This document shows positions 1-64,000 of a DNA stretch of 64,000 nt, piece after piece (the stretch's first letter is position 1; each line of letters starts with the position of its first letter). The stretch comes from Tritrichomonas musculus. Lineage: Eukaryota > Parabasalia > Tritrichomonadida > Tritrichomonadidae. The notes beneath the pieces are model-generated. The model did no database searches, was not told the origin of the DNA, and saw only the letters and a list, made by a program, of their open reading frames with translations. The translations under genes were made by a program, and so were the position numbers. The DNA lies in assembly GCA_039105265.1 (NCBI GenBank), contig JAPFFF010000001.1, positions 7,316,001 through 7,380,000 of the forward strand. The letters run 5' to 3'.

Positions 1-2403
1 ATCATTCACATACTCTTCATATTGCTCTTTCGTTAATGGATTTCTTTGATTGAGATAACTGTAAAAGTCATTGTATTCAAATGGTTCACTCTTTGATAAC
101 ACTTCATTATAGTTTTCATTGTTGATTGCTTCGTAAGGGAAGACACCTTTGACTGAATTCTCTAATCCTCCGTAATCAATACCAAATTGTTTCAATGAAC
201 CGCCTGCAACGAATGCCTGTGCATCAATGAATCGTAATTTGATATCATACTTTGATGAAACGAGAATGAATTGTTTTAGTGATGATATTGAACCAATCAA
301 ACCCTCAACACGCCAATGTCTGTGATTGAAGTACTCTTTGAACAGATTTGAGTCAAAACGAGATGAATTAAAACCAAGTATTGTTATCGTCTTCAATCTG
401 TTATCAATCTTGTTCAATTCCTTTTCATTCTTGTCTTTGATGAATGATTGTAAATGATGAAGCTTATCTTGATACACATCACAACCAACTTCAAACAACC
501 ATTCAATCCATTCCGCAATGAAGTTTGGTAATCTGATATCAAAGTTCTTTGTCAGCAATCCTTTATCAAGCTTCACACATGATGAAACGCTCAAAGGAAT
601 CAATCGGCTGTTTATCATTGTTGATTTGCTTGTTTGTTCATCAACCTTTTGTTCCATTGTTTCAAAATCATAAGTGATATAATGAATTTGAGGTTTCCAT
701 TCGAGTTTGTGCGCTAAACAATATTCGTAAACAGGATTGTTCAAGATGTGCGGGCAGTACGGCAATGCATCTCGTGATGGAATGAAATCCTTTTTGAATC
801 TACCTGTGCAGGTATCAATATGTTTCTTCATTCGTTCTGGGTGATTCTTTGAGACAACATGTGAATGACATTTGGGGCATATGAGTAGCTTCGTTAACGT
901 TTCAACACCGTTTGGTTTGATGAACATGATATGAATGATTTGACCTTTAGTGTACAACACAGCTGAATGAAACTCATTTGAATCATTGTTCTTCCATTGT
1001 TCAGTGAGGTTGTATTGATGACGGTCTTCAATGTAATCATAAATGTGAATGTTCAAATGATATTGTTTCGCTTCTTCCTTCATCTCATACAGATTCAACC
1101 CTTCAAAGTTGTTTATGATTTCATTTGCTTTCATCTTTTGTTGCTTCGTCATGTGGTTGTTATATTCAATACCATGTTTCTTCAACAATAGCTTTTTCGC
1201 GGCTTGCGTTCTGTTATTTGTGTTTGATTTGTTTTCAATCAATGATTTATCTAAACAAATAGCAAGGAAACGGTACCAATAAAGTTTATCATCAACATTA
1301 TCAGCAATGATTGATTTTGATTTGATTAATGTCTCGGGAAGCTTAACACGTCCAGTGATTCTAATCATTCGTGATACTGTGAATGATATGGTTGAGATGA
1401 TTGTCAATTTAGTGTTTGAAGTTGATGTTTGATATTCATGAAGCTTTGATTCAATATACAGCTTCACTTTATCAATATCTTCTGGCAAACGAACAATGAT
1501 GGGTGTCTCTCCTTTGTAATTCCACCATTTAATCTCACGAGCCTCATATTCATAATCATCATCTTTTGGTGTTTCAAAGACACCTGTCATTTGAGTATTG
1601 ATTTTGAAAGGTTTTATTTCAGTTTTGAATATCTTCTCAAGACCTTTATAAACATCATCTAATGACTTGAGCTTATTGAAATAATATGTGATGATTGGTT
1701 TCTTGTTGTCTTTATCTGTTCGTTCTTTAATCGATTCATCATCATATTTGTCAAAGTAAATGAGTTTGTTGATTGCCTTATCAAAGTCATGTGGTTCATT
1801 GACACACAGATATTCATCATGTTGTGAATGAAAACCTTTAAAACCAAATTTATCTAAATACTCAATCAATTCATGATTTTCAATATTGAATCTCTCATCA
1901 ACATATCGTTTTGGTTGTTTGTTTGTCTTTGGTGGTAATGGCTTGAGCAATAGATTTTGTGATTTAATTAATTGAAGTGCTTTGTTGAGTGCATCATGAG
2001 CGATTTTAATATTATCATTGATTTGTTTTTCCTTTTGTTTTTGTTCATCATCAGATGATGAATCATGTTGTTCAGTGAATCGTTTTGATAAATGTGTTCT
2101 CATAAATGAATCATATTTGTCAACTGAGTTTGGTTTGATTGAATATTTGAAACCTTTTAGATAACTGTCATCATGTTTCATTCTATTGATGAAATCCCCG
2201 ATTGTATCATCGTTGATGGTTGTCCCTTCAAAATCAAGAAAGTTGTTATCAATCAAATACCTGTTCAATCTCGTTCGTCTCATCGATTGTGTATCTCTCA
2301 ACAGCGTTGAAATGTTTGCATTCAATTCCTTGTTTAATCTTCTGATGTATCTATTGATGATAGTGTCTAAATCTTTACCGTTCGTGATATAAATCAGAGA
2401 CAT
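1..2403 (-). CDS. Maverick family B DNA polymerase, N-terminal 801 residues (cut by window edge)
   Basis: From the ATG at 2401-2403 the minus strand is open for 801 codons to base 1, so the C-terminus lies outside the window. The polymerase core motifs are therefore not visible. The N-terminal region contains LLLKPLPPKTNKQPKRYV (about residues 150-170), a motif also present in the other polymerase at 19679-24802. Around residues 370-480 there is the region that precedes the exonuclease in many virus-like eukaryotic PolBs (WYRFLAICLDKS onward). A CPKC...H...C finger follows near 490-520. Exonuclease motif I reads YDFETME (about 579) and motif II GFNSSRFDSNL (about 681). This belongs to protein-primed PolBs of Maverick elements, which replicate the element. 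It is closely related to the damaged copy at 32035-34668. It could belong to the recipient Maverick or to a neighbouring element. Confidence 0.85.
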   Translation of the reverse strand, partial: MSLIYITNGKDLDTIINRYIRRLNKELNANISTLLRDTQSMRRTRLNRYLIDNNFLDFEGTTINDDTIGDFINRMKHDDSYLKGFKYSIKPNSVDKYDSFMRTHLSKRFTEQHDSSSDDEQKQKEKQINDNIKIAHDALNKALQLIKSQNLLLKPLPPKTNKQPKRYVDERFNIENHELIEYLDKFGFKGFHSQHDEYLCVNEPHDFDKAINKLIYFDKYDDESIKERTDKDNKKPIITYYFNKLKSLDDVYKGLEKIFKTEIKPFKINTQMTGVFETPKDDDYEYEAREIKWWNYKGETPIIVRLPEDIDKVKLYIESKLHEYQTSTSNTKLTIISTISFTVSRMIRITGRVKLPETLIKSKSIIADNVDDKLYWYRFLAICLDKSLIENKSNTNNRTQAAKKLLLKKHGIEYNNHMTKQQKMKANEIINNFEGLNLYEMKEEAKQYHLNIHIYDYIEDRHQYNLTEQWKNNDSNEFHSAVLYTKGQIIHIMFIKPNGVETLTKLLICPKCHSHVVSKNHPERMKKHIDTCTGRFKKDFIPSRDALPYCPHILNNPVYEYCLAHKLEWKPQIHYITYDFETMEQKVDEQTSKSTMINSRLIPLSVSSCVKLDKGLLTKNFDIRLPNFIAEWIEWLFEVGCDVYQDKLHHLQSFIKDKNEKELNKIDNRLKTITILGFNSSRFDSNLFKEYFNHRHWRVEGLIGSISSLKQFILVSSKYDIKLRFIDAQAFVAGGSLKQFGIDYGGLENSVKGVFPYEAINNENYNEVLSKSEPFEYNDFYSYLNQRNPLTKEQYEEYVND

Positions 2404-2854
2404 TTCATTGGTGATAAAAAATCATTTTGATAATCATGTTATCATCAATAAATCATTTTGATATTCATTCATGTATTGTGTTCAATGGATTGCATCACAC
2501 GAATGGCTCTCAATTGACTTTCATTCATTGATTGACAAACATAAATGAAACACAACTCGAGAAATATCAAAAATTTAAATATCAGTCAATTTCAAAATTT
2601 CGTAAACCGTCATCCATCTCCACCTATACACTACTAAGGATAATTGAGTAAGGAGTTGTATTCTTTATCGTAGATTCTTACTGATTTAGTCATTTTTTTC
2701 CAAAAAAAGTATTGATATACAAAAAAATATCAATTACAGGTAAATCATCGCGTTTTTCATAAGATTTGGCGAGGGTCGGAATTCCGCAAGCAAAGCTTGA
2801 GTCAACAAAGTTGCCGACCGTCGATTTTATTGGCTCATACTATTAAAGTATTCT
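2404..2854. other. Intergenic AT-rich spacer with nested hairpin
   Basis: I see no supportable gene here. The notable structure is a hairpin with arms GGTCGG (2774-2779) and CCGACC (2814-2819). It encloses the palindrome-bearing repeat at 2787-2813, which recurs in other places in the Maverick block. Confidence 0.5.
2787..2813 (+). repeat. Dispersed palindromic repeat, copy 1 (CAAGCAAAGCTTG type)
   Basis: This 27-base segment matches the reverse strand of 26300-26326 and, over its first 18 bases, the reverse strand of 30901-30918. The stem CAAGC/GCTTG here becomes CAGGC/GCCTG at 26300-26326, so paired bases changed together. Confidence 0.6.
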
Positions 2855-3024
2855 TCAATCAAGTGTATGTTGTTGTTTGAATCTATTAATATAAAGTGAA
2901 ACTCGCTTATTATTAACATCACTCATTGAAACACACTCCCCTCCTCTTTGTACATTAATGTGAAGTATTCTATATGTTGTTTCATTGATTTGACCATAAA
3001 AAACATCCTCATTGTTACTACGTA
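2855..3024 (-). pseudogene. HNH endonuclease, C-terminal part, severed by Maverick-1
   Basis: This minus-strand segment encodes the last 54 or so residues of an HNH-type protein, ending SLYINRFKQQHTLD. It aligns with the C-terminus of the intact HNH protein at 16914-17513 (SMYVSKFKQQHDVI). Its upstream part is at 25707-26229. The two pieces are separated by Maverick-1 and flanked by its TACGTA duplication (3019-3024 and 25707-25712). Counting the duplication once, the two pieces sum to 687 bases, an exact multiple of three, so the frame would be continuous without the insertion. An open frame starting from an ATG inside the terminal repeat also reads into this piece, but that is a by-product of the insertion. 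Confidence 0.85.
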
Positions 3025-3367
3025 TAAAAGAGGTGATTTTAGACCTTCGGTCTAAACTCCCCACTTTCATGGTTCATTTGAAGGATTCTCTTGAAAACCT
3101 TGAGAAATCCTTAACGATTCCCGTTGCTGAGTTGGTGTTAAGAATTGGGTGTCTATGGAGTTCAGATTGGATTCGGGAATGAAGGGTTGGAGATGAATTT
3201 ATGTGATCCTTGAGAATTGATTCGAAAGTGAAGGTCTGGGAAGTTAGGTCTAAAATCACCGGAGGTCTTGGAGGTTGAGATGTGAGGGTTGATTTGAAGG
3301 GTTGGAAGGGGCAGATAGGGATCATAAGTTTTGCGATAAAGTGGTCTGAGATGATGTGAAAATTTAA
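3025..3367. repeat. Maverick-1 left terminal inverted repeat (343 bp)
   Basis: This segment is the reverse complement of the right end in two blocks: 3025-3129 matches 25602-25706 and 3111-3367 matches 24855-25111. It contains the hairpin TTTAGACC-TTC-GGTCTAAA (3038-3056). Compared with the right repeat it lacks 509 bp lying between 19-bp direct repeats. Both repeats contain a short outward-facing open frame (3074-3325 here). Its differences between the two copies often change the amino acid, so I do not call it a gene. Confidence 0.92.
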
Positions 3368-3377
3368 TGAATACGAA

Positions 3378-3719
3378 ATGGAACCAACAACTAAGACTTA
3401 CTTCATAACTGACACTTATGAGAACCAGTTTCCGATCGATTTTGTGTATTCAAAGAATCGTAAATATGTCGTTTTTCAGTACTGTAGGGCTACGTGTAAC
3501 GGTTATCTAGATGGCGAGACAGAATGCCATGCAACGTTCATTCAAAGGGACAAGTATTGTGATAGTCTTGTGTGGTATGCAAACGTGATGCCAAGTGATG
3601 ATAATCGTAAATATGAATATATAGGAAACAAGAGGGACTTCAAGATATGGTTCACTGATTCTAAAGGTAATGAAATCAAGCCTGATGACTTTAAAGTATT
3701 CCTCAAATTGATCTACTAA
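3378..3719 (+). CDS. Small Maverick-1 protein, unknown function
   Basis: A 113-residue frame begins 10 bases inside the left terminal repeat and reads inward. It ends 48 bases from the convergent capsid gene. The protein is mixed charged and aromatic (ITDTYENQFPIDFVYSKNRK near the start), with no signal peptide, membrane segment or motif that I recognise. It has a faint compositional likeness to the 141-residue protein encoded in the right terminal repeat: both are Tyr/Phe-rich and begin MExxTK. I cannot show homology. Its compact fit between the repeat and the capsid gene supports a real gene. Confidence 0.6.
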   Translation: MEPTTKTYFITDTYENQFPIDFVYSKNRKYVVFQYCRATCNGYLDGETECHATFIQRDKYCDSLVWYANVMPSDDNRKYEYIGNKRDFKIWFTDSKGNEIKPDDFKVFLKLIY

Positions 3720-3767
3720 ATGCAAAAATAATGATTAACATGAACGATATTTTTGGATGAATCTCTC

Positions 3768-5459
3768 TTAGTAATAGCCATCAGGGACTCCGTTAGCAAA
3801 GTACTTAACTGCTCCCCTTTGCCATGTGAAGTAGGTGTCTGTACAAATCCACATTTCGGCCGGGGGAGGGTGAACGTTTGGATTGGATGCATCGTAGTTG
3901 TAGTATGTGTCGTTAGCACCTCGATATAATGGTTGGCCTTTGAATTTGATTGTGACTGTGTTTCCGCCTGTGTCAATGCCATCGAATACATATCCAGAGT
4001 TGGTACGTTCGAGTTGGAAGTTAATGCAGAAGCTAGTGGCATCACTTATGGTGTTCTTGTAACGGGTTCCATCTGGGGCATTCAATGACATTGTCCATGA
4101 GTCTTCAAGTTCGTGGGATGGTCTGAGAGAGCCGTCTAATTCGTTTGAGATGAGTTGGTATTGATAGAAACGTGGTCCGATGGTGGAATCAAACTCTGTG
4201 TCTGGGTATTTGACGTTGTTGATGGTGAGTTGAACGTTCTGGTACATGATGTTGTCGAAGCATGTTATTTCATTAGTTCTTTTAGGGAACATGACTGTGA
4301 TGTTTGTGGCATTCGAGAGAGCAATTGATTTGGAAACATCGAGACCTGCATCAGTGGCTAGACCTTGGAAGCCTTCACGAACGAGCTGTTGGGATGGAAT
4401 GAGGAGAGGTGTATTGAGTTCACGGATGAGTCCATTGAGGCAATCAGGTTTGACACCAAATCCGGCAAGATCTGATTTCATGGTAACGATGGTACCTCCA
4501 CGGCAGTTTAGGATGACTTCTTCGGTCTTGTAAGCAATAACTTTAGAGGAATCACCAAGGACTGGGAGTGTTTGGTAACCTTCATTTTGCAAATCATTTG
4601 AACCATCTTGAGGGGCATCAGATAATTTGTATTCAGTGACGATGGTTGATGGGGATCCAATTTGAGAGAATTTGTTGGAGATGGTCATGTTGGCTGGTAC
4701 GTCTTGTTCGATGATGGAACAGTTGAGGAGTTCTTCGATTTCTTTGACCACAGATGGTTGAACTTGATGCCATACGAGTGCTTCTGTTGATGATTTGATT
4801 TCTTCTTCGATTTCACCACAGATGGAGTTTGGATAGAGTTGCCATGCTTGGAATGCAAGTTGATCGGTAAAGTAAATGGATGCTTCAAATGTGATTCGAT
4901 GAGCATTACCATCAGCTAATAAAGTAAGTGGAACGTAAACACCACACACTGATGGAGACATTCTAGATGTGTTTTCCCATAATGAGTAACGATGTTTGGC
5001 TGGTTCTTTGGCATCGATTGGTTTGATTGAGTTGTATGCAAATGATTCTCTGATGAGTTCGTCTTGCTGGTATTCTTTGAGCATTACGTTGTCGATCCAT
5101 AAACGAGCATCACTAAAGAGTTCTACTGCATGTTTGAAACCAATGAATATACGGTTAAGGTTAGCTGTATCGCCTTCAAGATTAAGTGTTTTGTTGAGTT
5201 GGACAACGAGATTGAGTTTGGCAGTAACGAAATTCTTTTCCATTTGTGAGATGGTGTGTCCTTGATGAGTCCATTTGATTTTTGTTTTTGTACCGATTGG
5301 CATTGGTGCATCTTTGTCGTCAACGTCCTCAGTAAACCAACCAAATGTATGATCTCCACCATTGTGAGCAATGAGGTTTCGAAGTTTTGATTGGAAGAAT
5401 TTGAGAACATCACCTTCATCATTACCGGTGTTCTTGAGTTGAGCATTCTGATATGTCAT
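3768..5459 (-). CDS. Candidate major capsid protein of Maverick-1
   Basis: The start chosen is the internal Met (MTYQNAQL) rather than the ATG at 5489, because it aligns with the start of the paralogue at 26354-28396 (MLYRNERA). The protein has 563 residues. The two share blocks along their full length: SLWEN, ALQAxxLxPN, an IIPSQ/LIPSQ stretch, MFPK, STIGxRF, LDG, and a C-terminal NDTYYN...HPPP...W...DTYF. Maverick capsids are double jelly-roll proteins of about this size. Position next to the small basic gene and ATPase, conserved in both elements, fits that role. The capsid assignment is inferred from conservation and context; I cannot see the fold directly. It is encoded opposite to the neighbouring ATPase cluster. 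Confidence 0.7.
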   Translation of the reverse strand: MTYQNAQLKNTGNDEGDVLKFFQSKLRNLIAHNGGDHTFGWFTEDVDDKDAPMPIGTKTKIKWTHQGHTISQMEKNFVTAKLNLVVQLNKTLNLEGDTANLNRIFIGFKHAVELFSDARLWIDNVMLKEYQQDELIRESFAYNSIKPIDAKEPAKHRYSLWENTSRMSPSVCGVYVPLTLLADGNAHRITFEASIYFTDQLAFQAWQLYPNSICGEIEEEIKSSTEALVWHQVQPSVVKEIEELLNCSIIEQDVPANMTISNKFSQIGSPSTIVTEYKLSDAPQDGSNDLQNEGYQTLPVLGDSSKVIAYKTEEVILNCRGGTIVTMKSDLAGFGVKPDCLNGLIRELNTPLLIPSQQLVREGFQGLATDAGLDVSKSIALSNATNITVMFPKRTNEITCFDNIMYQNVQLTINNVKYPDTEFDSTIGPRFYQYQLISNELDGSLRPSHELEDSWTMSLNAPDGTRYKNTISDATSFCINFQLERTNSGYVFDGIDTGGNTVTIKFKGQPLYRGANDTYYNYDASNPNVHPPPAEMWICTDTYFTWQRGAVKYFANGVPDGYY

Positions 5460-5516
5460 TCTTTGAGTTGTGATTAAAAAAAGATTCATGTGAAGTTGTA
5501 TTTTTAGAATTTTAAT

Positions 5517-5879
5517 ATGAATCCAAAGAAAATGGCATTTGGGACATGGTTTAAGAACTTGCTGGTGAAAGGGAAGAATTTCATAAAGAAAGCATCTCCA
5601 TACATTCGTAAGGGAATTGAAATAGCACGAAAAGTTGGGCCTATGTTTGGTGATACAGTTGGTGGAATCGTTAATAGTATTGCTAATGGAGCCGATTACT
5701 TGCTCAATAAAGTTGCACCAAATCCACCTAAAACAAATCCAACCAAATTAAAGCCTTTACCAATAGATTTCACAAATTTCGATTCAATGATTAATGATGA
5801 TTCAAACAATAAGGTGGAAATGATTCAAAGACCAATTCTTGGTGGGAATAAAGGTAGGCTAACTCCAATCTTGAAGTGA
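5517..5879 (+). CDS. Small basic amphipathic protein, possible minor virion protein
   Basis: This 120-residue protein starts 57 bases from the divergent capsid gene start. The N-terminal 60 residues are Lys/Arg-rich and amphipathic (FKNLLVKGKNFIKKASPYIR), followed by a Gly-rich hydrophobic stretch (VGPMFGDTVGGIVNSIANGA) and a Pro/Lys-rich tail. The protein at 28448-28702 has the same character and the same position beside the other capsid gene. Small basic amphipathic proteins next to capsid genes occur in Polintons and adenoviruses, where some are core or membrane-active proteins. That role is an inference. Confidence 0.7.
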   Translation: MNPKKMAFGTWFKNLLVKGKNFIKKASPYIRKGIEIARKVGPMFGDTVGGIVNSIANGADYLLNKVAPNPPKTNPTKLKPLPIDFTNFDSMINDDSNNKVEMIQRPILGGNKGRLTPILK

Positions 5880-5933
5880 CTTAAATGAGTTCATTGATGA
5901 TTAAATGTGATTGTTTATTTTAATGGACATTAA

Positions 5934-6305
5934 ATGGAAGTAAAAGTGATTGGACCTATTAAAGAATACTTGAAAACATTTAACACTCCAGATGAATTCA
6001 ATTTATGGTATGCTAAAAATAAAGACGAGATTGATAAGATTACGACTCATAAACTTAATAAGATGTATTACATTGAGGGATATCGTATAACGAAAATCAA
6101 AGGGGTGTTGTGTTTGAAGAAAGCTGTCAAGAAACAGGTAGATGAAACGGTAAATGATCAAGACGAAACGATACATCATGAAGAAATCAAAGATATCAAT
6201 AACGAAATTGCTGAACATTCACAAAGTATTGAGAGTATTAAGGCTGATATAGTTGCTATTAAGAATGCTATTAACGAGATTGTTAAGGCTATCAATAATG
6301 GTTAA
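5934..6305 (+). CDS. Small protein with C-terminal coiled coil (virion-cluster gene)
   Basis: This 123-residue protein is homologous to the 148-residue protein at 28729-29175. Both start MExxVI, share an EFNL(W/F)Y...K(N/H)KDE segment and a YRITK segment, and end in a predicted coiled coil (from about residue 75 here, rich in Glu/Ile heptads). It lies 54 bases after the basic gene on the same strand, in the same order as in the second element. The conserved gene order suggests a structural or assembly role, otherwise unknown. Confidence 0.75.
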   Translation: MEVKVIGPIKEYLKTFNTPDEFNLWYAKNKDEIDKITTHKLNKMYYIEGYRITKIKGVLCLKKAVKKQVDETVNDQDETIHHEEIKDINNEIAEHSQSIESIKADIVAIKNAINEIVKAINNG

Positions 6306-6339
6306 ATTGAAGGATGTGCAATTGTGTACAACGTTGATG

Positions 6340-6540
6340 AGATGGAGTAAATGATGTATTTTTGAAGGTTTTTGATGACCGCGTGAAATCGCGCACTCGC
6401 ATTTTCATTAGGATTTTGGGTCCGGACAATTTCGTCCACACCTATTTTTGGATCCATTTTCATTAGGTTTTGATGACCGCGTGATTTCGTCGCACTCGCA
6501 TTTCATTGATGATTTCGATGATGGTTAAATCCGACCACCT
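6340..6540. repeat. Intergenic hairpin repeats (CGCG and GTCCGGAC types)
   Basis: The gap between two same-strand genes contains CGCG-tgaaat-CGCG (6380-6393) followed by CACTCGCATTTTCATT. Next comes GTCCGGAC-aatttc-GTCC near 6420-6437 followed by CACACC, and then a second ...CGCACTCGCATTTCATT copy near 6478-6505. The same two alternative motifs recur at 15,090-15,270. They may act as transcription or replication elements of the Maverick. Confidence 0.6.
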
Positions 6541-6587
6541 TTGCGAGACCTTGTAAAATGAACCAAATTTGAAGGTATTCTATGCTC

Positions 6588-6604
6588 CCGAATTCGGTGA
6601 TGCA
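6588..6604 (+). repeat. Dispersed GAATTC-core palindrome (intergenic copy)
   Basis: CCGAATTCGGTGATGCA is identical over 17 bases to 15844-15860, which lies inside the KilA-N coding sequence. It contains the 10-base palindrome CCGAATTCGG. Confidence 0.6.
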
Positions 6605-6645
6605 GGAAATTAACCTCTAAATCGAACCATTTTAATTGGTTGTAA

Positions 6646-7461
6646 ATGTTTAAACAAAGGTTTGACTCGGATTCATCAGACTCTTTTGATTACGTTCATG
6701 ATATGGTTAGAGATTGTCTGAATAAGAACAAGAAACAGATCACGAATGCATTGATCAGAAAGATCCACAAAGACATCAATATTTACTATAATTCTGTGAA
6801 TATATTCGTTGGCAAACAAGGTTCAGGAAAGACGTTATCAGCAATTGAAGAAATCATTAAAATAGCGTCAATTCCAAATGCTGCACATCTTCTCATATAT
6901 GTATCCAAAACAGGTGAGCAGAAAGATGTTACATTTGAGTCATTAAGGGAACTCATTGAAATACCAATAGCATATGTTTCTCAAGAGAATGCTGAAGAAT
7001 ATGTTAATGCTTTGTTGAATTATAAGCAACTATATTACACAATCCGGAAGGAACACCTTGAAGACAAAATCATTGATGAACAACGAATCGAGATATTCAA
7101 AGCATTGAAAGTTAATGATTTTCGTGAACCAATGTTGCATACATTGATACTATTTGATGATATTGCTAATAACAAATTACTTGCAAATGAGAAATCATAT
7201 TTCAATAATCTGATGACTACATGTCGACATAACCATATATCATTCTTCTTGAATGTCCAGTTCTGGAAATCGTTATCAACAACCATTAAATCAAATGTCT
7301 CTACGGTATTCGTATTTGGTACATATTCAAAAGAGCAGTTGAGATACATTACTCATCAGATTCCTATGAGCATATCGTTTGATGAATTGTATGAACGATA
7401 CAAAAATATGAATAAACATCAAAAGATTGTAATCGATTGCAATAATGGAAATGTAAGCTAA
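6646..7461 (+). CDS. FtsK/HerA-type genome-packaging ATPase of Maverick-1
   Basis: This 271-residue P-loop ATPase has Walker A GKQGSGKT (56-63) and Walker B LILFDDI (167-173). A conserved block RHNHISFFLNVQF follows at about 193-205. The paralogue at 30413-31321 matches along its length. ATPases of this type pump element or viral DNA into capsids and are a core Maverick gene. The acidic N-terminus (DSDSSDS) is shared with the paralogue. The gene is last in a + strand cluster with two small virion-type genes and ends 11 bases from a convergent gene. Confidence 0.88.
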   Translation: MFKQRFDSDSSDSFDYVHDMVRDCLNKNKKQITNALIRKIHKDINIYYNSVNIFVGKQGSGKTLSAIEEIIKIASIPNAAHLLIYVSKTGEQKDVTFESLRELIEIPIAYVSQENAEEYVNALLNYKQLYYTIRKEHLEDKIIDEQRIEIFKALKVNDFREPMLHTLILFDDIANNKLLANEKSYFNNLMTTCRHNHISFFLNVQFWKSLSTTIKSNVSTVFVFGTYSKEQLRYITHQIPMSISFDELYERYKNMNKHQKIVIDCNNGNVS

Positions 7462-7472
7462 TAAGAATATAT

Positions 7473-8642
7473 TTAATCAAATCCATACCTTTGTCTGGCT
7501 TTTTCTTTGGCTGCTGCAAAGTCTTCATCATATTTTTGTCTATATCCCTTAACATGTTCATTAAGATATGTGATGATTTGACCTTTAATGGTATTAATAT
7601 ATTCTTCTTTGGAAGTGGTTAATACATCATGCATATAGGTTCTAACAGCTTGTTTAACAGATGGTTTTGCAAAGAGCCATTTCTCAAATGCTTTATATTC
7701 TGGGGTTTCTGCAACATTATCAGATTCGAAATCAATGTTGTAATTTGGTTCATATTGTTGTTTCAATACAACGAATTCATTCTGTCTTTCTTTAAGATCT
7801 TGCATCTGAGACAAACATGGATCTTTAACTAATGCTGCATACATTGCTGCTGCAAGTGATGCTTCAAATGCTTTACTTTGACTAACTTCTACAGCAACTT
7901 TACGAGCAAATTTGGCACCTTCTTCAGTACCTCCACCGAGTTCAAGAAATGCTTGTTTGCATGCTGGGGCAACAATGTAACGTGCAAATGCTTGATATGA
8001 TGATAATGATTTTGATGGTGCATGAATATTCATTCTCTTACTCCATGCTTTATGTATTTTTGGATCATGATGAGTCCATCTAGTAACCTCTGAATAGTCA
8101 TCATTATATACAGGTCCATAGTAATCATTATAGATCCAATCTTTAAAGCTTTGTTCTTTACGTTTGTCTTTCGTATCGTGACCAGTGTAATACAAATTCT
8201 TGAAGACTGCATCAGAATTCTTAGTTGTATATCCATTAACAGCAACAATTTTACCATCACGTCTAACAACAAATTCTGATATTTTGTCTCCATCGAGATC
8301 TTCTGCTCCACCTCTATATTTATTGTTTCCACCTTTTGGATTTTTATTCCAAATCTCAAATGCACCTGGCATGAATTTAGTGGATCTAACAATATCACGT
8401 GCCATCTTACTGCTAACTAGGTTCTTAAGTGTATAATTATTAACTTCTTCAGGAGTATAATTGAATCCAATGGGTATCTTAGCTTTATGTGTTGGCCTAC
8501 TTTTAATTTTTACACCTGCTTCGAATTCATTGAATGGTGCATGATTGAATTGCCAACGCCATGGACGTTCACCTTCTTCTTCTGGTGGGGGTAATTCTGG
8601 TGGACGTTCACCTCCTTCAATTGCTGGTTGTTCATCTGACAT
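7473..8642 (-). CDS. Maverick protein with Pro/Glu-rich N-terminus and DxDGD motif, unknown function
   Basis: The 389-residue protein begins with a Pro/Glu-rich stretch (about residues 1-27). A basic segment follows, then a distinctive block around residues 115-145, EDLDGDKISEFVVRRDGKIV followed by NGYTTK. The C-terminus is Lys/Glu/Tyr-rich. I recall similar DxDGD...NGY blocks in proteins of large DNA viruses and Polinton-like viruses but cannot name the family. There is no membrane segment. It lies between the ATPase and the Asn-rich gene on the minus strand. A virion or assembly role is plausible from context only; the second element has no obvious counterpart in view. Confidence 0.75.
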   Translation of the reverse strand: MSDEQPAIEGGERPPELPPPEEEGERPWRWQFNHAPFNEFEAGVKIKSRPTHKAKIPIGFNYTPEEVNNYTLKNLVSSKMARDIVRSTKFMPGAFEIWNKNPKGGNNKYRGGAEDLDGDKISEFVVRRDGKIVAVNGYTTKNSDAVFKNLYYTGHDTKDKRKEQSFKDWIYNDYYGPVYNDDYSEVTRWTHHDPKIHKAWSKRMNIHAPSKSLSSYQAFARYIVAPACKQAFLELGGGTEEGAKFARKVAVEVSQSKAFEASLAAAMYAALVKDPCLSQMQDLKERQNEFVVLKQQYEPNYNIDFESDNVAETPEYKAFEKWLFAKPSVKQAVRTYMHDVLTTSKEEYINTIKGQIITYLNEHVKGYRQKYDEDFAAAKEKARQRYGFD

Positions 8643-8763
8643 CTTTGTGTCGACATTAAAAATAATGATAACCGATTCTTAAATCAAAATATTTCATTTA
8701 TGAAACCCTTGCATCTATTTGAACAAATTTCTTTCATAACATCAATGCTGGATAAACATGTAC

Positions 8764-9738
8764 TCATACAATGTTGCATGGAATGTCGCATGGAATCAAA
8801 TCACTGCATTTCCATTCTGAACAAATTTCAATTTTACCAGGTTTCTTGACCAATGGGTCTATTCCAAATCTAACTAAAAGTATATCTTTATAATTTCGGC
8901 ATTTTGAGAATGATGGATAATAGCCTTTCCCTAATTTGATGACATCAGGTCTATGGCCATCAATATAATATATTGTTACTTTCGAATCTTCGTGATCATA
9001 TGAGGCAACACCATAAAATATCATTGATCTCTTGTAACAATGGGCATTTAATTCTGGCTCTGTAAACAATCCTGTATGACCACTAGTGAGCATCAAATGA
9101 GGATTATCTAGCTCAATACCTTGATTCAAACATATTTGCTTAAAGTAATTGTGAACACTTTCAAGATAAGCTGAGTTATCTAAACTTGCAATCGTAGTTG
9201 ATCTTTTCTTATATTTTTCCATTTCATTTTTATGCATTGCATTCTGGTGATTTGTATATGCTTGAAGATTTTGAGGATAGTTGTTGTTAGCAGTTTGGGC
9301 TAATTGGAATTGACGATTATTTTGATTATCTTTCAGAATATCTTCATCATGTTTAGCATTGGCTTGAATATGTGCTAATGCAACTACTTTATTGTTATCA
9401 CTATTATGTTCAATAACTTGTAATGCATTCTGATTTGGCTCTGTTAATGTAGCTTGTAATTGATTTCCATTCTGACTCATTGTTTTGGTATTAACCATAT
9501 TTTTATTGAAATCCATTGAAGGATCATAAAATTCATCTAAATTGAAATAATTATTGTTATTGTTATTGTTTGATGGTTGGGAGTTGTTGTTAGATGGGAA
9601 TTTGAACCCATTATTGTTTGATGATTGGAAGCTGTATGGATTATTGTTTGTTCCAGATGAATTATTGTTTGTTCCAGATGGATTTCGTCTGTTTGAACCT
9701 GTACCTGGTGGATGTCTTCCTCCAAATAAACCACTCAT
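8764..9738 (-). CDS. Asn-rich Maverick protein, unknown function
   Basis: This 324-residue protein has a low-complexity N-terminal third (Asn/Ser/Pro-rich, residues 15-70, encoded by ATT/GTT-type repeats on the + strand near 9550-9690). A Gln/Asn/Lys-rich middle follows, then a folded-looking C-terminal domain from about residue 190 with conserved-type blocks YIDGHRPDVIKLGKGYYP and several cysteines at the end (ICSEWKC...CDIPC). It is divergent from the fibre gene, sharing a 60-base promoter region. Divergent pairing suggests co-expression with the fibre. No family was recognised. Confidence 0.7.
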   Translation of the reverse strand: MSGLFGGRHPPGTGSNRRNPSGTNNNSSGTNNNPYSFQSSNNNGFKFPSNNNSQPSNNNNNNNYFNLDEFYDPSMDFNKNMVNTKTMSQNGNQLQATLTEPNQNALQVIEHNSDNNKVVALAHIQANAKHDEDILKDNQNNRQFQLAQTANNNYPQNLQAYTNHQNAMHKNEMEKYKKRSTTIASLDNSAYLESVHNYFKQICLNQGIELDNPHLMLTSGHTGLFTEPELNAHCYKRSMIFYGVASYDHEDSKVTIYYIDGHRPDVIKLGKGYYPSFSKCRNYKDILLVRFGIDPLVKKPGKIEICSEWKCSDLIPCDIPCNIV

Positions 9739-9798
9739 TTTGGATTAACATTAAATTAATTGAGATGTATAGTGCAAAATAGTTTAACATTAAGATAA

Positions 9799-12700
9799 AT
9801 GACTGCAATATTAACCAAACAAAATGCATTAGATGGAGCCTTGATAGGAGGTTCTGGCAAAGGTGGTGATGGAATATTTGATTCAATTCATGTTAAAGGT
9901 GATGCCACAATCGATGGTAGTTGTAAAATATTCATTGGTGAAGAATATGGTGAACCTCAAAGTGTCAAAGAATGTTTCGAAACATTTGGGAAAGCATTGA
10001 CTGATATAACTAACGACATTCAATCACATCGAACTGTTATCGATACACATGGGACCAAACTTGCTGACCATGAAGATAGAATTTCAACTTTAGAGAATGC
10101 TCCTCCATCTGCTATTGAAAGTGTAATGACTTATGAAGAAGGTTGTGATGAATTCATTATCGATGCAAATAATATCCATAAATTAAGTGATTCGGATTCT
10201 CAGGACAGTTCAACATACAACATTCTTGAGATTGATTACTCTGGATCTGTAAGTGGACAAGTCTTTGAGATCATCTTTCCAAAGAATCTTGAAATTGAGA
10301 ATGCTTATATTTCCTGTGACACCCAAAATAGATTCACAAATCCCATTATTGAATACATCACAGATTCACAAAGCGATTCCAAATATCAATTGAAGTACGT
10401 CAGCAATGAATCAAAACCTCGAATATACATGTCGAAATCTGCAATCTATGACCCATTTGAACTATATACTGATGGATTCATGAAGATCAAATTCGTTGGG
10501 AAAATGCATCAAATTGCAATTATTAAAGAATCACAAAGCGATGGAGGTAACGATACATTAATGAATCTCAAGTGTAATCTCATTGATGCTGACAATTGCT
10601 TCAAACTCTATAGGTCTCCTTTACCTGACTTCTATACAATCAAGTCAATCGGGGATTACAATTTGGATACTGCAAATGGTTTATATTATGCTGACTGGGG
10701 ATATAATCCTGATTCCGATTCATTCAATTCACTCATTGAAGGACAGACATTCGAGCTTCATGATAACGTATTTGGGACTCATTACAAGCTTACTAAATCT
10801 GGAGGTAAATGGATTGGTACCAATTATTGCGTTAACATTCCACTGAAGATGCGTAAAGAGAATTCATATGGATCCTTGAATAGAGACATTCCATACATTT
10901 CAATCAAGAAGAATGCTGCTAACATATTTGCTTTGAAGGGTCTAATCAATTATGAATCCGGGAATCCATTAAAGATGATGCTTGACAAAGGTATGATAAC
11001 ATATAGTTCCAATACTAGAATGGGTGATCCAGATGAAACCAATGATGTCTGGCGTGTATGGTTTGGATGCAATGAAGATAAGAGTGGAGACTATTCTGCT
11101 ACATTAACCCTTGATGGACATACTTATGAATTCGTCATTGGATTCAAATATTCATGGAAGCATGAGCATACATATGAGATCAAAACCGACAACTATTTTG
11201 AATATATCCCTTACCGTTATGAATCATTCATTGAAACAGATTCTGATAATTTGAGAGTTTACATGAAGGCATCACCAGAATTCAACATCCCAATTGATGA
11301 AAATATTGAATACCCAGGTGGCAATACATTCGAGTTTCTTGCTTCAACGGGTTACTATTCTGTATCACCTAGACCGGAATCTTGCACAACATTGATGACA
11401 AACTTCAATATCCAAACATCTGGAATAGTCATTGGAGAGAACATTGAATCACATATCTTTGAATTGAATTCGTTAGGGAATGTTGTTGATATAGCTGTTA
11501 ACGACATATCATCTTTGGAGAAATATTGTAATCGTTTGCAGAAAGAATTTGATGACATGCAACCTAAATTCAGCTGGTTTGATTACATTGCCGGTAAGTT
11601 CGTTAACATTGGATCATCTGTATTTACATTTGGGAAAGTTGGTGCTGGAGATCTATTGCAAATCTCTATTGATGGAATTAAAGGTCTTTCTAAACTATCA
11701 TTTGCCAAAGATGCTGATAAAGATGATGGAATAGAATTAGAAGATATTGATGAAGTCGTTAGAGACAAATCTGTGAATCAATCAAGAGAAATCATTAAAG
11801 AATTGACATATGTCGATACCATCATTGAGATCCCAAATGAGAAATATTGTCACAGATATTATACTGATACATTGAAAGGTACATTAGAAGTTGAAACCAA
11901 AGTGGACAATGAGGGTGAAGTAATCAAGTTAAATACATATTCCATCAATGAAGATAAGAGTTTCACATCAAATGAGTCAACAAATGGGTCACTTTATGAA
12001 ATTACTTTCGAAGATCCATATTTAATGATTATCACCATGGGAAGTCATGAACCATTATCAGTTAGAATCAAGTATACAACCAAAGTTGAGAATTCTGAAT
12101 TAGGTTTAGGTGAAACGTTAACAAATAAGCAATTGATGTCTGCAGCTGCTATCAAGAAACTCATTGAAAACCATAAAACAAATTGGTTGAATGAGATCCC
12201 AAAAATGCCAGAGAATTTGGTTAATGAATCTGTATTGAGTACTGCTTTAGAATCATATGTAAAGAAAGAAGACGTATTATCAACCGAAAATATAACTCAA
12301 GAATTATCAATCACTACGAAATTCGTAAACGGAACAACCAATGATGAAGATAAAAGAACTTATATAACAAATTTGGATAGAGATTTATGCAAAATATTAA
12401 AGAAATCATCATTGATAGTAAAAGGTTCTTGTAATAATGAAGATATTTCAGGAGAATATTTGTATGATAGTGAAGACTCGGAATATTATCATTACAAGAA
12501 AGGTGAAAATACTTTTTCTATATATTATTTCTATTATGGTGGAACATTCAAATATAATGATAACTATGCTGTCGATCTAGAATCAGTATGTTATTCATAC
12601 AAGCTTGAAGTTTATGATGAATATTGTATTCCAAATATGAATTTCGTAAAAACTAATTTTGCATTAAAATCGGATATCCCTGAACCAGTTGACTTGACAC

Positions 12701-14211
12701 CTTATGCACTCAAGACTGATATTCCTACTGTTGATCTAGAACCATATGCCACTAAAACTAATAATATCCCATATGAAGTTGACAGAAAGGATGGTAGTTG
12801 TGCTTTTATATTTAGTTTAGCTAAGACTCCTTTGAATTTCCGTGTAAAAATAGTACTAAGGTGGACAAATTCTGCTAACGAACCAGATTGGGTGGGTATT
12901 ACTGGGGATGTTATAGATGGTACTCTTCAAAATATAGAAGTCCAAAATGCTACTAGCGGTACCAAGAAAAGGTTTACATTCCCGGGGCAACAAGGATATA
13001 CTCAAATTAGGTTAGACACCAGCATTTATTACTGGAAAGATGGTAAAGTCAGATTTTTGAACGTTAATTCCAATTTTTCTGATGAGACTCTCCTAAATTA
13101 TGATCCCAACGAAACATACTTTACAGAATATGTGACTTATGGTGGAGATCTAGAACCTTATGCACTCAAAACTGACATTCCTACTATTGATCTAGAACCT
13201 TATGCATTGAAGACAGATATCCCAGAACCAGTTGACTTGACACCATATTACACTAGTGCCCAGGCGGATGAGAAGTTCGTTGATGAAGATGAATTGGCTT
13301 ATGAATTAGATAAGTATGAGACCAAGGATGTGGCTGAAGGCAAATATGCATTGCAGTCGAATGTTGTTACAGATGAGCAGCTAATAAAAAGATGTGCCAT
13401 TGATTGCAGTTCAATTACGGAGGGGTCCTCGGATATATCAATTCGTTATCTAAAACTTGTAGATAAGGTGATTCAACTGGAATACATAGTAGGTGAATAT
13501 GCCCTATGTTGTGAAATAAGGGTGTTATTCCGTGATACAGATGGAAATCCCCATAACATAGTAATAGTATTACATCAGAGGACCGTGTATTTCGACAATT
13601 TCAAATTCCCACTATATTATGAAGAAACTGTTGATATAACATCAAGTCCACTTACATATAACTTCCCAATAGGTGGATATCCCTGGACAACTACTCAGGA
13701 ATTATTAGATGCTAGACAACTATATTCAAGACAAATCATGTCCCGAAAGTATTTAGCGAAATTTAAGGGTGTAATGTATGGTACATCCAACACAACCATC
13801 ACTCATTACTGTCCAATCGAAGCTGGTCAAAATATATCTGATTTCGTTGCAGGAAAGCCTGTATTCATGAGTGGACATGTATATAAATATGTTAACGGAT
13901 CCTTCATTAGTTCCACTGCTAACGATTCAACTGATTGCATTTGTAGTGTAGTAATCAATGGATCCTATAAAGAGTTCGTTGGAGTGATTACAGAAGTGGA
14001 TGCTGAAAATGGATGTATCAAATTTGCTTCTCATGGAGACATGTTATTCACAGTTGATGATTCAAATCTCTATCAAATTGGTGACGTAATTCTCTATAAC
14101 GGAAAGATCTTGGATGCTGAATATGCCATGACTTTACGAATCCAGCAATCAATCGTTGGAAAGGTTACTGCAAAAATAAATGAAACGACTCTTTCTCTAT
14201 TCAAATCCTAA
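9799..14211 (+). CDS. Fibre-like protein with phage-type tail-fibre repeats
   Basis: This 1470-residue protein is the largest structural-type gene of Maverick-1. The N-terminal 60 residues are Gly-rich, followed by a coiled-coil segment (about 65-100). The middle is a long beta-rich region. At about residues 960-990 and 1118-1190 there are YALKTDIP / VDLTPY / DLEPY repeats and YYTSAQADEKFVDEDEL, which strongly resemble the trimeric linker repeats of bacteriophage tail fibres. The C-terminal 130 residues form a compact domain (FVGVITEVD, FASHGDMLF, IGDVILYNGK, SIVGKVT). Such proteins usually trimerise and bind receptors or surfaces. Attachment of a Maverick virion is an inference. No membrane segment or signal peptide is seen. 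It is the only fibre gene in the window. Confidence 0.8.
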   Translation: MTAILTKQNALDGALIGGSGKGGDGIFDSIHVKGDATIDGSCKIFIGEEYGEPQSVKECFETFGKALTDITNDIQSHRTVIDTHGTKLADHEDRISTLENAPPSAIESVMTYEEGCDEFIIDANNIHKLSDSDSQDSSTYNILEIDYSGSVSGQVFEIIFPKNLEIENAYISCDTQNRFTNPIIEYITDSQSDSKYQLKYVSNESKPRIYMSKSAIYDPFELYTDGFMKIKFVGKMHQIAIIKESQSDGGNDTLMNLKCNLIDADNCFKLYRSPLPDFYTIKSIGDYNLDTANGLYYADWGYNPDSDSFNSLIEGQTFELHDNVFGTHYKLTKSGGKWIGTNYCVNIPLKMRKENSYGSLNRDIPYISIKKNAANIFALKGLINYESGNPLKMMLDKGMITYSSNTRMGDPDETNDVWRVWFGCNEDKSGDYSATLTLDGHTYEFVIGFKYSWKHEHTYEIKTDNYFEYIPYRYESFIETDSDNLRVYMKASPEFNIPIDENIEYPGGNTFEFLASTGYYSVSPRPESCTTLMTNFNIQTSGIVIGENIESHIFELNSLGNVVDIAVNDISSLEKYCNRLQKEFDDMQPKFSWFDYIAGKFVNIGSSVFTFGKVGAGDLLQISIDGIKGLSKLSFAKDADKDDGIELEDIDEVVRDKSVNQSREIIKELTYVDTIIEIPNEKYCHRYYTDTLKGTLEVETKVDNEGEVIKLNTYSINEDKSFTSNESTNGSLYEITFEDPYLMIITMGSHEPLSVRIKYTTKVENSELGLGETLTNKQLMSAAAIKKLIENHKTNWLNEIPKMPENLVNESVLSTALESYVKKEDVLSTENITQELSITTKFVNGTTNDEDKRTYITNLDRDLCKILKKSSLIVKGSCNNEDISGEYLYDSEDSEYYHYKKGENTFSIYYFYYGGTFKYNDNYAVDLESVCYSYKLEVYDEYCIPNMNFVKTNFALKSDIPEPVDLTPYALKTDIPTVDLEPYATKTNNIPYEVDRKDGSCAFIFSLAKTPLNFRVKIVLRWTNSANEPDWVGITGDVIDGTLQNIEVQNATSGTKKRFTFPGQQGYTQIRLDTSIYYWKDGKVRFLNVNSNFSDETLLNYDPNETYFTEYVTYGGDLEPYALKTDIPTIDLEPYALKTDIPEPVDLTPYYTSAQADEKFVDEDELAYELDKYETKDVAEGKYALQSNVVTDEQLIKRCAIDCSSITEGSSDISIRYLKLVDKVIQLEYIVGEYALCCEIRVLFRDTDGNPHNIVIVLHQRTVYFDNFKFPLYYEETVDITSSPLTYNFPIGGYPWTTTQELLDARQLYSRQIMSRKYLAKFKGVMYGTSNTTITHYCPIEAGQNISDFVAGKPVFMSGHVYKYVNGSFISSTANDSTDCICSVVINGSYKEFVGVITEVDAENGCIKFASHGDMLFTVDDSNLYQIGDVILYNGKILDAEYAMTLRIQQSIVGKVTAKINETTLSLFKS

Positions 14212-14346
14212 AAACAAAAAACCAAAAACCGTTCCCAGGTGGAGATGTAGTGCATTCAAAATCAGTAACGGACCGGTCCTTGGAGGAAACATATATGTAT
14301 CTCCACCTGAGAACAGAAGAAGAAGAAAGAATTCCGTATATGACCT
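14212..14346. other. Downstream region of fibre gene with long-range hairpin
   Basis: CAGGTGGAGAT (14236-14246) pairs with ATCTCCACCTG (14299-14309), an 11-base stem with a 52-base loop just after the fibre stop codon. It could end or stabilise the fibre transcript. Confidence 0.4.
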
Positions 14347-14528
14347 TTCTTTCACCCTAGCACGACCGGAACGCATTAGCGAACATCGTCTAGATGTGGA
14401 ACCATTATAACTCTTCTTTCAACCTAGCACGACCGGAACGCATTAGCGAACATCATCTAGATGTGGAATTATAATGGCTCTTCTTTCAACCTAGCACGAC
14501 CGGAACGCATTAGCGAACATCATCTAGG
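14347..14528. repeat. Three tandem repeats of 67-69 bp
   Basis: The unit beginning TTTCAMCCTAGCACGACCGG, followed by a GCATTAGCGAACAT stretch and CATCTAG, starts at 14347, 14416 and 14483. The copies are nearly identical and GC-richer than the surroundings. The repeats lie in the large non-coding block between the fibre and KilA-N genes. An iteron-like, regulatory or recombination role is possible; none is shown. Confidence 0.85.
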
Positions 14529-14584
14529 GACAAGATCATATACGGAACCTCTCAGAAGAATATGAAGAATTTTACAAATAAAAA

Positions 14585-14657
14585 CGGCCCATAGCAGAAT
14601 CGAACCAGGTACTCCGGATTACCATGGATACGACTTACCACTGAGCCGTGTCTGGCC
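14585..14657 (-). tRNA. tRNA-like sequence, degenerate
   Basis: The minus strand has a 73-base tRNA-length segment. Its A-box-like CGGCTCAGTGG and B-box-like GGTTCGATTCT are correctly spaced, and a TTTTT Pol III-type terminator (14580-14584) follows immediately. The D arm pairs CGGC/GTCG and the T loop is TTCGATT. The acceptor stem keeps only GGCC/GGCC plus a wobble, the T stem keeps three pairs, and the anticodon arm is not canonical, so no identity is given. It may be a decayed tRNA, a tRNA-derived small RNA or chance. It lies within the Maverick-1 non-coding block. Confidence 0.35.
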
Positions 14658-15009
14658 AGACATCAACATGAGTCCATATAGGGATTTATTTTTAAGAGAG
14701 TGTCACTTTTTGGCTTGGAGACGCTAACTCAGTATAGGAAGCAGATAGAGCGGTTTTGACGATAGATTTGGGATATCGTTTTCGACGGTTATAAGGTCAA
14801 TTCAATTCACCTTAACCGCCAAGGTCAAATTATTTCACCTTCCCCAGATATGGAAAAACATAGGATTTTGGCACCAATTTTCAGAAGACCATATCTCAAC
14901 GAATACTCAATCAATTTCGACGAATCACATATCAAATTAAAGCGCAGATAATGTAGAATCTAAATATCATTTTAGAAGTAAATTTGATGAACCAGAAGTA
15001 GTGTATTTG
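14658..15009. other. Non-coding block of Maverick-1
   Basis: I see no open frame of note and no RNA gene that I can support. The segment links the tRNA-like sequence to the repeats downstream of the KilA-N gene. It contains GTTATAAGGTCAATTCAATT followed by CACCTTAACCGCCAAGG, weak internal repeats only. Confidence 0.3.
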
Positions 15010-15330
15010 AGGTTCATTTTAGGTATCGATTTTGAAGAGCTAGAAGTATGTGTTTCCAAACATTCATTTTAGGTATCGATTTTGAATGGTAAAGTGGTCC
15101 GCGTAAAATCGCGCACTCGCATTTTCATTGATGATTTCGATGATTTTCAAAAACATTGATGAAACCATTCATTTTAGGTCTGATTTTGAAGAGTCAGAAA
15201 CAAGTGTTTCCAAACATTCATTTTAGGTATCGATTTTGAATGGTAAAGTGGTCCGGACAATTTCGTCCACACCCATTTTCATTGATGATTTCGATGATTT
15301 TCAAACTCATTGGTGAAACCATTCATTTTA
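15010..15330. repeat. Tandem repeats with alternating hairpin motifs
   Basis: AGGTATCGATTTTGAA recurs at 15021, 15071 and 15225. The unit GGTATCGATTTTGAATGGTA starts at 15072 and 15226, giving a 154-bp period. In the first unit it leads to GTCCGCG-taaaat-CGCGCACTCGC, in the second to GTCCGGAC-aatttc-GTCCACACC. These are the same two hairpin types seen at 6,380-6,500. Both are followed by CATTTTCATTGATGATTTCG. The block ends at the stop of the KilA-N gene. Confidence 0.75.
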
Positions 15331-15340
15331 ACGCTAATCG

Positions 15341-16075
15341 TTAGTATTGAAATTCTGGGTAATACGTTGGAATGAACCATTTCCAATCAGATTCTAGTTT
15401 AGCTTTAGATTCATTTAATTGTTTCTTTAATGTTGTATCATTAGGGTTTGCATTTAATTGTTGCTTGATTGAGTTGTACTTATCGATGTCACTTTTGAGA
15501 TCATCTTGTTCATATTGATCCAATCTATGTACATCATCTCTGAAACCCCAGCATTGACCATTAACTAAATCAACATCGATCTTCAATGTAATTCGTTTAG
15601 CAACTTCTTTAAAGATTGGTTTAGAATTCTCAACTGTGTCTTGTAAATGATTCTTCTCAAGGACATCGTGGACTTTGTCGTTAATGGAATCCATGATCTT
15701 TCCAACACTAATTGCATACGTTGGTGATGCCCAGAAAGCTATATAATTGATTAATCTAGGGTCCACATACGTACCTCTTAATTCGTTCTCTTTGATCGAA
15801 AATCCGTTGTTTAATTCGTAAATCGGCTGTTTTTGTTGCCCCTCCGAATTCGGTGATGCATAGAATTCCTTCAAAAACGCATCAAAATATTCGTTCCAGG
15901 ATTTGTTCTCTTTGAGCTTATAAAATCGTTTGTTAAACTGATTATACATTGCTGTGGCATTGATAAAACCATCTTTATCATGAACCAAGACAGATATACC
16001 GTTATAGGTTCCATAAGTGAATGTTTCACCAGATGCTGTTGTAATTGTTTTGGTTGATGGTTTGCTATTGTTCAT
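15341..16075 (-). CDS. KilA-N domain DNA-binding protein
   Basis: The 244-residue protein has the KilA-N signature: DGFINATAMYNQF (about 35-47), then ELRGTYVDPRLINYIAFWAS (about 97-116) followed by PTYAISVGKIMDSIN. KilA-N domains bind DNA and are typical of large DNA viruses, phages and trichomonad repeats of viral origin. A charged helical C-terminus (about 185-244) may oligomerise. The gene is the distal member of a minus-strand group (KilA-N, 232-residue protein, HNH, small basic protein). A 17-base palindromic repeat (15844-15860), identical to an intergenic copy at 6588-6604, is embedded in the frame. A regulatory role in element expression is an inference. Confidence 0.88.
   Translation of the reverse strand: MNNSKPSTKTITTASGETFTYGTYNGISVLVHDKDGFINATAMYNQFNKRFYKLKENKSWNEYFDAFLKEFYASPNSEGQQKQPIYELNNGFSIKENELRGTYVDPRLINYIAFWASPTYAISVGKIMDSINDKVHDVLEKNHLQDTVENSKPIFKEVAKRITLKIDVDLVNGQCWGFRDDVHRLDQYEQDDLKSDIDKYNSIKQQLNANPNDTTLKKQLNESKAKLESDWKWFIPTYYPEFQY
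15844..15860 (+). repeat. GAATTC-core palindrome embedded in the KilA-N gene
   Basis: These 17 bases are identical to the intergenic copy at 6588-6604. They encode part of an Ser/Asn/Glu-rich surface-loop-like stretch (ASPNSEGQQKQ), consistent with an in-frame insertion in a tolerant site. Confidence 0.6.
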
Positions 16076-16155
16076 ATTGTTTCGTTGAAGTTAAAAAGTA
16101 AAATTAAATAAAAATAGACTTGTTTACATGAACCAAATTTGAAGGCATTCGCTTC

Positions 16156-16171
16156 CCTCGGAATTCCGAGG
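16156..16171. repeat. Perfect 16-base GAATTC-core palindrome
   Basis: CCTCGGAATTCCGAGG lies 9 bases downstream of the stop of the 232-residue gene. Its partner with different arms (GGTCGGAATTCCGACC) lies at 26160-26175. The core is the same while both arms changed in a paired way. Confidence 0.7.
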
Positions 16172-16179
16172 TACCCATT

Positions 16180-16878
16180 TCAACATACCATCTTCAACGA
16201 TATACCATACTTGATGAACTGTGAATAGATAACATTGTATGCATATTTAAGGTCTTCAGTCTTCCCACCTTTAGTGACCAATATCTTTGAAACATAGATT
16301 ATCTTACCTGAACTTGCACCACAACCACCGCATCCAACGTCTTCATCCAATACCAACTCAACTTTCTCACATCCAGTCAAAATCTTAATCATGTCCATCA
16401 ACAGCTTGCTCTCACAAACTAGATATGAATTAACTTTCAAAGGATTCGATTCATAAGCCTCAATGATCATCTTCAAGAATTGATTCTGCTTACCAAGTTC
16501 ATCTAACTCATTTCCGAGATCTGCAATTCCTTTGTCTTGAACCATATTGGATTGGAAAGGACTGTTCGTTTGAGGTTGAAATGCTAATGGAGATCCCTGT
16601 GTCATCTGAGAATTGATAGTTTGTCCAGCCTCTTGAGAACTCATTTGAGGGTTCGGAATAGTAAAATTTACGTTTTGTGGAGCAAATATTCTTTCAGAAT
16701 TATTGTTTAATGGTTCAACGTTTGGATATAACGGTACCGTTGATGGTCTTCTTTCAGGATGGACATGTTGATTTGTTTGAGGTTTGATGTCAATGTTTAC
16801 ATTAGTCTCTTGCTCTTGTTTGATAGTGTTGTCCGTTTCAGAGCTTAATATTCTTGCTTGTCTAAGTGTTCCTGCCAT
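16180..16878 (-). CDS. Conserved Maverick protein, ARILSSE family
   Basis: This 232-residue protein is homologous to the 190-residue protein at 29685-30257. Both start with KARILSSE/QARILSSE, share QNVNFTIP in a Pro/Gln-rich disordered region, and have (I/F)ADLGNELD. The conserved C-terminal domain contains NPLKVNSY(L/V)VC, LLMDMIK(I/L)LT and a clustered Cys segment (GCGGCGASS here, GCCVAS there). The C-terminal domain (about 130-232) is likely a folded alpha/beta unit. The gene is on the minus strand in Maverick-1 but the plus strand in the second element, so the gene moved or flipped while the family was kept. Function unknown; presence in both elements argues for a core role, perhaps virion assembly. 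Confidence 0.8.
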   Translation of the reverse strand: MAGTLRQARILSSETDNTIKQEQETNVNIDIKPQTNQHVHPERRPSTVPLYPNVEPLNNNSERIFAPQNVNFTIPNPQMSSQEAGQTINSQMTQGSPLAFQPQTNSPFQSNMVQDKGIADLGNELDELGKQNQFLKMIIEAYESNPLKVNSYLVCESKLLMDMIKILTGCEKVELVLDEDVGCGGCGASSGKIIYVSKILVTKGGKTEDLKYAYNVIYSQFIKYGISLKMVC

Positions 16879-16913
16879 TTACATTGACAAAAAAAATGTA
16901 TTGATTGGTTCAT

Positions 16914-17513
16914 TTATATCACGTCATGCTGTTGTTTAAACTTAGATACATACATACTGCATTTTCTGTTATCAATGTCACGCAAATTAACAACAGGCAA
17001 ATTGTTTTTGTCGATACAAATGTGCATTTTCTTATATATGTTTTCTGATATGAATACATAAAATTCGTCATTATCTACATCATAAAAGTATTTATTATCT
17101 TCAAATTCATAATAAGAATACTTGGATTGATAATAATCAACCTTTATAATATTATCTGGAAGTTCATCAACAAAATCATACATAATACCATTAGCAGAAG
17201 AACGATTTTCAAGATTTTTAGATGGTGTTACCCATCGAAGATTTGTTAAATGATTATCAATTCTATCTTTATTTAGATGATCTACTTGTGTTTTATGATT
17301 TGGATCATCATTTTCAATGAATTGTAATGCAATAAGTTTATGTTTATCGTGCAATCCATCATTTAATTTGACTGTTATGTAACCCATTCCACGTTTAAAC
17401 TCTTCAACAACTATATGATCATCTTTATTTCTGATGTCAAATGGATATTCCGTACAGATCTCATATTCATTTTCAAAATCCTTCAATGGAACAAACTTTG
17501 ATTCTTTATTCAT
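16914..17513 (-). CDS. HNH homing-type endonuclease (NUMOD4-like plus HNH)
   Basis: I chose the ATG at 17511-17513 (MNKESKF) over an upstream one because it removes an unrelated hydrophobic leader and the overlap with the next gene. The 199-residue protein has an N-terminal NUMOD4-like module (FENEYEICTEYPFDI). The HNH core follows: TQVDHLNKDRIDNHLTNLRW, then VTPSKN. A C-terminal domain ends SKFKQQHDVI. HNH enzymes nick or cleave DNA and often act as homing endonucleases. The interrupted gene at 2855-3024/25707-26229 is a paralogue in the other Maverick. All expected H/N motif residues appear present, so it may be active. Confidence 0.88.
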   Translation of the reverse strand: MNKESKFVPLKDFENEYEICTEYPFDIRNKDDHIVVEEFKRGMGYITVKLNDGLHDKHKLIALQFIENDDPNHKTQVDHLNKDRIDNHLTNLRWVTPSKNLENRSSANGIMYDFVDELPDNIIKVDYYQSKYSYYEFEDNKYFYDVDNDEFYVFISENIYKKMHICIDKNNLPVVNLRDIDNRKCSMYVSKFKQQHDVI

Positions 17514-17574
17514 GAAACTTATTTGTATTAAAGTAAAAATATTAAATTCAAATTTATTTGAACATAATTGATAT

Positions 17575-17877
17575 TTAAATGTATCTATTGGCAACAGCTC
17601 TAGTCAACAGTTTACGTACTTTCATGTTATGTTCATATTTAGCTTTAATGATTTGACGTTTACGAAGCTTCTTTTCATCTGTCGGCTCTGGTTGACTCAA
17701 GACTCTTCTATAATATTGCAACCTTGAATTGATCAACTTCAACGTATTCGTAGCAAAACTCTTCCTTTCATGCCTCTTCTTCAAAGGAGGTAAAGTGAAT
17801 TCATCACCTGATTCATTAACTGATCCATTAACTGATCTATTCATACTATTTAGTATCTGATAAAAAATTACTTTCAT
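17575..17877 (-). CDS. Small basic Maverick protein, unknown
   Basis: This 100-residue protein is strongly Lys/Arg-rich from about residue 30 (PPLKKRHERKSF, KKLRKRQIIKAKYEHNMKVRK). An alternative start at residue 12 (MNRSVNGS, base 17844) would remove a short hydrophobic leader; I cannot decide. It sits between HNH and the divergent integrase gene with a 41-base gap. The composition suggests nucleic-acid binding. A short protein beside integrase and polymerase could in principle be the DNA-bound primer protein, but no evidence distinguishes this. Confidence 0.6.
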   Translation of the reverse strand: MKVIFYQILNSMNRSVNGSVNESGDEFTLPPLKKRHERKSFATNTLKLINSRLQYYRRVLSQPEPTDEKKLRKRQIIKAKYEHNMKVRKLLTRAVANRYI

Positions 17878-17918
17878 TAAATAATTATCATCTATAGTTT
17901 AATTTAATATCATCCTAA

Positions 17919-19667
17919 ATGAACAAAATCTTATTTCAAAACGTTGAACGAATTTGTGAATACCTCAAAGACAGAATCAAAGGATACCAAAACACAATCT
18001 TCCATGGAGAGTTAATATTCCACCGTCAACGTAAACCTGATGAATCTGATCTACCATTCATTAACGACATCTTATCGGATCATTCTAAATGCCAATCATT
18101 CATCATCTCAAACATCCATAATTGGTACACACTATTCCATAATCGTAATCCAAACTCTCCATCTCCACCCATTGACGAAACCATTCTAAACAACTTCATT
18201 TCAGTTCATTCAGACACACTATTCAAAACAGTCATCAATGAATCCAATAGAATCAAATCCAAAATCGAAGACATCCAACATCAAATCGAACAAAACCGAC
18301 AATCAACTCTACGTATAGCCAGACAATTAATTGACGACAAAGTAAAGAACAATAAACGTAAATCATCTCGATCAGTCTTTGACAATTATGAACTCATTTC
18401 CCGTCTAAGTCAATCCGATAAAGACATTCTCTGGAACGAATACCTTCAGAAATGGTCATCTAAGAATTCCTCAACTCAACCCTCAACTCGACCCAAATTA
18501 ACCAATACCTTTAACGATAAACTCAATGAATATGTCGTTTACAATCATGATAAGCTTCTAACTCTCGATGAATTCATTAAAGTAACTCGTGGATGGCCCC
18601 ATACAACCAAACCCATTGAAGACTGGTACGAAACGTATACCCACAAGTTCTATCATCAATCAGGAACCTTTGTTGAATACCAAGAAACACCTTCATTCAA
18701 CACCATTGCATTCAAATCACCAGACAAGATCAAAGCTTTACAATCCATCTATCCAACCAAATCATCAATCATTTCTGATACCACATCCTACTTTCCATTA
18801 AAGCAAAACCTAAAGAAATACCAATTACACAAAGTTTCTAAACGTTACACATACTTGATTGATCTAATGTTCGTTGACAAGTTATGCTATCTGATTGCCA
18901 TTAACGTAAACACAAGATACCTCTTTGCTGGTCTCATGAACAACATAGTATTCAATGAAAACGATACCGATGAAGATAAAGCTAAACGTTTCTCCAAAGC
19001 ATCCAAGAACACACCTACATATCTCCGTACTCTTGATCGTTTAATTCAATCAGGAATGAAAGTCAAATACCTATCTGGTGATGGAGAGAGTGCTTTCGAT
19101 TCATATGATGCATGGTCTTTCTATACCAATCATGGAATAACTTTCACTGAAGTACCTCGAATGCAAATGGGTCACTATCCAGATTTCATGAAACGTGAAC
19201 AAAAACAAGTAAAGACAGATCCAATGCACGGTTCACTAGGAATCATCGATCGAGTCATTAGAACTATCCGTGACATGGCATACAACATGCAAGAAGGTAT
19301 CATTACTCCATCGGTCATGGACGAAATCGTTAATCAATACAACAATGCCCCACATCAAACGTTGTCCAAATATGCTGGTTTCAAAGTTAGTCCAAAGATG
19401 GCTCAAGAAGATCCAGACCTTGAAGAGTTCATCGTTAAACGTATTTCTCAAGAGAACTTTAAAATCATGTCTCAACCGGGTTTCCACTTAGAACCAAACA
19501 CTCCTGTCAAACTTTACAATGAACATGATAGCCTCATGAAACGTAGATCAATAATCCAACCAGGAAATCATCAAATAGTTGGTTTCAAGAATGGCCTTTA
19601 CGAAGTCAAAGATGACAAAAATAGAACTCAATTGATACCTCGATATAAGGTCTCAACAATCATTTAA
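17919..19667 (+). CDS. Maverick retrovirus-like integrase
   Basis: The 582-residue protein has a long N-terminal region (1-300) and a DDE-type catalytic core. LIDLMFVD holds the first Asp (D315), YLSGDGESAF the second (D388), and the third position falls in GSLGIIDRVIRTIRD, where the usual catalytic Glu is Asp (D444). The C-terminus (RTQLIPRYKVSTII) is chromodomain/SH3-like, as in Maverick c-integrases. The enzyme joins element ends to target DNA and makes 6-bp duplications, matching the TACGTA flanks. It is convergent with the polymerase gene, the two stops 11 bases apart. The frame is intact. The Asp substitution may be lineage-specific or reduce activity. Confidence 0.9.
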   Translation: MNKILFQNVERICEYLKDRIKGYQNTIFHGELIFHRQRKPDESDLPFINDILSDHSKCQSFIISNIHNWYTLFHNRNPNSPSPPIDETILNNFISVHSDTLFKTVINESNRIKSKIEDIQHQIEQNRQSTLRIARQLIDDKVKNNKRKSSRSVFDNYELISRLSQSDKDILWNEYLQKWSSKNSSTQPSTRPKLTNTFNDKLNEYVVYNHDKLLTLDEFIKVTRGWPHTTKPIEDWYETYTHKFYHQSGTFVEYQETPSFNTIAFKSPDKIKALQSIYPTKSSIISDTTSYFPLKQNLKKYQLHKVSKRYTYLIDLMFVDKLCYLIAINVNTRYLFAGLMNNIVFNENDTDEDKAKRFSKASKNTPTYLRTLDRLIQSGMKVKYLSGDGESAFDSYDAWSFYTNHGITFTEVPRMQMGHYPDFMKREQKQVKTDPMHGSLGIIDRVIRTIRDMAYNMQEGIITPSVMDEIVNQYNNAPHQTLSKYAGFKVSPKMAQEDPDLEEFIVKRISQENFKIMSQPGFHLEPNTPVKLYNEHDSLMKRRSIIQPGNHQIVGFKNGLYEVKDDKNRTQLIPRYKVSTII

Positions 19668-19678
19668 ACGAATTCCCT

Positions 19679-22600
19679 CTAAATGGATTCATTAACGTAA
19701 TATCTATTGTTATATAAACGAATTATTTTTCTCAAAACATTAATGTGTGTATGCTTATCCAAACAGTTATCCTTCACCTCATCGAAGTTCATCATTGCTT
19801 TATCACTCAAATTACATTTACTCAAAACCATATCATAAGCCTTCTCACGATTCTTTGGTGAAAGACAATTGATAGCACAAAACAATGGCATTAACGACAA
19901 CCTCTCATCAATCTTTGATGCAAAGTTATGAACTTCCATACCAGTCAAACCATTAACTAACTTCATCTCATCATCATCACTGAGATACTCAATTGGTTCG
20001 TTAAATGAATCATCAACTGCACCCCTTTGCTTTGCATCTAACTTCAACGTCAACTCTAAATCCTTCAACACATCCTTAGCTGATCTCTTAATGACTGATT
20101 CAAAACTACCTCTAACGAACTCATACTTACCGTTTGCATTGAATGAACCAGGTAACATCACACCAGCCTGCTTATCTTCCCTCACAGCAGCAATGTAATC
20201 AATCTCATACTCATCACATGCATAGCATTTAATGTAAGCATTCTTGTACAATTCATCGAAATCATTATTGACATACACATGCAATCCACCACTACCTGAC
20301 CTAACAACAATATCATCTATGGACAACTTACTCATGACTCTCTCTCGGATCTTCTTACGTTCATCATCAGAGAGACCTTTATTGATATCGAAATCGATTA
20401 CCCCTAAACCAAAACATTCATTGACATTCAACCTCATTCCTGTCTGTTTACTCAAGAACTTATCACAAACGCCAACACCCTTAAATGATCCATATTTGAG
20501 ATTGTTAAACGTCATCATGAAATGATTCTCAAAACGTTTTCTCAATGATCTATCCTTAACCGATTCCCTTAATGATTCAATCAAACCACTCATCAATTCA
20601 CGATCAGCTAACAATGGATCAATCTCGCTTTCATCAATACCCAACAATTCATCAACATTGGACTTTAAACACAAACTCTTAGCATTAACATAATCGTCAC
20701 CATTAGCTTTCTGCTGTTTACCATACCATTCAACATCACCCTCTTCATATGTCACTTTGATTTTCCTTTCAAACTTCTTTAATGTTGAAACAGTCATGTC
20801 TTTGTTCATTGAAAAGCATGGTTGACCTTTCGTTAAATCAAACGTATACTCATTCCCCTCATACAAATGTTTATACAACTCCATCACATTGCCGTTGAAC
20901 TGTTTATCCCTAAACGCATATTGAATTGACTTCTGAGTCAAACCCTTTCCACGAATAACATAATCGATTTCATTTGAGGAATCAGTAATTTTGTGTACAT
21001 ACATCTTCTTCATGAGGAAGTAAGCTTCAACAGAAAATGGCATTTCATCATGACCATTAATTGACGGAAAGTCACAATGGAAGTTTCCTAAGTTAGTACC
21101 AATGAGATCACGATTGTATCTTTCTTTAAAACCTTTTTCGAGAATCTCTAAATCAGAACGCTTAATCATAAATGAATCAGTATCTTGATAGTATATACAA
21201 CAACCGATATCGAAAGCCAAACACATAACTTCATTCATGATTCTCTTTGACATAGACAATACTTGAATACCCAATAACGAAAAGTTAAAGTGTTTATCAA
21301 TTGGTTTCAACGTCTTCACTGCATGATTATCAGTACCTTTAAGGCTATTATCTTCAACGATCTTGTAATAGTTCTTCTTCCAATATCTATCTAACTCTTC
21401 ACCTTCATGGAAATACTTAAAGTCTTTCTCAATTGGTCTCTCAATCGTCTTCCCATAGCAAGAATTCATGATCAACTTATAGAGTTGTTGTAAAGGATTA
21501 CCACTCTTCTTATACTCCAAACGTTTGCTAAAGATATTCCTTATCTCTTTCTGTATCGTGTAATCTTTCTTGCCATTCCAATAGTACCCTCTCACTAACT
21601 TGAACTCTATCTCTTGAAACTTAATCAAATCCTCAAGCATGATGTTATCGACAGTCATCTTAACAACCTCTCCATCCTTCAAATTATCATCATTCAAATT
21701 CAAACCGTCAACCTTCCTAACAATCAACGGAAACGGATAATGTTTATTCACTTTCGTTATCTCAATATCGACAACATATGCCGACTGTTTTGAGAGAAAT
21801 TCGTAATTAAGTTTATCTTCTGTTATCACTATCGGCCTCCCTTCAACTGTATACAATCTCGCCATTGCTGATGGATATAAACTAACCGCATCGAAATCAC
21901 ACAAAGGTACCGTTGTATGCCATTTCTTATTGTAAGCCGTCATGCATCTACCTCCATATATAGCCCTTGAGCAAAACTTTCTAACGACTCCACCTAACTC
22001 AAACAAATTACGATTAGGATAATAGACCCTTTGCTTAAACACTTCATTAGCCAAAGACGATATCGAAATGAACTTAAACGGATCAATATCGAAATCCTCA
22101 ATGAAACCATTCCTGAATTTATTAAAGCCTTCTCTCAAAATATTCACATCTTGCTGACAATAAAATGAACAATACTTCCACATATCAAAATGGTCGTCAT
22201 CAATCCTACATCCATCGATACCATCTATGTTCTCCTTAAATACATTCATCTGCTCATCTGTCCATGGTTCAACCTCAAACAATCCCGCTTCCGAAATCAC
22301 ACCAACACCACCTCTATTCAACCTATCCAAAGTGTAATAGTTATACGGAAACAACTCTTTCTTGATACCTTTAATGTCAAACATCTTTGGTAACTCTGAC
22401 AACTTACATGATAATACCGGAAGTGTATCCTTGAAATGAATTACCTTTCCATTAAACCTTACATCAGCCATCATCGTCTTCGTACCTTTAATGATTGATT
22501 TAATGATACCGTTATACATCGTCTTCTTGACCTTCTTACTTCCAACCTTAACGTTGTCCTCATACGTACCCGTTGGACGAATCATCCTGATATCATAAGC

Positions 22601-24802
22601 CAAGTTATGAAAGTACACAACAGCACCATCAGGTAAATAGTTCAATAGATCTTTATCGCAACCTTCACCTCTAAACTCTTTCTTAATCTTCCCGTTATCC
22701 TTATGCAAAACACACATGAATGGTCTATGGTACTCCTCTGAAGTATCAGCTTCAAAGTCCGCATACCAGTACGTAGGTGGTACTTTCTTTGGTTCACCCT
22801 TAACTGGTTTCTTCTCAAATGGAGCCATCAAACGAGTGCAATATTTGGAATTGTAAGTGAGATCCGTTATCTCTTCATTAAGTAAATCATTATAGAAAAC
22901 CGTATTCAAAACACTATTCTGACCGTAAGTGATTGGTCTAAAGTAATTTTGCTTAAACAATTCTCTAACTAAATTCGAAGAAGTAATGAAATAACGACCC
23001 TTTCGCCAATGATCTACAAGCCATTCCTTATTGTATTTATCATCATCACACTCACCTAAATGCTTAATGTAATACGTACTGAACTCCGTCTTCTCTTCAA
23101 TGAAGTAATGCTTCTGATATATGTTAAAGTGATGTGTTCTATTTGATTCAGCTTCATCAACACCCATGTAACATTTACGCTTACCTTCACTCGTTGATTC
23201 AACTGATTTCTTTTTGTTTTTGCTAACTGCATTCTCATCAATGTACGTTAACTTGATATGTATACCGAATTCCATACACAATTCATTAATAGAACTCTGA
23301 GACAAATACCTATTTCGAATCCTCAAACGAATCTTGTCCAACGTATCTTTATCGTAACATCCAGTTTGCTCTAACGCATACACAAAGCAACAATCATTTA
23401 ATTCTCTTCTCTGCTTACCCTTTCCATCCACCAACGAATCAAATATCTGCAACCTCTTAAGATATTCAACAACCCTTTTCGGAACCGTCTCCTTCGTCAG
23501 ATATTGAAAGAAAGAACCACCCCTATCGTTATTCCCTCCCTTGTTCTCAAACAAACAGAACTTAAGTGCTGAAAACAATGACCATGTTGGCAACTCTTCA
23601 CCTCCATTCTCATAGAAAAATTCTGGAGCCTTACTTTCAAGATCAAACACAAAATTCTCTTCCGTAAAGTTTTCCATCAATTTATTGAATGTCTCTGGCT
23701 TTAACGGTAACGACTTCCATGTACCATTAACATTAAATTGAATCTTATACATCTGTATTATCGGTAATTTCGCAATTGTATCTTCAAAGAACTCCTTCAA
23801 TCTCGGAAACAACAATCGTCTACCTTCATTGTTAAGTGCTTCGAAATTGATTTCCCAATTGTATGGACTTAACTCCAATCTTTCCATGATATCATCAACT
23901 AACTGCTTTTGTTTACCCTTATTTGCTTTCCATTCATCAAACGTTATCTTGTTCCTTTCATTGATTTCTTTTGGTGTAGCATTCATGATTTCCATAGCTT
24001 CAACTCTTTTCTTATTCCTCAACGCATCTTCCGTCTTCCAAAATTCACGAAAATCCTTAGCATGCTCCTTAATCGAATCCAAAGTTGATTTATCTCTTCT
24101 GTGTATCAAACGATCAAACCTTGAAGCCCTCTCACTCTTGCCTTCATCCACATGAACTCTATATCTATCTCTATCGAATTTCTTAAAGAATTCATCATCT
24201 TCTTTTCGTTTATATTCATCACTATCGACATACCTCTTTGGTTCTTTGTTTAACTTTGGTGGTAATGGTTTCAGTAATGGTTTATTCTTAATCATTTCAT
24301 TCAACGCTTTCGTATAATTCTTAACACTTTCGCCAAACATATACATATTATCATAATCACCATCACCTTCATAACCCATACCAATTATCGTATATGCTAT
24401 CATTCTTGCCAATGGTTCAACGGCTCGTTCAGGATCCTCATCAGCTTTAACGAGGATGTCATCCATCTCCTTCTCAGTAATGCCAATCACAAACGCCAAA
24501 TCAACCAAATGCCCAAAACCATCATCACCTTTACTCTTACACATTTCGCTCAACGCCTTCGTATAATTATAAACCCTTTCCGCAAACCTATGCATATTAT
24601 CGTAATCATCATCACCTTTGTAACCCATGCCAAGTATCGTTTCCGATATCCATAACACCAATGGCTCAATGAGTCGTTCAGGTGCACCTTCAGCATTAAC
24701 GAGAATGTCATCCATCTCATCATCCCTCATTCCAAGCATCAACGCCAAATCAAACAAATCAATAAAAGAATGTTCATCTAAAGCATTATTACCATCACTC
24801 AT
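19679..24802 (-). CDS. Family B DNA polymerase fused to an archaeo-eukaryotic primase-like domain
   Basis: A 1707-residue protein. Residues 9-165 hold two copies of an about 80-residue module (EMDDILV, ER..EPL, I.GMGY.GD.DYDNM, NYTKAL). LLKPLPPKLNKEPKRYV follows. A CFVYALEQTG region precedes the exonuclease at about 460-600. Exonuclease motifs: YADFEAD (about 682), FHNLAYD (736), YCQQDVNI. Polymerase motifs: DFDAVSLYPS (about 970), NSCYGKT (1114), YYQDTDSF (1206), KGLTQKS. The C-terminal 270 residues contain GVIDFDIN (1471), RSGSGGLHVYV (1506), EIDYIA (1534) and MLPGSFNANGKY, the DxD / sGxGxH / hD pattern of archaeo-eukaryotic primases. It lies at the right end, its N-terminus 53 bases from the terminal repeat. 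It replicates the element; the primase could start synthesis de novo. All key residues appear intact. Confidence 0.9.
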   Translation of the reverse strand: MSDGNNALDEHSFIDLFDLALMLGMRDDEMDDILVNAEGAPERLIEPLVLWISETILGMGYKGDDDYDNMHRFAERVYNYTKALSEMCKSKGDDGFGHLVDLAFVIGITEKEMDDILVKADEDPERAVEPLARMIAYTIIGMGYEGDGDYDNMYMFGESVKNYTKALNEMIKNKPLLKPLPPKLNKEPKRYVDSDEYKRKEDDEFFKKFDRDRYRVHVDEGKSERASRFDRLIHRRDKSTLDSIKEHAKDFREFWKTEDALRNKKRVEAMEIMNATPKEINERNKITFDEWKANKGKQKQLVDDIMERLELSPYNWEINFEALNNEGRRLLFPRLKEFFEDTIAKLPIIQMYKIQFNVNGTWKSLPLKPETFNKLMENFTEENFVFDLESKAPEFFYENGGEELPTWSLFSALKFCLFENKGGNNDRGGSFFQYLTKETVPKRVVEYLKRLQIFDSLVDGKGKQRRELNDCCFVYALEQTGCYDKDTLDKIRLRIRNRYLSQSSINELCMEFGIHIKLTYIDENAVSKNKKKSVESTSEGKRKCYMGVDEAESNRTHHFNIYQKHYFIEEKTEFSTYYIKHLGECDDDKYNKEWLVDHWRKGRYFITSSNLVRELFKQNYFRPITYGQNSVLNTVFYNDLLNEEITDLTYNSKYCTRLMAPFEKKPVKGEPKKVPPTYWYADFEADTSEEYHRPFMCVLHKDNGKIKKEFRGEGCDKDLLNYLPDGAVVYFHNLAYDIRMIRPTGTYEDNVKVGSKKVKKTMYNGIIKSIIKGTKTMMADVRFNGKVIHFKDTLPVLSCKLSELPKMFDIKGIKKELFPYNYYTLDRLNRGGVGVISEAGLFEVEPWTDEQMNVFKENIDGIDGCRIDDDHFDMWKYCSFYCQQDVNILREGFNKFRNGFIEDFDIDPFKFISISSLANEVFKQRVYYPNRNLFELGGVVRKFCSRAIYGGRCMTAYNKKWHTTVPLCDFDAVSLYPSAMARLYTVEGRPIVITEDKLNYEFLSKQSAYVVDIEITKVNKHYPFPLIVRKVDGLNLNDDNLKDGEVVKMTVDNIMLEDLIKFQEIEFKLVRGYYWNGKKDYTIQKEIRNIFSKRLEYKKSGNPLQQLYKLIMNSCYGKTIERPIEKDFKYFHEGEELDRYWKKNYYKIVEDNSLKGTDNHAVKTLKPIDKHFNFSLLGIQVLSMSKRIMNEVMCLAFDIGCCIYYQDTDSFMIKRSDLEILEKGFKERYNRDLIGTNLGNFHCDFPSINGHDEMPFSVEAYFLMKKMYVHKITDSSNEIDYVIRGKGLTQKSIQYAFRDKQFNGNVMELYKHLYEGNEYTFDLTKGQPCFSMNKDMTVSTLKKFERKIKVTYEEGDVEWYGKQQKANGDDYVNAKSLCLKSNVDELLGIDESEIDPLLADRELMSGLIESLRESVKDRSLRKRFENHFMMTFNNLKYGSFKGVGVCDKFLSKQTGMRLNVNECFGLGVIDFDINKGLSDDERKKIRERVMSKLSIDDIVVRSGSGGLHVYVNNDFDELYKNAYIKCYACDEYEIDYIAAVREDKQAGVMLPGSFNANGKYEFVRGSFESVIKRSAKDVLKDLELTLKLDAKQRGAVDDSFNEPIEYLSDDDEMKLVNGLTGMEVHNFASKIDERLSLMPLFCAINCLSPKNREKAYDMVLSKCNLSDKAMMNFDEVKDNCLDKHTHINVLRKIIRLYNNRYYVNESI

Positions 24803-24854
24803 CTTATTTTATGTCAAATAAAAATATTATAAAAGATATCCAAAGGCCATCGTT

Positions 24855-25706
24855 TTAAATTTTCACATCATCTCAGACCACTTTATCGCAAAACTTATGA
24901 TCCCTAACTGCCCCTTCCAACCCTTCAAATCAACCCCCTCATCCCCACCTCCAAGACCTCCGGTGATTTTAGACCTAACTTCCCAGACCTTCACTTTCGA
25001 ATCAATTCTCAAGGATCACATAAATTCATCTCCAACCCTTCATTCCCGAATCCAATCTGAACTCCATAAACACCCAATTCTTAACACCAACTCAGCAACG
25101 GGAATCATTAACGAATTCATTCAAACAACAATTTAGTTTCTTTCTCAATTCGTTTTTCAGTCACTTTTGGTCTCAATGATGGTAATTCTAGCTTATTCAT
25201 TTTCTCAATTCTCTTCATGAATCTATCTGTAACAACAATCGTGTCTCGATAATCATACATTTTAGAAAATGCCTCATATTCATCAGGAATGAAACTGTAT
25301 ATGACTGACCTTGTTGCTTTATTTCTACATGAGCCATCTAGTTTTCGGCTTTTCCATGAACCATCATCTTTCGCAAAGTACCAATAGAATGATCTCTCAC
25401 TTGGACTAAAGAAGTAATATCTATGCTTATACGTATGACCGCAATGACTCATTAACCTCTTTACATCCGCTGGCATCACCCCCTCGACAACTTTCAATCC
25501 ATCGAAATCGTCTTCATGAACGTATTTCGTCTTCGTTTCCATTTAAATTCTCACTAAAATTTATATTTTGAAATATTTTTGATTCAATATCTTAATGTTA
25601 CCAGCTACGGGAATCGTTAAGGATTTCTCAAGGTTTTCAAGAGAATCCTTCAAATGAACCATGAAAGTGGGGAGTTTAGACCGAAGGTCTAAAATCACCT
25701 CTTTTA
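24855..25706. repeat. Maverick-1 right terminal inverted repeat (852 bp, with 509-bp extra segment)
   Basis: The outer 105 bp (25602-25706) and inner 257 bp (24855-25111) match the left repeat. Between them is a segment absent from the left end. It is bracketed by 19-base imperfect direct repeats (25093-25111 and 25602-25620, TTAAYGATTCCCGTWGCTG when read inward on the minus strand). The extra segment carries the 141-residue gene at 25117-25542. Either the left repeat lost it by recombination between the 19-base repeats, or the right repeat gained it. Confidence 0.9.
25117..25542 (-). CDS. Protein encoded within the right terminal repeat, unknown
   Basis: This 141-residue protein lies wholly inside the extra segment of the right terminal repeat, reading inward. 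It has VVEGVMPADVKRLMSHCGHT near the start and Tyr/Phe-rich strands in the middle (YYFFSPSERSFYWYF). A charged tail follows. No signal or membrane segment and no family recognised. If ancestral repeats were symmetrical, this gene once existed in two copies, as sometimes happens with genes in long terminal repeats of viruses. The 113-residue gene just inside the left repeat might be a distant relative; I cannot demonstrate it. Confidence 0.55.
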   Translation of the reverse strand: METKTKYVHEDDFDGLKVVEGVMPADVKRLMSHCGHTYKHRYYFFSPSERSFYWYFAKDDGSWKSRKLDGSCRNKATRSVIYSFIPDEYEAFSKMYDYRDTIVVTDRFMKRIEKMNKLELPSLRPKVTEKRIEKETKLLFE

Positions 25707-26229
25707 TACGTAGTTTGTTTTCATCATCATGATAATAATAGTACTTATTGTCTTCAAATTCATGGTGTTCAGTTCTTGTATTATAAAATAACACTTTAAT
25801 TGCTTCTTCTGGTAGATCATCAATAAACTCATATTGAACACCTCGATGAGATGATTTATTAAAATTGTTTTGGGAAGCTGTGCACCATCTGAGATTCTCT
25901 AAATGATAATCAGTTTTGTTGTGGTTAATATGGTCAACACATTGAAAATTATCTGGATTATCAAGAAATTGTTTTGCAATAAGAATGTGTTTTAAATAAT
26001 TTTGTCTATTTAAGACAACAACAACATAACCATTATTGACGCGTTCAGATATAATATATTTATCTCTTATTCTTCGAATTGTGAATGGAAATTCTTTTAG
26101 TATCTCATAATCATCGTGTTCTTTTAATGGTTCCCATCGTGTATCACTATTTTTTGGTAGGTCGGAATTCCGACCAACTGTATTTTCATTTTGTTCAACA
26201 TGATTATCAGCTTGCGTAGTGCTGGTCAT
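25707..26229 (-). pseudogene. HNH endonuclease, N-terminal part, severed by Maverick-1
   Basis: The segment encodes about 174 residues from MTSTTQADNH. It includes a NUMOD4-like module (DDYEILKEFPFTI), an HNH core (CVDHINHNKTDYHLENLRW) followed by CTASQNN, and FEDNKYYYYHDDEN, where Maverick-1 interrupts it at the TACGTA duplication. The open frame continues by chance into the terminal repeat and stops at 25561, giving a chimeric tail. The C-terminal piece is at 2855-3024. The recipient gene is a paralogue of 16914-17513. A palindrome (26160-26175) lies in frame in its N-terminal disordered region. Confidence 0.88.
26160..26175. repeat. Perfect 16-base palindrome inside the split HNH gene
   Basis: GGTCGGAATTCCGACC encodes part of the low-complexity N-terminus (VGRNSDLP). 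It shares the CGGAATTCCG core with 16156-16171 but has different, still complementary outer arms. GGTCGGAATTCCG also occurs at 2774-2786. Confidence 0.7.
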
Positions 26230-26299
26230 TTTGAATTAAAATTAAAAAATTATTTTAAAAATAGAATTGCAAAAAAAAATGTGGTCACAGCAATTTTGA

Positions 26300-26326
26300 C
26301 AACTTTGTTGGCCCAGGCTTTGCCTG
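26300..26326 (-). repeat. Dispersed palindromic repeat, copy 2 (CAGGCAAAGCCTG type)
   Basis: On the minus strand this matches 2787-2813 over 27 bases, with both sides of the stem changed together (A to G paired with T to C). It lies between the capsid gene and the HNH gene. Confidence 0.65.
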
Positions 26327-26353
26327 TGCTGCTACCGGTTTTCTCAAATCAAT

Positions 26354-28396
26354 TTACTCATTAACTTGACTGCCAGCTGGCGTTTCATCATCAACATATT
26401 CCAATCCATTCAAACTAAGTTTAAAGTATGTATCTCTTGTGAGCCATAATTGAGTTGGAGGTGGATGCACTGTACCTTCTTCGTTAACATTATAGTAAGT
26501 ATCATTTGGACCTGTATATATTGGTTGACCATTAACCTGAACTTGAATATTTCCAAATCCACCATCCAATCCATCATAGCAATATCCTGCTGAAGCACGT
26601 TCTGTTTGAATATTGAAAACAAAGCTAGAAGCATCACTTAAAGTATTACTATAACGAACTCCATTTGCATCATTCTTTGGCATTGTCATACTATCTTCAA
26701 ATTCTTTTGTGCATTGTAATGTGATTCCATCAAGGTCTCCAGCAGTTAATTGATTTTCAAAGAATCTTGCTCCTATTGTGCTAACATTTTCATCTGGGAA
26801 GTTCTTACCTCCAATATTGAGATAACAATTTTGATATACTGGATTTTCGAAAACAGTGAGGTCATTATGATGTTTTGGAAACATAATCGACATTGTAGTA
26901 ACATTAATTAATGGGATATTCAAAGTAGATTTGATACCATTTGCGGCAGGAGCGATTGGGAATGAATGGTAATCAACTTTTTGGGATGGGATTATAATTC
27001 CTTCACGTAATATATTTTCAATACCTCTGCGAGTAGATTCACAGACACCATATCCTTGCATATTTGATTTACATAATGTGATTGTCATTCTGTTTACAGT
27101 TAATGTGGCTTTCTGTGATGAATATGTTTCGTTGTGAAGTTGTGATTTAGCATCATGAATTGCTTGAAGAGTCTGTTTAGCAGAAACAATTGGTGTTTTA
27201 ACAATTTGCCAAGCATAATATCTTCCATTTTTGTCAGCATGATTTAATGGTGGTAATGTTACAGCAGGATTATGAACACAAATTTCTTCATCAGTTGCAC
27301 CTGGTTGTAATCCAAATTCTTCAAATTCTTCCTTTGTGTAACTGAAATTGAATTCCAAATCTGTAAGAATATCAGTGTAACCAGTACTTCCATCATCATT
27401 ATCCCATTGTTCACCAATTCGATATTGAATCTTATACTTGATAGGTGTTGGGGTTGGTTCAGGAGATGGAGACGGTGATGGGTCAGGTGTTGGAGATGGT
27501 GATGGGTCTGGTGTTGGAGATGGGTCTGGAGATGGAGCACCAGGACCTGGAATTATAGCTTCATTACCAATTTGTGTAAATTGATGTTTCAAGTGACCGC
27601 GGGCCTTTATTTCTTTCAATCTTTCTAATTCTGCAGATGAGATACTATCATTATCTTCTAGATAAGCTTTTGTTTCAGCAACAGTATAAGGGTCTATAGC
27701 GGCCCAAACTAATCCTGCGGGTGATACTTGGAAACGAATTGATAAATCACCTATGATACCATTAGGGAATAAATCGAATGCTTGTAATGCAAGTAAATCA
27801 TCGAATGGTACGTTTAAATCAAATTCAACTTGGGATTTACCATTAGATTTGAATGAATTGAGGTTAACATAAGCACCAGCAACAGTCTGTGAATAATTTG
27901 AAACGTTTTCCCAAAGTGAATGTACAAAACGCCTACGTTTCTTCTCAGTCTCTGGTTTAACAGTGGAATACAAAAACCCTTCACGAATACATTCATTTTG
28001 CTGATATCCAACGTTTACATTATTATGGAGAATCTCCAAACGGTCAAACAATTGATTGGAAGATTTGAGCCCGACAAATAATTTGTAGAAGTTATTTGGG
28101 TCATCAATTTGTTGTAATTTTGCTAAATCAGTATTGAGTTGTAAATCTAGTTTGATGTGAAAGGTGAGGAATCCTTTATCAACATCAGAAATGAAGTGGT
28201 CAGGATGTGTTAAACTGATTTGGGAATATTGTCCTTGATGAAATGGTGCGGGTTGGTCATGACAATCAACAGTTCTGAATGAAAATGAGCGTGTACCATC
28301 ATTAGTGTTAATCATTTCACGCATCTTATTAAAAGTGTCAAGTACATTCCCAGCTTCGATTTTGTAATTATGTGCTCTTTCGTTGCGATACAACAT
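26354..28396 (-). CDS. Candidate major capsid protein of the recipient Maverick
   Basis: The 680-residue protein is homologous end to end with 3768-5459: SLWENVSN, ALQAFDLFPN, IIPSQK, IMFPKHHN, STIGARFF, C-terminal NDTYYNVNEEGTVHPPPTQL. It is longer because of a Pro/Ser/Asp repeat (PSPDPSPTPDPSPSPTPDPS type, about residues 290-318) and adjoining sequence absent from the Maverick-1 protein. The insert lies near the middle, where a linker between two jelly-roll halves or an exposed loop would tolerate it. The frame is intact. It is divergent from the small basic gene 51 bases away. Capsid identity is inferred from length, conservation and context. Confidence 0.7.
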   Translation of the reverse strand: MLYRNERAHNYKIEAGNVLDTFNKMREMINTNDGTRSFSFRTVDCHDQPAPFHQGQYSQISLTHPDHFISDVDKGFLTFHIKLDLQLNTDLAKLQQIDDPNNFYKLFVGLKSSNQLFDRLEILHNNVNVGYQQNECIREGFLYSTVKPETEKKRRRFVHSLWENVSNYSQTVAGAYVNLNSFKSNGKSQVEFDLNVPFDDLLALQAFDLFPNGIIGDLSIRFQVSPAGLVWAAIDPYTVAETKAYLEDNDSISSAELERLKEIKARGHLKHQFTQIGNEAIIPGPGAPSPDPSPTPDPSPSPTPDPSPSPSPEPTPTPIKYKIQYRIGEQWDNDDGSTGYTDILTDLEFNFSYTKEEFEEFGLQPGATDEEICVHNPAVTLPPLNHADKNGRYYAWQIVKTPIVSAKQTLQAIHDAKSQLHNETYSSQKATLTVNRMTITLCKSNMQGYGVCESTRRGIENILREGIIIPSQKVDYHSFPIAPAANGIKSTLNIPLINVTTMSIMFPKHHNDLTVFENPVYQNCYLNIGGKNFPDENVSTIGARFFENQLTAGDLDGITLQCTKEFEDSMTMPKNDANGVRYSNTLSDASSFVFNIQTERASAGYCYDGLDGGFGNIQVQVNGQPIYTGPNDTYYNVNEEGTVHPPPTQLWLTRDTYFKLSLNGLEYVDDETPAGSQVNE

Positions 28397-28447
28397 TTAT
28401 GATACAAAAAAAGTACTTATTACAGGACTTTTTTCATTATAAAAACA

Positions 28448-28702
28448 ATGGGTATCGGAATCTTCAAGAAAATGAAAAATGCTTTTAAATCAGTTGGCAA
28501 TACAATTAAGAATGTTGCAACTAAAGTCGGTAAAGCGCTTCCTAAAGTTGTTGAAATTGGTAAAAGAGTTACCAGTGCGGTAAAGCCTGTTTTAGGTGAT
28601 ATACCTCTTATTGGAGACACTATAAGAGCAATTGACACAGGGTTGAATGTTGTCGATAGAGGAATGAGAATTGGTAAGAGCTTGATAAATGAAGTAGAAT
28701 AA
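28448..28702 (+). CDS. Small basic amphipathic protein (paralogue of the Maverick-1 gene)
   Basis: The 84-residue protein has a Lys-rich amphipathic N-terminus (FKKMKNAFKSVGNTIKN) and a Gly/Ile-rich middle (VLGDIPLIGDTIRAID). It corresponds in position and character to 5517-5879: first gene on the plus strand after the divergent capsid gene. The VxPxxGDxxxxG spacing is shared. A minor virion or membrane-active role is an inference. Confidence 0.7.
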   Translation: MGIGIFKKMKNAFKSVGNTIKNVATKVGKALPKVVEIGKRVTSAVKPVLGDIPLIGDTIRAIDTGLNVVDRGMRIGKSLINEVE

Positions 28703-28728
28703 AAACAAAAAAATTTTTTTGAAAATAA

Positions 28729-29175
28729 ATGGAATTGGAAGTAATTAACGAAATAACTGAAGAAACAAAAAACTTCAAATCCATCGAAGAATTTAATTTG
28801 TTCTACCAGAAGCACAAGGACGAGATGAATGGACGCACCACACAGTACCTCAATAGAGTATATAAGATTATTACCCCCGATGGTGTTGAATATAGAATAA
28901 CAAAAAAGAATTGTTCGAAAGAAGGAAATAAGAGAGTTGGGGGTGATATATTTCTAAAAAAAGTGTTTAAAAAGGAAGACCTAAAAGAGTTAGAACAAGA
29001 TGTTATCAGAGCTGATATTGAAAGTGTAAAGGATGAGATTAAGCAGATGATATCGCGCATTCATGCGAATGAGCTTCTAGCGAATCGTATTGAGCAATCA
29101 GAGAAAAAAATAATAGAACTAACATCAACTGTGAATCAGATAGCTAAATATATTAATACTATGAATAATATGTAG
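28729..29175 (+). CDS. Small protein with C-terminal coiled coil (paralogue of 5934-6305)
   Basis: This 148-residue protein starts 26 bases after the basic gene. It shares IEEFNLFYQKHKDEM and YRITK with the Maverick-1 homologue. A longer central insert precedes a coiled coil of about 60 residues (VIRADIESVKDEIKQMISRI onward). It ends one base before the convergent small gene. Function unknown. Confidence 0.75.
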   Translation: MELEVINEITEETKNFKSIEEFNLFYQKHKDEMNGRTTQYLNRVYKIITPDGVEYRITKKNCSKEGNKRVGGDIFLKKVFKKEDLKELEQDVIRADIESVKDEIKQMISRIHANELLANRIEQSEKKIIELTSTVNQIAKYINTMNNM

Positions 29176-29176
29176 C

Positions 29177-29410
29177 TTAAATCTTACTATTAATTGGGAC
29201 CACTGAATGGTTTAAAGAATATGTATGATAGTTGAGTTTTTTTGTAGTTATTGGAGGCTTTTCATGGTTTATAGTTCCCTTCAAATCTCTCTTCTTGATT
29301 ATAGGTGCAGAATTGATTCTGGTACGCTCTTTTTGCATTTCCAATTGAAGTCTATCGTAGTAATTCATTCTTTTATCATCTCTTATCGTGCGTCTCTGTT
29401 GAAAAGACAT
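29177..29410 (-). CDS. Small basic protein, unknown
   Basis: A 77-residue Arg/Lys-rich frame fills the gap between two plus-strand genes exactly: it ends one base from the upstream stop, and its ATG lies 16 bases from the divergent start at 29427. Residues 5-45 are highly charged (RRTIRDDKRMNYYDRLQLEM). The tight packing typical of this cluster is the main argument for it. No counterpart is seen in Maverick-1. Confidence 0.55.
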   Translation of the reverse strand: MSFQQRRTIRDDKRMNYYDRLQLEMQKERTRINSAPIIKKRDLKGTINHEKPPITTKKLNYHTYSLNHSVVPINSKI

Positions 29411-29426
29411 TTTTGTATTGAAATAA

Positions 29427-29657
29427 ATGACTGAATTAAGTGATTATAAGAGGGAAATTCCTGAACTTAAAAGAATCAAACGAGCGCTAAAAGAGAAATG
29501 CTACGACTATAAACAGCATCTCAATAACGTAAAATCAGGTATGCTTGGCTCAAATGGATTAGCAGTAAGAGAATCGTTAATTGAAGATATTGAATCTTTA
29601 AAAGAGAAAGTTCACAAACTCGAAAAAGAATTTGATAGATTAACGAATAAAGAGTAA
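29427..29657 (+). CDS. Small coiled-coil protein, unknown
   Basis: This 76-residue protein is almost entirely helical with Leu/Ile heptads (ESLIEDIESLKEKVHKLEKE near the C-terminus). It lies between the divergent 77-residue gene and the ARILSSE-family gene, 27 bases before the latter. No family recognised. It could oligomerise or act as an adaptor in particle assembly. Confidence 0.6.
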   Translation: MTELSDYKREIPELKRIKRALKEKCYDYKQHLNNVKSGMLGSNGLAVRESLIEDIESLKEKVHKLEKEFDRLTNKE

Positions 29658-29684
29658 GATGTACAGAGATTTTTTTGCACTGAA

Positions 29685-30257
29685 ATGTCTTTGAATAAAG
29701 CACGTATATTGAGCTCAGAAAACGATGCAAGTGTAAAACAGAGTCAAGAAACAAATATAGAAATCAAATTAGCTCCTCAAAGAGGAAGTGCAGTAGCATA
29801 TCCACAAATACCCCAACCACAAAATGTAAATTTTACTATACCACAGACCCCACAGGAGGGGTTTGCTTCTCAATACATACCTCCAACCAACAGTGTTGCC
29901 CAAGAAAGGGGGTTTGCAGATTTAGGAAATGAGTTGGATACACTTGAAAAGAAAAACAAATTTTTGGAGTTGCTTGTTGGGATGTATGAGAATAACCCAT
30001 TAAAGGTAAACTCTTATGTAGTATGTAAATCAACCTTATTAATGGATATGATAAAGCTGTTGACAGATTGTGATAAAGTTGATTTGGTTATTGAAGATGA
30101 AGAACCTGGTTGTTGTGTTGCTAGTGTTGCAAAACTGATAAAGATTGATAAGATATTAATCACTAAAGATGGTAAATCCGAAGAACTAAAATACTGCTAC
30201 AATCATGTCTATACAGAGTTTGTCAAATACGCAATATCACTCAAATATTGTTGCTAA
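29685..30257 (+). CDS. Conserved Maverick protein, ARILSSE family
   Basis: This 190-residue protein is homologous to 16180-16878: KARILSSENDASVKQSQETN, QNVNFTIP, FADLGNELD, NNPLKVNSYVVC, LLMDMIKLLTDC, then a Cys cluster (PGCCVAS) and a conserved C-terminus. The N-terminal 90 residues are Pro/Gln-rich and probably disordered; the rest is folded. It belongs to the plus-strand cluster that leads into the packaging ATPase. Function unknown. Confidence 0.8.
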   Translation: MSLNKARILSSENDASVKQSQETNIEIKLAPQRGSAVAYPQIPQPQNVNFTIPQTPQEGFASQYIPPTNSVAQERGFADLGNELDTLEKKNKFLELLVGMYENNPLKVNSYVVCKSTLLMDMIKLLTDCDKVDLVIEDEEPGCCVASVAKLIKIDKILITKDGKSEELKYCYNHVYTEFVKYAISLKYCC

Positions 30258-30277
30258 TTACTTTTTCTTAATAAGAA

Positions 30278-30409
30278 ATGTTTTGTGAGATACTTTTATG
30301 TATGATTCTAGCTGTTAATGTTATGGAGTTATTTGTGATAATATCAGCATTGAAACCTGATGAACCACCTGAATTAAGTGAAGAGATGCGACAGAAACTT
30401 TATTGCTAA
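30278..30409 (+). CDS. 43-residue single-membrane-span peptide
   Basis: The frame MFCEILLCMILAVNVMELFV continues to a charged tail (EELSEEMRQKLYC type) and stops at 30407-30409. Residues 1-25 are hydrophobic, enough for one membrane span. It fits exactly between the ARILSSE gene (20-base gap) and the ATPase start (3-base gap). Both this ATG and the ATPase ATG are preceded by TAAGAA/CTAAGAA. Short membrane peptides occur in virus-like elements, but no function can be assigned. Confidence 0.5.
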   Translation: MFCEILLCMILAVNVMELFVIISALKPDEPPELSEEMRQKLYC

Positions 30410-30412
30410 GAA

Positions 30413-31321
30413 ATGCTTAAACCTACAAAGTTTGATTATTCGACAGTGTTTTTTTCAGATTCTAGTGATTCAGAAGAGCTATTTACTGAACCTCAGATAA
30501 AACCCTTTTTTAACATCGACATTGAGATGAGTAAAGCGTATAAAAAAAATGAATCCAAGATATTGAGTGAATCTATTAGACCAATTGCTAATGGTATCTA
30601 CGCAAATTATAATTCATTAAACATCATTGTTGGAGCTCAAGGAAAGGGTAAATCTCATATTGTATTGCGTGATATTATTCAAATATCAAGAATCCCTGGT
30701 GCTGCTCATTTAATTGTTTATATTAGTAAGAACGGAGTTATAAATGATTCAACATTTGAGGCCCAGCGAGAATTGATTAAACTTCCTGTGAAAGTCATAT
30801 CTGATTCAAATGCTGAGAATTACTTAAAAGAACTTGATTTATGGAAAGAATTGTATGATAAATACGTTAATAATAATACTCGATTAGATGACAGCTCTGC
30901 TGGCCCAAGCTTTGCTTGTGAAGAGAAGATAAATAAGATGCTCTCCTTTTTATGTATTTCTCAGTTGAACTCCTCAAAAAGTCCTCTAAATACCATCATT
31001 TTATGTGAGGATTTCATTAAATCAAAGCTATTGAAATCAGCTTATTTTACCAATTATATCACTCAATTACGGCACAAACATTCTATTGTCTATGTTAATG
31101 TTCAATTCTTTAAAGCAATACCGACAGAATTCAAGAATAATTGCACATCTTTCTTCATATTTAATGGATTTTCACGACAGAAAATGGGTTATATATACCA
31201 ACAAGTTGTTATGCCAATTGAATTCGAAGATTTGTGGAGGAGATATTGTTGTATGAAAAATCATGATTTCATCTTGGTGAACACACGAGAAGGTAGTATA
31301 GAGTTTATTAGTTGTGTGTAA
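30413..31321 (+). CDS. FtsK/HerA-type packaging ATPase of the recipient Maverick
   Basis: This 302-residue paralogue of 6646-7461 has Walker A GAQGKGKS (74-81) and Walker B TIILCED (194-200), where Cys-Glu-Asp replaces the Asp-Asp of Maverick-1. RHKHSIVYVNVQFFKAIPTE corresponds to the block after Walker B. An 18-base palindromic repeat (30901-30918) sits in frame in a loop before Walker B (SSAGPSFACEE), absent from the Maverick-1 protein. The protein probably packages DNA. The frame is intact. The gene ends 28 bases before a convergent gene. Confidence 0.85.
   Translation: MLKPTKFDYSTVFFSDSSDSEELFTEPQIKPFFNIDIEMSKAYKKNESKILSESIRPIANGIYANYNSLNIIVGAQGKGKSHIVLRDIIQISRIPGAAHLIVYISKNGVINDSTFEAQRELIKLPVKVISDSNAENYLKELDLWKELYDKYVNNNTRLDDSSAGPSFACEEKINKMLSFLCISQLNSSKSPLNTIILCEDFIKSKLLKSAYFTNYITQLRHKHSIVYVNVQFFKAIPTEFKNNCTSFFIFNGFSRQKMGYIYQQVVMPIEFEDLWRRYCCMKNHDFILVNTREGSIEFISCV
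30901..30918 (-). repeat. Dispersed palindromic repeat, copy 3, inside the ATPase gene
   Basis: On the minus strand it reads CAAGCAAAGCTTGGGCCA. It matches the first 18 bases of copy 2 except for the paired stem change, and lies in frame within the ATPase coding sequence. Confidence 0.6.
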
Positions 31322-31349
31322 AAAAATATTGTGTTCAAAGTATATTTTT

Positions 31350-31808
31350 TTAGTCTAATACAATATTTTGATGAGTACCCTTAAATATTGTTGGTTCTGG
31401 TATATCATATTTCTCTCTTAGCTTTAATAACATATCGCGGTTTGTTTTGTTGATTCGTTCAATAGAATAATTGTAATATTCATGTTCTTTATATACTTGC
31501 TTTTCTGTATTACCGTTAACAAAGAACTCTAATGAATTACAGTTAATTCTTCTCCTTGTATTAGATGTTAAAACGACGTGCTCAAACCCCATTTCTTTGA
31601 TTTTATCTGGGTAGAATCTAATTGTTTTATCCGGTGTTTGTAGTGAAATGTATAACACTTTCGCAATAAAACTCGATTTGTTGATAATAGGATATTTTTC
31701 GCAAAGCAGTGTGAAATCACATTTATTGAAATCATCTGGGTTTTCCAATAGTGAGATAAGATTGTTGATATATTCGAAAACTCTAAGTGATTTGCTATTG
31801 CAAGCCAT
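31350..31808 (-). CDS. Maverick-associated protein, unknown
   Basis: This 152-residue protein starts MACNSKSLRVFEYINNLISL and has a helical N-terminal region. A mixed middle with NTRRRINCNSLEFFVNGN follows, and the C-terminal segment is Tyr/Lys-rich. It is convergent with the ATPase gene. No motif or family recognised and no counterpart in Maverick-1. No signal or membrane segment. Confidence 0.6.
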   Translation of the reverse strand: MACNSKSLRVFEYINNLISLLENPDDFNKCDFTLLCEKYPIINKSSFIAKVLYISLQTPDKTIRFYPDKIKEMGFEHVVLTSNTRRRINCNSLEFFVNGNTEKQVYKEHEYYNYSIERINKTNRDMLLKLREKYDIPEPTIFKGTHQNIVLD

Positions 31809-32034
31809 TTTGTAATGAAATAAAAATTTAAAAATATTTGATTTACTGTTTGGCTGTCAATTGGAGGCTGAAATTATTTGATTCCAAAAAAGTGCTACAA
31901 ATCCTTGAGTTTCATAGTTGGGGTTCACAGTGTTGTAGACAATGAGCTAGAAATCCTAGAGTTCAATGTTGTGACCCAAAAATGACGAAACGGCCGGAGA
32001 AACCAATAAGGAGGAACCGCGAAAATGCTTCAAA
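31809..32034. other. Spacer between the recipient Maverick cluster and the polymerase relic
   Basis: No gene is seen. The segment contains a GC-richer stretch (GACGAAACGGCCGGAGAAACC near 31983) leading into the 26-base direct repeat at 32046. It may contain an element border. Confidence 0.35.
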
Positions 32035-34668
32035 TTATCTGACCCCCAATACGAACATACATATACTACTATCGATTACCAATCCATGGTCAAGAAGGAA
32101 CCAAAGGTAATAATTTGAGAAAACCATGTATTCCCCATTTGTGTCAAGCAACATTGTTAATTTACGTTCTTCCTTATCGATTGAATTTAAATTGTTTGAT
32201 TTCATGTAATTGTACATGTATGAACCAATTGTTTCTTCATTATTTGTGATATTAATGTTTCGAAATACTGGTGGAAAATTAATGAAATAATTGATTTTTG
32301 ATTTGGGACAAGATAGTTTCACAACAGCATAGAAAACATAATTTGGTTTATTTGAAAAACGTGATTTTGAAGTTATGATTTTCATACAACGTTCTCGAGA
32401 TTGTTTATCCTTTGCTTCAATCCTTCGAATGAAAGCACCTGGCATGAACATAATTCCTCCATGGTACTTAATAAATGGATGTGAATTTGATGAAAATGAT
32501 GAAGGATAAAGTGAATTGAAATCAATTCCAAGAATATGTGTTTGAACGTTTTGAGTTTCATAAGAGATTACCTTGTTATTAATTCCATCGTAACGGAATT
32601 TGTTGATATGAGTTTCACCTTTGATGTTAACACGATGCATTACATTTGATAATCCACCAGCAATGGCATTTCGAATTGTATAATATTCATCTTCATTATT
32701 TATCAAAGTTGGAAGATGATGTAGTTTGCAATATTTTTTTAATTGAATTCTCAATGCTGTTATTTTTGGGTCATCTCGTTTTCGAAGTTTATTACATTCA
32801 GCACAAGCCAACAAACAATTTGAAAATTCATGTCCAATATCATTGTTAATTCTATCAAGAGTTGGTTTGTTTTGATATGTGAAATGCTCTTTGCAAAGAT
32901 GACATTTACCCTTAATTGAGTCATTGTAAAGTTTGAGAAATTCTTTGTAATCATTGGACGAAACACATTTTGATAAGTCTCTTTTAGGGTTATGAGTAAG
33001 ATTGTATCGTTCATCTTGTTTGTAATAATTTTCACATTTGAATTGCCACCATTTAGGATTTGGAATGAATTCGTTGTATTTATGTATAGGATTATAATTT
33101 TCATGAGGATTGAAATCCTTGTATGCTAGAGCATATTTTATACAAGATGCATTCTTAGATAATGATAGATTGGATATCAAATCAACTTTGTATTGAGCAT
33201 TGAGTTGAATTAAATTGTCTATTGGTTTAATCATCATTTCAACATCATTGTCATTATAAGCAAGCAAGTAATCCCATCGTGTTTTATAGTTTTTAGCATC
33301 TTCGAGATAGATTTGGTAATCAGATTTTGAGAGTGGATTTTTTTGGTTGAGATAGCTGTCAAAGTCGTTGTATGAAAATGGTTCGGATTTAGATAATACT
33401 TCATTGTAGTTTGATGAATTGACAGCTTCATATGGAAAGATTCCTTTCACAGAATTAGTTTCACCACCAAAATCAATACCAAATTGTTTTAATGTACCTC
33501 CAGCAACAAATGATTGAGCATCAATAAATCGTAATTTTGTGGGAAGATGGTCTGAAACGAGAATGAATTGTTTTAATGAAGATATTGTTCCAATTAATGA
33601 ATTTGATTCAACATGCCAATGAGAGTGATTAAGATATTTCTTGAACAAATTAGAATCAAATCTTGATGAATTAAATCCGAAAACGGTTATGGTATAAATA
33701 TTTGTATCAATATCATAAATTTTATCAGCAGGGAGGAACGATTTGTCATAAACGATTTTATCATTCAGTACTTCCATCGATTGTTCAAACAACCATGAAA
33801 TCCATTCTGGAATAAACTCTTCAGATTCTCTTAATGAAAAGTGTTTAGTAATTAATCCTGAAGATAATTTAACACATGAAGCAACAGAAAGAGGTATTAA
33901 ACGTGAATTGATTACAGTTGAATCAGAAATCGATTTAAATTTGTTATTGAATTTATCAAGATATTCATATAATTCTTCGTTTTCAGGAATATAATATTCA
34001 AGTAAATGGGATTTATCGTGAATTTCTTTTTGTTCAATTTTCTTGAGATTCTCTTGTTTATTATATTGTTTGATTAATTGAATTGCATTGTCAACTGCTT
34101 CATTTGCACGTTTAATTGCATCTTCGATTTCATAATGTCGTTTAATTTTATTTTGCTCTTGTTCAAAGTATTCAACATCAGATTCATTTGGTTGTTCATC
34201 TTCATAAAATGATTCACGATTTGCAATATTATTGTTATAATTTTGTTCATTTCGTTGATTCTGATATTCTTGATTGATTTGAGATTGTTGTTCATTAAAA
34301 TAGTGAATATCAGATTCATTTGGTTGTTCATCATCATAAAATGATTCACGTTTTGATATATTTTCATAATTTCGTTCATAAGATTCATTTAATAATTGTT
34401 TGTGACGTTCTTGTTCATGAATAATGAAGTTATCAAGACCTTCTTCAAATTCATTATCATCTTTAAAATCAGGATTAATTATTTCTTGAGCGTTATGTTG
34501 ATTTAGATATGTATATAATGTTCTGATATTTCGTAATTTAGCACCTCCTCGATATCGACGAGTATCTGCAATTTCAAGATTTTCATTAAGTCCTTGATTA
34601 ATATTATTAATAGATTCAACAATATCGTCATTAGTAAAATCAATAAATGAATTTTGGTTGAAAGCCAT
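32035..34668 (-). pseudogene. Truncated family B DNA polymerase with embedded HNH-like finger
   Basis: The frame encodes 877 residues related to the polymerase at 1-2403. The N-terminus has two copies of RESFYDDEQPNESD. About 400 residues present in the other copy, including exonuclease motif I, are missing between YLDKF and INSRLIPLS, without a frameshift. Exonuclease motif II (GFNSSRFDSNL) and III (YNDNDVEMM) remain. A CHLCKEHF...LDRINNDIGHEFSNCLLACAECN segment, which reads like an HNH/zinc-ribbon unit, precedes polymerase motif A (GIDFNSLYPS). The frame then ends in LVID followed by SSICMFVLGVR at a repeat junction, so motifs B and C are absent. It cannot be an active polymerase. The relic still has a long open frame, so the damage is recent or the remnant is kept. 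Confidence 0.82.
32046..32071 (+). repeat. 26-base direct repeat, left copy
   Basis: CCAATACGAACATACATATA followed by CTACTA is identical to 34953-34978; similarity continues for about 10 bases on the left (ATTATYTGACC / ATTATTCGACC). It marks where the truncated polymerase frame leaves polymerase sequence. Confidence 0.85.
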
Positions 34669-35391
34669 TTATCAAAAATAAAAATGTGGAAAAAAATTAG
34701 TTTGAAAATTTAAAATTTTATAACTTGTTCTCAAGTTCATTCTGGAGCCCTTATTTAAATTTTAAATCCCGAATTAACTTTGAAATAAATTTTAAAATGA
34801 GTGTTTAGCGCTTTATGACAGGCCTTGTTCTACAACAGATTATGGAGGCCAATTAAAATTTAAACCCTGTGGATAAGTTTTTCGTTAATTTTTAAAATGA
34901 GGTTTTGAGCTTGGTTCCTGGTATTGGGAGACCTAGAAAAATTATTCGACCACCAATACGAACATACATATACTACTACCGTCAACTTAAAACATCATCA
35001 GGGGGTACAAAAAGGGGTACAATTATATGACCGTTCAGCCGGTCTATAGTTCTCTCTTACCTGGATGATCAACGGAATCAGTGCTCTTAATGATTTCATC
35101 AGTTTTGAATATGATATCAATATCTTGAATTACTTCAGGTAAATTAGCTTGTGAAAGCATCTTTCCAACCAATTTACCACCTTCACAGAATTCAATATGA
35201 GCGGTTTGTTTAGCTTCTATATGTTTTCTTTAATTTTTTCACTTTTTGAAGCAGATCAAAAATCGGACGATTTTTCAATGTAAAAGTGTGAATTTTGAAT
35301 TAAATTTTTTGAGTTTTTTCTTTATTTTTAAAATTTTTTATTCAAATTTATTCAATTCACCGTCCGACTTTTGACTTCCAGTTTAGATTTA
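34669..35391. other. Spacer with rearranged Maverick fragments
   Basis: The segment contains the second copy of the 26-base repeat (34953-34978) and AT-rich filler. It also holds a 60-codon stop-bounded minus-strand frame (35044-35231) without a start codon, containing HIEFCEGGKLVGKMLSQANL. I do not recognise that fragment. No intact gene. Confidence 0.4.
34953..34978 (+). repeat. 26-base direct repeat, right copy
   Basis: This is identical to 32046-32071 and in the same orientation, 2,907 bp away, so the polymerase relic lies between two direct repeats. They may be the ends of a mobile unit, or the product of recombination between copies of a longer repeat. Confidence 0.85.
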
Positions 35392-35586
35392 TTTTTGAGT
35401 AGGCTTTTCCAACCGTCAATTATTCATTCAATTTCATTTCAAATAAGGAGATAACTTTTATATTGAGGAATATCTCGGTTAATTTTCAATTATTATAAAA
35501 TTATTCTAGTTATTTCAAAATATATAATATGTTTATTATTAAACATTGATATTAATATGATAATTTATTATAATAAAAACTGCTGA

Positions 35587-38144
35587 ATGAGTGGTTTAAA
35601 AAAATTTATTGAATTTTTTTTTAAAATGACACTTCCAAATGGAGCCGAAATTCTTATCAAAACTCTTTTATCTTTAAACATTAACAACAATAACACTACA
35701 TTCAATAAAAATATTCGTAAATTCGCCAGATTGGGAATTATTTATGTCGGTAATAATAAAATATCAAGTTATTGTCCGTTTTGCTATACAAAAAACAAAC
35801 GTTGTTTTTTTACAAATGATAATAGTCACTATTCACATTCAAATACATGCGCCGATTGTTTAGAATTTAAAAAATATTTAGAAATTTTCAATAATAATAT
35901 CTTAAAATTGATTACAGATTTTTTGGTAACATATCAAGTTTCTTTAAATGCAATATATTCATTCAAATTTTCTAAAATTTTACAATACTCCAATCCTTTG
36001 ATAAATATAATAAAAAAATCAGATTTACGAAAACAGATTTATTTATTATTTGAAAATTTTAAATCTTACATCAATAAAGAAAATGTAGGAGAATTTTGCT
36101 CCATCCTTGTCGATGGAGCATCAAGAAATTTAAAAAAAATTTATGCTTTTATATTGTTCACAAAAAGCCGATTGTTTTATTTGAAAATTCATCGGGACGA
36201 TATCCCAACAAGTGAAAATATTTCTCTAATTACAAGCGAATTAATAAATTATTTAATGAATGATTTAGATATTGAAGTGATATCAATTTGCTCCGATCAC
36301 GCGGCGAACATGATAAAAGCTTTTAACGCATGTGACCAAGTATCATCTCAAATTATGGCAGACCACTTTTTTGAGTGGATAGGTTGTACTTGTCATTTAC
36401 TTAATCTCGGAATTTCGGATTTAAATAATGATATTGATTTTCAGAATATAAAAGATACATTATTATTTATTCTATCGATTTCTCAAAAAATAGAGTTTCC
36501 TCATAAAATCCCGACTTTTTCAAAGACCAGATGGGATTCCCTCTCAAAATGTTTCAATTTTGTTTTTTTTTACAAAGATTTAATTTTAGGATATTTATCT
36601 TCATTATTTAATGATCTAATAACTAAAAAAGGAATGATAGAACAAAAAATTCAGAAAAATCAAAATGATACTAGGCTTTTGTGTCCATATAAAAAAGTGT
36701 CCATTTAAATTCAAAAAGTGAGCTCGGGATACAAAATTTTGTTCGTTATTATTTGAGAACTATCGAGTGTCCAAAATATCCATTTGGACACATTTATTTC
36801 AATTTTGGATACTCTCTTAATTTTCAATTAATTAATTCCAATGAATTAAATGGATATTTGATCGTCGTGGTTAAATAATAAATGAGATTGCAAATATTAT
36901 TATACATAAATATTTATTTATATTGTTTAATATTTATATTAATTTATTATTTAATCTTTGTTATAATATTATGTATTTGATTTGTAAAATACATATTCCT
37001 AAATTTTATTCAATATATTATAATATTTTTAATATTTTTTTTTTATTTTAAAAATATATTTTTATATAGTTATATAGTAATGAAATATTGAAGAAATAAT
37101 ACATATAATTATATTTTTACGAAAATATTTTTAATTTTTTTAACGAAAAAAAATTGAGAGTATTTTTCAAAATTTGAGAAAAAAAAAGATATCTACTTTC
37201 ACTTTTTTTCTTTAGCAAGATAAATTAAAAAATGTAGAAAAATGAATATGATATTTTCGTTTTTTTACAAAAGAAATATTATATGTCCAAAAAAAATTTT
37301 GTGGATACAGATATTCAAAAAATACTCTCAAAAAGAGGATTTTCAAAAATTTTGTATCCATTAAAATTCTTAAAGCTTCATCAAAAAGTTAGAAAATGGA
37401 AACTTTTTTATATGGACACAAAAGCCTAGAAATGATATTTCAATTCAAAATAAGTACGCAAATTTATTGAATGAAATTTTACAAATTAATAAGCATATTC
37501 AAATTTTACTATCAAAAGAATTTGAAGAACTTTCTATTTTATTTAAATATATGGCAAATACAATTAATAAAATTGGATCCGACAATTTTTTATTGTTTAA
37601 CGTATTCCCAGAATTTATTGCTTTAGACAACTTTTTCAAATCATTTTCATCGCCCATTATTCAGAAATTTACAAAAATAATTTTTAATCGTATTTTATCA
37701 TCTAATGAATTTTTGCAAGCAGCGACGGCATTTTTTTTGACAATAGATGGTAAAAATTATATCATTAAAAATTTGAATGAAAATATAAAAGATAAACTGA
37801 TATCTGATATAAAATTTTATTTAATCTATTATAATGGCTGCAGGTTTGGCGATTTAGAAGATTTATTAATTAACCAAATCGAAAAATACATCAATGATGA
37901 AACTTGTCTCAGCATTGACCCATTTGATTATTGGAATAGGCTGAGACTGGTTCCTGAGATGAGCCGCCTCGCTGAAATAGCAATTAGAATAATAAATATG
38001 CCATGCAGCGAAGCGGCCGTCGAACGTTTGTTCTCCCATTTAAAGTATTTATACGGGAAAAAAAATTATCAGCAATCTGATGATTTGTTGAATGCTCAGC
38101 TTGGAATCAGAATGGAAAATGTATATTCTAATCAAGAAAAATAA
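35587..38144 (+). pseudogene. hAT transposase gene split by a MITE insertion
   Basis: The first part (35587-36670) has hAT features: ILVDGASRNLKKIYAFI (first catalytic Asp region), ICSDHAANMIKAF, CTCHLLNLGIS and KTRWDSL. The second part (37430-38144) has the C-terminal dimerisation block: WNRLRLVPEMSRLAEIAIRI followed by PCSEAAVERLFSH. The MITE at 36671-37429 introduces a stop after a few codons. The frame downstream of the MITE is continuous with the upstream frame when the insertion and one 8-bp duplication are discounted, so the damage is this one event. The N-terminal CPFC...C region may be a degenerate zinc finger. The protein excises and inserts the element; it should now be inactive. 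Confidence 0.92.
36671..37429. mobile_element. 759-bp MITE inserted in the hAT transposase gene
   Basis: The ends CTAGGCTTTTGTGTCCATAT (28-base arms in total, 36671-36698 and 37402-37429) are perfect inverted repeats. They are flanked by identical 8-bp AAATGATA (36663-36670 and 37430-37437). No coding capacity is seen. A second inverted pair lies inside: ATACAAAATTTTG near the left, and CAAAATTTTGTATCC near the right. The 8-bp duplication points to a hAT-type transposase acting in trans; the end starts with AGGCTTTT like the hAT host (TAGGCTTTTCC), so the same enzyme family could mobilise it. Confidence 0.93.
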
Positions 38145-38373
38145 TTATTTGGTAAAATATTTAAAGTACATTAATAAAAATTTAACGATCATTTTTTCTA
38201 TTATTTTCAATTGAGTTTCACTTCATTCATTTATATTCAGAAAAATTCTGAGGAATAATGAAAAAAGAAAAAAATAATATATACACAAAAATTGTGAGCT
38301 ATGACGGTTGGAAAAGTCTATTTTTGAGACATGTGATATAAAAATAAATGATAAAATAATTTTTTAAAAATTA

Positions 38374-39589
38374 TAGAGGTATGGAAACTAACTTTTGTGA
38401 GAATTCATGAAAAATGTAAAAATGAAATTATCTTATTATATTAAATAAAAAAATTAAATTTTATATAAATTTAAATTTTGTATAAATATGTTAATATGAA
38501 AAAAATAAATTATAACTAAATTTAAAAGAAATGACAAAATATTTCTATTTTCTAAAACGCTCAATACAACATTAATTTTAAAAAAATATCTATTAGTGTT
38601 AACTACAATGTTAGAAAAAAGAGCTCAAAATGATCAAAAATCTTTTTTTATTAAGAAAAAACCTTTTTTATGAAATCTTTGGTGATGTGATGTTTTGAGA
38701 ATGCAAAAAATCTTTCATTCCTGGACTTATCGTATATTTTTATTTTACAAAAATTTTATATACACAAATATCTAATTATATTTGAGAAAATATTAAATTT
38801 TTATAGATTTTAAATAAAGATATTTCCAAAAAAATGATATTATTTGTAAATCATTGAAAACTAAAGAAATAATGAGTATAATTTCATGTTAAAAAATAAA
38901 TTGATCTTAGAAATTGCAAATTTAAAACAAGAAATCTGAGGTCTTCGACCCTAATGAAATCTATTAAAAGAAAAATCGAATAAATTAATAACAATCAATG
39001 TAAATCATGATATTAAAAATTATTATTGGCCAAAAGAATAATTCAGAAACAAGCATAAAAATGAATTTTAATCGTTCAAATGATATTTGATGTTTTTGGA
39101 ACAAATGAAAAGCATGAAAGCTCAAAAGGAATTAGAAAACATGCTTTTCATTTGTTCCAAAAACATCAAATATCACAATTTTTTTTAGAAAACATGCAAT
39201 TAAATGAAATAATATCATTCATAAAAATAAATAAATGTTTTTATTTTATTTGTTTTTTACATATATAAATATATCAGATCGAAAAAAAAAAATTTAATGA
39301 TAAAATCATTTTTTTTATTCATATGAAATTATAAGGATTTAAAAGTCAAATATTCTTATTCTCTCCTGATTTATTTTAAAAAAAAGTTTATTTTTGAAAA
39401 TTTTTATATTCTATAGTTTATTGTTTTTTTTTGTGAAAGTTTGCTTCAAATTATTAATATTTGTTTATCTTTAAAATCTATCTGTAAAAATTTAATTAAA
39501 TATTATATATATATTATATGTTTTATATTATTTATAATATGATAATATTAAATTTGATTTGTCCAGGAATTAGAGTTTCCGTACCTCTG
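38374..39589. mobile_element. Putative Tc1/mariner-type non-autonomous element (TA-flanked)
   Basis: The ends (Y)AGAGGTAYGGAAACT at 38374-38389 and its reverse complement at 39574-39589 are flanked by TA dinucleotides (38372-38373, 39590-39591). The 1.2-kb interior is AT-rich with no transposase recognised. The right end continues TTTGTCCAGGAATTAGAG and an ATTCCTGGAC copy lies inside near 38717. A 36-base perfect hairpin (39081-39175) lies inside. Single mismatches in the arms suggest an older insertion. Confidence 0.55.
39081..39175. repeat. Perfect 36-base inverted repeat (hairpin, 23-base loop)
   Basis: The arm starting TGATATTTGATGTTTTTGGA (39081-39116) is exactly reversed and complemented at 39140-39175. 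The loop is 39117-39139. Perfect arms in otherwise degenerate AT-rich DNA imply recent origin or selection. Confidence 0.95.
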
Positions 39590-39591
39590 TA

Positions 39592-40323
39592 TAAAATTTA
39601 TGTTTTCAATTTTTGACTTTTGAGATTTGAGGATGAAAATTATGAAAATCATTTATGAAGGGGTGATGAATCAGTGGTGAAATCATTTTTTTTTTTTTGA
39701 GGTTTGAGGAAAAAAATTGAAAAGTTAAAAAAAAATTTGTAATAATATTATCACATATAACAAAATTTATGAATTAAAAATTAATATGTGGATGCGGTGG
39801 TGTATATAAATTGATATCATAGATTATAAAAAGCAGTGAGTTGTGGATTGGTGAAATCATTATATATATAATAACTGTGTAATGTGACGTGAACAATTAT
39901 TAACCCCCACTGCTTATCTCATATACACTACTATTTTCAAATTTGTGATTTTTCATTAATTTTTTTGTAATCATGTGTGTAATTCATTTTCAATCATTAG
40001 TTTTGACCGAAATGGTCGAAAATCATTTTTAATCATGAGTTTTGCCCGAATTGGCGAAAATCATGATTTTTAATATCTACTTATTCTCTGATGAATAAAA
40101 AATTTATTTTAATTATTTTAATCAATTTATTTTTTATAAAATAAAATAAATAATAAATATTATTTTATATTAATTAGAATTTAATATTTTTATAAAGTAT
40201 TTATTAAGATATAATGTATATACATTGAATTTCAATTTAAATGATGGGTGATCATATAAAATTCAATCCTGATTATAACGTATTAGATTAACATCCAATA
40301 ACAAACGTTAATTTATCAAGGCA
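39592..40323. other. AT-rich intergenic region
   Basis: No gene is seen. Two adjacent diverged copies of a roughly 37-base unit occur at about 39990-40066 (AGTTTTGACCGAAATGGTCG and AGTTTTGCCCGAATTGGCGA). Each copy can form a small stem. Confidence 0.35.
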
Positions 40324-41091
40324 ATGAGTAAAAAAGCAGGAGCCAGATATAGACCAGCACCACCAGATCAAAAATATCGTAATGTAGAGTCAGCTCGTGT
40401 TCAACGCCGCGATGTGGATTCATCAGAACCTCAAATTACACCTAATGATATCGTAATTTTAAAAAAAGAATTGAATAATCTTACTCAGCAAAAAAGCCTT
40501 CTTAAAGCAAAAATACAACGTCTCAATGATACACTGAAAAACCATCGACCTAAACCAGCTAACCAGCAAATGACAAACTCTCTTCAGCGCGAAATGAAAA
40601 AAATCGAGCAATACAATGCAAACAGACGATCAGAAATCGCATCAATTATGTCATCTGATCTTGCTGCAGAAATATCTGAACAACAACAAGAATCAATTTT
40701 ACTTTACGAAGAACTTAATCGCATAATTAAACGCAAAAAAGAAGCTGAAAAGGAACTCAATGAAGTTACTGAACAACTTCAAATAGCTTCTCAACAATAT
40801 TCAGAAGAAAACCTTCAAATTGCTCAAAATAAAGTTTCAATGCTTGAGCAAGAAATTGCAAAGCAAGAACAGAGAAATGAACGATTAAGATCTCAAATTG
40901 AAGAGGCAGAAGCAGAAAAGAGTAAAGCAGAAATAGAATCAGATGAAAACTTAAAGAAACAAATTGATCAACTTGAACAGGATATTAAAATGGAAGAAAG
41001 CAAAGTTTCAGACCTCGATAAAGAAATTGAAGAAACTAAAAAGAAGTATGAAGAAGAATTGCAGCAACTTCAAAAAGAATTAAATAAATAA
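40324..41091 (+). CDS. Coiled-coil protein, host, unknown function
   Basis: The 255-residue protein has a short basic N-terminus (MSKKAGARYRPAPPDQKYRN) and then almost continuous coiled coil: about 45-75, 85-155 and 160-255, rich in Glu/Lys/Gln heptads (LEQEIAKQEQRNERLRSQIE). No signal peptide or membrane span. Proteins like this are common in parabasalid cytoskeleton and intraflagellar-transport systems, but I cannot assign it. It is the first host gene after the transposon block, intron-less. Confidence 0.85.
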   Translation: MSKKAGARYRPAPPDQKYRNVESARVQRRDVDSSEPQITPNDIVILKKELNNLTQQKSLLKAKIQRLNDTLKNHRPKPANQQMTNSLQREMKKIEQYNANRRSEIASIMSSDLAAEISEQQQESILLYEELNRIIKRKKEAEKELNEVTEQLQIASQQYSEENLQIAQNKVSMLEQEIAKQEQRNERLRSQIEEAEAEKSKAEIESDENLKKQIDQLEQDIKMEESKVSDLDKEIEETKKKYEEELQQLQKELNK

Positions 41092-41485
41092 TTGTTTTTT
41101 TTTTTTTTTTTTCTTGTCACAATCGAAAATAGTTTATTTAAAAGATTGATTGTTCTTATTTTAAATGTTAAAATATTTTTTTATTTTTTTTTTAAAACAA
41201 TTTTATATTGACCAAGATATAAAGAAAAAAATAAATCTCAATTTTTTGAAGATTTTGAATTGATCATTTCATATTTTGAAAGTAACTATTGAAAATTTTT
41301 CTTGAAGATATAAGTCATATATTATCATTAAAAATTATAAAAAAACAGAATTACTTAAAAACTAATATTGAATGCCGCCTGAATTGCTATGAATTAATTG
41401 AATTAATTTCAATTTTCATAAAACTTATTAACGTTTTAAGCATTGATTTTTTAATAAATTCAAAATAGTCCATTTCCTAATTAAA
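41092..41485. other. Intergenic region
   Basis: AT-rich with a long T run at 41095-41113 just after the stop codon. No gene or RNA seen. Confidence 0.4.
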
Positions 41486-42013
41486 ATGAATTCAACAAAT
41501 TCGATAACACGTTCGGAAATTGCTGATCTTTTTAAAAAATTTGATACCAAAGGGAATGGAAACACTTTATCATTTTCAGATTTCTATGAAATGCTCAAAT
41601 ATAAATCAAGGCAAGAAAATGAAAAAGTTATTAATATTTCAGCAGCTAGGTTTTTTTTCACTGGTGCAGCTATATCAAAATCTACGGAAATTACTCAAAA
41701 TGAAGTAGAATATTTATTCACAGCATTTAATAGTTCAGATCCTGTTGAATTTTCAAAATTAGTTTTTAGAAGTCTTGACAAATCAAGAAAAGGTACAATT
41801 GGAACAGAAGAAATGGATAATTCATCAGTTATATTTGCTGAAAATTCTCCTATTACTGAATTATTATCAAAAGTAGAACAAGAAATAGAAGGAACCGATC
41901 AAAGAATCAATTTTGCTCGTTTTATTGAGCTCACGACAGGAGAAGTTATTGATTCTGGTTTCGATCCGTATGATGGAAATGTTCAAAAATCAAAATGTTG
42001 TATTTTAATATAA
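41486..42013 (+). CDS. EF-hand-like protein with C-terminal CaaX motif
   Basis: The 175-residue protein has helix-loop-helix units. The first is FKKFDTKGNGNTLSFSDF (about 16-33), a degenerate EF-hand. A better one is LDKSRKGTIGTEEM (about 97-110), with Asp, Ser, Gly, Ile and Glu at the expected loop positions. The C-terminus KCCILI ends in CILI, a CaaX box with Ile at the end, which predicts geranylgeranylation and membrane attachment. A membrane-bound calcium sensor is the likely class. It is preceded by TCCATTT close to the ATG. Confidence 0.75.
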   Translation: MNSTNSITRSEIADLFKKFDTKGNGNTLSFSDFYEMLKYKSRQENEKVINISAARFFFTGAAISKSTEITQNEVEYLFTAFNSSDPVEFSKLVFRSLDKSRKGTIGTEEMDNSSVIFAENSPITELLSKVEQEIEGTDQRINFARFIELTTGEVIDSGFDPYDGNVQKSKCCILI

Positions 42014-42242
42014 TATATTTTATACTTTAGCATATATGTATTAATGTATCTTTTAAAAGCGTTTTATTATAAATATTATTCTCTATTACATTATTTTTCA
42101 TGCCTTTATACAATGTAATTACAATTTCTTTATTATTTTTATACATATATATACATGATTTGATTAGTTTTTTTTATTATTATTACAAATTAAGTGACAT
42201 GTTATCTAAAAAATAAATATAAATCTATTATTCATATAAGAA

Positions 42243-44750
42243 ATGGATGCTTCAGAAATAATAGAGAATATGAGTCTTGATCAAAAAGCGATCTTTGTTT
42301 CAGGCAATGACTACTGGCATCTTGAATCCGATGAAAAGCTTGGATTACCTCGAATAATGATAACAGATGGCCCTCATGGTCTTCGAAAACAGCGTTCAGA
42401 TAAAAAAACATCTGATGGAATAGGTCTAGGTAATTCAGTTCCAGCCACTTGTTTTCCGCCAGCCTCGACATCAGCCTGTTCGTGGGATGAAGACCTTCTA
42501 GCGGAAGAAGGAAGAGCCATTGCAGAAGAATGTCTTAAAGAAGAAGTTTCAGTACTTTTAGGACCAGGGACCAACATTAAACGGTCACCATTAAGTGGTC
42601 GAAATTTTGAATACTTCAGTGAAGATCCACTTTTATCTGGCAAAATGTCAAGCGGTTTTATAAACGGTGTCCAATCCAAAGGAATTGGAACCTCATTGAA
42701 ACATTTCGCATGCAATTCGCAAGAAGCCTTTCGAATGATGATTGATGAAGTTGTTGATGAGCGAACAATTCGCGAGATTTATTTCCCTGCTTTTGAAATA
42801 GCAATCAAAGAGTCGCAGCCATGGACAATCATGAATTCGTACAACAAAGTCAACGGAATCTATTCATCGCAAAATGAGTGGCTTCTTGATCACGTTGCAC
42901 GAAAAGAATGGGGATTTAAAGGACTCTTTGTGACCGATTGGGGAGCTTCTGTTGATAGGATCCTCGGCTTGAAGGCTGGAACTGATCTTGAAATGCCGAA
43001 TCCTGGCGATTTTAACAAGCAAATCATTATTGAAGCCGTTAAAAACGGCATTCTTGATGAGACTGTTCTTAATGAGAGAGTTAAAAATGTCCTAGATTTG
43101 ATTTTGAAGTCAAAGAAGACTCTTGAATTGCGAAGAAGCAATGATGATTGTCAATGCGACTATGAAGAACATCACAAAATCGCTCAAAAAGTGGCTGAAA
43201 ATTCAATGGTTCTTTTGAAAAATGAAAATGACATCCTTCCTATTAAAAAAGGTCAAAAAATTGCAATCATTGGTGAAATGGCAAAAATACCGCGCTTTCA
43301 AGGAGCCGGTTCTTCAGTCATTAATCCAACAAAGCTTTCGAATGCCTTTGATGAACTTGTGTCAATTGGATGCGACGTTGCTTATGCGCAAGGATACGTT
43401 CGAAACTCGTCTGGAAAGCAAGAAAAAGATGAAAAACTTTTGGCAGAAGCAATAGACCTCTCAAAAAGTTGCGATGTTGTTATCGTCTTTGTTGGACTGA
43501 CTGAAGAAATTGAAGGTGAAGGCTACGATAAGCTTGACATAAATTTGCCAAAAAGCCACAACATTCTCGTCTCTGAAATTGCTAAAGTTAACAAGAACAC
43601 AGTCGTCGTTCTCGCTGGTGGCTCTGTCGTTTGCATGCCTTGGATAAATGACGTCAAAAGCGTCCTTAATTCCGGCCTGGGTGGCCAAGCTGGCGGCCTC
43701 GCTGTTGCCAACATTTTGACAGGAAAAGTCAATCCAAGCGGCAAAACAGCGGAGACTTATCCACTTGACTTGAGCGACACACCGACGTTTGGCAACTTTC
43801 CAGGTGTGCCTGTTGTTGCAGAGCACAAAGAGAGCGTCTTTGTTGGCTACAGATTCTATGACACAGCGCAGAAGGAAGTCCTCTTTCCGTTCGGCCATGG
43901 TCTTTCGTATACAAAATTTGAATACAGCGACATCAACATCAAATTGAATGGCTCAGAAAATTTGAATGACATCAAAGATACCGACGTTCTTGACATTTCT
44001 TTCAAAATTAAAAATGTCGGCGATTTCGACGGAGCTGAAGTTGCTCAAGTTTACGTCTCTGATAAAGAGTCGACAGTTTTTCGACCAATTAAAGAATTGA
44101 GGGCATTCAAAAAAGTTTTTCTGAAGGTTGGTGAAGTGAAAGAAATTTCACTTCATCTTGATAAACGTTCGTTTGCTTACTACAACGTGAACATTCATGA
44201 CTGGCACGTTGAAACCGGCGAATTTGAAGTTTTAATTGGTTCTTCAAGTCGCGATATTAAATTGAAACAAACCGTAACCGTCAAATCGACGGTTACCGCT
44301 GATATTCCTGATTACAGAGAAACTGCGCCTGACTATTACGCAGCCAACATTCAATCAGTCGGCGACGATCAGTGGACGGCGGTTTATGGAAGGGAACTTC
44401 CTCCGAGAGAAAGAGACCCGTCAAAAAGAATTGACCTTAACTGCTGCCTGAATGATGCAAGGAACACAAAATGGGGAGCGAGAATTTGTAGACTGATCGA
44501 GAAACAAATGTCTGGGATGGGATCCGGCAGTAACGCCGAGGGAGAAGGAAAAATGCTCGCTGCAATGGCATTGCAGATTCCAATAAGAAACTTCGTGTCA
44601 ATGAGCATGGGCGCTTTTTCACCAAAGCAGGCTGAAGGACTTTTGAAGATACTGAATGACGATGAGTCAAGTTTCTCTGGCTTCAATTCAATATTTTGGA
44701 GACTTGGCAGAACTTTAGTCAAATTGCCAAAACTTCTGAAATCAATTTAA
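42243..44750 (+). CDS. Glycoside hydrolase family 3 (beta-glucosidase-like)
   Basis: The 835-residue protein is full-length for GH3. The N-terminal barrel has RIMITDGPHGLR (37-48), TSLKHFACNSQE (150-161, KH motif), TIMNSYNKVNG (195-205) and GLFVTDWGAS (227-236) with the catalytic nucleophile D232. The second domain follows (ENSMVLLKNENDILPI; GAGSSVINP; FVGLTEEIEGEGYD, which holds the acid/base candidate). A fibronectin-type-III-like C-terminal domain has VGDFDGAEVAQVYVSD. No signal peptide is seen, so it is probably cytosolic or lysosomal by another route. It removes terminal beta-linked sugars. The family in trichomonads is often bacterial in affinity; origin by transfer is an inference. Inr-like TTCATAT lies 10 bases upstream of the ATG. 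Confidence 0.95.
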   Translation: MDASEIIENMSLDQKAIFVSGNDYWHLESDEKLGLPRIMITDGPHGLRKQRSDKKTSDGIGLGNSVPATCFPPASTSACSWDEDLLAEEGRAIAEECLKEEVSVLLGPGTNIKRSPLSGRNFEYFSEDPLLSGKMSSGFINGVQSKGIGTSLKHFACNSQEAFRMMIDEVVDERTIREIYFPAFEIAIKESQPWTIMNSYNKVNGIYSSQNEWLLDHVARKEWGFKGLFVTDWGASVDRILGLKAGTDLEMPNPGDFNKQIIIEAVKNGILDETVLNERVKNVLDLILKSKKTLELRRSNDDCQCDYEEHHKIAQKVAENSMVLLKNENDILPIKKGQKIAIIGEMAKIPRFQGAGSSVINPTKLSNAFDELVSIGCDVAYAQGYVRNSSGKQEKDEKLLAEAIDLSKSCDVVIVFVGLTEEIEGEGYDKLDINLPKSHNILVSEIAKVNKNTVVVLAGGSVVCMPWINDVKSVLNSGLGGQAGGLAVANILTGKVNPSGKTAETYPLDLSDTPTFGNFPGVPVVAEHKESVFVGYRFYDTAQKEVLFPFGHGLSYTKFEYSDINIKLNGSENLNDIKDTDVLDISFKIKNVGDFDGAEVAQVYVSDKESTVFRPIKELRAFKKVFLKVGEVKEISLHLDKRSFAYYNVNIHDWHVETGEFEVLIGSSSRDIKLKQTVTVKSTVTADIPDYRETAPDYYAANIQSVGDDQWTAVYGRELPPRERDPSKRIDLNCCLNDARNTKWGARICRLIEKQMSGMGSGSNAEGEGKMLAAMALQIPIRNFVSMSMGAFSPKQAEGLLKILNDDESSFSGFNSIFWRLGRTLVKLPKLLKSI

Positions 44751-45180
44751 ACATTAATCTTAGCTTTTTTGGTACATTTTCCTTTAGTGTGCCTGAAATA
44801 ATAAAAAATTAATTGCTTAATCAAGCTTCTTCATAATTATTATTGATATATTTAATACAAATATAATTGATATACCATAAATAATGCATTTTTATTATTT
44901 TGAACAAATCATTAAAAATAACTATTTATTGGTATTAGATAGTGATTAGCAATTGTTCCATGAATGTTTTTTATTCTTTTTTTTTTTATTTATTTATAAA
45001 AATAAAATGATAAATATTATATTTGTATAAAATAAAGCATATTGTATTTCAAAAAATGTGTGAAAAAATTTAATTGATGGAGATAAATATATTTTTATAA
45101 TAGATTTTACCTTTTTTTAATTTTTATCAAAAAGTATATTTGACGATATTTATTTTATTGAAATATTAAATATTAATGAA
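44751..45180. other. Intergenic region
   Basis: AT-rich with homopolymer runs. No gene, RNA or repeat that I can support. Confidence 0.4.
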
Positions 45181-48100
45181 ATGGAACCATCTGTATGCCT
45201 AATTAAGACAACCACTTCTGGTTCCTGCATGGTTATTTCTCATTTTAATAGTCCAAATTCATATATTATCTGGTTTGATCATTTCAGTGGTCACCCTCTT
45301 CATAACGGAATCCCAGAATACGACGTTTTTCCTAGCGAAGCAAAAGCAAAGGAATATATTTCGAGCATTACCAAAATTGAGCGAGAAAATCGTGCGCAAT
45401 ATTTAATCGGAATTAATAATATAAAAAATCATTATTTAATCATTTCAGTAATAACAAAAACAAAAGAATTATGCAAAATTATGGACAAACATCCTGTTTA
45501 TTTAATTAATAGTTATGCAAATTGGTGTCTGACACTAGATAACGATTCGCCTTATGATGAAAATAACGCTGAACAAGAAAGACAATATTTCTCTTATTTT
45601 CCAGTACCAGACTTGCACTTTTTTTGTCCCACTTTTGATTTAACATCTAAATTTGGTTCGCCTCAAGATCCGACAATGATATGGAATTTAAGACTGTTGA
45701 AGCCATTCCAAAAACTCAAAATTCCTTGTTGTGTTAATCTTATTCAAGGATCTTTTGGCGCTGCAAATCTAGGCGATAAAACTTTTTTTTATTCAATTAT
45801 ACGACGATGCTGTTTATCATCATTACCTCTTGCTCAAGAACAAGAAATCAGTGAAGATAAAAATTTAGGAAATGAATTTGAAATAGAATATGTCCTGGAA
45901 AGATTTAAAGGTGGTCATTATGAAACAAGGTCTCATGTTTTACGAAGATGCGACTTACCACACTTATTTTCACATAGAATGTTATCGCCAGAAGAAGCAA
46001 CTGTTATCTATTCAAGTTTTTTCAATCGTTTAATAGAATTATATCATATACCAAAAATATCTTTTATAGACCTTTCCGATTCCAGTACAAGCAAAAACCT
46101 TTTAGATCCAAACGGCGACACTTTTTTAAAAAATGTGATAACGATGATATCAGGAGCATTTGATGTTGAATTTGAGAAATTTGATTGGAATCATCATTCA
46201 CAAATAGACATATTTAAAGCAGCCAATTATCTTTTAGGTTTACTAGATAAAGTTGTAGATAATTTTGGCTTTGATTTAATGGTTTGGGAAAATGGTTATC
46301 CTTCAGTTATACAGAAGCAGACAGGCTTTTGTGTTGTATCGGATAAAAGTGGATTTGATCAAAGTATTTTTGGAAGTTTTATCATTGGCTTATATTACTA
46401 TTCCAAGATAGTAAATGAATTTGGAATAATCCCGTCAGTTCCAGACAATTATCAGTCTCTTAGCGAGCTAAAATGTACTGCACATTTATTCCGCTTTTTC
46501 ATCTTCTCCAACCGAAAATTAGGACAACTATCGACAATTCCAACATCATTCAGTGAGCGAGATTTTGGTATTTTAACGAATATTAAAGAAAACAATCTTT
46601 TCGATAAGCAAAACTACCAAACAAGTAATAATACCAAAGACATTATAAAAGCATTTTTGAAGATTAACTCAAAAAGTTCGATAATTTACACTGAAGAAGA
46701 CTGTGTCTCTATTGTTCCTGCAGCACATGTTGTCTACCCATCAACTCTCAATTTGAAGATTTTTTCTCTCTTCAAGAACGAATTATCATTCATAGATCCC
46801 CAAGAGCCGATCACGATATGTCTTGCCCGTCCATGCAATGTCACCAAGATCATATTCAAGCTTCCCAAGAGCAACACCTCGAGCTACAGTTTTGTCAAAC
46901 CATCGTCAGTTACAGTTAGCGGCGGAATGTACCTAAATAGGTTGTTTCCACTTTTTGAGGACATTTTGATCGTCAGCGGAGAAACGATCAAAACGATTAC
47001 AATATCCAGCAGGCACCAGTACACGGACAAGTATCAGATCAATGCCAATTTGAGTTCTATTGAAAAAGTACGTTATGTACAATTTCGGTTTAATTCAATT
47101 TTTCCGAGGGTCACGATCAGCAACATCTTTGTATATGGGAATTGTGAAATGAAAAAGAAAAACGAGATGAGCAAAATTTTGTCAGAGAACGTTGACATTG
47201 ACAATTACAAGCAAGTTCAAATACCCACTTTTTCAGAGGATGTTTGTCCGGACACAATTACCTCCTGGGAGAAGAAGAGGCTCTACTCTTTCCTGACATT
47301 TAATGACTTTGCATTGAAAATGATTGAGCGAGAATTGAATCCTTTCCAAATGACCGTCTCTTCGCTCATTGAGCTCAAAAATTACAAAAACTTGTCGCCA
47401 GGTAAAATTCCGTGCTCTGTCTGCGGCCGGAAGAAGTCCGTCTACCAGTGCGGCATGTGCGGCAACTTCTTCTGCACGTCGTGCAAGCCTCAAGTAGAGA
47501 CGAAGGAGATGCAGTCGGAGTCGAAGTCGATAACCGTCAACATTTGCAGCGACTGTTCGGAGATCCGGAACAAGATACTGAAACTGAAACCGTTACTTGA
47601 ACTTTTGAAGGCAAGAATGGTCGTCAAAATGTACCCGTTCATTGGCCGGTACGACCCGCTACTTGACAGAGCCGGGTACCAAAATAGGGGCACCCTGATA
47701 GGGACCCAATTCATTTCAGAGCCCCCTCCCGGAGTGACCGAGAATTCCCTTGCCGAACTCGTTTTGGATCCTTCAAACGACAAGGTTTGGGACCCCAAAG
47801 AGTCCTTCGTTCCACTTCTCATTTACCTCAAGCAGGAGTCCTTTATTGAGTCCATCTCGATACGTTGCAATTCGCCTTTGAAGGTCATTTTGGACAATCA
47901 AGAGGAGCTCGAGTTTGTCCCTCCATTCACAGAGCACAAGCTACTTTTTGATAACTCTTTCTTAATTTTGAGGGCAAATTTGGTCGCACCCAAAATTCAG
48001 ATAAAAAACATATCCATCTTCGGCGCGCCTGTCTCTTTCGGTTACCCCGTCTACAGCATGATGCCGAACTCGCTCCCTTCAAAAGTGAGGGAGATACAGT

Positions 48101-48441
48101 CCAAACAGACCCCTCAAAAAGATAAGAGCATGATCCGATTCAGAATCGACCAGCAGGAGTCCGTCTTCGGTCTCCTCTTCGACGAAATTGTCGGCGACCA
48201 GACGGTCTTCTTCGAGTACGTTAACGATAGCAATAAGAAGTGTATCGTCCCTTTGAATTTTCCAAAGGGGAGGTTCACTTCGTGTTCAATTGAGTTCCCG
48301 AGGCCCTACAAGGTGAAGGAGTTCAATCTGTGGTTCTCCTCTTCAAAGAATCAGGCAAAAAACATGAAGATCTCCCCTCTCTGCTTGTCAAAGGGAGGCA
48401 GCAGCGCCGCAAGCAGCATCATTCACTATCTCAACATATAG
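45181..48441 (+). CDS. Sac-domain protein with FYVE-like zinc finger, catalytic motif degenerate
   Basis: The 1086-residue protein starts with a Sac (phosphoinositide phosphatase) homology domain: YLIGINNIKNHYLIISVITK (about 76-95), FFCPTFDLTSKFG, MIWNLRLL, CVNLIQGSFG, and SHRMLSPEEATVIYSSFFNR. The catalytic loop (CxDCLDRTN in active enzymes) is replaced by FCVVSDKSGFDQS (about 384-396), so no catalytic Cys-x5-Arg is present. A FYVE-like finger follows (CSVCGRKKSVYQCGMCGNFF then CTSC and CSDC, about 745-795), then beta-rich C-terminal domains. Sac proteins act on phosphoinositides on endomembranes; this one probably binds lipids without hydrolysing them. The 3' part (from about 46,700) uses visibly GC-richer codons than the 5' part. 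Confidence 0.82.
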   Translation: MEPSVCLIKTTTSGSCMVISHFNSPNSYIIWFDHFSGHPLHNGIPEYDVFPSEAKAKEYISSITKIERENRAQYLIGINNIKNHYLIISVITKTKELCKIMDKHPVYLINSYANWCLTLDNDSPYDENNAEQERQYFSYFPVPDLHFFCPTFDLTSKFGSPQDPTMIWNLRLLKPFQKLKIPCCVNLIQGSFGAANLGDKTFFYSIIRRCCLSSLPLAQEQEISEDKNLGNEFEIEYVLERFKGGHYETRSHVLRRCDLPHLFSHRMLSPEEATVIYSSFFNRLIELYHIPKISFIDLSDSSTSKNLLDPNGDTFLKNVITMISGAFDVEFEKFDWNHHSQIDIFKAANYLLGLLDKVVDNFGFDLMVWENGYPSVIQKQTGFCVVSDKSGFDQSIFGSFIIGLYYYSKIVNEFGIIPSVPDNYQSLSELKCTAHLFRFFIFSNRKLGQLSTIPTSFSERDFGILTNIKENNLFDKQNYQTSNNTKDIIKAFLKINSKSSIIYTEEDCVSIVPAAHVVYPSTLNLKIFSLFKNELSFIDPQEPITICLARPCNVTKIIFKLPKSNTSSYSFVKPSSVTVSGGMYLNRLFPLFEDILIVSGETIKTITISSRHQYTDKYQINANLSSIEKVRYVQFRFNSIFPRVTISNIFVYGNCEMKKKNEMSKILSENVDIDNYKQVQIPTFSEDVCPDTITSWEKKRLYSFLTFNDFALKMIERELNPFQMTVSSLIELKNYKNLSPGKIPCSVCGRKKSVYQCGMCGNFFCTSCKPQVETKEMQSESKSITVNICSDCSEIRNKILKLKPLLELLKARMVVKMYPFIGRYDPLLDRAGYQNRGTLIGTQFISEPPPGVTENSLAELVLDPSNDKVWDPKESFVPLLIYLKQESFIESISIRCNSPLKVILDNQEELEFVPPFTEHKLLFDNSFLILRANLVAPKIQIKNISIFGAPVSFGYPVYSMMPNSLPSKVREIQSKQTPQKDKSMIRFRIDQQESVFGLLFDEIVGDQTVFFEYVNDSNKKCIVPLNFPKGRFTSCSIEFPRPYKVKEFNLWFSSSKNQAKNMKISPLCLSKGGSSAASSIIHYLNI

Positions 48442-48909
48442 ATTTGTTCATTGTTCATTTGATGAACGTTTATTTTATTTTTAGTTGATTTGATTGTCCA
48501 ATTGAAATTCTTTATCATTAGAGAAATCAAGACTTATCAAGAAAAAAGGAATTGTTTTATAAAGATATATTGAAAATTTTGTTTATTAATAAAATGAAAC
48601 TTTTTTTCTTAAATATTTCAATATGACCTTTCAAAAAAAGTAAATATGTCAATGATGTTTGTTGTAGTCATTTTAATTATTTTCTCTGTAACTGTAATAT
48701 TGAAATGAAGAGGTGTTTTAAAAACAATTATATTGGTTGTTTCTTTATATTTCATTTGTAAATTTATAACAAAATGAAGAGTTCAAGAAGATTCTTTTCA
48801 TAAAATTTTTTTTATTTTGGATTCTTAAAAAATAAATATTAGGTAATGGTTTTACAAAGAAATTTTTATGTAATTATTTTATTTGAAATGCAGCATTATT
48901 AATTTATCT
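48442..48909. other. Intergenic region between convergent genes
   Basis: AT-rich 3' regions of two convergent genes. No further feature supported. Confidence 0.4.
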
Positions 48910-51900
48910 TTATGGTAAAACATCAATGCCTCCACTCTTGCATTGGATAACCAAGCAAGTAATCAAGAAAACAAGTAGCAAAAAGTCTAAAACAGAAAAG
49001 ACTATGATCACAATCATTCCTTTTGGCATATAAGATTCTTTTACCACAACTTGATTTGGTGAAGGCACACCAAATTTTATGAATGCGCGATTTTCATCCA
49101 ATGTCATTAAACGAACTATATTTGTGTCATTGCTTGTGCTATTATTTGTGTCGTTACTTGTGTAATTGTTTGTGCATCTTGCATTGTTGAGGAACGAGTT
49201 GTTGACTTTCATTCTTTCAATCCACATTTCACAATCAAACATTCCATCCAAAATGAGGTATTCATCATCGAAATTCCTAGGCACTTCGTCTTTGTTTTGC
49301 TGAATTAGAATCACTTTTGGCGGCTCTGGAATTGATCCAGTTATCATTGGAATCAAATCATTCTGATACTTCATCATATCAATGATGAGAGTTGTTGTTT
49401 TCAATGAAACTGAATTATCGAGAATTGCTGTTGCTGTTTGCTTGATTAGAAATGTATCAACGATTTCAATATTTGTGAATTTAGCTTTTGAATGTGGAAG
49501 CAAAGTAACATTAATGATTGAAATATTAACCTTTTCATTGTTTTCATTAAGTGCGTATAATTCGGCATTTTTAGTGACATTAACATTTTGGATTTCGATT
49601 AATTTAACCTCATTGTTCACACGAATGCATTTAGGCGAATTTAAATTAAATGTTCCATTTATAATTATAACTGAATGATTATTTGTTCTCAATTTAAGAG
49701 TTCCATTTCCATATAGATTCAAATTGATCTCATTTGATTCTCCGAGGTCGATGATTGTGCTGTGATTTTCTGGAAGGAAATAATTCAGATTTCCTCCAAT
49801 GTAATTTACTGTTGTATTTGTTTGGGAACTAATGATTTCATCATCATTTAGATTGTAGTTGAATTGAAACTCTTTGTATGGCAAATATAAAATGCAAATT
49901 GAATTGTTTGTTTGTGGAGTGACTCTCATCTTTGTTTTATAAAAGTAGTCATGAATTTCAAGATTTAATAATTTGATATTAAACAGCCAATCTTCTTCAA
50001 ATGTTTTCTTCATTGAAATGATTTCAGAATAGAAACTCCCAGGAGGAATCAAAACAGTTATATCTTTGTACATTGACACTTTAATTGATTTGGCAATGTC
50101 GCATATTTTAGTTGATGGCTTAATCACTGAAGACGAGTTCTCTGAGAGTAAACTTATGCCTGATTGTCCATCTTCTGCATCTTCATAATCAGATGAATTG
50201 GTGTCAGTATCATTATATAATGTGTTTGCATAAGTGGCATAAATGCACGAATCATCACCGGATGAAAAGTCTAAATACTGTGAATCTGTGTCCGCTATAC
50301 CAAATTCATTCATAAATAAGTCATAGTTATCAGTGTAATATGGACGAGATACGGGAATAATATAACCATCAGGATCATGAATGCAAAACTTCTTGTACTT
50401 TCCTTTAACATCAATAACTCTGAGCTCTAAATCAAGCTGAGTTTTGTAATTACGAATAATTTGAATCGGGTCTTTGAAAAACGTCATATAATAAAAATTC
50501 TTGCTTTTGTTGATTACTTCTTCAATTAGTCCTTGTCTATCTTCCTGTTCAAAGAGATCTGGAAGTGAAGTATCTAGAATTGTAATTCCATTTTTATCTG
50601 CATATCTAAAAATAGAGTATCCTTCATTAATGTCGAATGTTTGCTTGAAATAGCACATGGATTGTGATATGTTTCTGTTACATATTGGTATAAAGTCAAT
50701 AATGTGGCCTGGTGTAACAGATAAAGAGAAAAATTGACCATTTTTTTGGAAATTGTTCTCAATTGTTATTCCCGTTGTTTTATCATGAATGATGATTTCT
50801 TCTGCACGCTCACACCACACTTCATATATGACTGATTTCCAATTTGGAAAATCTGGTATTGTCTTCTCCGCAAGAGGATGTTCTTCATCAATTATAATCA
50901 AAGAAGACGCTATATATATTACTTTATCCTTCTTATATTCCAAAGCTAAAAACTGGAAAGATTCATCACCGTAATCGATGAGTGTTTGTATAGTATTTTC
51001 AATATTAGTAATGCTGTATTGGTTGTTAATGGCACGAACAGCAACAAGAGCAACAACTATTTCATCAAAATCAACCTTGTAATACTTACTTGAGAAGTAA
51101 ATTGTTTCTTCATCAACAAAGTTACCTTGAATAACATGTTTGATAGTAACATGATTGATTGATTGATTTTCTCTTCTGAAAGGAATATAAAATGTGTCAT
51201 TATACTCATCAATGGGGATTTGATAATAATCATCTGAAATTAAAACAGCATCTATTAGTGGCTGCATATTTGGCATATTAATAATGAGCCATTTGATTTT
51301 AGGATCTATTTTCTGAAGTTTGAAAACTCCATATAAGTCATTGTCTTTGAATTTAATCGTTGTTGGCTTATATTCAGACGGCTTAACAGAGTTTAATGAA
51401 TAAAGCTTGCAAACAACTCTATGAGTGGAGTTTGTTTGTGATGAATTAACAATAATAATTGGCTTATATCTTTCTATACTGAAAGTGCAAGATATACTCC
51501 TACCAGCTTTTATTAAAGTTTGGTTTTCTGAATCTGCAGATTTCTGAATTTCTGATAAAGTTATTGGCTCTTTCATTGTGATATTTGTAGAATTTATAAC
51601 ATATGAAATTGATACATAAACATTCATTTTTTCAGTCATTCTAAACTTTGTCTTTAGATCATTTTTTATGAAGTTTGTTCCATTTGTAAATTCATATGAA
51701 AGGTTGCTTATTAATAATGACTTGATTGGATTAGGTTCACCAGACTCAGCACTAACTTCATAATATACATGTGTACCTGAATCTGGAGAATCTGGAAGAT
51801 CTATTTTATCAAGTTGAATTAAGAAATGCTCATCTTTAAAAGTAAAACTTTCTCTTTCTTTAAAACTCAGAGAGAGAGAACCATCACTCATGAATGTTGC

Positions 51901-53754
51901 ATCTTCATCGATATGATCAGGTGCTTCGGTATCTATGTCTTTAACTAAAAGGCATAATGCATCACCGAACTCGAGATCAGACTGAATCATGCCAATTTGT
52001 GTAGATGGAACGTACATTTCATTTATTGTTATACTCTCGCAATAAGTAACTTTAAGTGAAGCAGATATTTGTTCAGTGTTTTCAGTGTTATACATTGGTA
52101 ATCTAACGTATTGTCCTAATCTTTTATATTCTTTCAAAAAGAATGAAGCTTCTTGTGACTTTTGTATTGTATTGTTTTCATTATAATACCAAAAATCTAA
52201 AACCACTTTAGATGTCACGCGATTTTGATTTATTGCAATTATAACTGTGTCATAATTGCTTTGGTTTACAATCTTTTCAAATTGACTAGATCTTCTATCA
52301 AATACTTGAACATTTGAGTTTGTGGATGAATTAAACTCACTTAAAGAAACATGAAAACTTATTAAACTTTGTGTTCTTTTGAGGTTTTCTAAATTCTTTA
52401 TCTCTAATATGATCATTTTATCAGATGTTTCATTAACAAATTCATCATCTTCATCAGCACCATCATCGATATCTGTAATAGCATAGTCATTATTGTTCTT
52501 TGAATCAAAGAGGCAAAACTTCCTTGTTTTAATAATATGGAATAAAAGCATTTCTTTGTAAATTGATTTCAAAAGAGTCTTTTTTATCTTTTTACGAAAT
52601 ATTTTGACTCTTAATTGGATGCCACCAAAAGATATGAACGCTTTCATTGGTAATGAAAAACTTCCATACATATAAGGGAAAGGGCAAGAAAGAGGACTAA
52701 AGCCAAATTCTATTGTAAATGGCTGCACGAGGCCAAATTGAAGATCAGAATAAAGAATACTTAAAACAACAACATTTAATTTAATGCCTTGTGTTAATGC
52801 AAGTTCTGCTGATAATCTATTTGATTCAAGACTAGTAATAAGACCATCAACTAGGCTTCCAGAAGGTATTGGTGAAAAATCAGTTTGCCAGCCAGAATCT
52901 GATCTTCCATGTCTTTTTATGATAATAACTCTTTTTGCTGTGAATTGGTAACCTCTAAAATAGTCGACATCAACATAAAGATCTGCTTCCAAATTCCTCA
53001 AAAGAATGCCAAAAGTAAGGCTGAGATCAAATTGAAACTTTAATCCAAGAAATCTGAAGTTAAATCCAAAACCTGGAATTGGTAATTCTTTATCGAAAAG
53101 AGGAAAGTCTGGATATGAAAGGTGTTTTGCCATCTTTACTCTAAATTCAGCTCCAATTTTGCCAGTTAATGATACTTCGCAATTAATTTCTGCTTTTTTC
53201 AATGATTTGAAACGAGCTTTGGCTTTGAATGATGCCGAAAAAGAAGCTCCAGCACCAACCAAAACATTTTTTGAATTTTCTGAAAGAATTGGACGATCTC
53301 TGGAATGATCCCAATTAAAATCTTTTTTGAAGGACAGCATTGGAGTTTTACCTTTCATTACAATATCTGAGAAAACGGAGAACATGTTAATCGATTTCAT
53401 TTTATAAACACTGATTTTGTCATCCGAAGCAACAACTCTTTCCATTAAATAGAATTCTTGCGTTTTAATGTCAAGAAGAGTAAATCCATCAGCGATTTTA
53501 AATTTTTTTCTTTTAACAATGGCAGCATAGTCATCATCAACAGCATATCCTTTAATATCATTTGTTTGAGAGGATGTAAGAACTTTATGTAAAATAAAGA
53601 AAGCATTGCCAAAAGTATAATTTCCAGGATATTTTGTATCTTCACGGAATTTTTTTGGTACTTTAAAAGTAGAATTATAGAGTGCTTTTTCTGCAAGTTC
53701 ACGAAATCGCTCAGGAATTAAAGAATGAGCAAGAATTGAGAAAATGAAAAACAT
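48910..53754 (-). CDS. Giant single-pass membrane protein, host, unknown
   Basis: The 1614-residue protein has a short hydrophobic N-terminus (MFFIFSILAHSL) compatible with a signal peptide. The ectodomain is very long, Asn/Ser/Thr-rich and beta-like, with many N-glycosylation sequons (for example NNSTSNDTN near 1555). One membrane span near the C-terminus (MIVIIVFSVLDFLLLVFLIT, about 1582-1601) leads to a short cytoplasmic tail (CKSGGIDVLP). Topology is type I, ectodomain outside. An acidic segment SDYEDAEDGQSG lies at about residue 1185. No known domain recognised. Large secreted-anchored proteins of this kind are abundant in trichomonads. Confidence 0.85.
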   Translation of the reverse strand: MFFIFSILAHSLIPERFRELAEKALYNSTFKVPKKFREDTKYPGNYTFGNAFFILHKVLTSSQTNDIKGYAVDDDYAAIVKRKKFKIADGFTLLDIKTQEFYLMERVVASDDKISVYKMKSINMFSVFSDIVMKGKTPMLSFKKDFNWDHSRDRPILSENSKNVLVGAGASFSASFKAKARFKSLKKAEINCEVSLTGKIGAEFRVKMAKHLSYPDFPLFDKELPIPGFGFNFRFLGLKFQFDLSLTFGILLRNLEADLYVDVDYFRGYQFTAKRVIIIKRHGRSDSGWQTDFSPIPSGSLVDGLITSLESNRLSAELALTQGIKLNVVVLSILYSDLQFGLVQPFTIEFGFSPLSCPFPYMYGSFSLPMKAFISFGGIQLRVKIFRKKIKKTLLKSIYKEMLLFHIIKTRKFCLFDSKNNNDYAITDIDDGADEDDEFVNETSDKMIILEIKNLENLKRTQSLISFHVSLSEFNSSTNSNVQVFDRRSSQFEKIVNQSNYDTVIIAINQNRVTSKVVLDFWYYNENNTIQKSQEASFFLKEYKRLGQYVRLPMYNTENTEQISASLKVTYCESITINEMYVPSTQIGMIQSDLEFGDALCLLVKDIDTEAPDHIDEDATFMSDGSLSLSFKERESFTFKDEHFLIQLDKIDLPDSPDSGTHVYYEVSAESGEPNPIKSLLISNLSYEFTNGTNFIKNDLKTKFRMTEKMNVYVSISYVINSTNITMKEPITLSEIQKSADSENQTLIKAGRSISCTFSIERYKPIIIVNSSQTNSTHRVVCKLYSLNSVKPSEYKPTTIKFKDNDLYGVFKLQKIDPKIKWLIINMPNMQPLIDAVLISDDYYQIPIDEYNDTFYIPFRRENQSINHVTIKHVIQGNFVDEETIYFSSKYYKVDFDEIVVALVAVRAINNQYSITNIENTIQTLIDYGDESFQFLALEYKKDKVIYIASSLIIIDEEHPLAEKTIPDFPNWKSVIYEVWCERAEEIIIHDKTTGITIENNFQKNGQFFSLSVTPGHIIDFIPICNRNISQSMCYFKQTFDINEGYSIFRYADKNGITILDTSLPDLFEQEDRQGLIEEVINKSKNFYYMTFFKDPIQIIRNYKTQLDLELRVIDVKGKYKKFCIHDPDGYIIPVSRPYYTDNYDLFMNEFGIADTDSQYLDFSSGDDSCIYATYANTLYNDTDTNSSDYEDAEDGQSGISLLSENSSSVIKPSTKICDIAKSIKVSMYKDITVLIPPGSFYSEIISMKKTFEEDWLFNIKLLNLEIHDYFYKTKMRVTPQTNNSICILYLPYKEFQFNYNLNDDEIISSQTNTTVNYIGGNLNYFLPENHSTIIDLGESNEINLNLYGNGTLKLRTNNHSVIIINGTFNLNSPKCIRVNNEVKLIEIQNVNVTKNAELYALNENNEKVNISIINVTLLPHSKAKFTNIEIVDTFLIKQTATAILDNSVSLKTTTLIIDMMKYQNDLIPMITGSIPEPPKVILIQQNKDEVPRNFDDEYLILDGMFDCEMWIERMKVNNSFLNNARCTNNYTSNDTNNSTSNDTNIVRLMTLDENRAFIKFGVPSPNQVVVKESYMPKGMIVIIVFSVLDFLLLVFLITCLVIQCKSGGIDVLP

Positions 53755-54642
53755 TTTAATGCTTTAATAAATTGAAAATTGAATTGAAGTTATAGTATGT
53801 AAAATATAGAAAAAAATTTTTTTATAAAATAATTTGCAATTTTACATGGAAATCATATATATATTTGTTTATATAATTGTATAAAGAGTATTTCATGAAA
53901 TGTATTTAAATCAGGGTTTTGAATATAAATTGAATATTCAATTCAAATTACTTATTTCAAAGATCATCCTAAACCAAAACTTTTTCAATATATTTTTATG
54001 GCAATTGTTCTCCATTTCTTTTTCAAAATTCAATTGTCTATCAAAAATTTTTAGAAAAAAAAAAAATCAAAAAAGTATTTAATTATATTCACAAATGAAT
54101 GAGGAAAAGATAGCTTTATTAATTTTACTTATGTAATTCATTAAAAAAAAATTCAATAAAATTCAAAAATGATTGGATAATTTATGAAAAAAATTGAATT
54201 AACCATTCAAAATTTAAATTGGTAAAGGTTTTTGAATATAATATGGCGGTTTCTGGCTCAAAAGCTTTCAGAAAAAAAAAAAATAAAAATAAAAATAAAA
54301 ATTAAAAAAAAAATATTATTCAGAATTATTTTTATTCAAATAAGTTTATTTTAAGTTTTTTGTTGTCTTTCACATTCTTAATAAAAAGAATAAATGAATA
54401 GATATGAGATTAATTTACAAAACTAAGTTATTTTACAATCAAAAGTTTACTTCAATTAAATAAAAAACAATTTGATATAAACAATTTAACTTTTTGAAAG
54501 AATGTAAAACTAATCGATATACCTATTTATATATCAATATATTATTAGAAGCATTGCTCTATATTTCAAATATGATAAAATCTATAAACACTTCACTCTC
54601 AAACTTTATTCAATTGTTTTGAATTGATAAAAATAAAATTTA
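53755..54642. other. Intergenic region between divergent genes
   Basis: This 888-bp AT-rich region contains A-tracts (54270-54320) and must carry both promoters. A 60-codon frame (53900-54082) has low-complexity composition and is not considered coding. Confidence 0.4.
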
Positions 54643-56589
54643 ATGTTCTACTTGCTTTTTTTCTCAAATAGCATTTTTTCTTTACCAAAAACATCTCCTT
54701 CTCTCTCATCCAATGAATTTTCGAGAATAAATTATCTCAGTTACTCGACTCCAGACGCATATTCTTTTAAATTACCCGCAGGAAGATATAAAATCACATG
54801 CTATGGAGCACAAGGCGGTCTTGCATATAATGGTGGCAATATTGCCAGTAATGGAGGCAAAGGTGCAAAAGTATCTGGATATATAAATGTTGACGGAAGT
54901 GGTAAAACATTTTACGCAGTTGTTGGAGACATTGGCAAATCAAGATCAACTGGTCTTGCAGATGGCGGATTCAATGGCGGTGGCAATTCTGGATGGAATA
55001 AAAAATACAAGCATCATTGGCATTCCAAGCAATTTAGCAACGGTCCTGGAGGTGGAGGAGGAGCCAGTGACATCCGCATTAATACAAATGAGTACACGAA
55101 TAGAATAATGGTCGCTGCAGGAGGTTCTGGTGCTGCTATCAATCTTGGAGGGGCGCCTGGAGGAGATTTGACTGGATACACAATCAATGGGCCTTCTTCA
55201 AGGACAACTCAAACTGAAGGAAACGAAAATGGTCAAGGTTCAAATGGAGCAACAGCTAAACATTACCCATCAACAGGCGGTGGAGGTGGATATAGAGGAG
55301 GCATGGAAGGAACAGCTTCAAATAGTGATCCTGTTGGCTCCATTGCAGACAGTGGGTCATCATACATATCTGGATATCAAGGCTGCACATCTCATCCAGA
55401 GATAAAATTTGATTCAGGAAAAATGGAAGTTGGAGTAAGAGAAGGAATAGGCTATATTCAAATAGACCAAGTTTATGAATGTCCATCACATTGTGAAAGA
55501 TGCTCGGGTTCAAATCAATGCACTGAATGTGAACAAGATTACATTATTCATGAAGGATTATGTTATCCATCATGTCCATCTGGAACAATCAATAGGTATT
55601 CGTATTGTGAGCCATGCCATCAATCATGCTCTGCCTGTTCTGAATTAGCAACAAATTGCACAAGTTGCATTGATGGCTATTATTTATATGAAAATAAATG
55701 TGTGTCAATCTGCCCTGTTGGCTATGGCTATAATGGTGAGTGCTTCGATAATTGTCCAAGCGGAACCTTTGCTACTCAAAATGTATGTGATGAATGTAGT
55801 GTTTCGTGTAAAGAATGCGAAGATACTGATACAAAATGTACTGATTGTCATGAAGGTACTTATCTTTTCAATAATGAATGTGTTGAGAAATGTCCAGATA
55901 GAACTGTTCGTGAAGGGAACAAATGTGTTACTGAATGTTCAAATGGACAATTTCTATATGATGGAATCTGTTATAAAAGTTGTCCTCGAGGAACATATAA
56001 AAATGGATTGACATGTGAAGATTGTTCATCAAATTGTGCTGAATGTCGTGAAAATCCAAATACATGTTTGAAATGTCATACAGGCATGTATTTGTATAAA
56101 TCAACTTGTTATGATAGTTGTCCAAATGATTTTTATTCATATGAAAGTCATTGTATCAGCGATTGTCCTCAATTAACATTCATCGATGGTAAAAAATGTT
56201 ACGATGAATGTCCTAAAGGAAAGTTTGCTGTAGATCAAATATGCACAAGTTGTGACAGTTCGTGTGCATCTTGCTTTAATTCTTCATCTAATTGCACTGA
56301 ATGCCAGGGAGATACATATTTATATAATAACAAATGCAATTCTGAATGTCCAGAAAGAACGTATAAATATGGTAATAAGTGTCTAAATGAATGTCCTGAT
56401 GGAACTTTCACTCGTGATAATGAATGCAAAGATGAGATTAGTTTTTATGAAGTTGAAGAAATAGTTAAAAGAGAACCAAAAGTTTCTAAAAAAGTCATTA
56501 AAATCGTTTTGCCAATTGTAGTTGTAGTTTTTGCTATTGAAGCTGGTTTAGCTATATGGATGCTTTTGTGTACTCTGTACATTTGCTAA
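54643..56589 (+). CDS. Glycine-rich and Cys-rich surface membrane protein
   Basis: The 648-residue protein has an N-terminal signal peptide (MFYLLFFSNSIFSLPKTSPS). A glycine-rich domain follows (about 45-265: RYKITCYGAQGGLAY, FNGGGNSG, GPGGGGGASDIR, MVAAGGSGA), resembling the glycine-rich domain of ALK-type receptors. Then come about 320 residues of furin/VSP-like Cys repeats (CPSHCERCSGSNQCTECEQD; CHQSCSACSELATNCTSC). A membrane span (IVLPIVVVVFAIEAGLAIWM, about 620-640) ends the protein. It is probably a type I cell-surface protein. Such Gly-rich plus Cys-repeat proteins are expanded in trichomonads; adhesion or sensing roles are speculative. Confidence 0.88.
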   Translation: MFYLLFFSNSIFSLPKTSPSLSSNEFSRINYLSYSTPDAYSFKLPAGRYKITCYGAQGGLAYNGGNIASNGGKGAKVSGYINVDGSGKTFYAVVGDIGKSRSTGLADGGFNGGGNSGWNKKYKHHWHSKQFSNGPGGGGGASDIRINTNEYTNRIMVAAGGSGAAINLGGAPGGDLTGYTINGPSSRTTQTEGNENGQGSNGATAKHYPSTGGGGGYRGGMEGTASNSDPVGSIADSGSSYISGYQGCTSHPEIKFDSGKMEVGVREGIGYIQIDQVYECPSHCERCSGSNQCTECEQDYIIHEGLCYPSCPSGTINRYSYCEPCHQSCSACSELATNCTSCIDGYYLYENKCVSICPVGYGYNGECFDNCPSGTFATQNVCDECSVSCKECEDTDTKCTDCHEGTYLFNNECVEKCPDRTVREGNKCVTECSNGQFLYDGICYKSCPRGTYKNGLTCEDCSSNCAECRENPNTCLKCHTGMYLYKSTCYDSCPNDFYSYESHCISDCPQLTFIDGKKCYDECPKGKFAVDQICTSCDSSCASCFNSSSNCTECQGDTYLYNNKCNSECPERTYKYGNKCLNECPDGTFTRDNECKDEISFYEVEEIVKREPKVSKKVIKIVLPIVVVVFAIEAGLAIWMLLCTLYIC

Positions 56590-58013
56590 TCTTCTAATTA
56601 TTGATGAATAATAATAAAAAAAGCTTTTTTGGTAATTTTTTTTTATATATATTAAGAAATAGTCTTTAATGATTTTATTTGTTGAAATGATTTACTCTTA
56701 AGAGTTCGAAACTGCTTTTCTACATCAGAAAAACTCATTGATAATTATCAAATTTCAGAAATGACTGATATTAATGATGTAATTAGGTATAATATCAATA
56801 ATTTTTGATGCTTTTTTTATCTCTTACATAGTCAATAAAAGTTCTAAAATATTTTTCAATTTCAACAAAATCTGAAATGATTTGAAATTTCAATGCAATG
56901 AATTTGAATGTTGTTGTTTTTGTATTTAAATGTCCCAGATTTTGATATAAATGCTTTCAGTTGTTATTCATTTGTAGTGAAATATGCTTTGAGATTAATT
57001 CCTCAATTTCACTCGGAATTGAATATTTTCACATGCTTGTTGTTAGTTCAAGTTTTTTCACTGACTTTCATGTCTCTAATGAATTGCATTTTATCAGAAA
57101 TTGATGCGAATTCAAGCAGGTGAGCATGCATATATCAAAAGTGAAATTTGGTTCTGTAAATTAACTCTCAAATAAATAATTATTTGGCTTAAAGCGAACG
57201 CAAAATTATTTGACTCTATTTATTTGAATCAAAGCACATCAAATATTACAATCAGATGAAGAAATAATTCTTCATCAGAGAAGCGCGCGCACTCCAATTT
57301 TGAGAAATAAAGATTGTCTTGAAGCATTTTCTAATGATTCGTAGCAAGCAAGTGAACATCATTTAATTGAAGGCAATGAAAGTGAGAAATCAGATTCAAG
57401 CAACAATGCATATTTTTCCAAAGTTTCAGATAAATTTCCTGTCATTGTGTTTGAATTTGAGCTCTTTTCTAAAGATTAGCAGTAAATAAAAGATAACTTG
57501 CAATTTTCTGTGATTAAAAAAGGAACATAATTTCTTTTAATAATAAGTAATTGGTGAACGTGCAGTTTCTAGTTTTTATGAATGATGAGCGCATAGTTAT
57601 TTGTGATTGATTCAACTATCATTCTAGTAAATGTTAACATGTTAATAAATTATTAAAATTGCTTTTTGTATGTTTTGATTGATGATTGCAATGAGAATAA
57701 CTTTAATTATATAATATAAATAAATATCCTTTTTCAATGTTTTTTAGAAATTTCTAGCCATACAAGAATTGGTTCAAAGTTTGGATCTAATTAGTTTTAG
57801 TTTAATTTGAATTATTTTTTTTTTGTTACATTTGTTATTTGTGTTATAACAAAACTTCCATTAATTATACTAAAAAGAGTATTTCACTAAAAAAAATCTA
57901 TTTTAATTTAATAGGAATTGCTATATCTGCACTCCTTTCTAAAATTTTATATGATCATATATGCTATTAAAAAGTTTCTATATGAATCATGGTCTTACAA
58001 ATTCTCATTTATA
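56590..58013. other. Long intergenic region
   Basis: The 1.4 kb are slightly less AT-rich in places (57180-57480, including GCGCGCGCAC at 57283) and could contain a decayed gene, but every frame has frequent stops. A 71-codon frame (56908-57123) has no recognisable features and I do not call it. Confidence 0.35.
58005..58010 (+). promoter_or_regulatory. Initiator-like element (TCATTT) of the NOP16 gene
   Basis: TCATTT lies 3 bases before the chosen ATG (58014). Parabasalid initiators have consensus TCA(+1)Py(T/A) within about 20 bases of the start codon. Its position supports the downstream ATG over the one at 57918. Confidence 0.55.
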
Positions 58014-58547
58014 ATGGGAAAAAGAAAGACAACAATACTTAAACAGAAATATTTAAGAAGAAAGAAATTAAGGGAAACGCCGAGGCTTCCTCCTGAAGTA
58101 GCTGAAGCTTTGAGAGAAAAAGGTGTCGACATATCAGCAACAACAAGTAAACAGTTTTATTCTAAACTTGGACTTCAAAGTGATCCAAACGCTGATGTGA
58201 AGCAAAGTTTAGGATTTAATGATAAACTTCATCAACTCAGATCAAAAAATAAGAAACCAGAGCAGAAGCCAGAAGGAGATGCCAAAATTTTTGAAGAAGT
58301 TGTTGAATCTATTCCTCATTCTGGTGGATATAAAAAGAAATTAAATGATTACGAAATAAAATGCATAGCTCAACTTCGCGCATATTATGGAGACGATCTC
58401 GAAATGATGATGATCGATCATAAACGAAATCCAATGCAATGGACTCTCGCGCAACTAAAAAGATATATGAATTTATATGAAGAAGAAGCAAAAGAACTTG
58501 CTGAACAAGTCCATCAAACCGAACAAGAAGGTAATGAAGAAAAATAG
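58014..58547 (+). CDS. NOP16: NOP16-like ribosome biogenesis protein
   Basis: I chose the ATG at 58014 (MGKRKTTILKQKYLRRKKLR). The frame extends upstream to 57918, but that leader is hydrophobic, unlike NOP16, and the initiator lies in it. The 177-residue protein has the basic N-terminus of NOP16, a central LPPEVAEALREKGVDISAT region and the C-terminal signature LRAYYGDDLEMMMIDHKRNP followed by MQWTLAQLKRYMN. NOP16 is a nucleolar factor for 60S subunit assembly. Length is close to family size. Confidence 0.82.
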   Translation: MGKRKTTILKQKYLRRKKLRETPRLPPEVAEALREKGVDISATTSKQFYSKLGLQSDPNADVKQSLGFNDKLHQLRSKNKKPEQKPEGDAKIFEEVVESIPHSGGYKKKLNDYEIKCIAQLRAYYGDDLEMMMIDHKRNPMQWTLAQLKRYMNLYEEEAKELAEQVHQTEQEGNEEK

Positions 58548-58896
58548 ATTCTATGTTATTTAATTAAATCCATCTTTATTATAATAAAAGATTATTTTTT
58601 CGATAATATTATTTTTAAAATGAATCAAAAGTTTCAGAATAAAAAATATGATTAACTGCTTCTTCCTGTTGTAAGATTAAATGGTATCTTATTTTTTTAA
58701 ATCATAAGAATAGAGTTTTTATAATCAAATTTTTCATATTAGTCGATTTGTATATTTTTATGAATATATTGGAGAATTTATCTCTGAATGAAATCAATGT
58801 TAAACAATTATCTAATTAAATATACTTATAACTGTTATTTTCCGAGGAGATAAATCTGATTAAAATGGTGGTGCAAAATTGTATATTCAATTATTA

Positions 58897-59181
58897 CAGT
58901 ATAGTAAAAAAATATGAAATCGTCAAAAAATACTAAAAAAGTTGGAAAATACACTTTTTCAAAGAAATAAGGCCAAATTTGCTTGGCTAATTCTTTTTAT
59001 CGTCATTTGAAAAAATGGATTTTCGAACTTTTTCGTAAAATTCAAAAAGCTGGAAAAGCTACTTTTTCAAATGACGATAAAACAATATTTACTCAAAAAA
59101 ATTGAGTGTTTATTATGAAAAAGCTTGTTTTCCAACTTTTTGAATAATATTTTTACGTTTTCATATTTTTTTACTATACTG
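58897..59181. mobile_element. 285-bp MITE, Tc1/mariner type (TA target)
   Basis: Perfect 23-base inverted ends (CAGTATAGTAAAAAAATATG plus AAA at 58897-58919, reversed at 59159-59181) are flanked by TA on both sides (58895-58896, 59182-59183). Inner arms also pair: TTTTTATCGTCATTTGAAAA near 58997 with its reverse complement near 59065. The whole element can fold into one long hairpin. No coding capacity. Confidence 0.88.
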
Positions 59182-59432
59182 TAAATAGTTAACGATCTGA
59201 AATTCATGAAAATGTTGAACAAATTTTTGTTTATAAAAATGCATCAATGGATAAAGCAATGAGAATCAATTTATGTTTGGATTATTATTTTACACCAAAT
59301 TTGATTCTTATTGAGGATAAAATGCATAAAATATTTTTCTGATATTTGTGAATAAAACTTTTCAAATGATTCAAACAAAATTTTATTTGTTGTGAATTCG
59401 TTATTTTAAACTAGCGACCGTTAAATCGTTTA

Positions 59433-60593
59433 ATGTCTCATTCACGTTCTGCAGATAAAAAAGCGCTCGATGAATTTGCCCTTATGAGGCAAATCTACGA
59501 TAATCTTGAATACCTCGATTATGAATCGGAATTCGATCCGGTTTCCCGCCATTTTCCATATTTAACACCCTATTATTTCGCGCTTCCTGGGCAATCAGGA
59601 AAAGAGCAATTTGATTACTTTGCAGCTTTAACAATTTGGCTTATGCAAAAATATCATAATAGTGATATTGCAACTCCATCTGACTACGATGATCCCTCTC
59701 AAGTTGCTGATAATATTATTCTTGCTTTGCCATCAATTGGTTTTAAACTAAGTTTCTCATCAACAAAAATTGTCCCAGGTCATGGGCTTCCTGTTTGTAC
59801 AATTCTTGATGCTTTATTAAGGTTAACAATTAAAAAGCAGCATTTTTCTCCGAATGGTTTTAGAGCAGTAAGTGGACTTGGTGGTAAAGAAGAAGTTGAA
59901 ACAGTTGGTGGATCAGATGAAGACGAAGATGGTATAATTGATGACGCAGTTGATATTGCAAGTGACGATGATAACGATAATGTGGCTGATTCTTTTCAAA
60001 CAAACGATTTTGGAAATGATCGAGCAACAAAAGTTATTGATTCTCTCGAGTTAAAGGCAGAAGCAGAAAGAGTTGCTCCAAAATTACAGATACATATTCC
60101 TTCAACAAAAAGTGATTGGAGAAGTCACTTTGCGCAAATGAACCAACACCATCAGCATATTAATGAAATTATGGCTCAACTTTCTCCAATTTTGCAAAAA
60201 GTTGGTACTGACGTCACCAAAGCAATTGAAGCTATACAAACAAGAGAGAAAAACTTAAATATTCGATTTGAAACGAGTGTATCAGAATATGCCACGCGTG
60301 CATCAGCTCTTGCTGAAGTCGAAAAGAAACATGCACAAAGAGTTGCTGAAGTTAATAAACTTCAAGACGAATTAAATTCAGTTGTAAATAAATTGGCAAC
60401 AACAAAAGAATCTCTAAACGAAAAACAGAAAGAAGCAAGTGATAATTCACCGCTAATGAAAATGAAATCTGCAATTAATAAATTGCGTGATGATATTAAA
60501 GCGTTAGAACTACAGTCAGCAATTTTACAGAGAAGTTTAACTCAATCATGGCTCGAAGAGAATGAAATAACAGAAGCAGATGCGTATGAGTAA
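59433..60593 (+). CDS. IFT57: Intraflagellar transport protein 57
   Basis: The 386-residue protein has the IFT57/HIPPI N-terminal domain: IYDNLEYLDYESEFD (about 21-35), HFPYLTPYYFALPGQSGKEQ (44-63), LTIWLMQKYHNSDIATPSDY, DDPSQVADNIILALPSIG and KIVPGHGLPVCTILDALLRL (about 111-130). An acidic linker follows (155-185), then a C-terminal coiled coil (about 235-375). IFT57 is a subunit of the IFT-B complex that moves cargo in flagella. Length is near the family norm (about 400-430). It shows that the organism is flagellated. Confidence 0.93.
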   Translation: MSHSRSADKKALDEFALMRQIYDNLEYLDYESEFDPVSRHFPYLTPYYFALPGQSGKEQFDYFAALTIWLMQKYHNSDIATPSDYDDPSQVADNIILALPSIGFKLSFSSTKIVPGHGLPVCTILDALLRLTIKKQHFSPNGFRAVSGLGGKEEVETVGGSDEDEDGIIDDAVDIASDDDNDNVADSFQTNDFGNDRATKVIDSLELKAEAERVAPKLQIHIPSTKSDWRSHFAQMNQHHQHINEIMAQLSPILQKVGTDVTKAIEAIQTREKNLNIRFETSVSEYATRASALAEVEKKHAQRVAEVNKLQDELNSVVNKLATTKESLNEKQKEASDNSPLMKMKSAINKLRDDIKALELQSAILQRSLTQSWLEENEITEADAYE

Positions 60594-60834
60594 TTAATAA
60601 TAATAATACTTTATGATTTTATTTGATTTAGGACTAAAATTCAATAAATAAAGATTTATATTGAAATGTAATTTCTCCTTTATATTATACGAGTTTTTAT
60701 ATAGAAGATTGATAAAAGATTTTTAATAACCGCTTTTTGGGGTTTTAGGTTCGATTTTTGGAGAAACCGTTGATTATTAATCCAAGTTTTAATTTAATTC
60801 TTTTTTTTTCGAACTTTCTTTTTTTTAATTCGAA

Positions 60835-63800
60835 ATGGATCAAAGAATTCCAAATGAAACGCCTAATATTACAGGAAATAATGCCAATCCTCAGCAAATG
60901 CCTTTTTACAATTTACAAGGTCAAAATATCATAAATAATCCTCAAGAAATTCCGCTTCCCAATCAACAACCTTTTATTCCAGGAATGGAGACTGGAGTTC
61001 CTACTGGAAGAGGGCGAGGGCGTGGGCGTGGGAGAGGCCGAGGAAGAGCTAGAGGATCTCGCGGTCGAGGTCACGGACGCAAAAACAGTAGTGAAGAATC
61101 AGACGAAGATTTCGTTCCGCTAGTAGAAACGTCAACAAATGATATTCGGCGATCAACTCGTTCACATCAATCTCGAACAACATATCATGACGATAGTCCT
61201 GATGAAAACGAAGATACAGAAGGAAACGAAGCAATTTCATACGAAACGCATGGTGAAGGTCCACAGGTTGATCTTATTTTAAGTAAATCATCAGAAGAAT
61301 CAAGATCTTCTTATTTAGTCAAATTTACTCATAAATCATATATTCATAGTGCATTAGTTTCAGAAGAAGAATTAAAAAGAGGTTCACACACAAATCCATT
61401 ATTGAAAAAATTTGATAAAGCTTTATTTGAAAGTTTAGAAATTGTTTCTGACGTCGGCCCTGATTTAATTAATCCACTTCAGGTACCAATTGATTTATTT
61501 CATTTTTATGTTGATAAAATCGTAGATTATCGATCATCAAACTCAGATAATCAAGATAATTCAGAAGAAACTTTAGATACTTCCCGTTACATACCAGGAA
61601 TCCCTACAGAAACGTTACCTCCATCTAAATATCTAGATGAGATTACCAAATATGAAAATCCTTTTCATACTGGCGATAATTATTTTGAAAATGAAATGCC
61701 AGATGATGGATCATGCCACTTAAAAGTAGATAAAGAAGAAGAAAGTCTTTCGGAAACTGAGTCGTCCAAAGAATTGGATACAGTACCCCCAGAAAACATT
61801 GAATACTTAGTTAAATGGCAAGGTGAGATTGAGTCGCATTCAACATGGGAAAATCCAAAAAGATTAAGAGATTCAGAAGAAGAACTATTTGTCCCTGCCA
61901 ATGTCGATCAAATGAATAAATTAATTGATCTTTTTTGGAATCGACGAATTCACAAACGTCCTCCTGAAATTCCTTTATCTCATTTTATTTATGAAATTAA
62001 CAACAACAGTGAAGAATCAAGGAATCAATTTGAAAGGACAAACAGAGAGTTTTTCAAAAACAGACTTGAATCTTTAACTGAAAGTCAGCGCAATTGTGTT
62101 CTGCATTTATTTAAAACCAAAATACATAAGAAAGAGACTGTTATTTACGGTAAAAACCTAGGTGGAAGTGGACGAGTTGTATGTATTGTTGCCTATCTGG
62201 AAATTCTACGAAATGTTTTCCATCACCGAAAACCAACAATAATTCTTGTTGATAGCAGATTTGCTTGGGTTTGGGTACAGGCCATTCACGAGTTAAGTAG
62301 TCTTTATTGGGTTGAATATAATGGATTAGTTTCAAATCGTCTGGTTGTTCTTAATCGAGAACTTGGACCAAAAGACTCCAAATTCGATGTTTTAATCACA
62401 GATCTTGATGTTTATAGTAAAGAAATTGGCACGCTTGGAAGATATAATTGGGGATCAATTGTTATTGACACCTTATCGCATGGTGTTAATCAAGGTATAA
62501 AGACCAATATTAATTTATCACTGGTTAAAAAGATAAAAATCGAACATAAAATTTATTTAATGAATAGTGAAGAAGATGAGCCATCAACGCCTTCATCAAT
62601 ATTATCATTTGTAATGCCAAATTATCCTTTCACATTCGAAGAGAAGCTTGTTTTTGTTGGGAATGCCACATCAACTCAAACTCACCAAAAATTAAAGAAA
62701 TTATTTAAAAATAAAGCGACTAGACATCAAGCTTCAAGAGCTTCTTATCCTATTTTACTCGAGCTTCTTCGTTCTTACACGCATCCTTTCCTAGTGCCAA
62801 GTATGAAGAAGGCCATTGTTCAAGAGTACAAATCAAAATTTGGTGTAGCTCCCAATTCAGCACTTCAGCAATTTGAATATATGTCATTGTTAGTTGAATC
62901 ATCATGTAAAATCCAGAAACTTTTTGAAATAATTGATGCAGATGTTATAAGTATTGTTATTTCTGATCATTTTTCCGCATTAAGAATCATCAAAAATATT
63001 TGCCAAACTAAGAATATTAATTGTGGTCTTTTGGAAAGTCCTGTTGCTAATGAAAAATTGAATTTAACACCTGATTTTGACAAAGGATTAGTTTTAATGA
63101 CGCGAAACTTCACTTCTCCACTTCTTGATGTTCTTGATGTTAAAAGAGCGTATATTCTTGATTTAGGTAGAAATTATGATTATGATATTCATTGCATCCA
63201 ATTCCTCAGACGAAAGAAACCAGTAGAAATCTATCGCTTCCTAACTTGGGATTCATTTGAAATTTCTCTATTTAACCGTTATGTTTCCGATCATCATTTT
63301 ACATGTGAATCTCTTTCGAATATTCAATCTGAGCAAATTTTAAAAATCGCTGCTTTGACAACTCAGCAAGGTCGTGGCAATGGAGTTCCTAATGAACCAC
63401 GAACTTTCCGATATCCAACTGATATTCCAAATATTTCAATGATTGATGAATCTGTTGATGAAAAGAAAGAAATTTCATCAGATGATTTTTGGGATACTGT
63501 TTTTGCGCATTCAAGAACTACTCATGTTAAGCAAATTACATGGAAGCCTAAAGATGCAGTTCGATTTCTCGATTCTTTTGTTATTCATGGAGTTGGAGAA
63601 TGGTCTAAGATATCAAATAACATAGGAAGGCCACAAGATGAAGTTATGGTTTTTGCGCGAGCAGTTTTACTATATTTAATGAATCAATTAGATGTTGATC
63701 TTAATAATTTTTCACTTTTGAATTCAATTTTATGGTTTGAAACTTTTCCAAATGGCGGATTTGATCATCAATTTGATGACAACTCAACTAAATTCTGGGA

Positions 63801-64000
63801 AAAAGTTTCTTTTAACGATCCAATTTTGCAATTGCCTGCTTTTAATAACACAACTTTTTCGAAACAGCTTCTTAATAGAAAAGAATATTATTCCCAGATT
63901 ATTGAACAGAATTGGATTATTCGTTCTTTCTTAAGTCTCAGAGTTCATCCATATTTACCAGTTCGTTATTTATCATCAAATCAAGATCCAAAATTGCAAG
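60835..64000 (+). CDS. CHD-like chromodomain protein with degenerate SNF2 ATPase (cut by window edge)
   Basis: The plus strand is open from the ATG at 60835 to the right edge (1055 residues). An RG-rich tract lies at about 58-85. Two chromodomain-like units follow: SSYLVKFTHKSYIHSALVSE (about 155-175) and IEYLVKWQGEIESHSTWENP (about 320-340), the spacing of CHD remodellers. A SNF2-like region starts near 413. At the Walker A position it reads KNLGGSGRVVC (about 438-448) instead of GxGKT, and at the DEAH position VIDTLSHG (about 543). A SANT/SLIDE-like helical region lies near 903-950 (WKPKDAVRFLDSFVIHGVGE). The protein probably reads methylated histones or DNA in the nucleus without ATP-driven remodelling. 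Confidence 0.8.
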   Translation, partial: MDQRIPNETPNITGNNANPQQMPFYNLQGQNIINNPQEIPLPNQQPFIPGMETGVPTGRGRGRGRGRGRGRARGSRGRGHGRKNSSEESDEDFVPLVETSTNDIRRSTRSHQSRTTYHDDSPDENEDTEGNEAISYETHGEGPQVDLILSKSSEESRSSYLVKFTHKSYIHSALVSEEELKRGSHTNPLLKKFDKALFESLEIVSDVGPDLINPLQVPIDLFHFYVDKIVDYRSSNSDNQDNSEETLDTSRYIPGIPTETLPPSKYLDEITKYENPFHTGDNYFENEMPDDGSCHLKVDKEEESLSETESSKELDTVPPENIEYLVKWQGEIESHSTWENPKRLRDSEEELFVPANVDQMNKLIDLFWNRRIHKRPPEIPLSHFIYEINNNSEESRNQFERTNREFFKNRLESLTESQRNCVLHLFKTKIHKKETVIYGKNLGGSGRVVCIVAYLEILRNVFHHRKPTIILVDSRFAWVWVQAIHELSSLYWVEYNGLVSNRLVVLNRELGPKDSKFDVLITDLDVYSKEIGTLGRYNWGSIVIDTLSHGVNQGIKTNINLSLVKKIKIEHKIYLMNSEEDEPSTPSSILSFVMPNYPFTFEEKLVFVGNATSTQTHQKLKKLFKNKATRHQASRASYPILLELLRSYTHPFLVPSMKKAIVQEYKSKFGVAPNSALQQFEYMSLLVESSCKIQKLFEIIDADVISIVISDHFSALRIIKNICQTKNINCGLLESPVANEKLNLTPDFDKGLVLMTRNFTSPLLDVLDVKRAYILDLGRNYDYDIHCIQFLRRKKPVEIYRFLTWDSFEISLFNRYVSDHHFTCESLSNIQSEQILKIAALTTQQGRGNGVPNEPRTFRYPTDIPNISMIDESVDEKKEISSDDFWDTVFAHSRTTHVKQITWKPKDAVRFLDSFVIHGVGEWSKISNNIGRPQDEVMVFARAVLLYLMNQLDVDLNNFSLLNSILWFETFPNGGFDHQFDDNSTKFWEKVSFNDPILQLPAFNNTTFSKQLLNRKEYYSQIIEQNWIIRSFLSLRVHPYLPVRYLSSNQDPKLQ

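What the first reader, a model, noticed from the sequence alone, without database searches (positions are those of the whole stretch)
19679..21000. Polymerase B fused to a complete archaeo-eukaryotic primase-like domain
After the last polymerase motifs the protein carries GVIDFDIN, RSGSGGLHVYV, EIDYIA and MLPGSFNANGKY in order, the pattern of AEP primases. Mavericks are thought to start replication from a protein primer; a built-in primase implies that this lineage may prime with nucleotides or use a mixed strategy.
Basis: partly seen in the sequence, partly recalled or inferred. Interest (0 to 1): 0.85.

Follow-up and report, generated by a model that had tools for sequence, protein, structure and literature searches.

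The report
Transposon DNA polymerase with attached primase
A virus-like mobile element in a protist genome carries a DNA polymerase that looks able to start copying in two ways: it keeps the usual protein starter at its front end and has gained a nucleotide-primer-making (primase-like) domain at its back end.

Summary
ORF 19679-24802 (-) encodes a 1707-aa protein-primed family B polymerase (pPolB) with an archaeo-eukaryotic primase (AEP) domain at residues ~1408-1707. D1470, D1472, H1508 and D1535 are each kept in all 16 rows (of 17 aligned tails) that have letters there. The predicted fold matches AEP PrimPols, and profile similarity to pRN1 primases far exceeds shuffled and PolB controls. 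The element is a Maverick/Polinton (3017-25714) with ~350-bp inverted repeats and a 5-bp target duplication. The protein also keeps a terminal-protein-like domain (weak evidence), a vOTU protease with intact Cys/His, exonuclease and palm, so the primase looks like an addition. Only 4 of the 120 closest PolB relatives listed have this tail, yet a tail 52-55% identical sits on a second PolB family barely alignable in its polymerase part, pieces of which lie on both sides of this element. The tail probably moves as a cassette between Maverick families; the trees do not prove it. AEP-PolB fusions are known in phages (GP55, HelPrimPolB), but my searches found none on a protein-primed polymerase. 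Priming activity is inferred, not shown.

The parts
3017..25714 (.). Maverick/Polinton element, 22,698 bp
   Evidence: Inverted repeats at both ends, 5-bp target duplication TTGTT at 3012-3016 and 25715-25719 read from the sequence, A32-type packaging ATPase, pPolB
3017..3367 (+). left terminal inverted repeat
   Evidence: 97-99% complementary to the right arm
24855..25714 (-). right terminal inverted repeat (24855-25118 and 25602-25714), interrupted by an insert of about 0.5 kb
19679..24802 (-). fusion protein gene, 1707 aa: N-terminal repeats, TP-like domain, vOTU, exonuclease, pPolB palm, AEP, helical tail
23552..23857 (-). terminal-protein (TP)-like domain, residues ~316-417; candidate linking residue Y397
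   Evidence: AlphaFold2 model of 275-640, pLDDT 85; Foldseek rank 1 is a de novo design (E 0.083), ranks 2-7 are Y-family polymerases, among them an isolated little-finger domain (E 0.13), none significant; a relation of Polinton TPs to little-finger/PAD domains is reported in PMC11071308; Y397 column Y 66, S 20 of 103 letters
23075..23503 (-). vOTU cysteine-protease-like domain, residues ~434-576, C472 and H565
20687..22825 (-). exonuclease and polymerase palm of the protein-primed PolB, residues ~660-1372
   Evidence: Pfam DNA_pol_B_2 E 6.4e-37 at 722-1155; Exo and Pol motif residues, conservation
19682..20581 (-). AEP (primase-polymerase) domain plus helical C-terminal part, residues 1408-1707
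20381..20401 (-). AEP motif I, VIDFDIN (D1470, D1472)
   Evidence: D 16/16 and 16/16 rows with letters (17 rows); aligned over pRN1 ORF904 LDFE
20270..20299 (-). AEP motif II, SGSGGLHVYV (H1508)
   Evidence: H 16/16 rows with letters (17 rows); aligned over pRN1 GGIHIYV
20189..20206 (-). AEP motif III, EIDYIA (D1535)
   Evidence: D 16/16 rows with letters (17 rows); spacing after the histidine 27, in pRN1 26 (numbering)
19682..19984 (-). C-terminal helical region, residues 1607-1707, candidate accessory (PriCT/HBD-like) domain
17919..19667 (+). putative DDE integrase, 582 aa
   Evidence: position and reading of the sequence; only weak matches: phrog_95 integrase E 0.012, Streblomastix P0014 E 1.5e-4
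6646..7461 (+). A32-like packaging ATPase, 271 aa
   Evidence: Pfam Pox_A32 E 1.6e-6, above cut-off; phrog terminase E 9.4e-9
3768..5489 (-). probable major capsid protein, 573 aa
   Evidence: homologous (34-38%) to the ORF at 26354-28396 of a neighbouring element; no family hit, not folded; capsid role is my inference

Best explanation
The gene encodes a Maverick replicase with two priming systems in one chain, TP - vOTU - exonuclease - pPolB palm - AEP - helical tail. Inferred working: DNA synthesis begins at the inverted-repeat ends on the N-terminal terminal-protein domain, vOTU frees that domain, and the pPolB copies by strand displacement. The C-terminal AEP makes short primers de novo on single-stranded template, most likely the displaced strand or stalled and broken replication intermediates, and hands them to the polymerase in the same molecule. 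The AEP tail is optional and moves between Maverick PolB families as a C-terminal cassette. Shown: domain order, retained catalytic residues, fold-level match of the AEP, intact element ends, sporadic distribution of the tail and its presence on two PolB families. Inferred: that the N-terminal domain is a working TP, catalytic activity of the AEP, primer synthesis rather than another AEP activity, where it primes, and horizontal transfer as the reason for the distribution.
For: AEP identity: fold, profile homology with pRN1 primases against shuffled and PolB controls, motif residues in all rows with letters. Retained protein priming: TP-like and vOTU model, vOTU Cys/His and Exo/Pol motifs, Y/S at the candidate linking position in 86 of 103 letters. 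Cassette: tail in 4 of the 120 listed PolB relatives (P0002, P0024, P0026, P0059); family A and B tails 40-55% identical while the best exonuclease/polymerase-part match between the families, among the two hits shown per pair, is 24% over 173 residues, E 0.006; family-B PolB pieces flank this element. Mechanistic precedent: GP55 of phage 1706 makes RNA primers with its AEP and extends them with its own PolB, and needs a helical domain next to the AEP (PMC12205980, abstract, section 18 and passages). Intact element: inverted repeats 97-99% alike and target duplication.
Against: No activity data. The tail model is of middling confidence (pLDDT 76, pTM 0.55) and TM-scores to the first 16 AEP rows are only 0.21-0.40. 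Of the 34 named rows among the 50 shown from the viral library, 10 carry helicase, ATPase, integrase or other names rather than primase ones. Most close relatives do without the tail (116 of 120 listed, some of them visibly truncated), so it is not needed for Maverick replication. Between the window and P0002 the tail is 96% identical but the polymerase part 98.5%, so the tail is less constrained. No helicase is fused, unlike in GP55. The tree test does not reject a single origin of the tail within family A (p-AU 0.0501 and 0.17) nor separate A and B tail clades (p 0.13), so transfer between families rests on the identity contrast. TP matches are individually insignificant, and the best Foldseek row for that model is a designed protein (E 0.083).
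Confidence: 0.55

Rival explanations
1. The AEP tail is an active nucleotidyl transferase/polymerase that mainly fills gaps, bypasses lesions or joins ends (as LigD-type and PrimPol-type AEPs do) rather than starting new strands.
Confidence: 0.25
2. The AEP has taken over initiation altogether, and the N-terminal terminal-protein machinery is a leftover.
For: A complete-looking AEP in the replicase, and the precedent that other Preplasmiviricota replaced pPolB by AEP-helicase proteins (PMC11071308 passages). The TP assignment itself is weak.
Against: vOTU Cys/His are kept in 121 of 121 rows and the 275-640 region models well (pLDDT 85). The element keeps terminal inverted repeats 97-99% alike. 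Tail-bearing P0024 and P0026 align with P0001 from residue 157-158 on; P0059's predicted protein starts only at residue 468, so it says nothing about the TP.
Confidence: 0.08
3. The tail is catalytically idle: a DNA-binding or structural remnant carried along, or decaying in an endogenous element.
For: It diverges faster than the polymerase part between near-identical copies (96% against 98.5%), and most listed relatives lack it.
Against: All four catalytic residues stay in every row with letters at identities down to 25%. The ORF is open over 5.1 kb, and a 14-member cluster has a representative of the same length.
Confidence: 0.09
4. Not an AEP: another RRM-like fold with a coincidental motif order.
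Confidence: 0.03

Closest known systems
GP55 of Lactococcus phage 1706 (PMC12205980) and the HelPrimPolB group of PolBs (PMC7544198)
   Same: One polypeptide with an AEP domain, (in GP55) a helical domain next to it, and a family B polymerase; GP55 is shown to synthesise RNA primers and extend them
   Different: There helicase and AEP lie N-terminal to PolB, and HelPrimPolB is placed in the EpsilonN-like clade; that GP55 belongs to that group is my inference. GP55's four listed domains include no TP or vOTU. Here the AEP is C-terminal, no helicase is fused, and the polymerase is the protein-primed Polinton type. AEP-to-AEP profile similarity is weak (hhalign E 0.0065, probability 5.8, with one GP55 sequence)
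Polinton pPolB with TP-vOTU-EXO-PALM organisation (PMC11071308)
   Same: Same N-terminal order as far as the models show, and the same catalytic residues
   Different: No AEP tail is mentioned in the abstract, sections and passages seen
AEP-S3H, PolA-S3H and pPolB-S1H replicases of polinton-like viruses and virophages; SF1H-pPolB of OmPLV (PMC11071308, PMC12721341, PMC12220804)
   Same: Fused replication modules in the same virus phylum; AEPs used by relatives
   Different: There the AEP is joined to a helicase and stands in for pPolB, or pPolB is joined to a helicase; none of the passages seen describes AEP plus pPolB
pRN1 ORF904, phage NrS-1 PrimPol, CRISPR-associated Prim-Pol
   Different: Not attached to a PolB (recalled); pRN1 has E at the second acid, here D

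Membership tests
Archaeo-eukaryotic primase (AEP) superfamily | RRM-like catalytic core matching solved AEPs | tested here: met
Archaeo-eukaryotic primase (AEP) superfamily | three acidic residues and a histidine in the order motif I (hhDhD), II (sxH), III (hD) | tested here: met
   D1470, D1472, H1508, D1535: each 16 of 16 rows with letters, 17 rows; in three dimensions not measured
Archaeo-eukaryotic primase (AEP) superfamily | sequence-profile homology to a characterised primase | tested here: met
   hhalign with pRN1-type primases E 1.2e-5; score 48.6 against 60 shuffles (max 21.8) and 11 polymerase windows (max 22.1); covers motifs I and II only; HMMER searches of PDB sequences are not significant (E 0.44 and 1.1)
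Archaeo-eukaryotic primase (AEP) superfamily | helical accessory domain needed for primer synthesis (PriCT, HBD, aHD or PriL) | tested here: inconclusive
Archaeo-eukaryotic primase (AEP) superfamily | primase or polymerase activity | not testable with these tools
   needs purified protein
[quoted passage not shown]
   E 6.4e-37; D682, E684, N733, Y881, D885, D969, D971, K1109, N1113, D1207, D1209 each 121/121, D737 120/121, K1265/K1266/Y1268 each 120/121
[quoted passage not shown]
   only the spacing between motifs A and B (138 residues) and B and C (about 90) was noted; the palm was not folded
[quoted passage not shown]
   strand/helix order resembles the description in PMC11071308, but Foldseek rank 1 is a designed protein and the Y-family rows have E 0.13 or weaker; Y397 is a candidate only
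[quoted passage not shown]
Maverick/Polinton element | terminal inverted repeats of hundreds of bp and a 5-6 bp target duplication | tested here: met
   about 350 bp, 97-99%; TTGTT on both sides
Maverick/Polinton element | retroviral-type (rve) integrase | tested here: inconclusive
   no Pfam match, phrog integrase E 0.012; DDE residues seen by eye only
Maverick/Polinton element | capsid, packaging ATPase and protease genes | tested here: inconclusive
   A32 ATPase met; capsid only by homology to a neighbouring ORF; no protease recognised in the ORFs scanned
HelPrimPolB / GP55-type phage replicase | helicase and AEP domains N-terminal to PolB | tested here: not met
   AEP is C-terminal; no helicase family in the protein by Pfam

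The most novel reading that the evidence does not exclude
A single replicase that can initiate by two unrelated chemistries: a protein primer at the genome ends and de novo nucleotide primers elsewhere. The nucleotide-priming half is a cassette swapped among unrelated Maverick polymerases within one host genome, so that these elements shuttle between transposon-like and virus-like replication modes.
Probability: 0.35. Interest if true: 0.8.

Novelty: new variant of a known kind. Interest (0 to 1): 0.62.

Why it matters
Protein priming and primase-made primers are usually seen as alternative solutions to starting DNA synthesis. Other small DNA viruses of this phylum are thought to have exchanged pPolB for AEP-helicase enzymes. 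A pPolB that carries an AEP while apparently keeping its terminal-protein and protease domains looks like a possible intermediate for such an exchange, and it turns the question of how the exchange happens into something that can be assayed on one protein. The same tail on two very different polymerases, whose families sit side by side in one genome, would also be a clear case of modular exchange between Mavericks.

Tried and rejected
Pfam, PHROGs and PDB sequence searches with the tail alone give nothing above cut-off, so AEP identity rests on motif, profile-profile and fold evidence. No relative was confirmed in viral contigs (tail or its relatives; polymerase part), none in genome contigs, none in the phage collection by tblastn with the whole protein. 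First reading, that close PolB relatives lack the tail entirely, was corrected: P0024, P0026 and P0059 have it but were not among one search's hits. A single origin within family A could not be rejected and the tail tree is unresolved, so I do not claim a counted number of gains. VIA-align's 50 rows for the N-terminal model list no Y-family polymerase; the TP-to-little-finger resemblance rests on Foldseek alone. Promoter motif of trichomonads (recalled): one form, TCAYTWYTCA, was looked for; four matches in the whole window, none in the 50 bases upstream of the 29 ORFs listed, so the host is not pinned down to that group. A zinc-site idea for the tail (C1526, C1529) was dropped because C1529 is not kept in, for example, P0007, P0024 and P0026. 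dN/dS could not be computed: no DNA of another copy was obtainable. Literature: ten searches in an open-access library; absence of a pPolB-AEP fusion in print is claimed only for the searches aimed at it.

Full report
What was checked. The ORF at 19679-24802 on the minus strand encodes one open 1707-residue protein. Pfam finds DNA_pol_B_2 at residues 722-1155, E 6.4e-37, and no C-terminal domain. The stretch with homology to other tails is residues 1408-1707, window 19682-20581.

Is the tail real and recurrent? Searching the tail region against 5.8 billion proteins gave three fusion proteins with E <= 0.001: P0002 (1707 aa, a cluster of 14 member sequences; 98% over the whole length in the alignment), P0003 (1882 aa) and P0004 (1938 aa), 52-53% identical in the tail. 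A search with the tail alignment gave ten shorter proteins, P0005-P0014; several, such as P0005, P0006 and P0007, read as C-terminal pieces of such polymerases (my reading). P0013 and P0014 are labelled Streblomastix strix; P0008 is labelled Helicobacter typhlonius and is likely a contaminating contig (inference). Over 17 aligned tails, D1470, D1472, H1508 and D1535 are each kept in all 16 rows that have letters at the position.

The element. Inverted repeats 3017-3367 and 24855-25118 plus 25602-25714 are 97-99% complementary, and TTGTT stands on both outer sides. This gives an element of 22,698 bp. It holds an A32-like packaging ATPase, a KilA-N protein and an HNH protein, a putative integrase and a capsid-like ORF. 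Host genes to the right include a full-length IFT57 match and a partial Nop16 match in single ORFs, so the host is a ciliated or flagellated eukaryote with few introns here. The Streblomastix relatives, and the Metamonada capsid group reported in PMC10120064 (passages), point to a metamonad; this is inference.

Distribution of the tail. A search with the polymerase part found 1799 relatives, of which the best 120 were listed. Of those 120, four carry the tail: P0002, P0024, P0026 and P0059. Most of the rest end soon after the last polymerase motif; a few are visibly truncated, and gene prediction may have split some tails, so 116 of 120 is an upper bound for absence; the other 1679 relatives were not seen. 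P0003 and P0004 belong to a second PolB family (B): 57% identical to each other, but against family A the best exonuclease/polymerase-part match among the two hits shown per pair is 24% over 173 residues, E 0.006; their N-terminal parts match better (up to E 1e-8 over 272 residues, 23%). Pfam does not recognise P0003 or P0004 as polymerases. In the alignment of all 123 sequences the columns of C472, D682, E684, D885, D969, D971, K1109, N1113, Y1116 and G1117 are invariant, P0003 and P0004 included. Their tails are nevertheless about as close to family-A tails (40-55%) as family-A tails are to one another (41-58%, leaving out the near-identical P0001/P0002 pair). Pieces of family-B PolB lie in the same window at 1-2130 and 32074-33936, so both families live in one genome. 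On a 50-row family-A tree the tail needs four changes, three of them forced by well-supported branches, but one origin is not rejected (p-AU 0.0501 for five rows, 0.17 for four). The tail tree does not resolve the families (p-AU 0.13). Transfer of the tail as a cassette is the simplest reading of the identity contrast, but it is not proven by the trees.

What is known. Phage GP55 joins helicase, AEP, a helical domain and PolB and makes and extends RNA primers (PMC12205980: abstract, section 18 and passages), and a HelPrimPolB group exists (PMC7544198, passages). In eukaryotic relatives, AEP-S3H, PolA-S3H and pPolB-S1H fusions and an SF1 helicase-pPolB fusion are described (PMC11071308, PMC12721341, PMC12220804; abstracts or passages). 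No AEP on a protein-primed PolB appeared in the listings of the searches aimed at it or in the passages read; the listed papers were not all opened. Hence: a new variant of a known kind.

How it likely works. Shown here: domain order, retained catalytic residues, fold-level identity of the AEP, intact element. Inferred: protein priming at the ends, release of the TP by vOTU, and AEP-made primers on displaced or stalled single strands, by analogy with GP55. The main rival is an AEP used for gap filling or repair. The absence of a fused helicase, the sporadic distribution and the slightly faster divergence of the tail (96% against 98.5% between P0001 and P0002) count against an essential role.

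Noticed in passing
window 1-2130 (-) and 32074-33936 (-): Pieces of a second, very different Maverick PolB family (P0003/P0004-like, 45-58% identical) on both sides of the element; the right one sits in a truncated 877-aa ORF.
   Followed up: partly
window 26354-28396 (-): 680-aa ORF homologous (34-38%) to the 573-aa capsid-like ORF at 3768-5489, suggesting a second Maverick directly next door.
   Followed up: partly
window 25093-25627: The right inverted repeat is interrupted by about 0.5 kb carrying a 141-aa ORF (25117-25542), with about 26 bp of the repeat duplicated around it; no family match.
   Followed up: no
window 25561-26229 (-): HNH_3 ORF into which the element end (25714) falls, so the element may have inserted in an HNH gene; the element itself carries another HNH_3 ORF at 16914-17594.
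   Followed up: no
P0003, P0004 and window 32035-34668: Family-B PolBs contain an HNH-like Cys-rich stretch (CxxC...DRI(D/N)N...CxxC) between exonuclease and motif A, not seen in family A; noticed by eye.
   Followed up: no
window 24281-24510 and 24530-24759: Tandem duplication (78% identical) inside the N-terminus of the polymerase gene.
   Followed up: no
P0013, P0014 (Streblomastix strix): Apparently stand-alone AEP-like proteins with a different N-terminus; P0014 continues into a stretch similar to the putative integrase of this window, so there the AEP may be a separate Maverick gene.
   Followed up: partly
window 9799-14211 (+): 1470-aa ORF inside the element with no Pfam match, only E 0.03-0.09 PHROG matches of unknown function, and no P-loop motif.
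   Followed up: no
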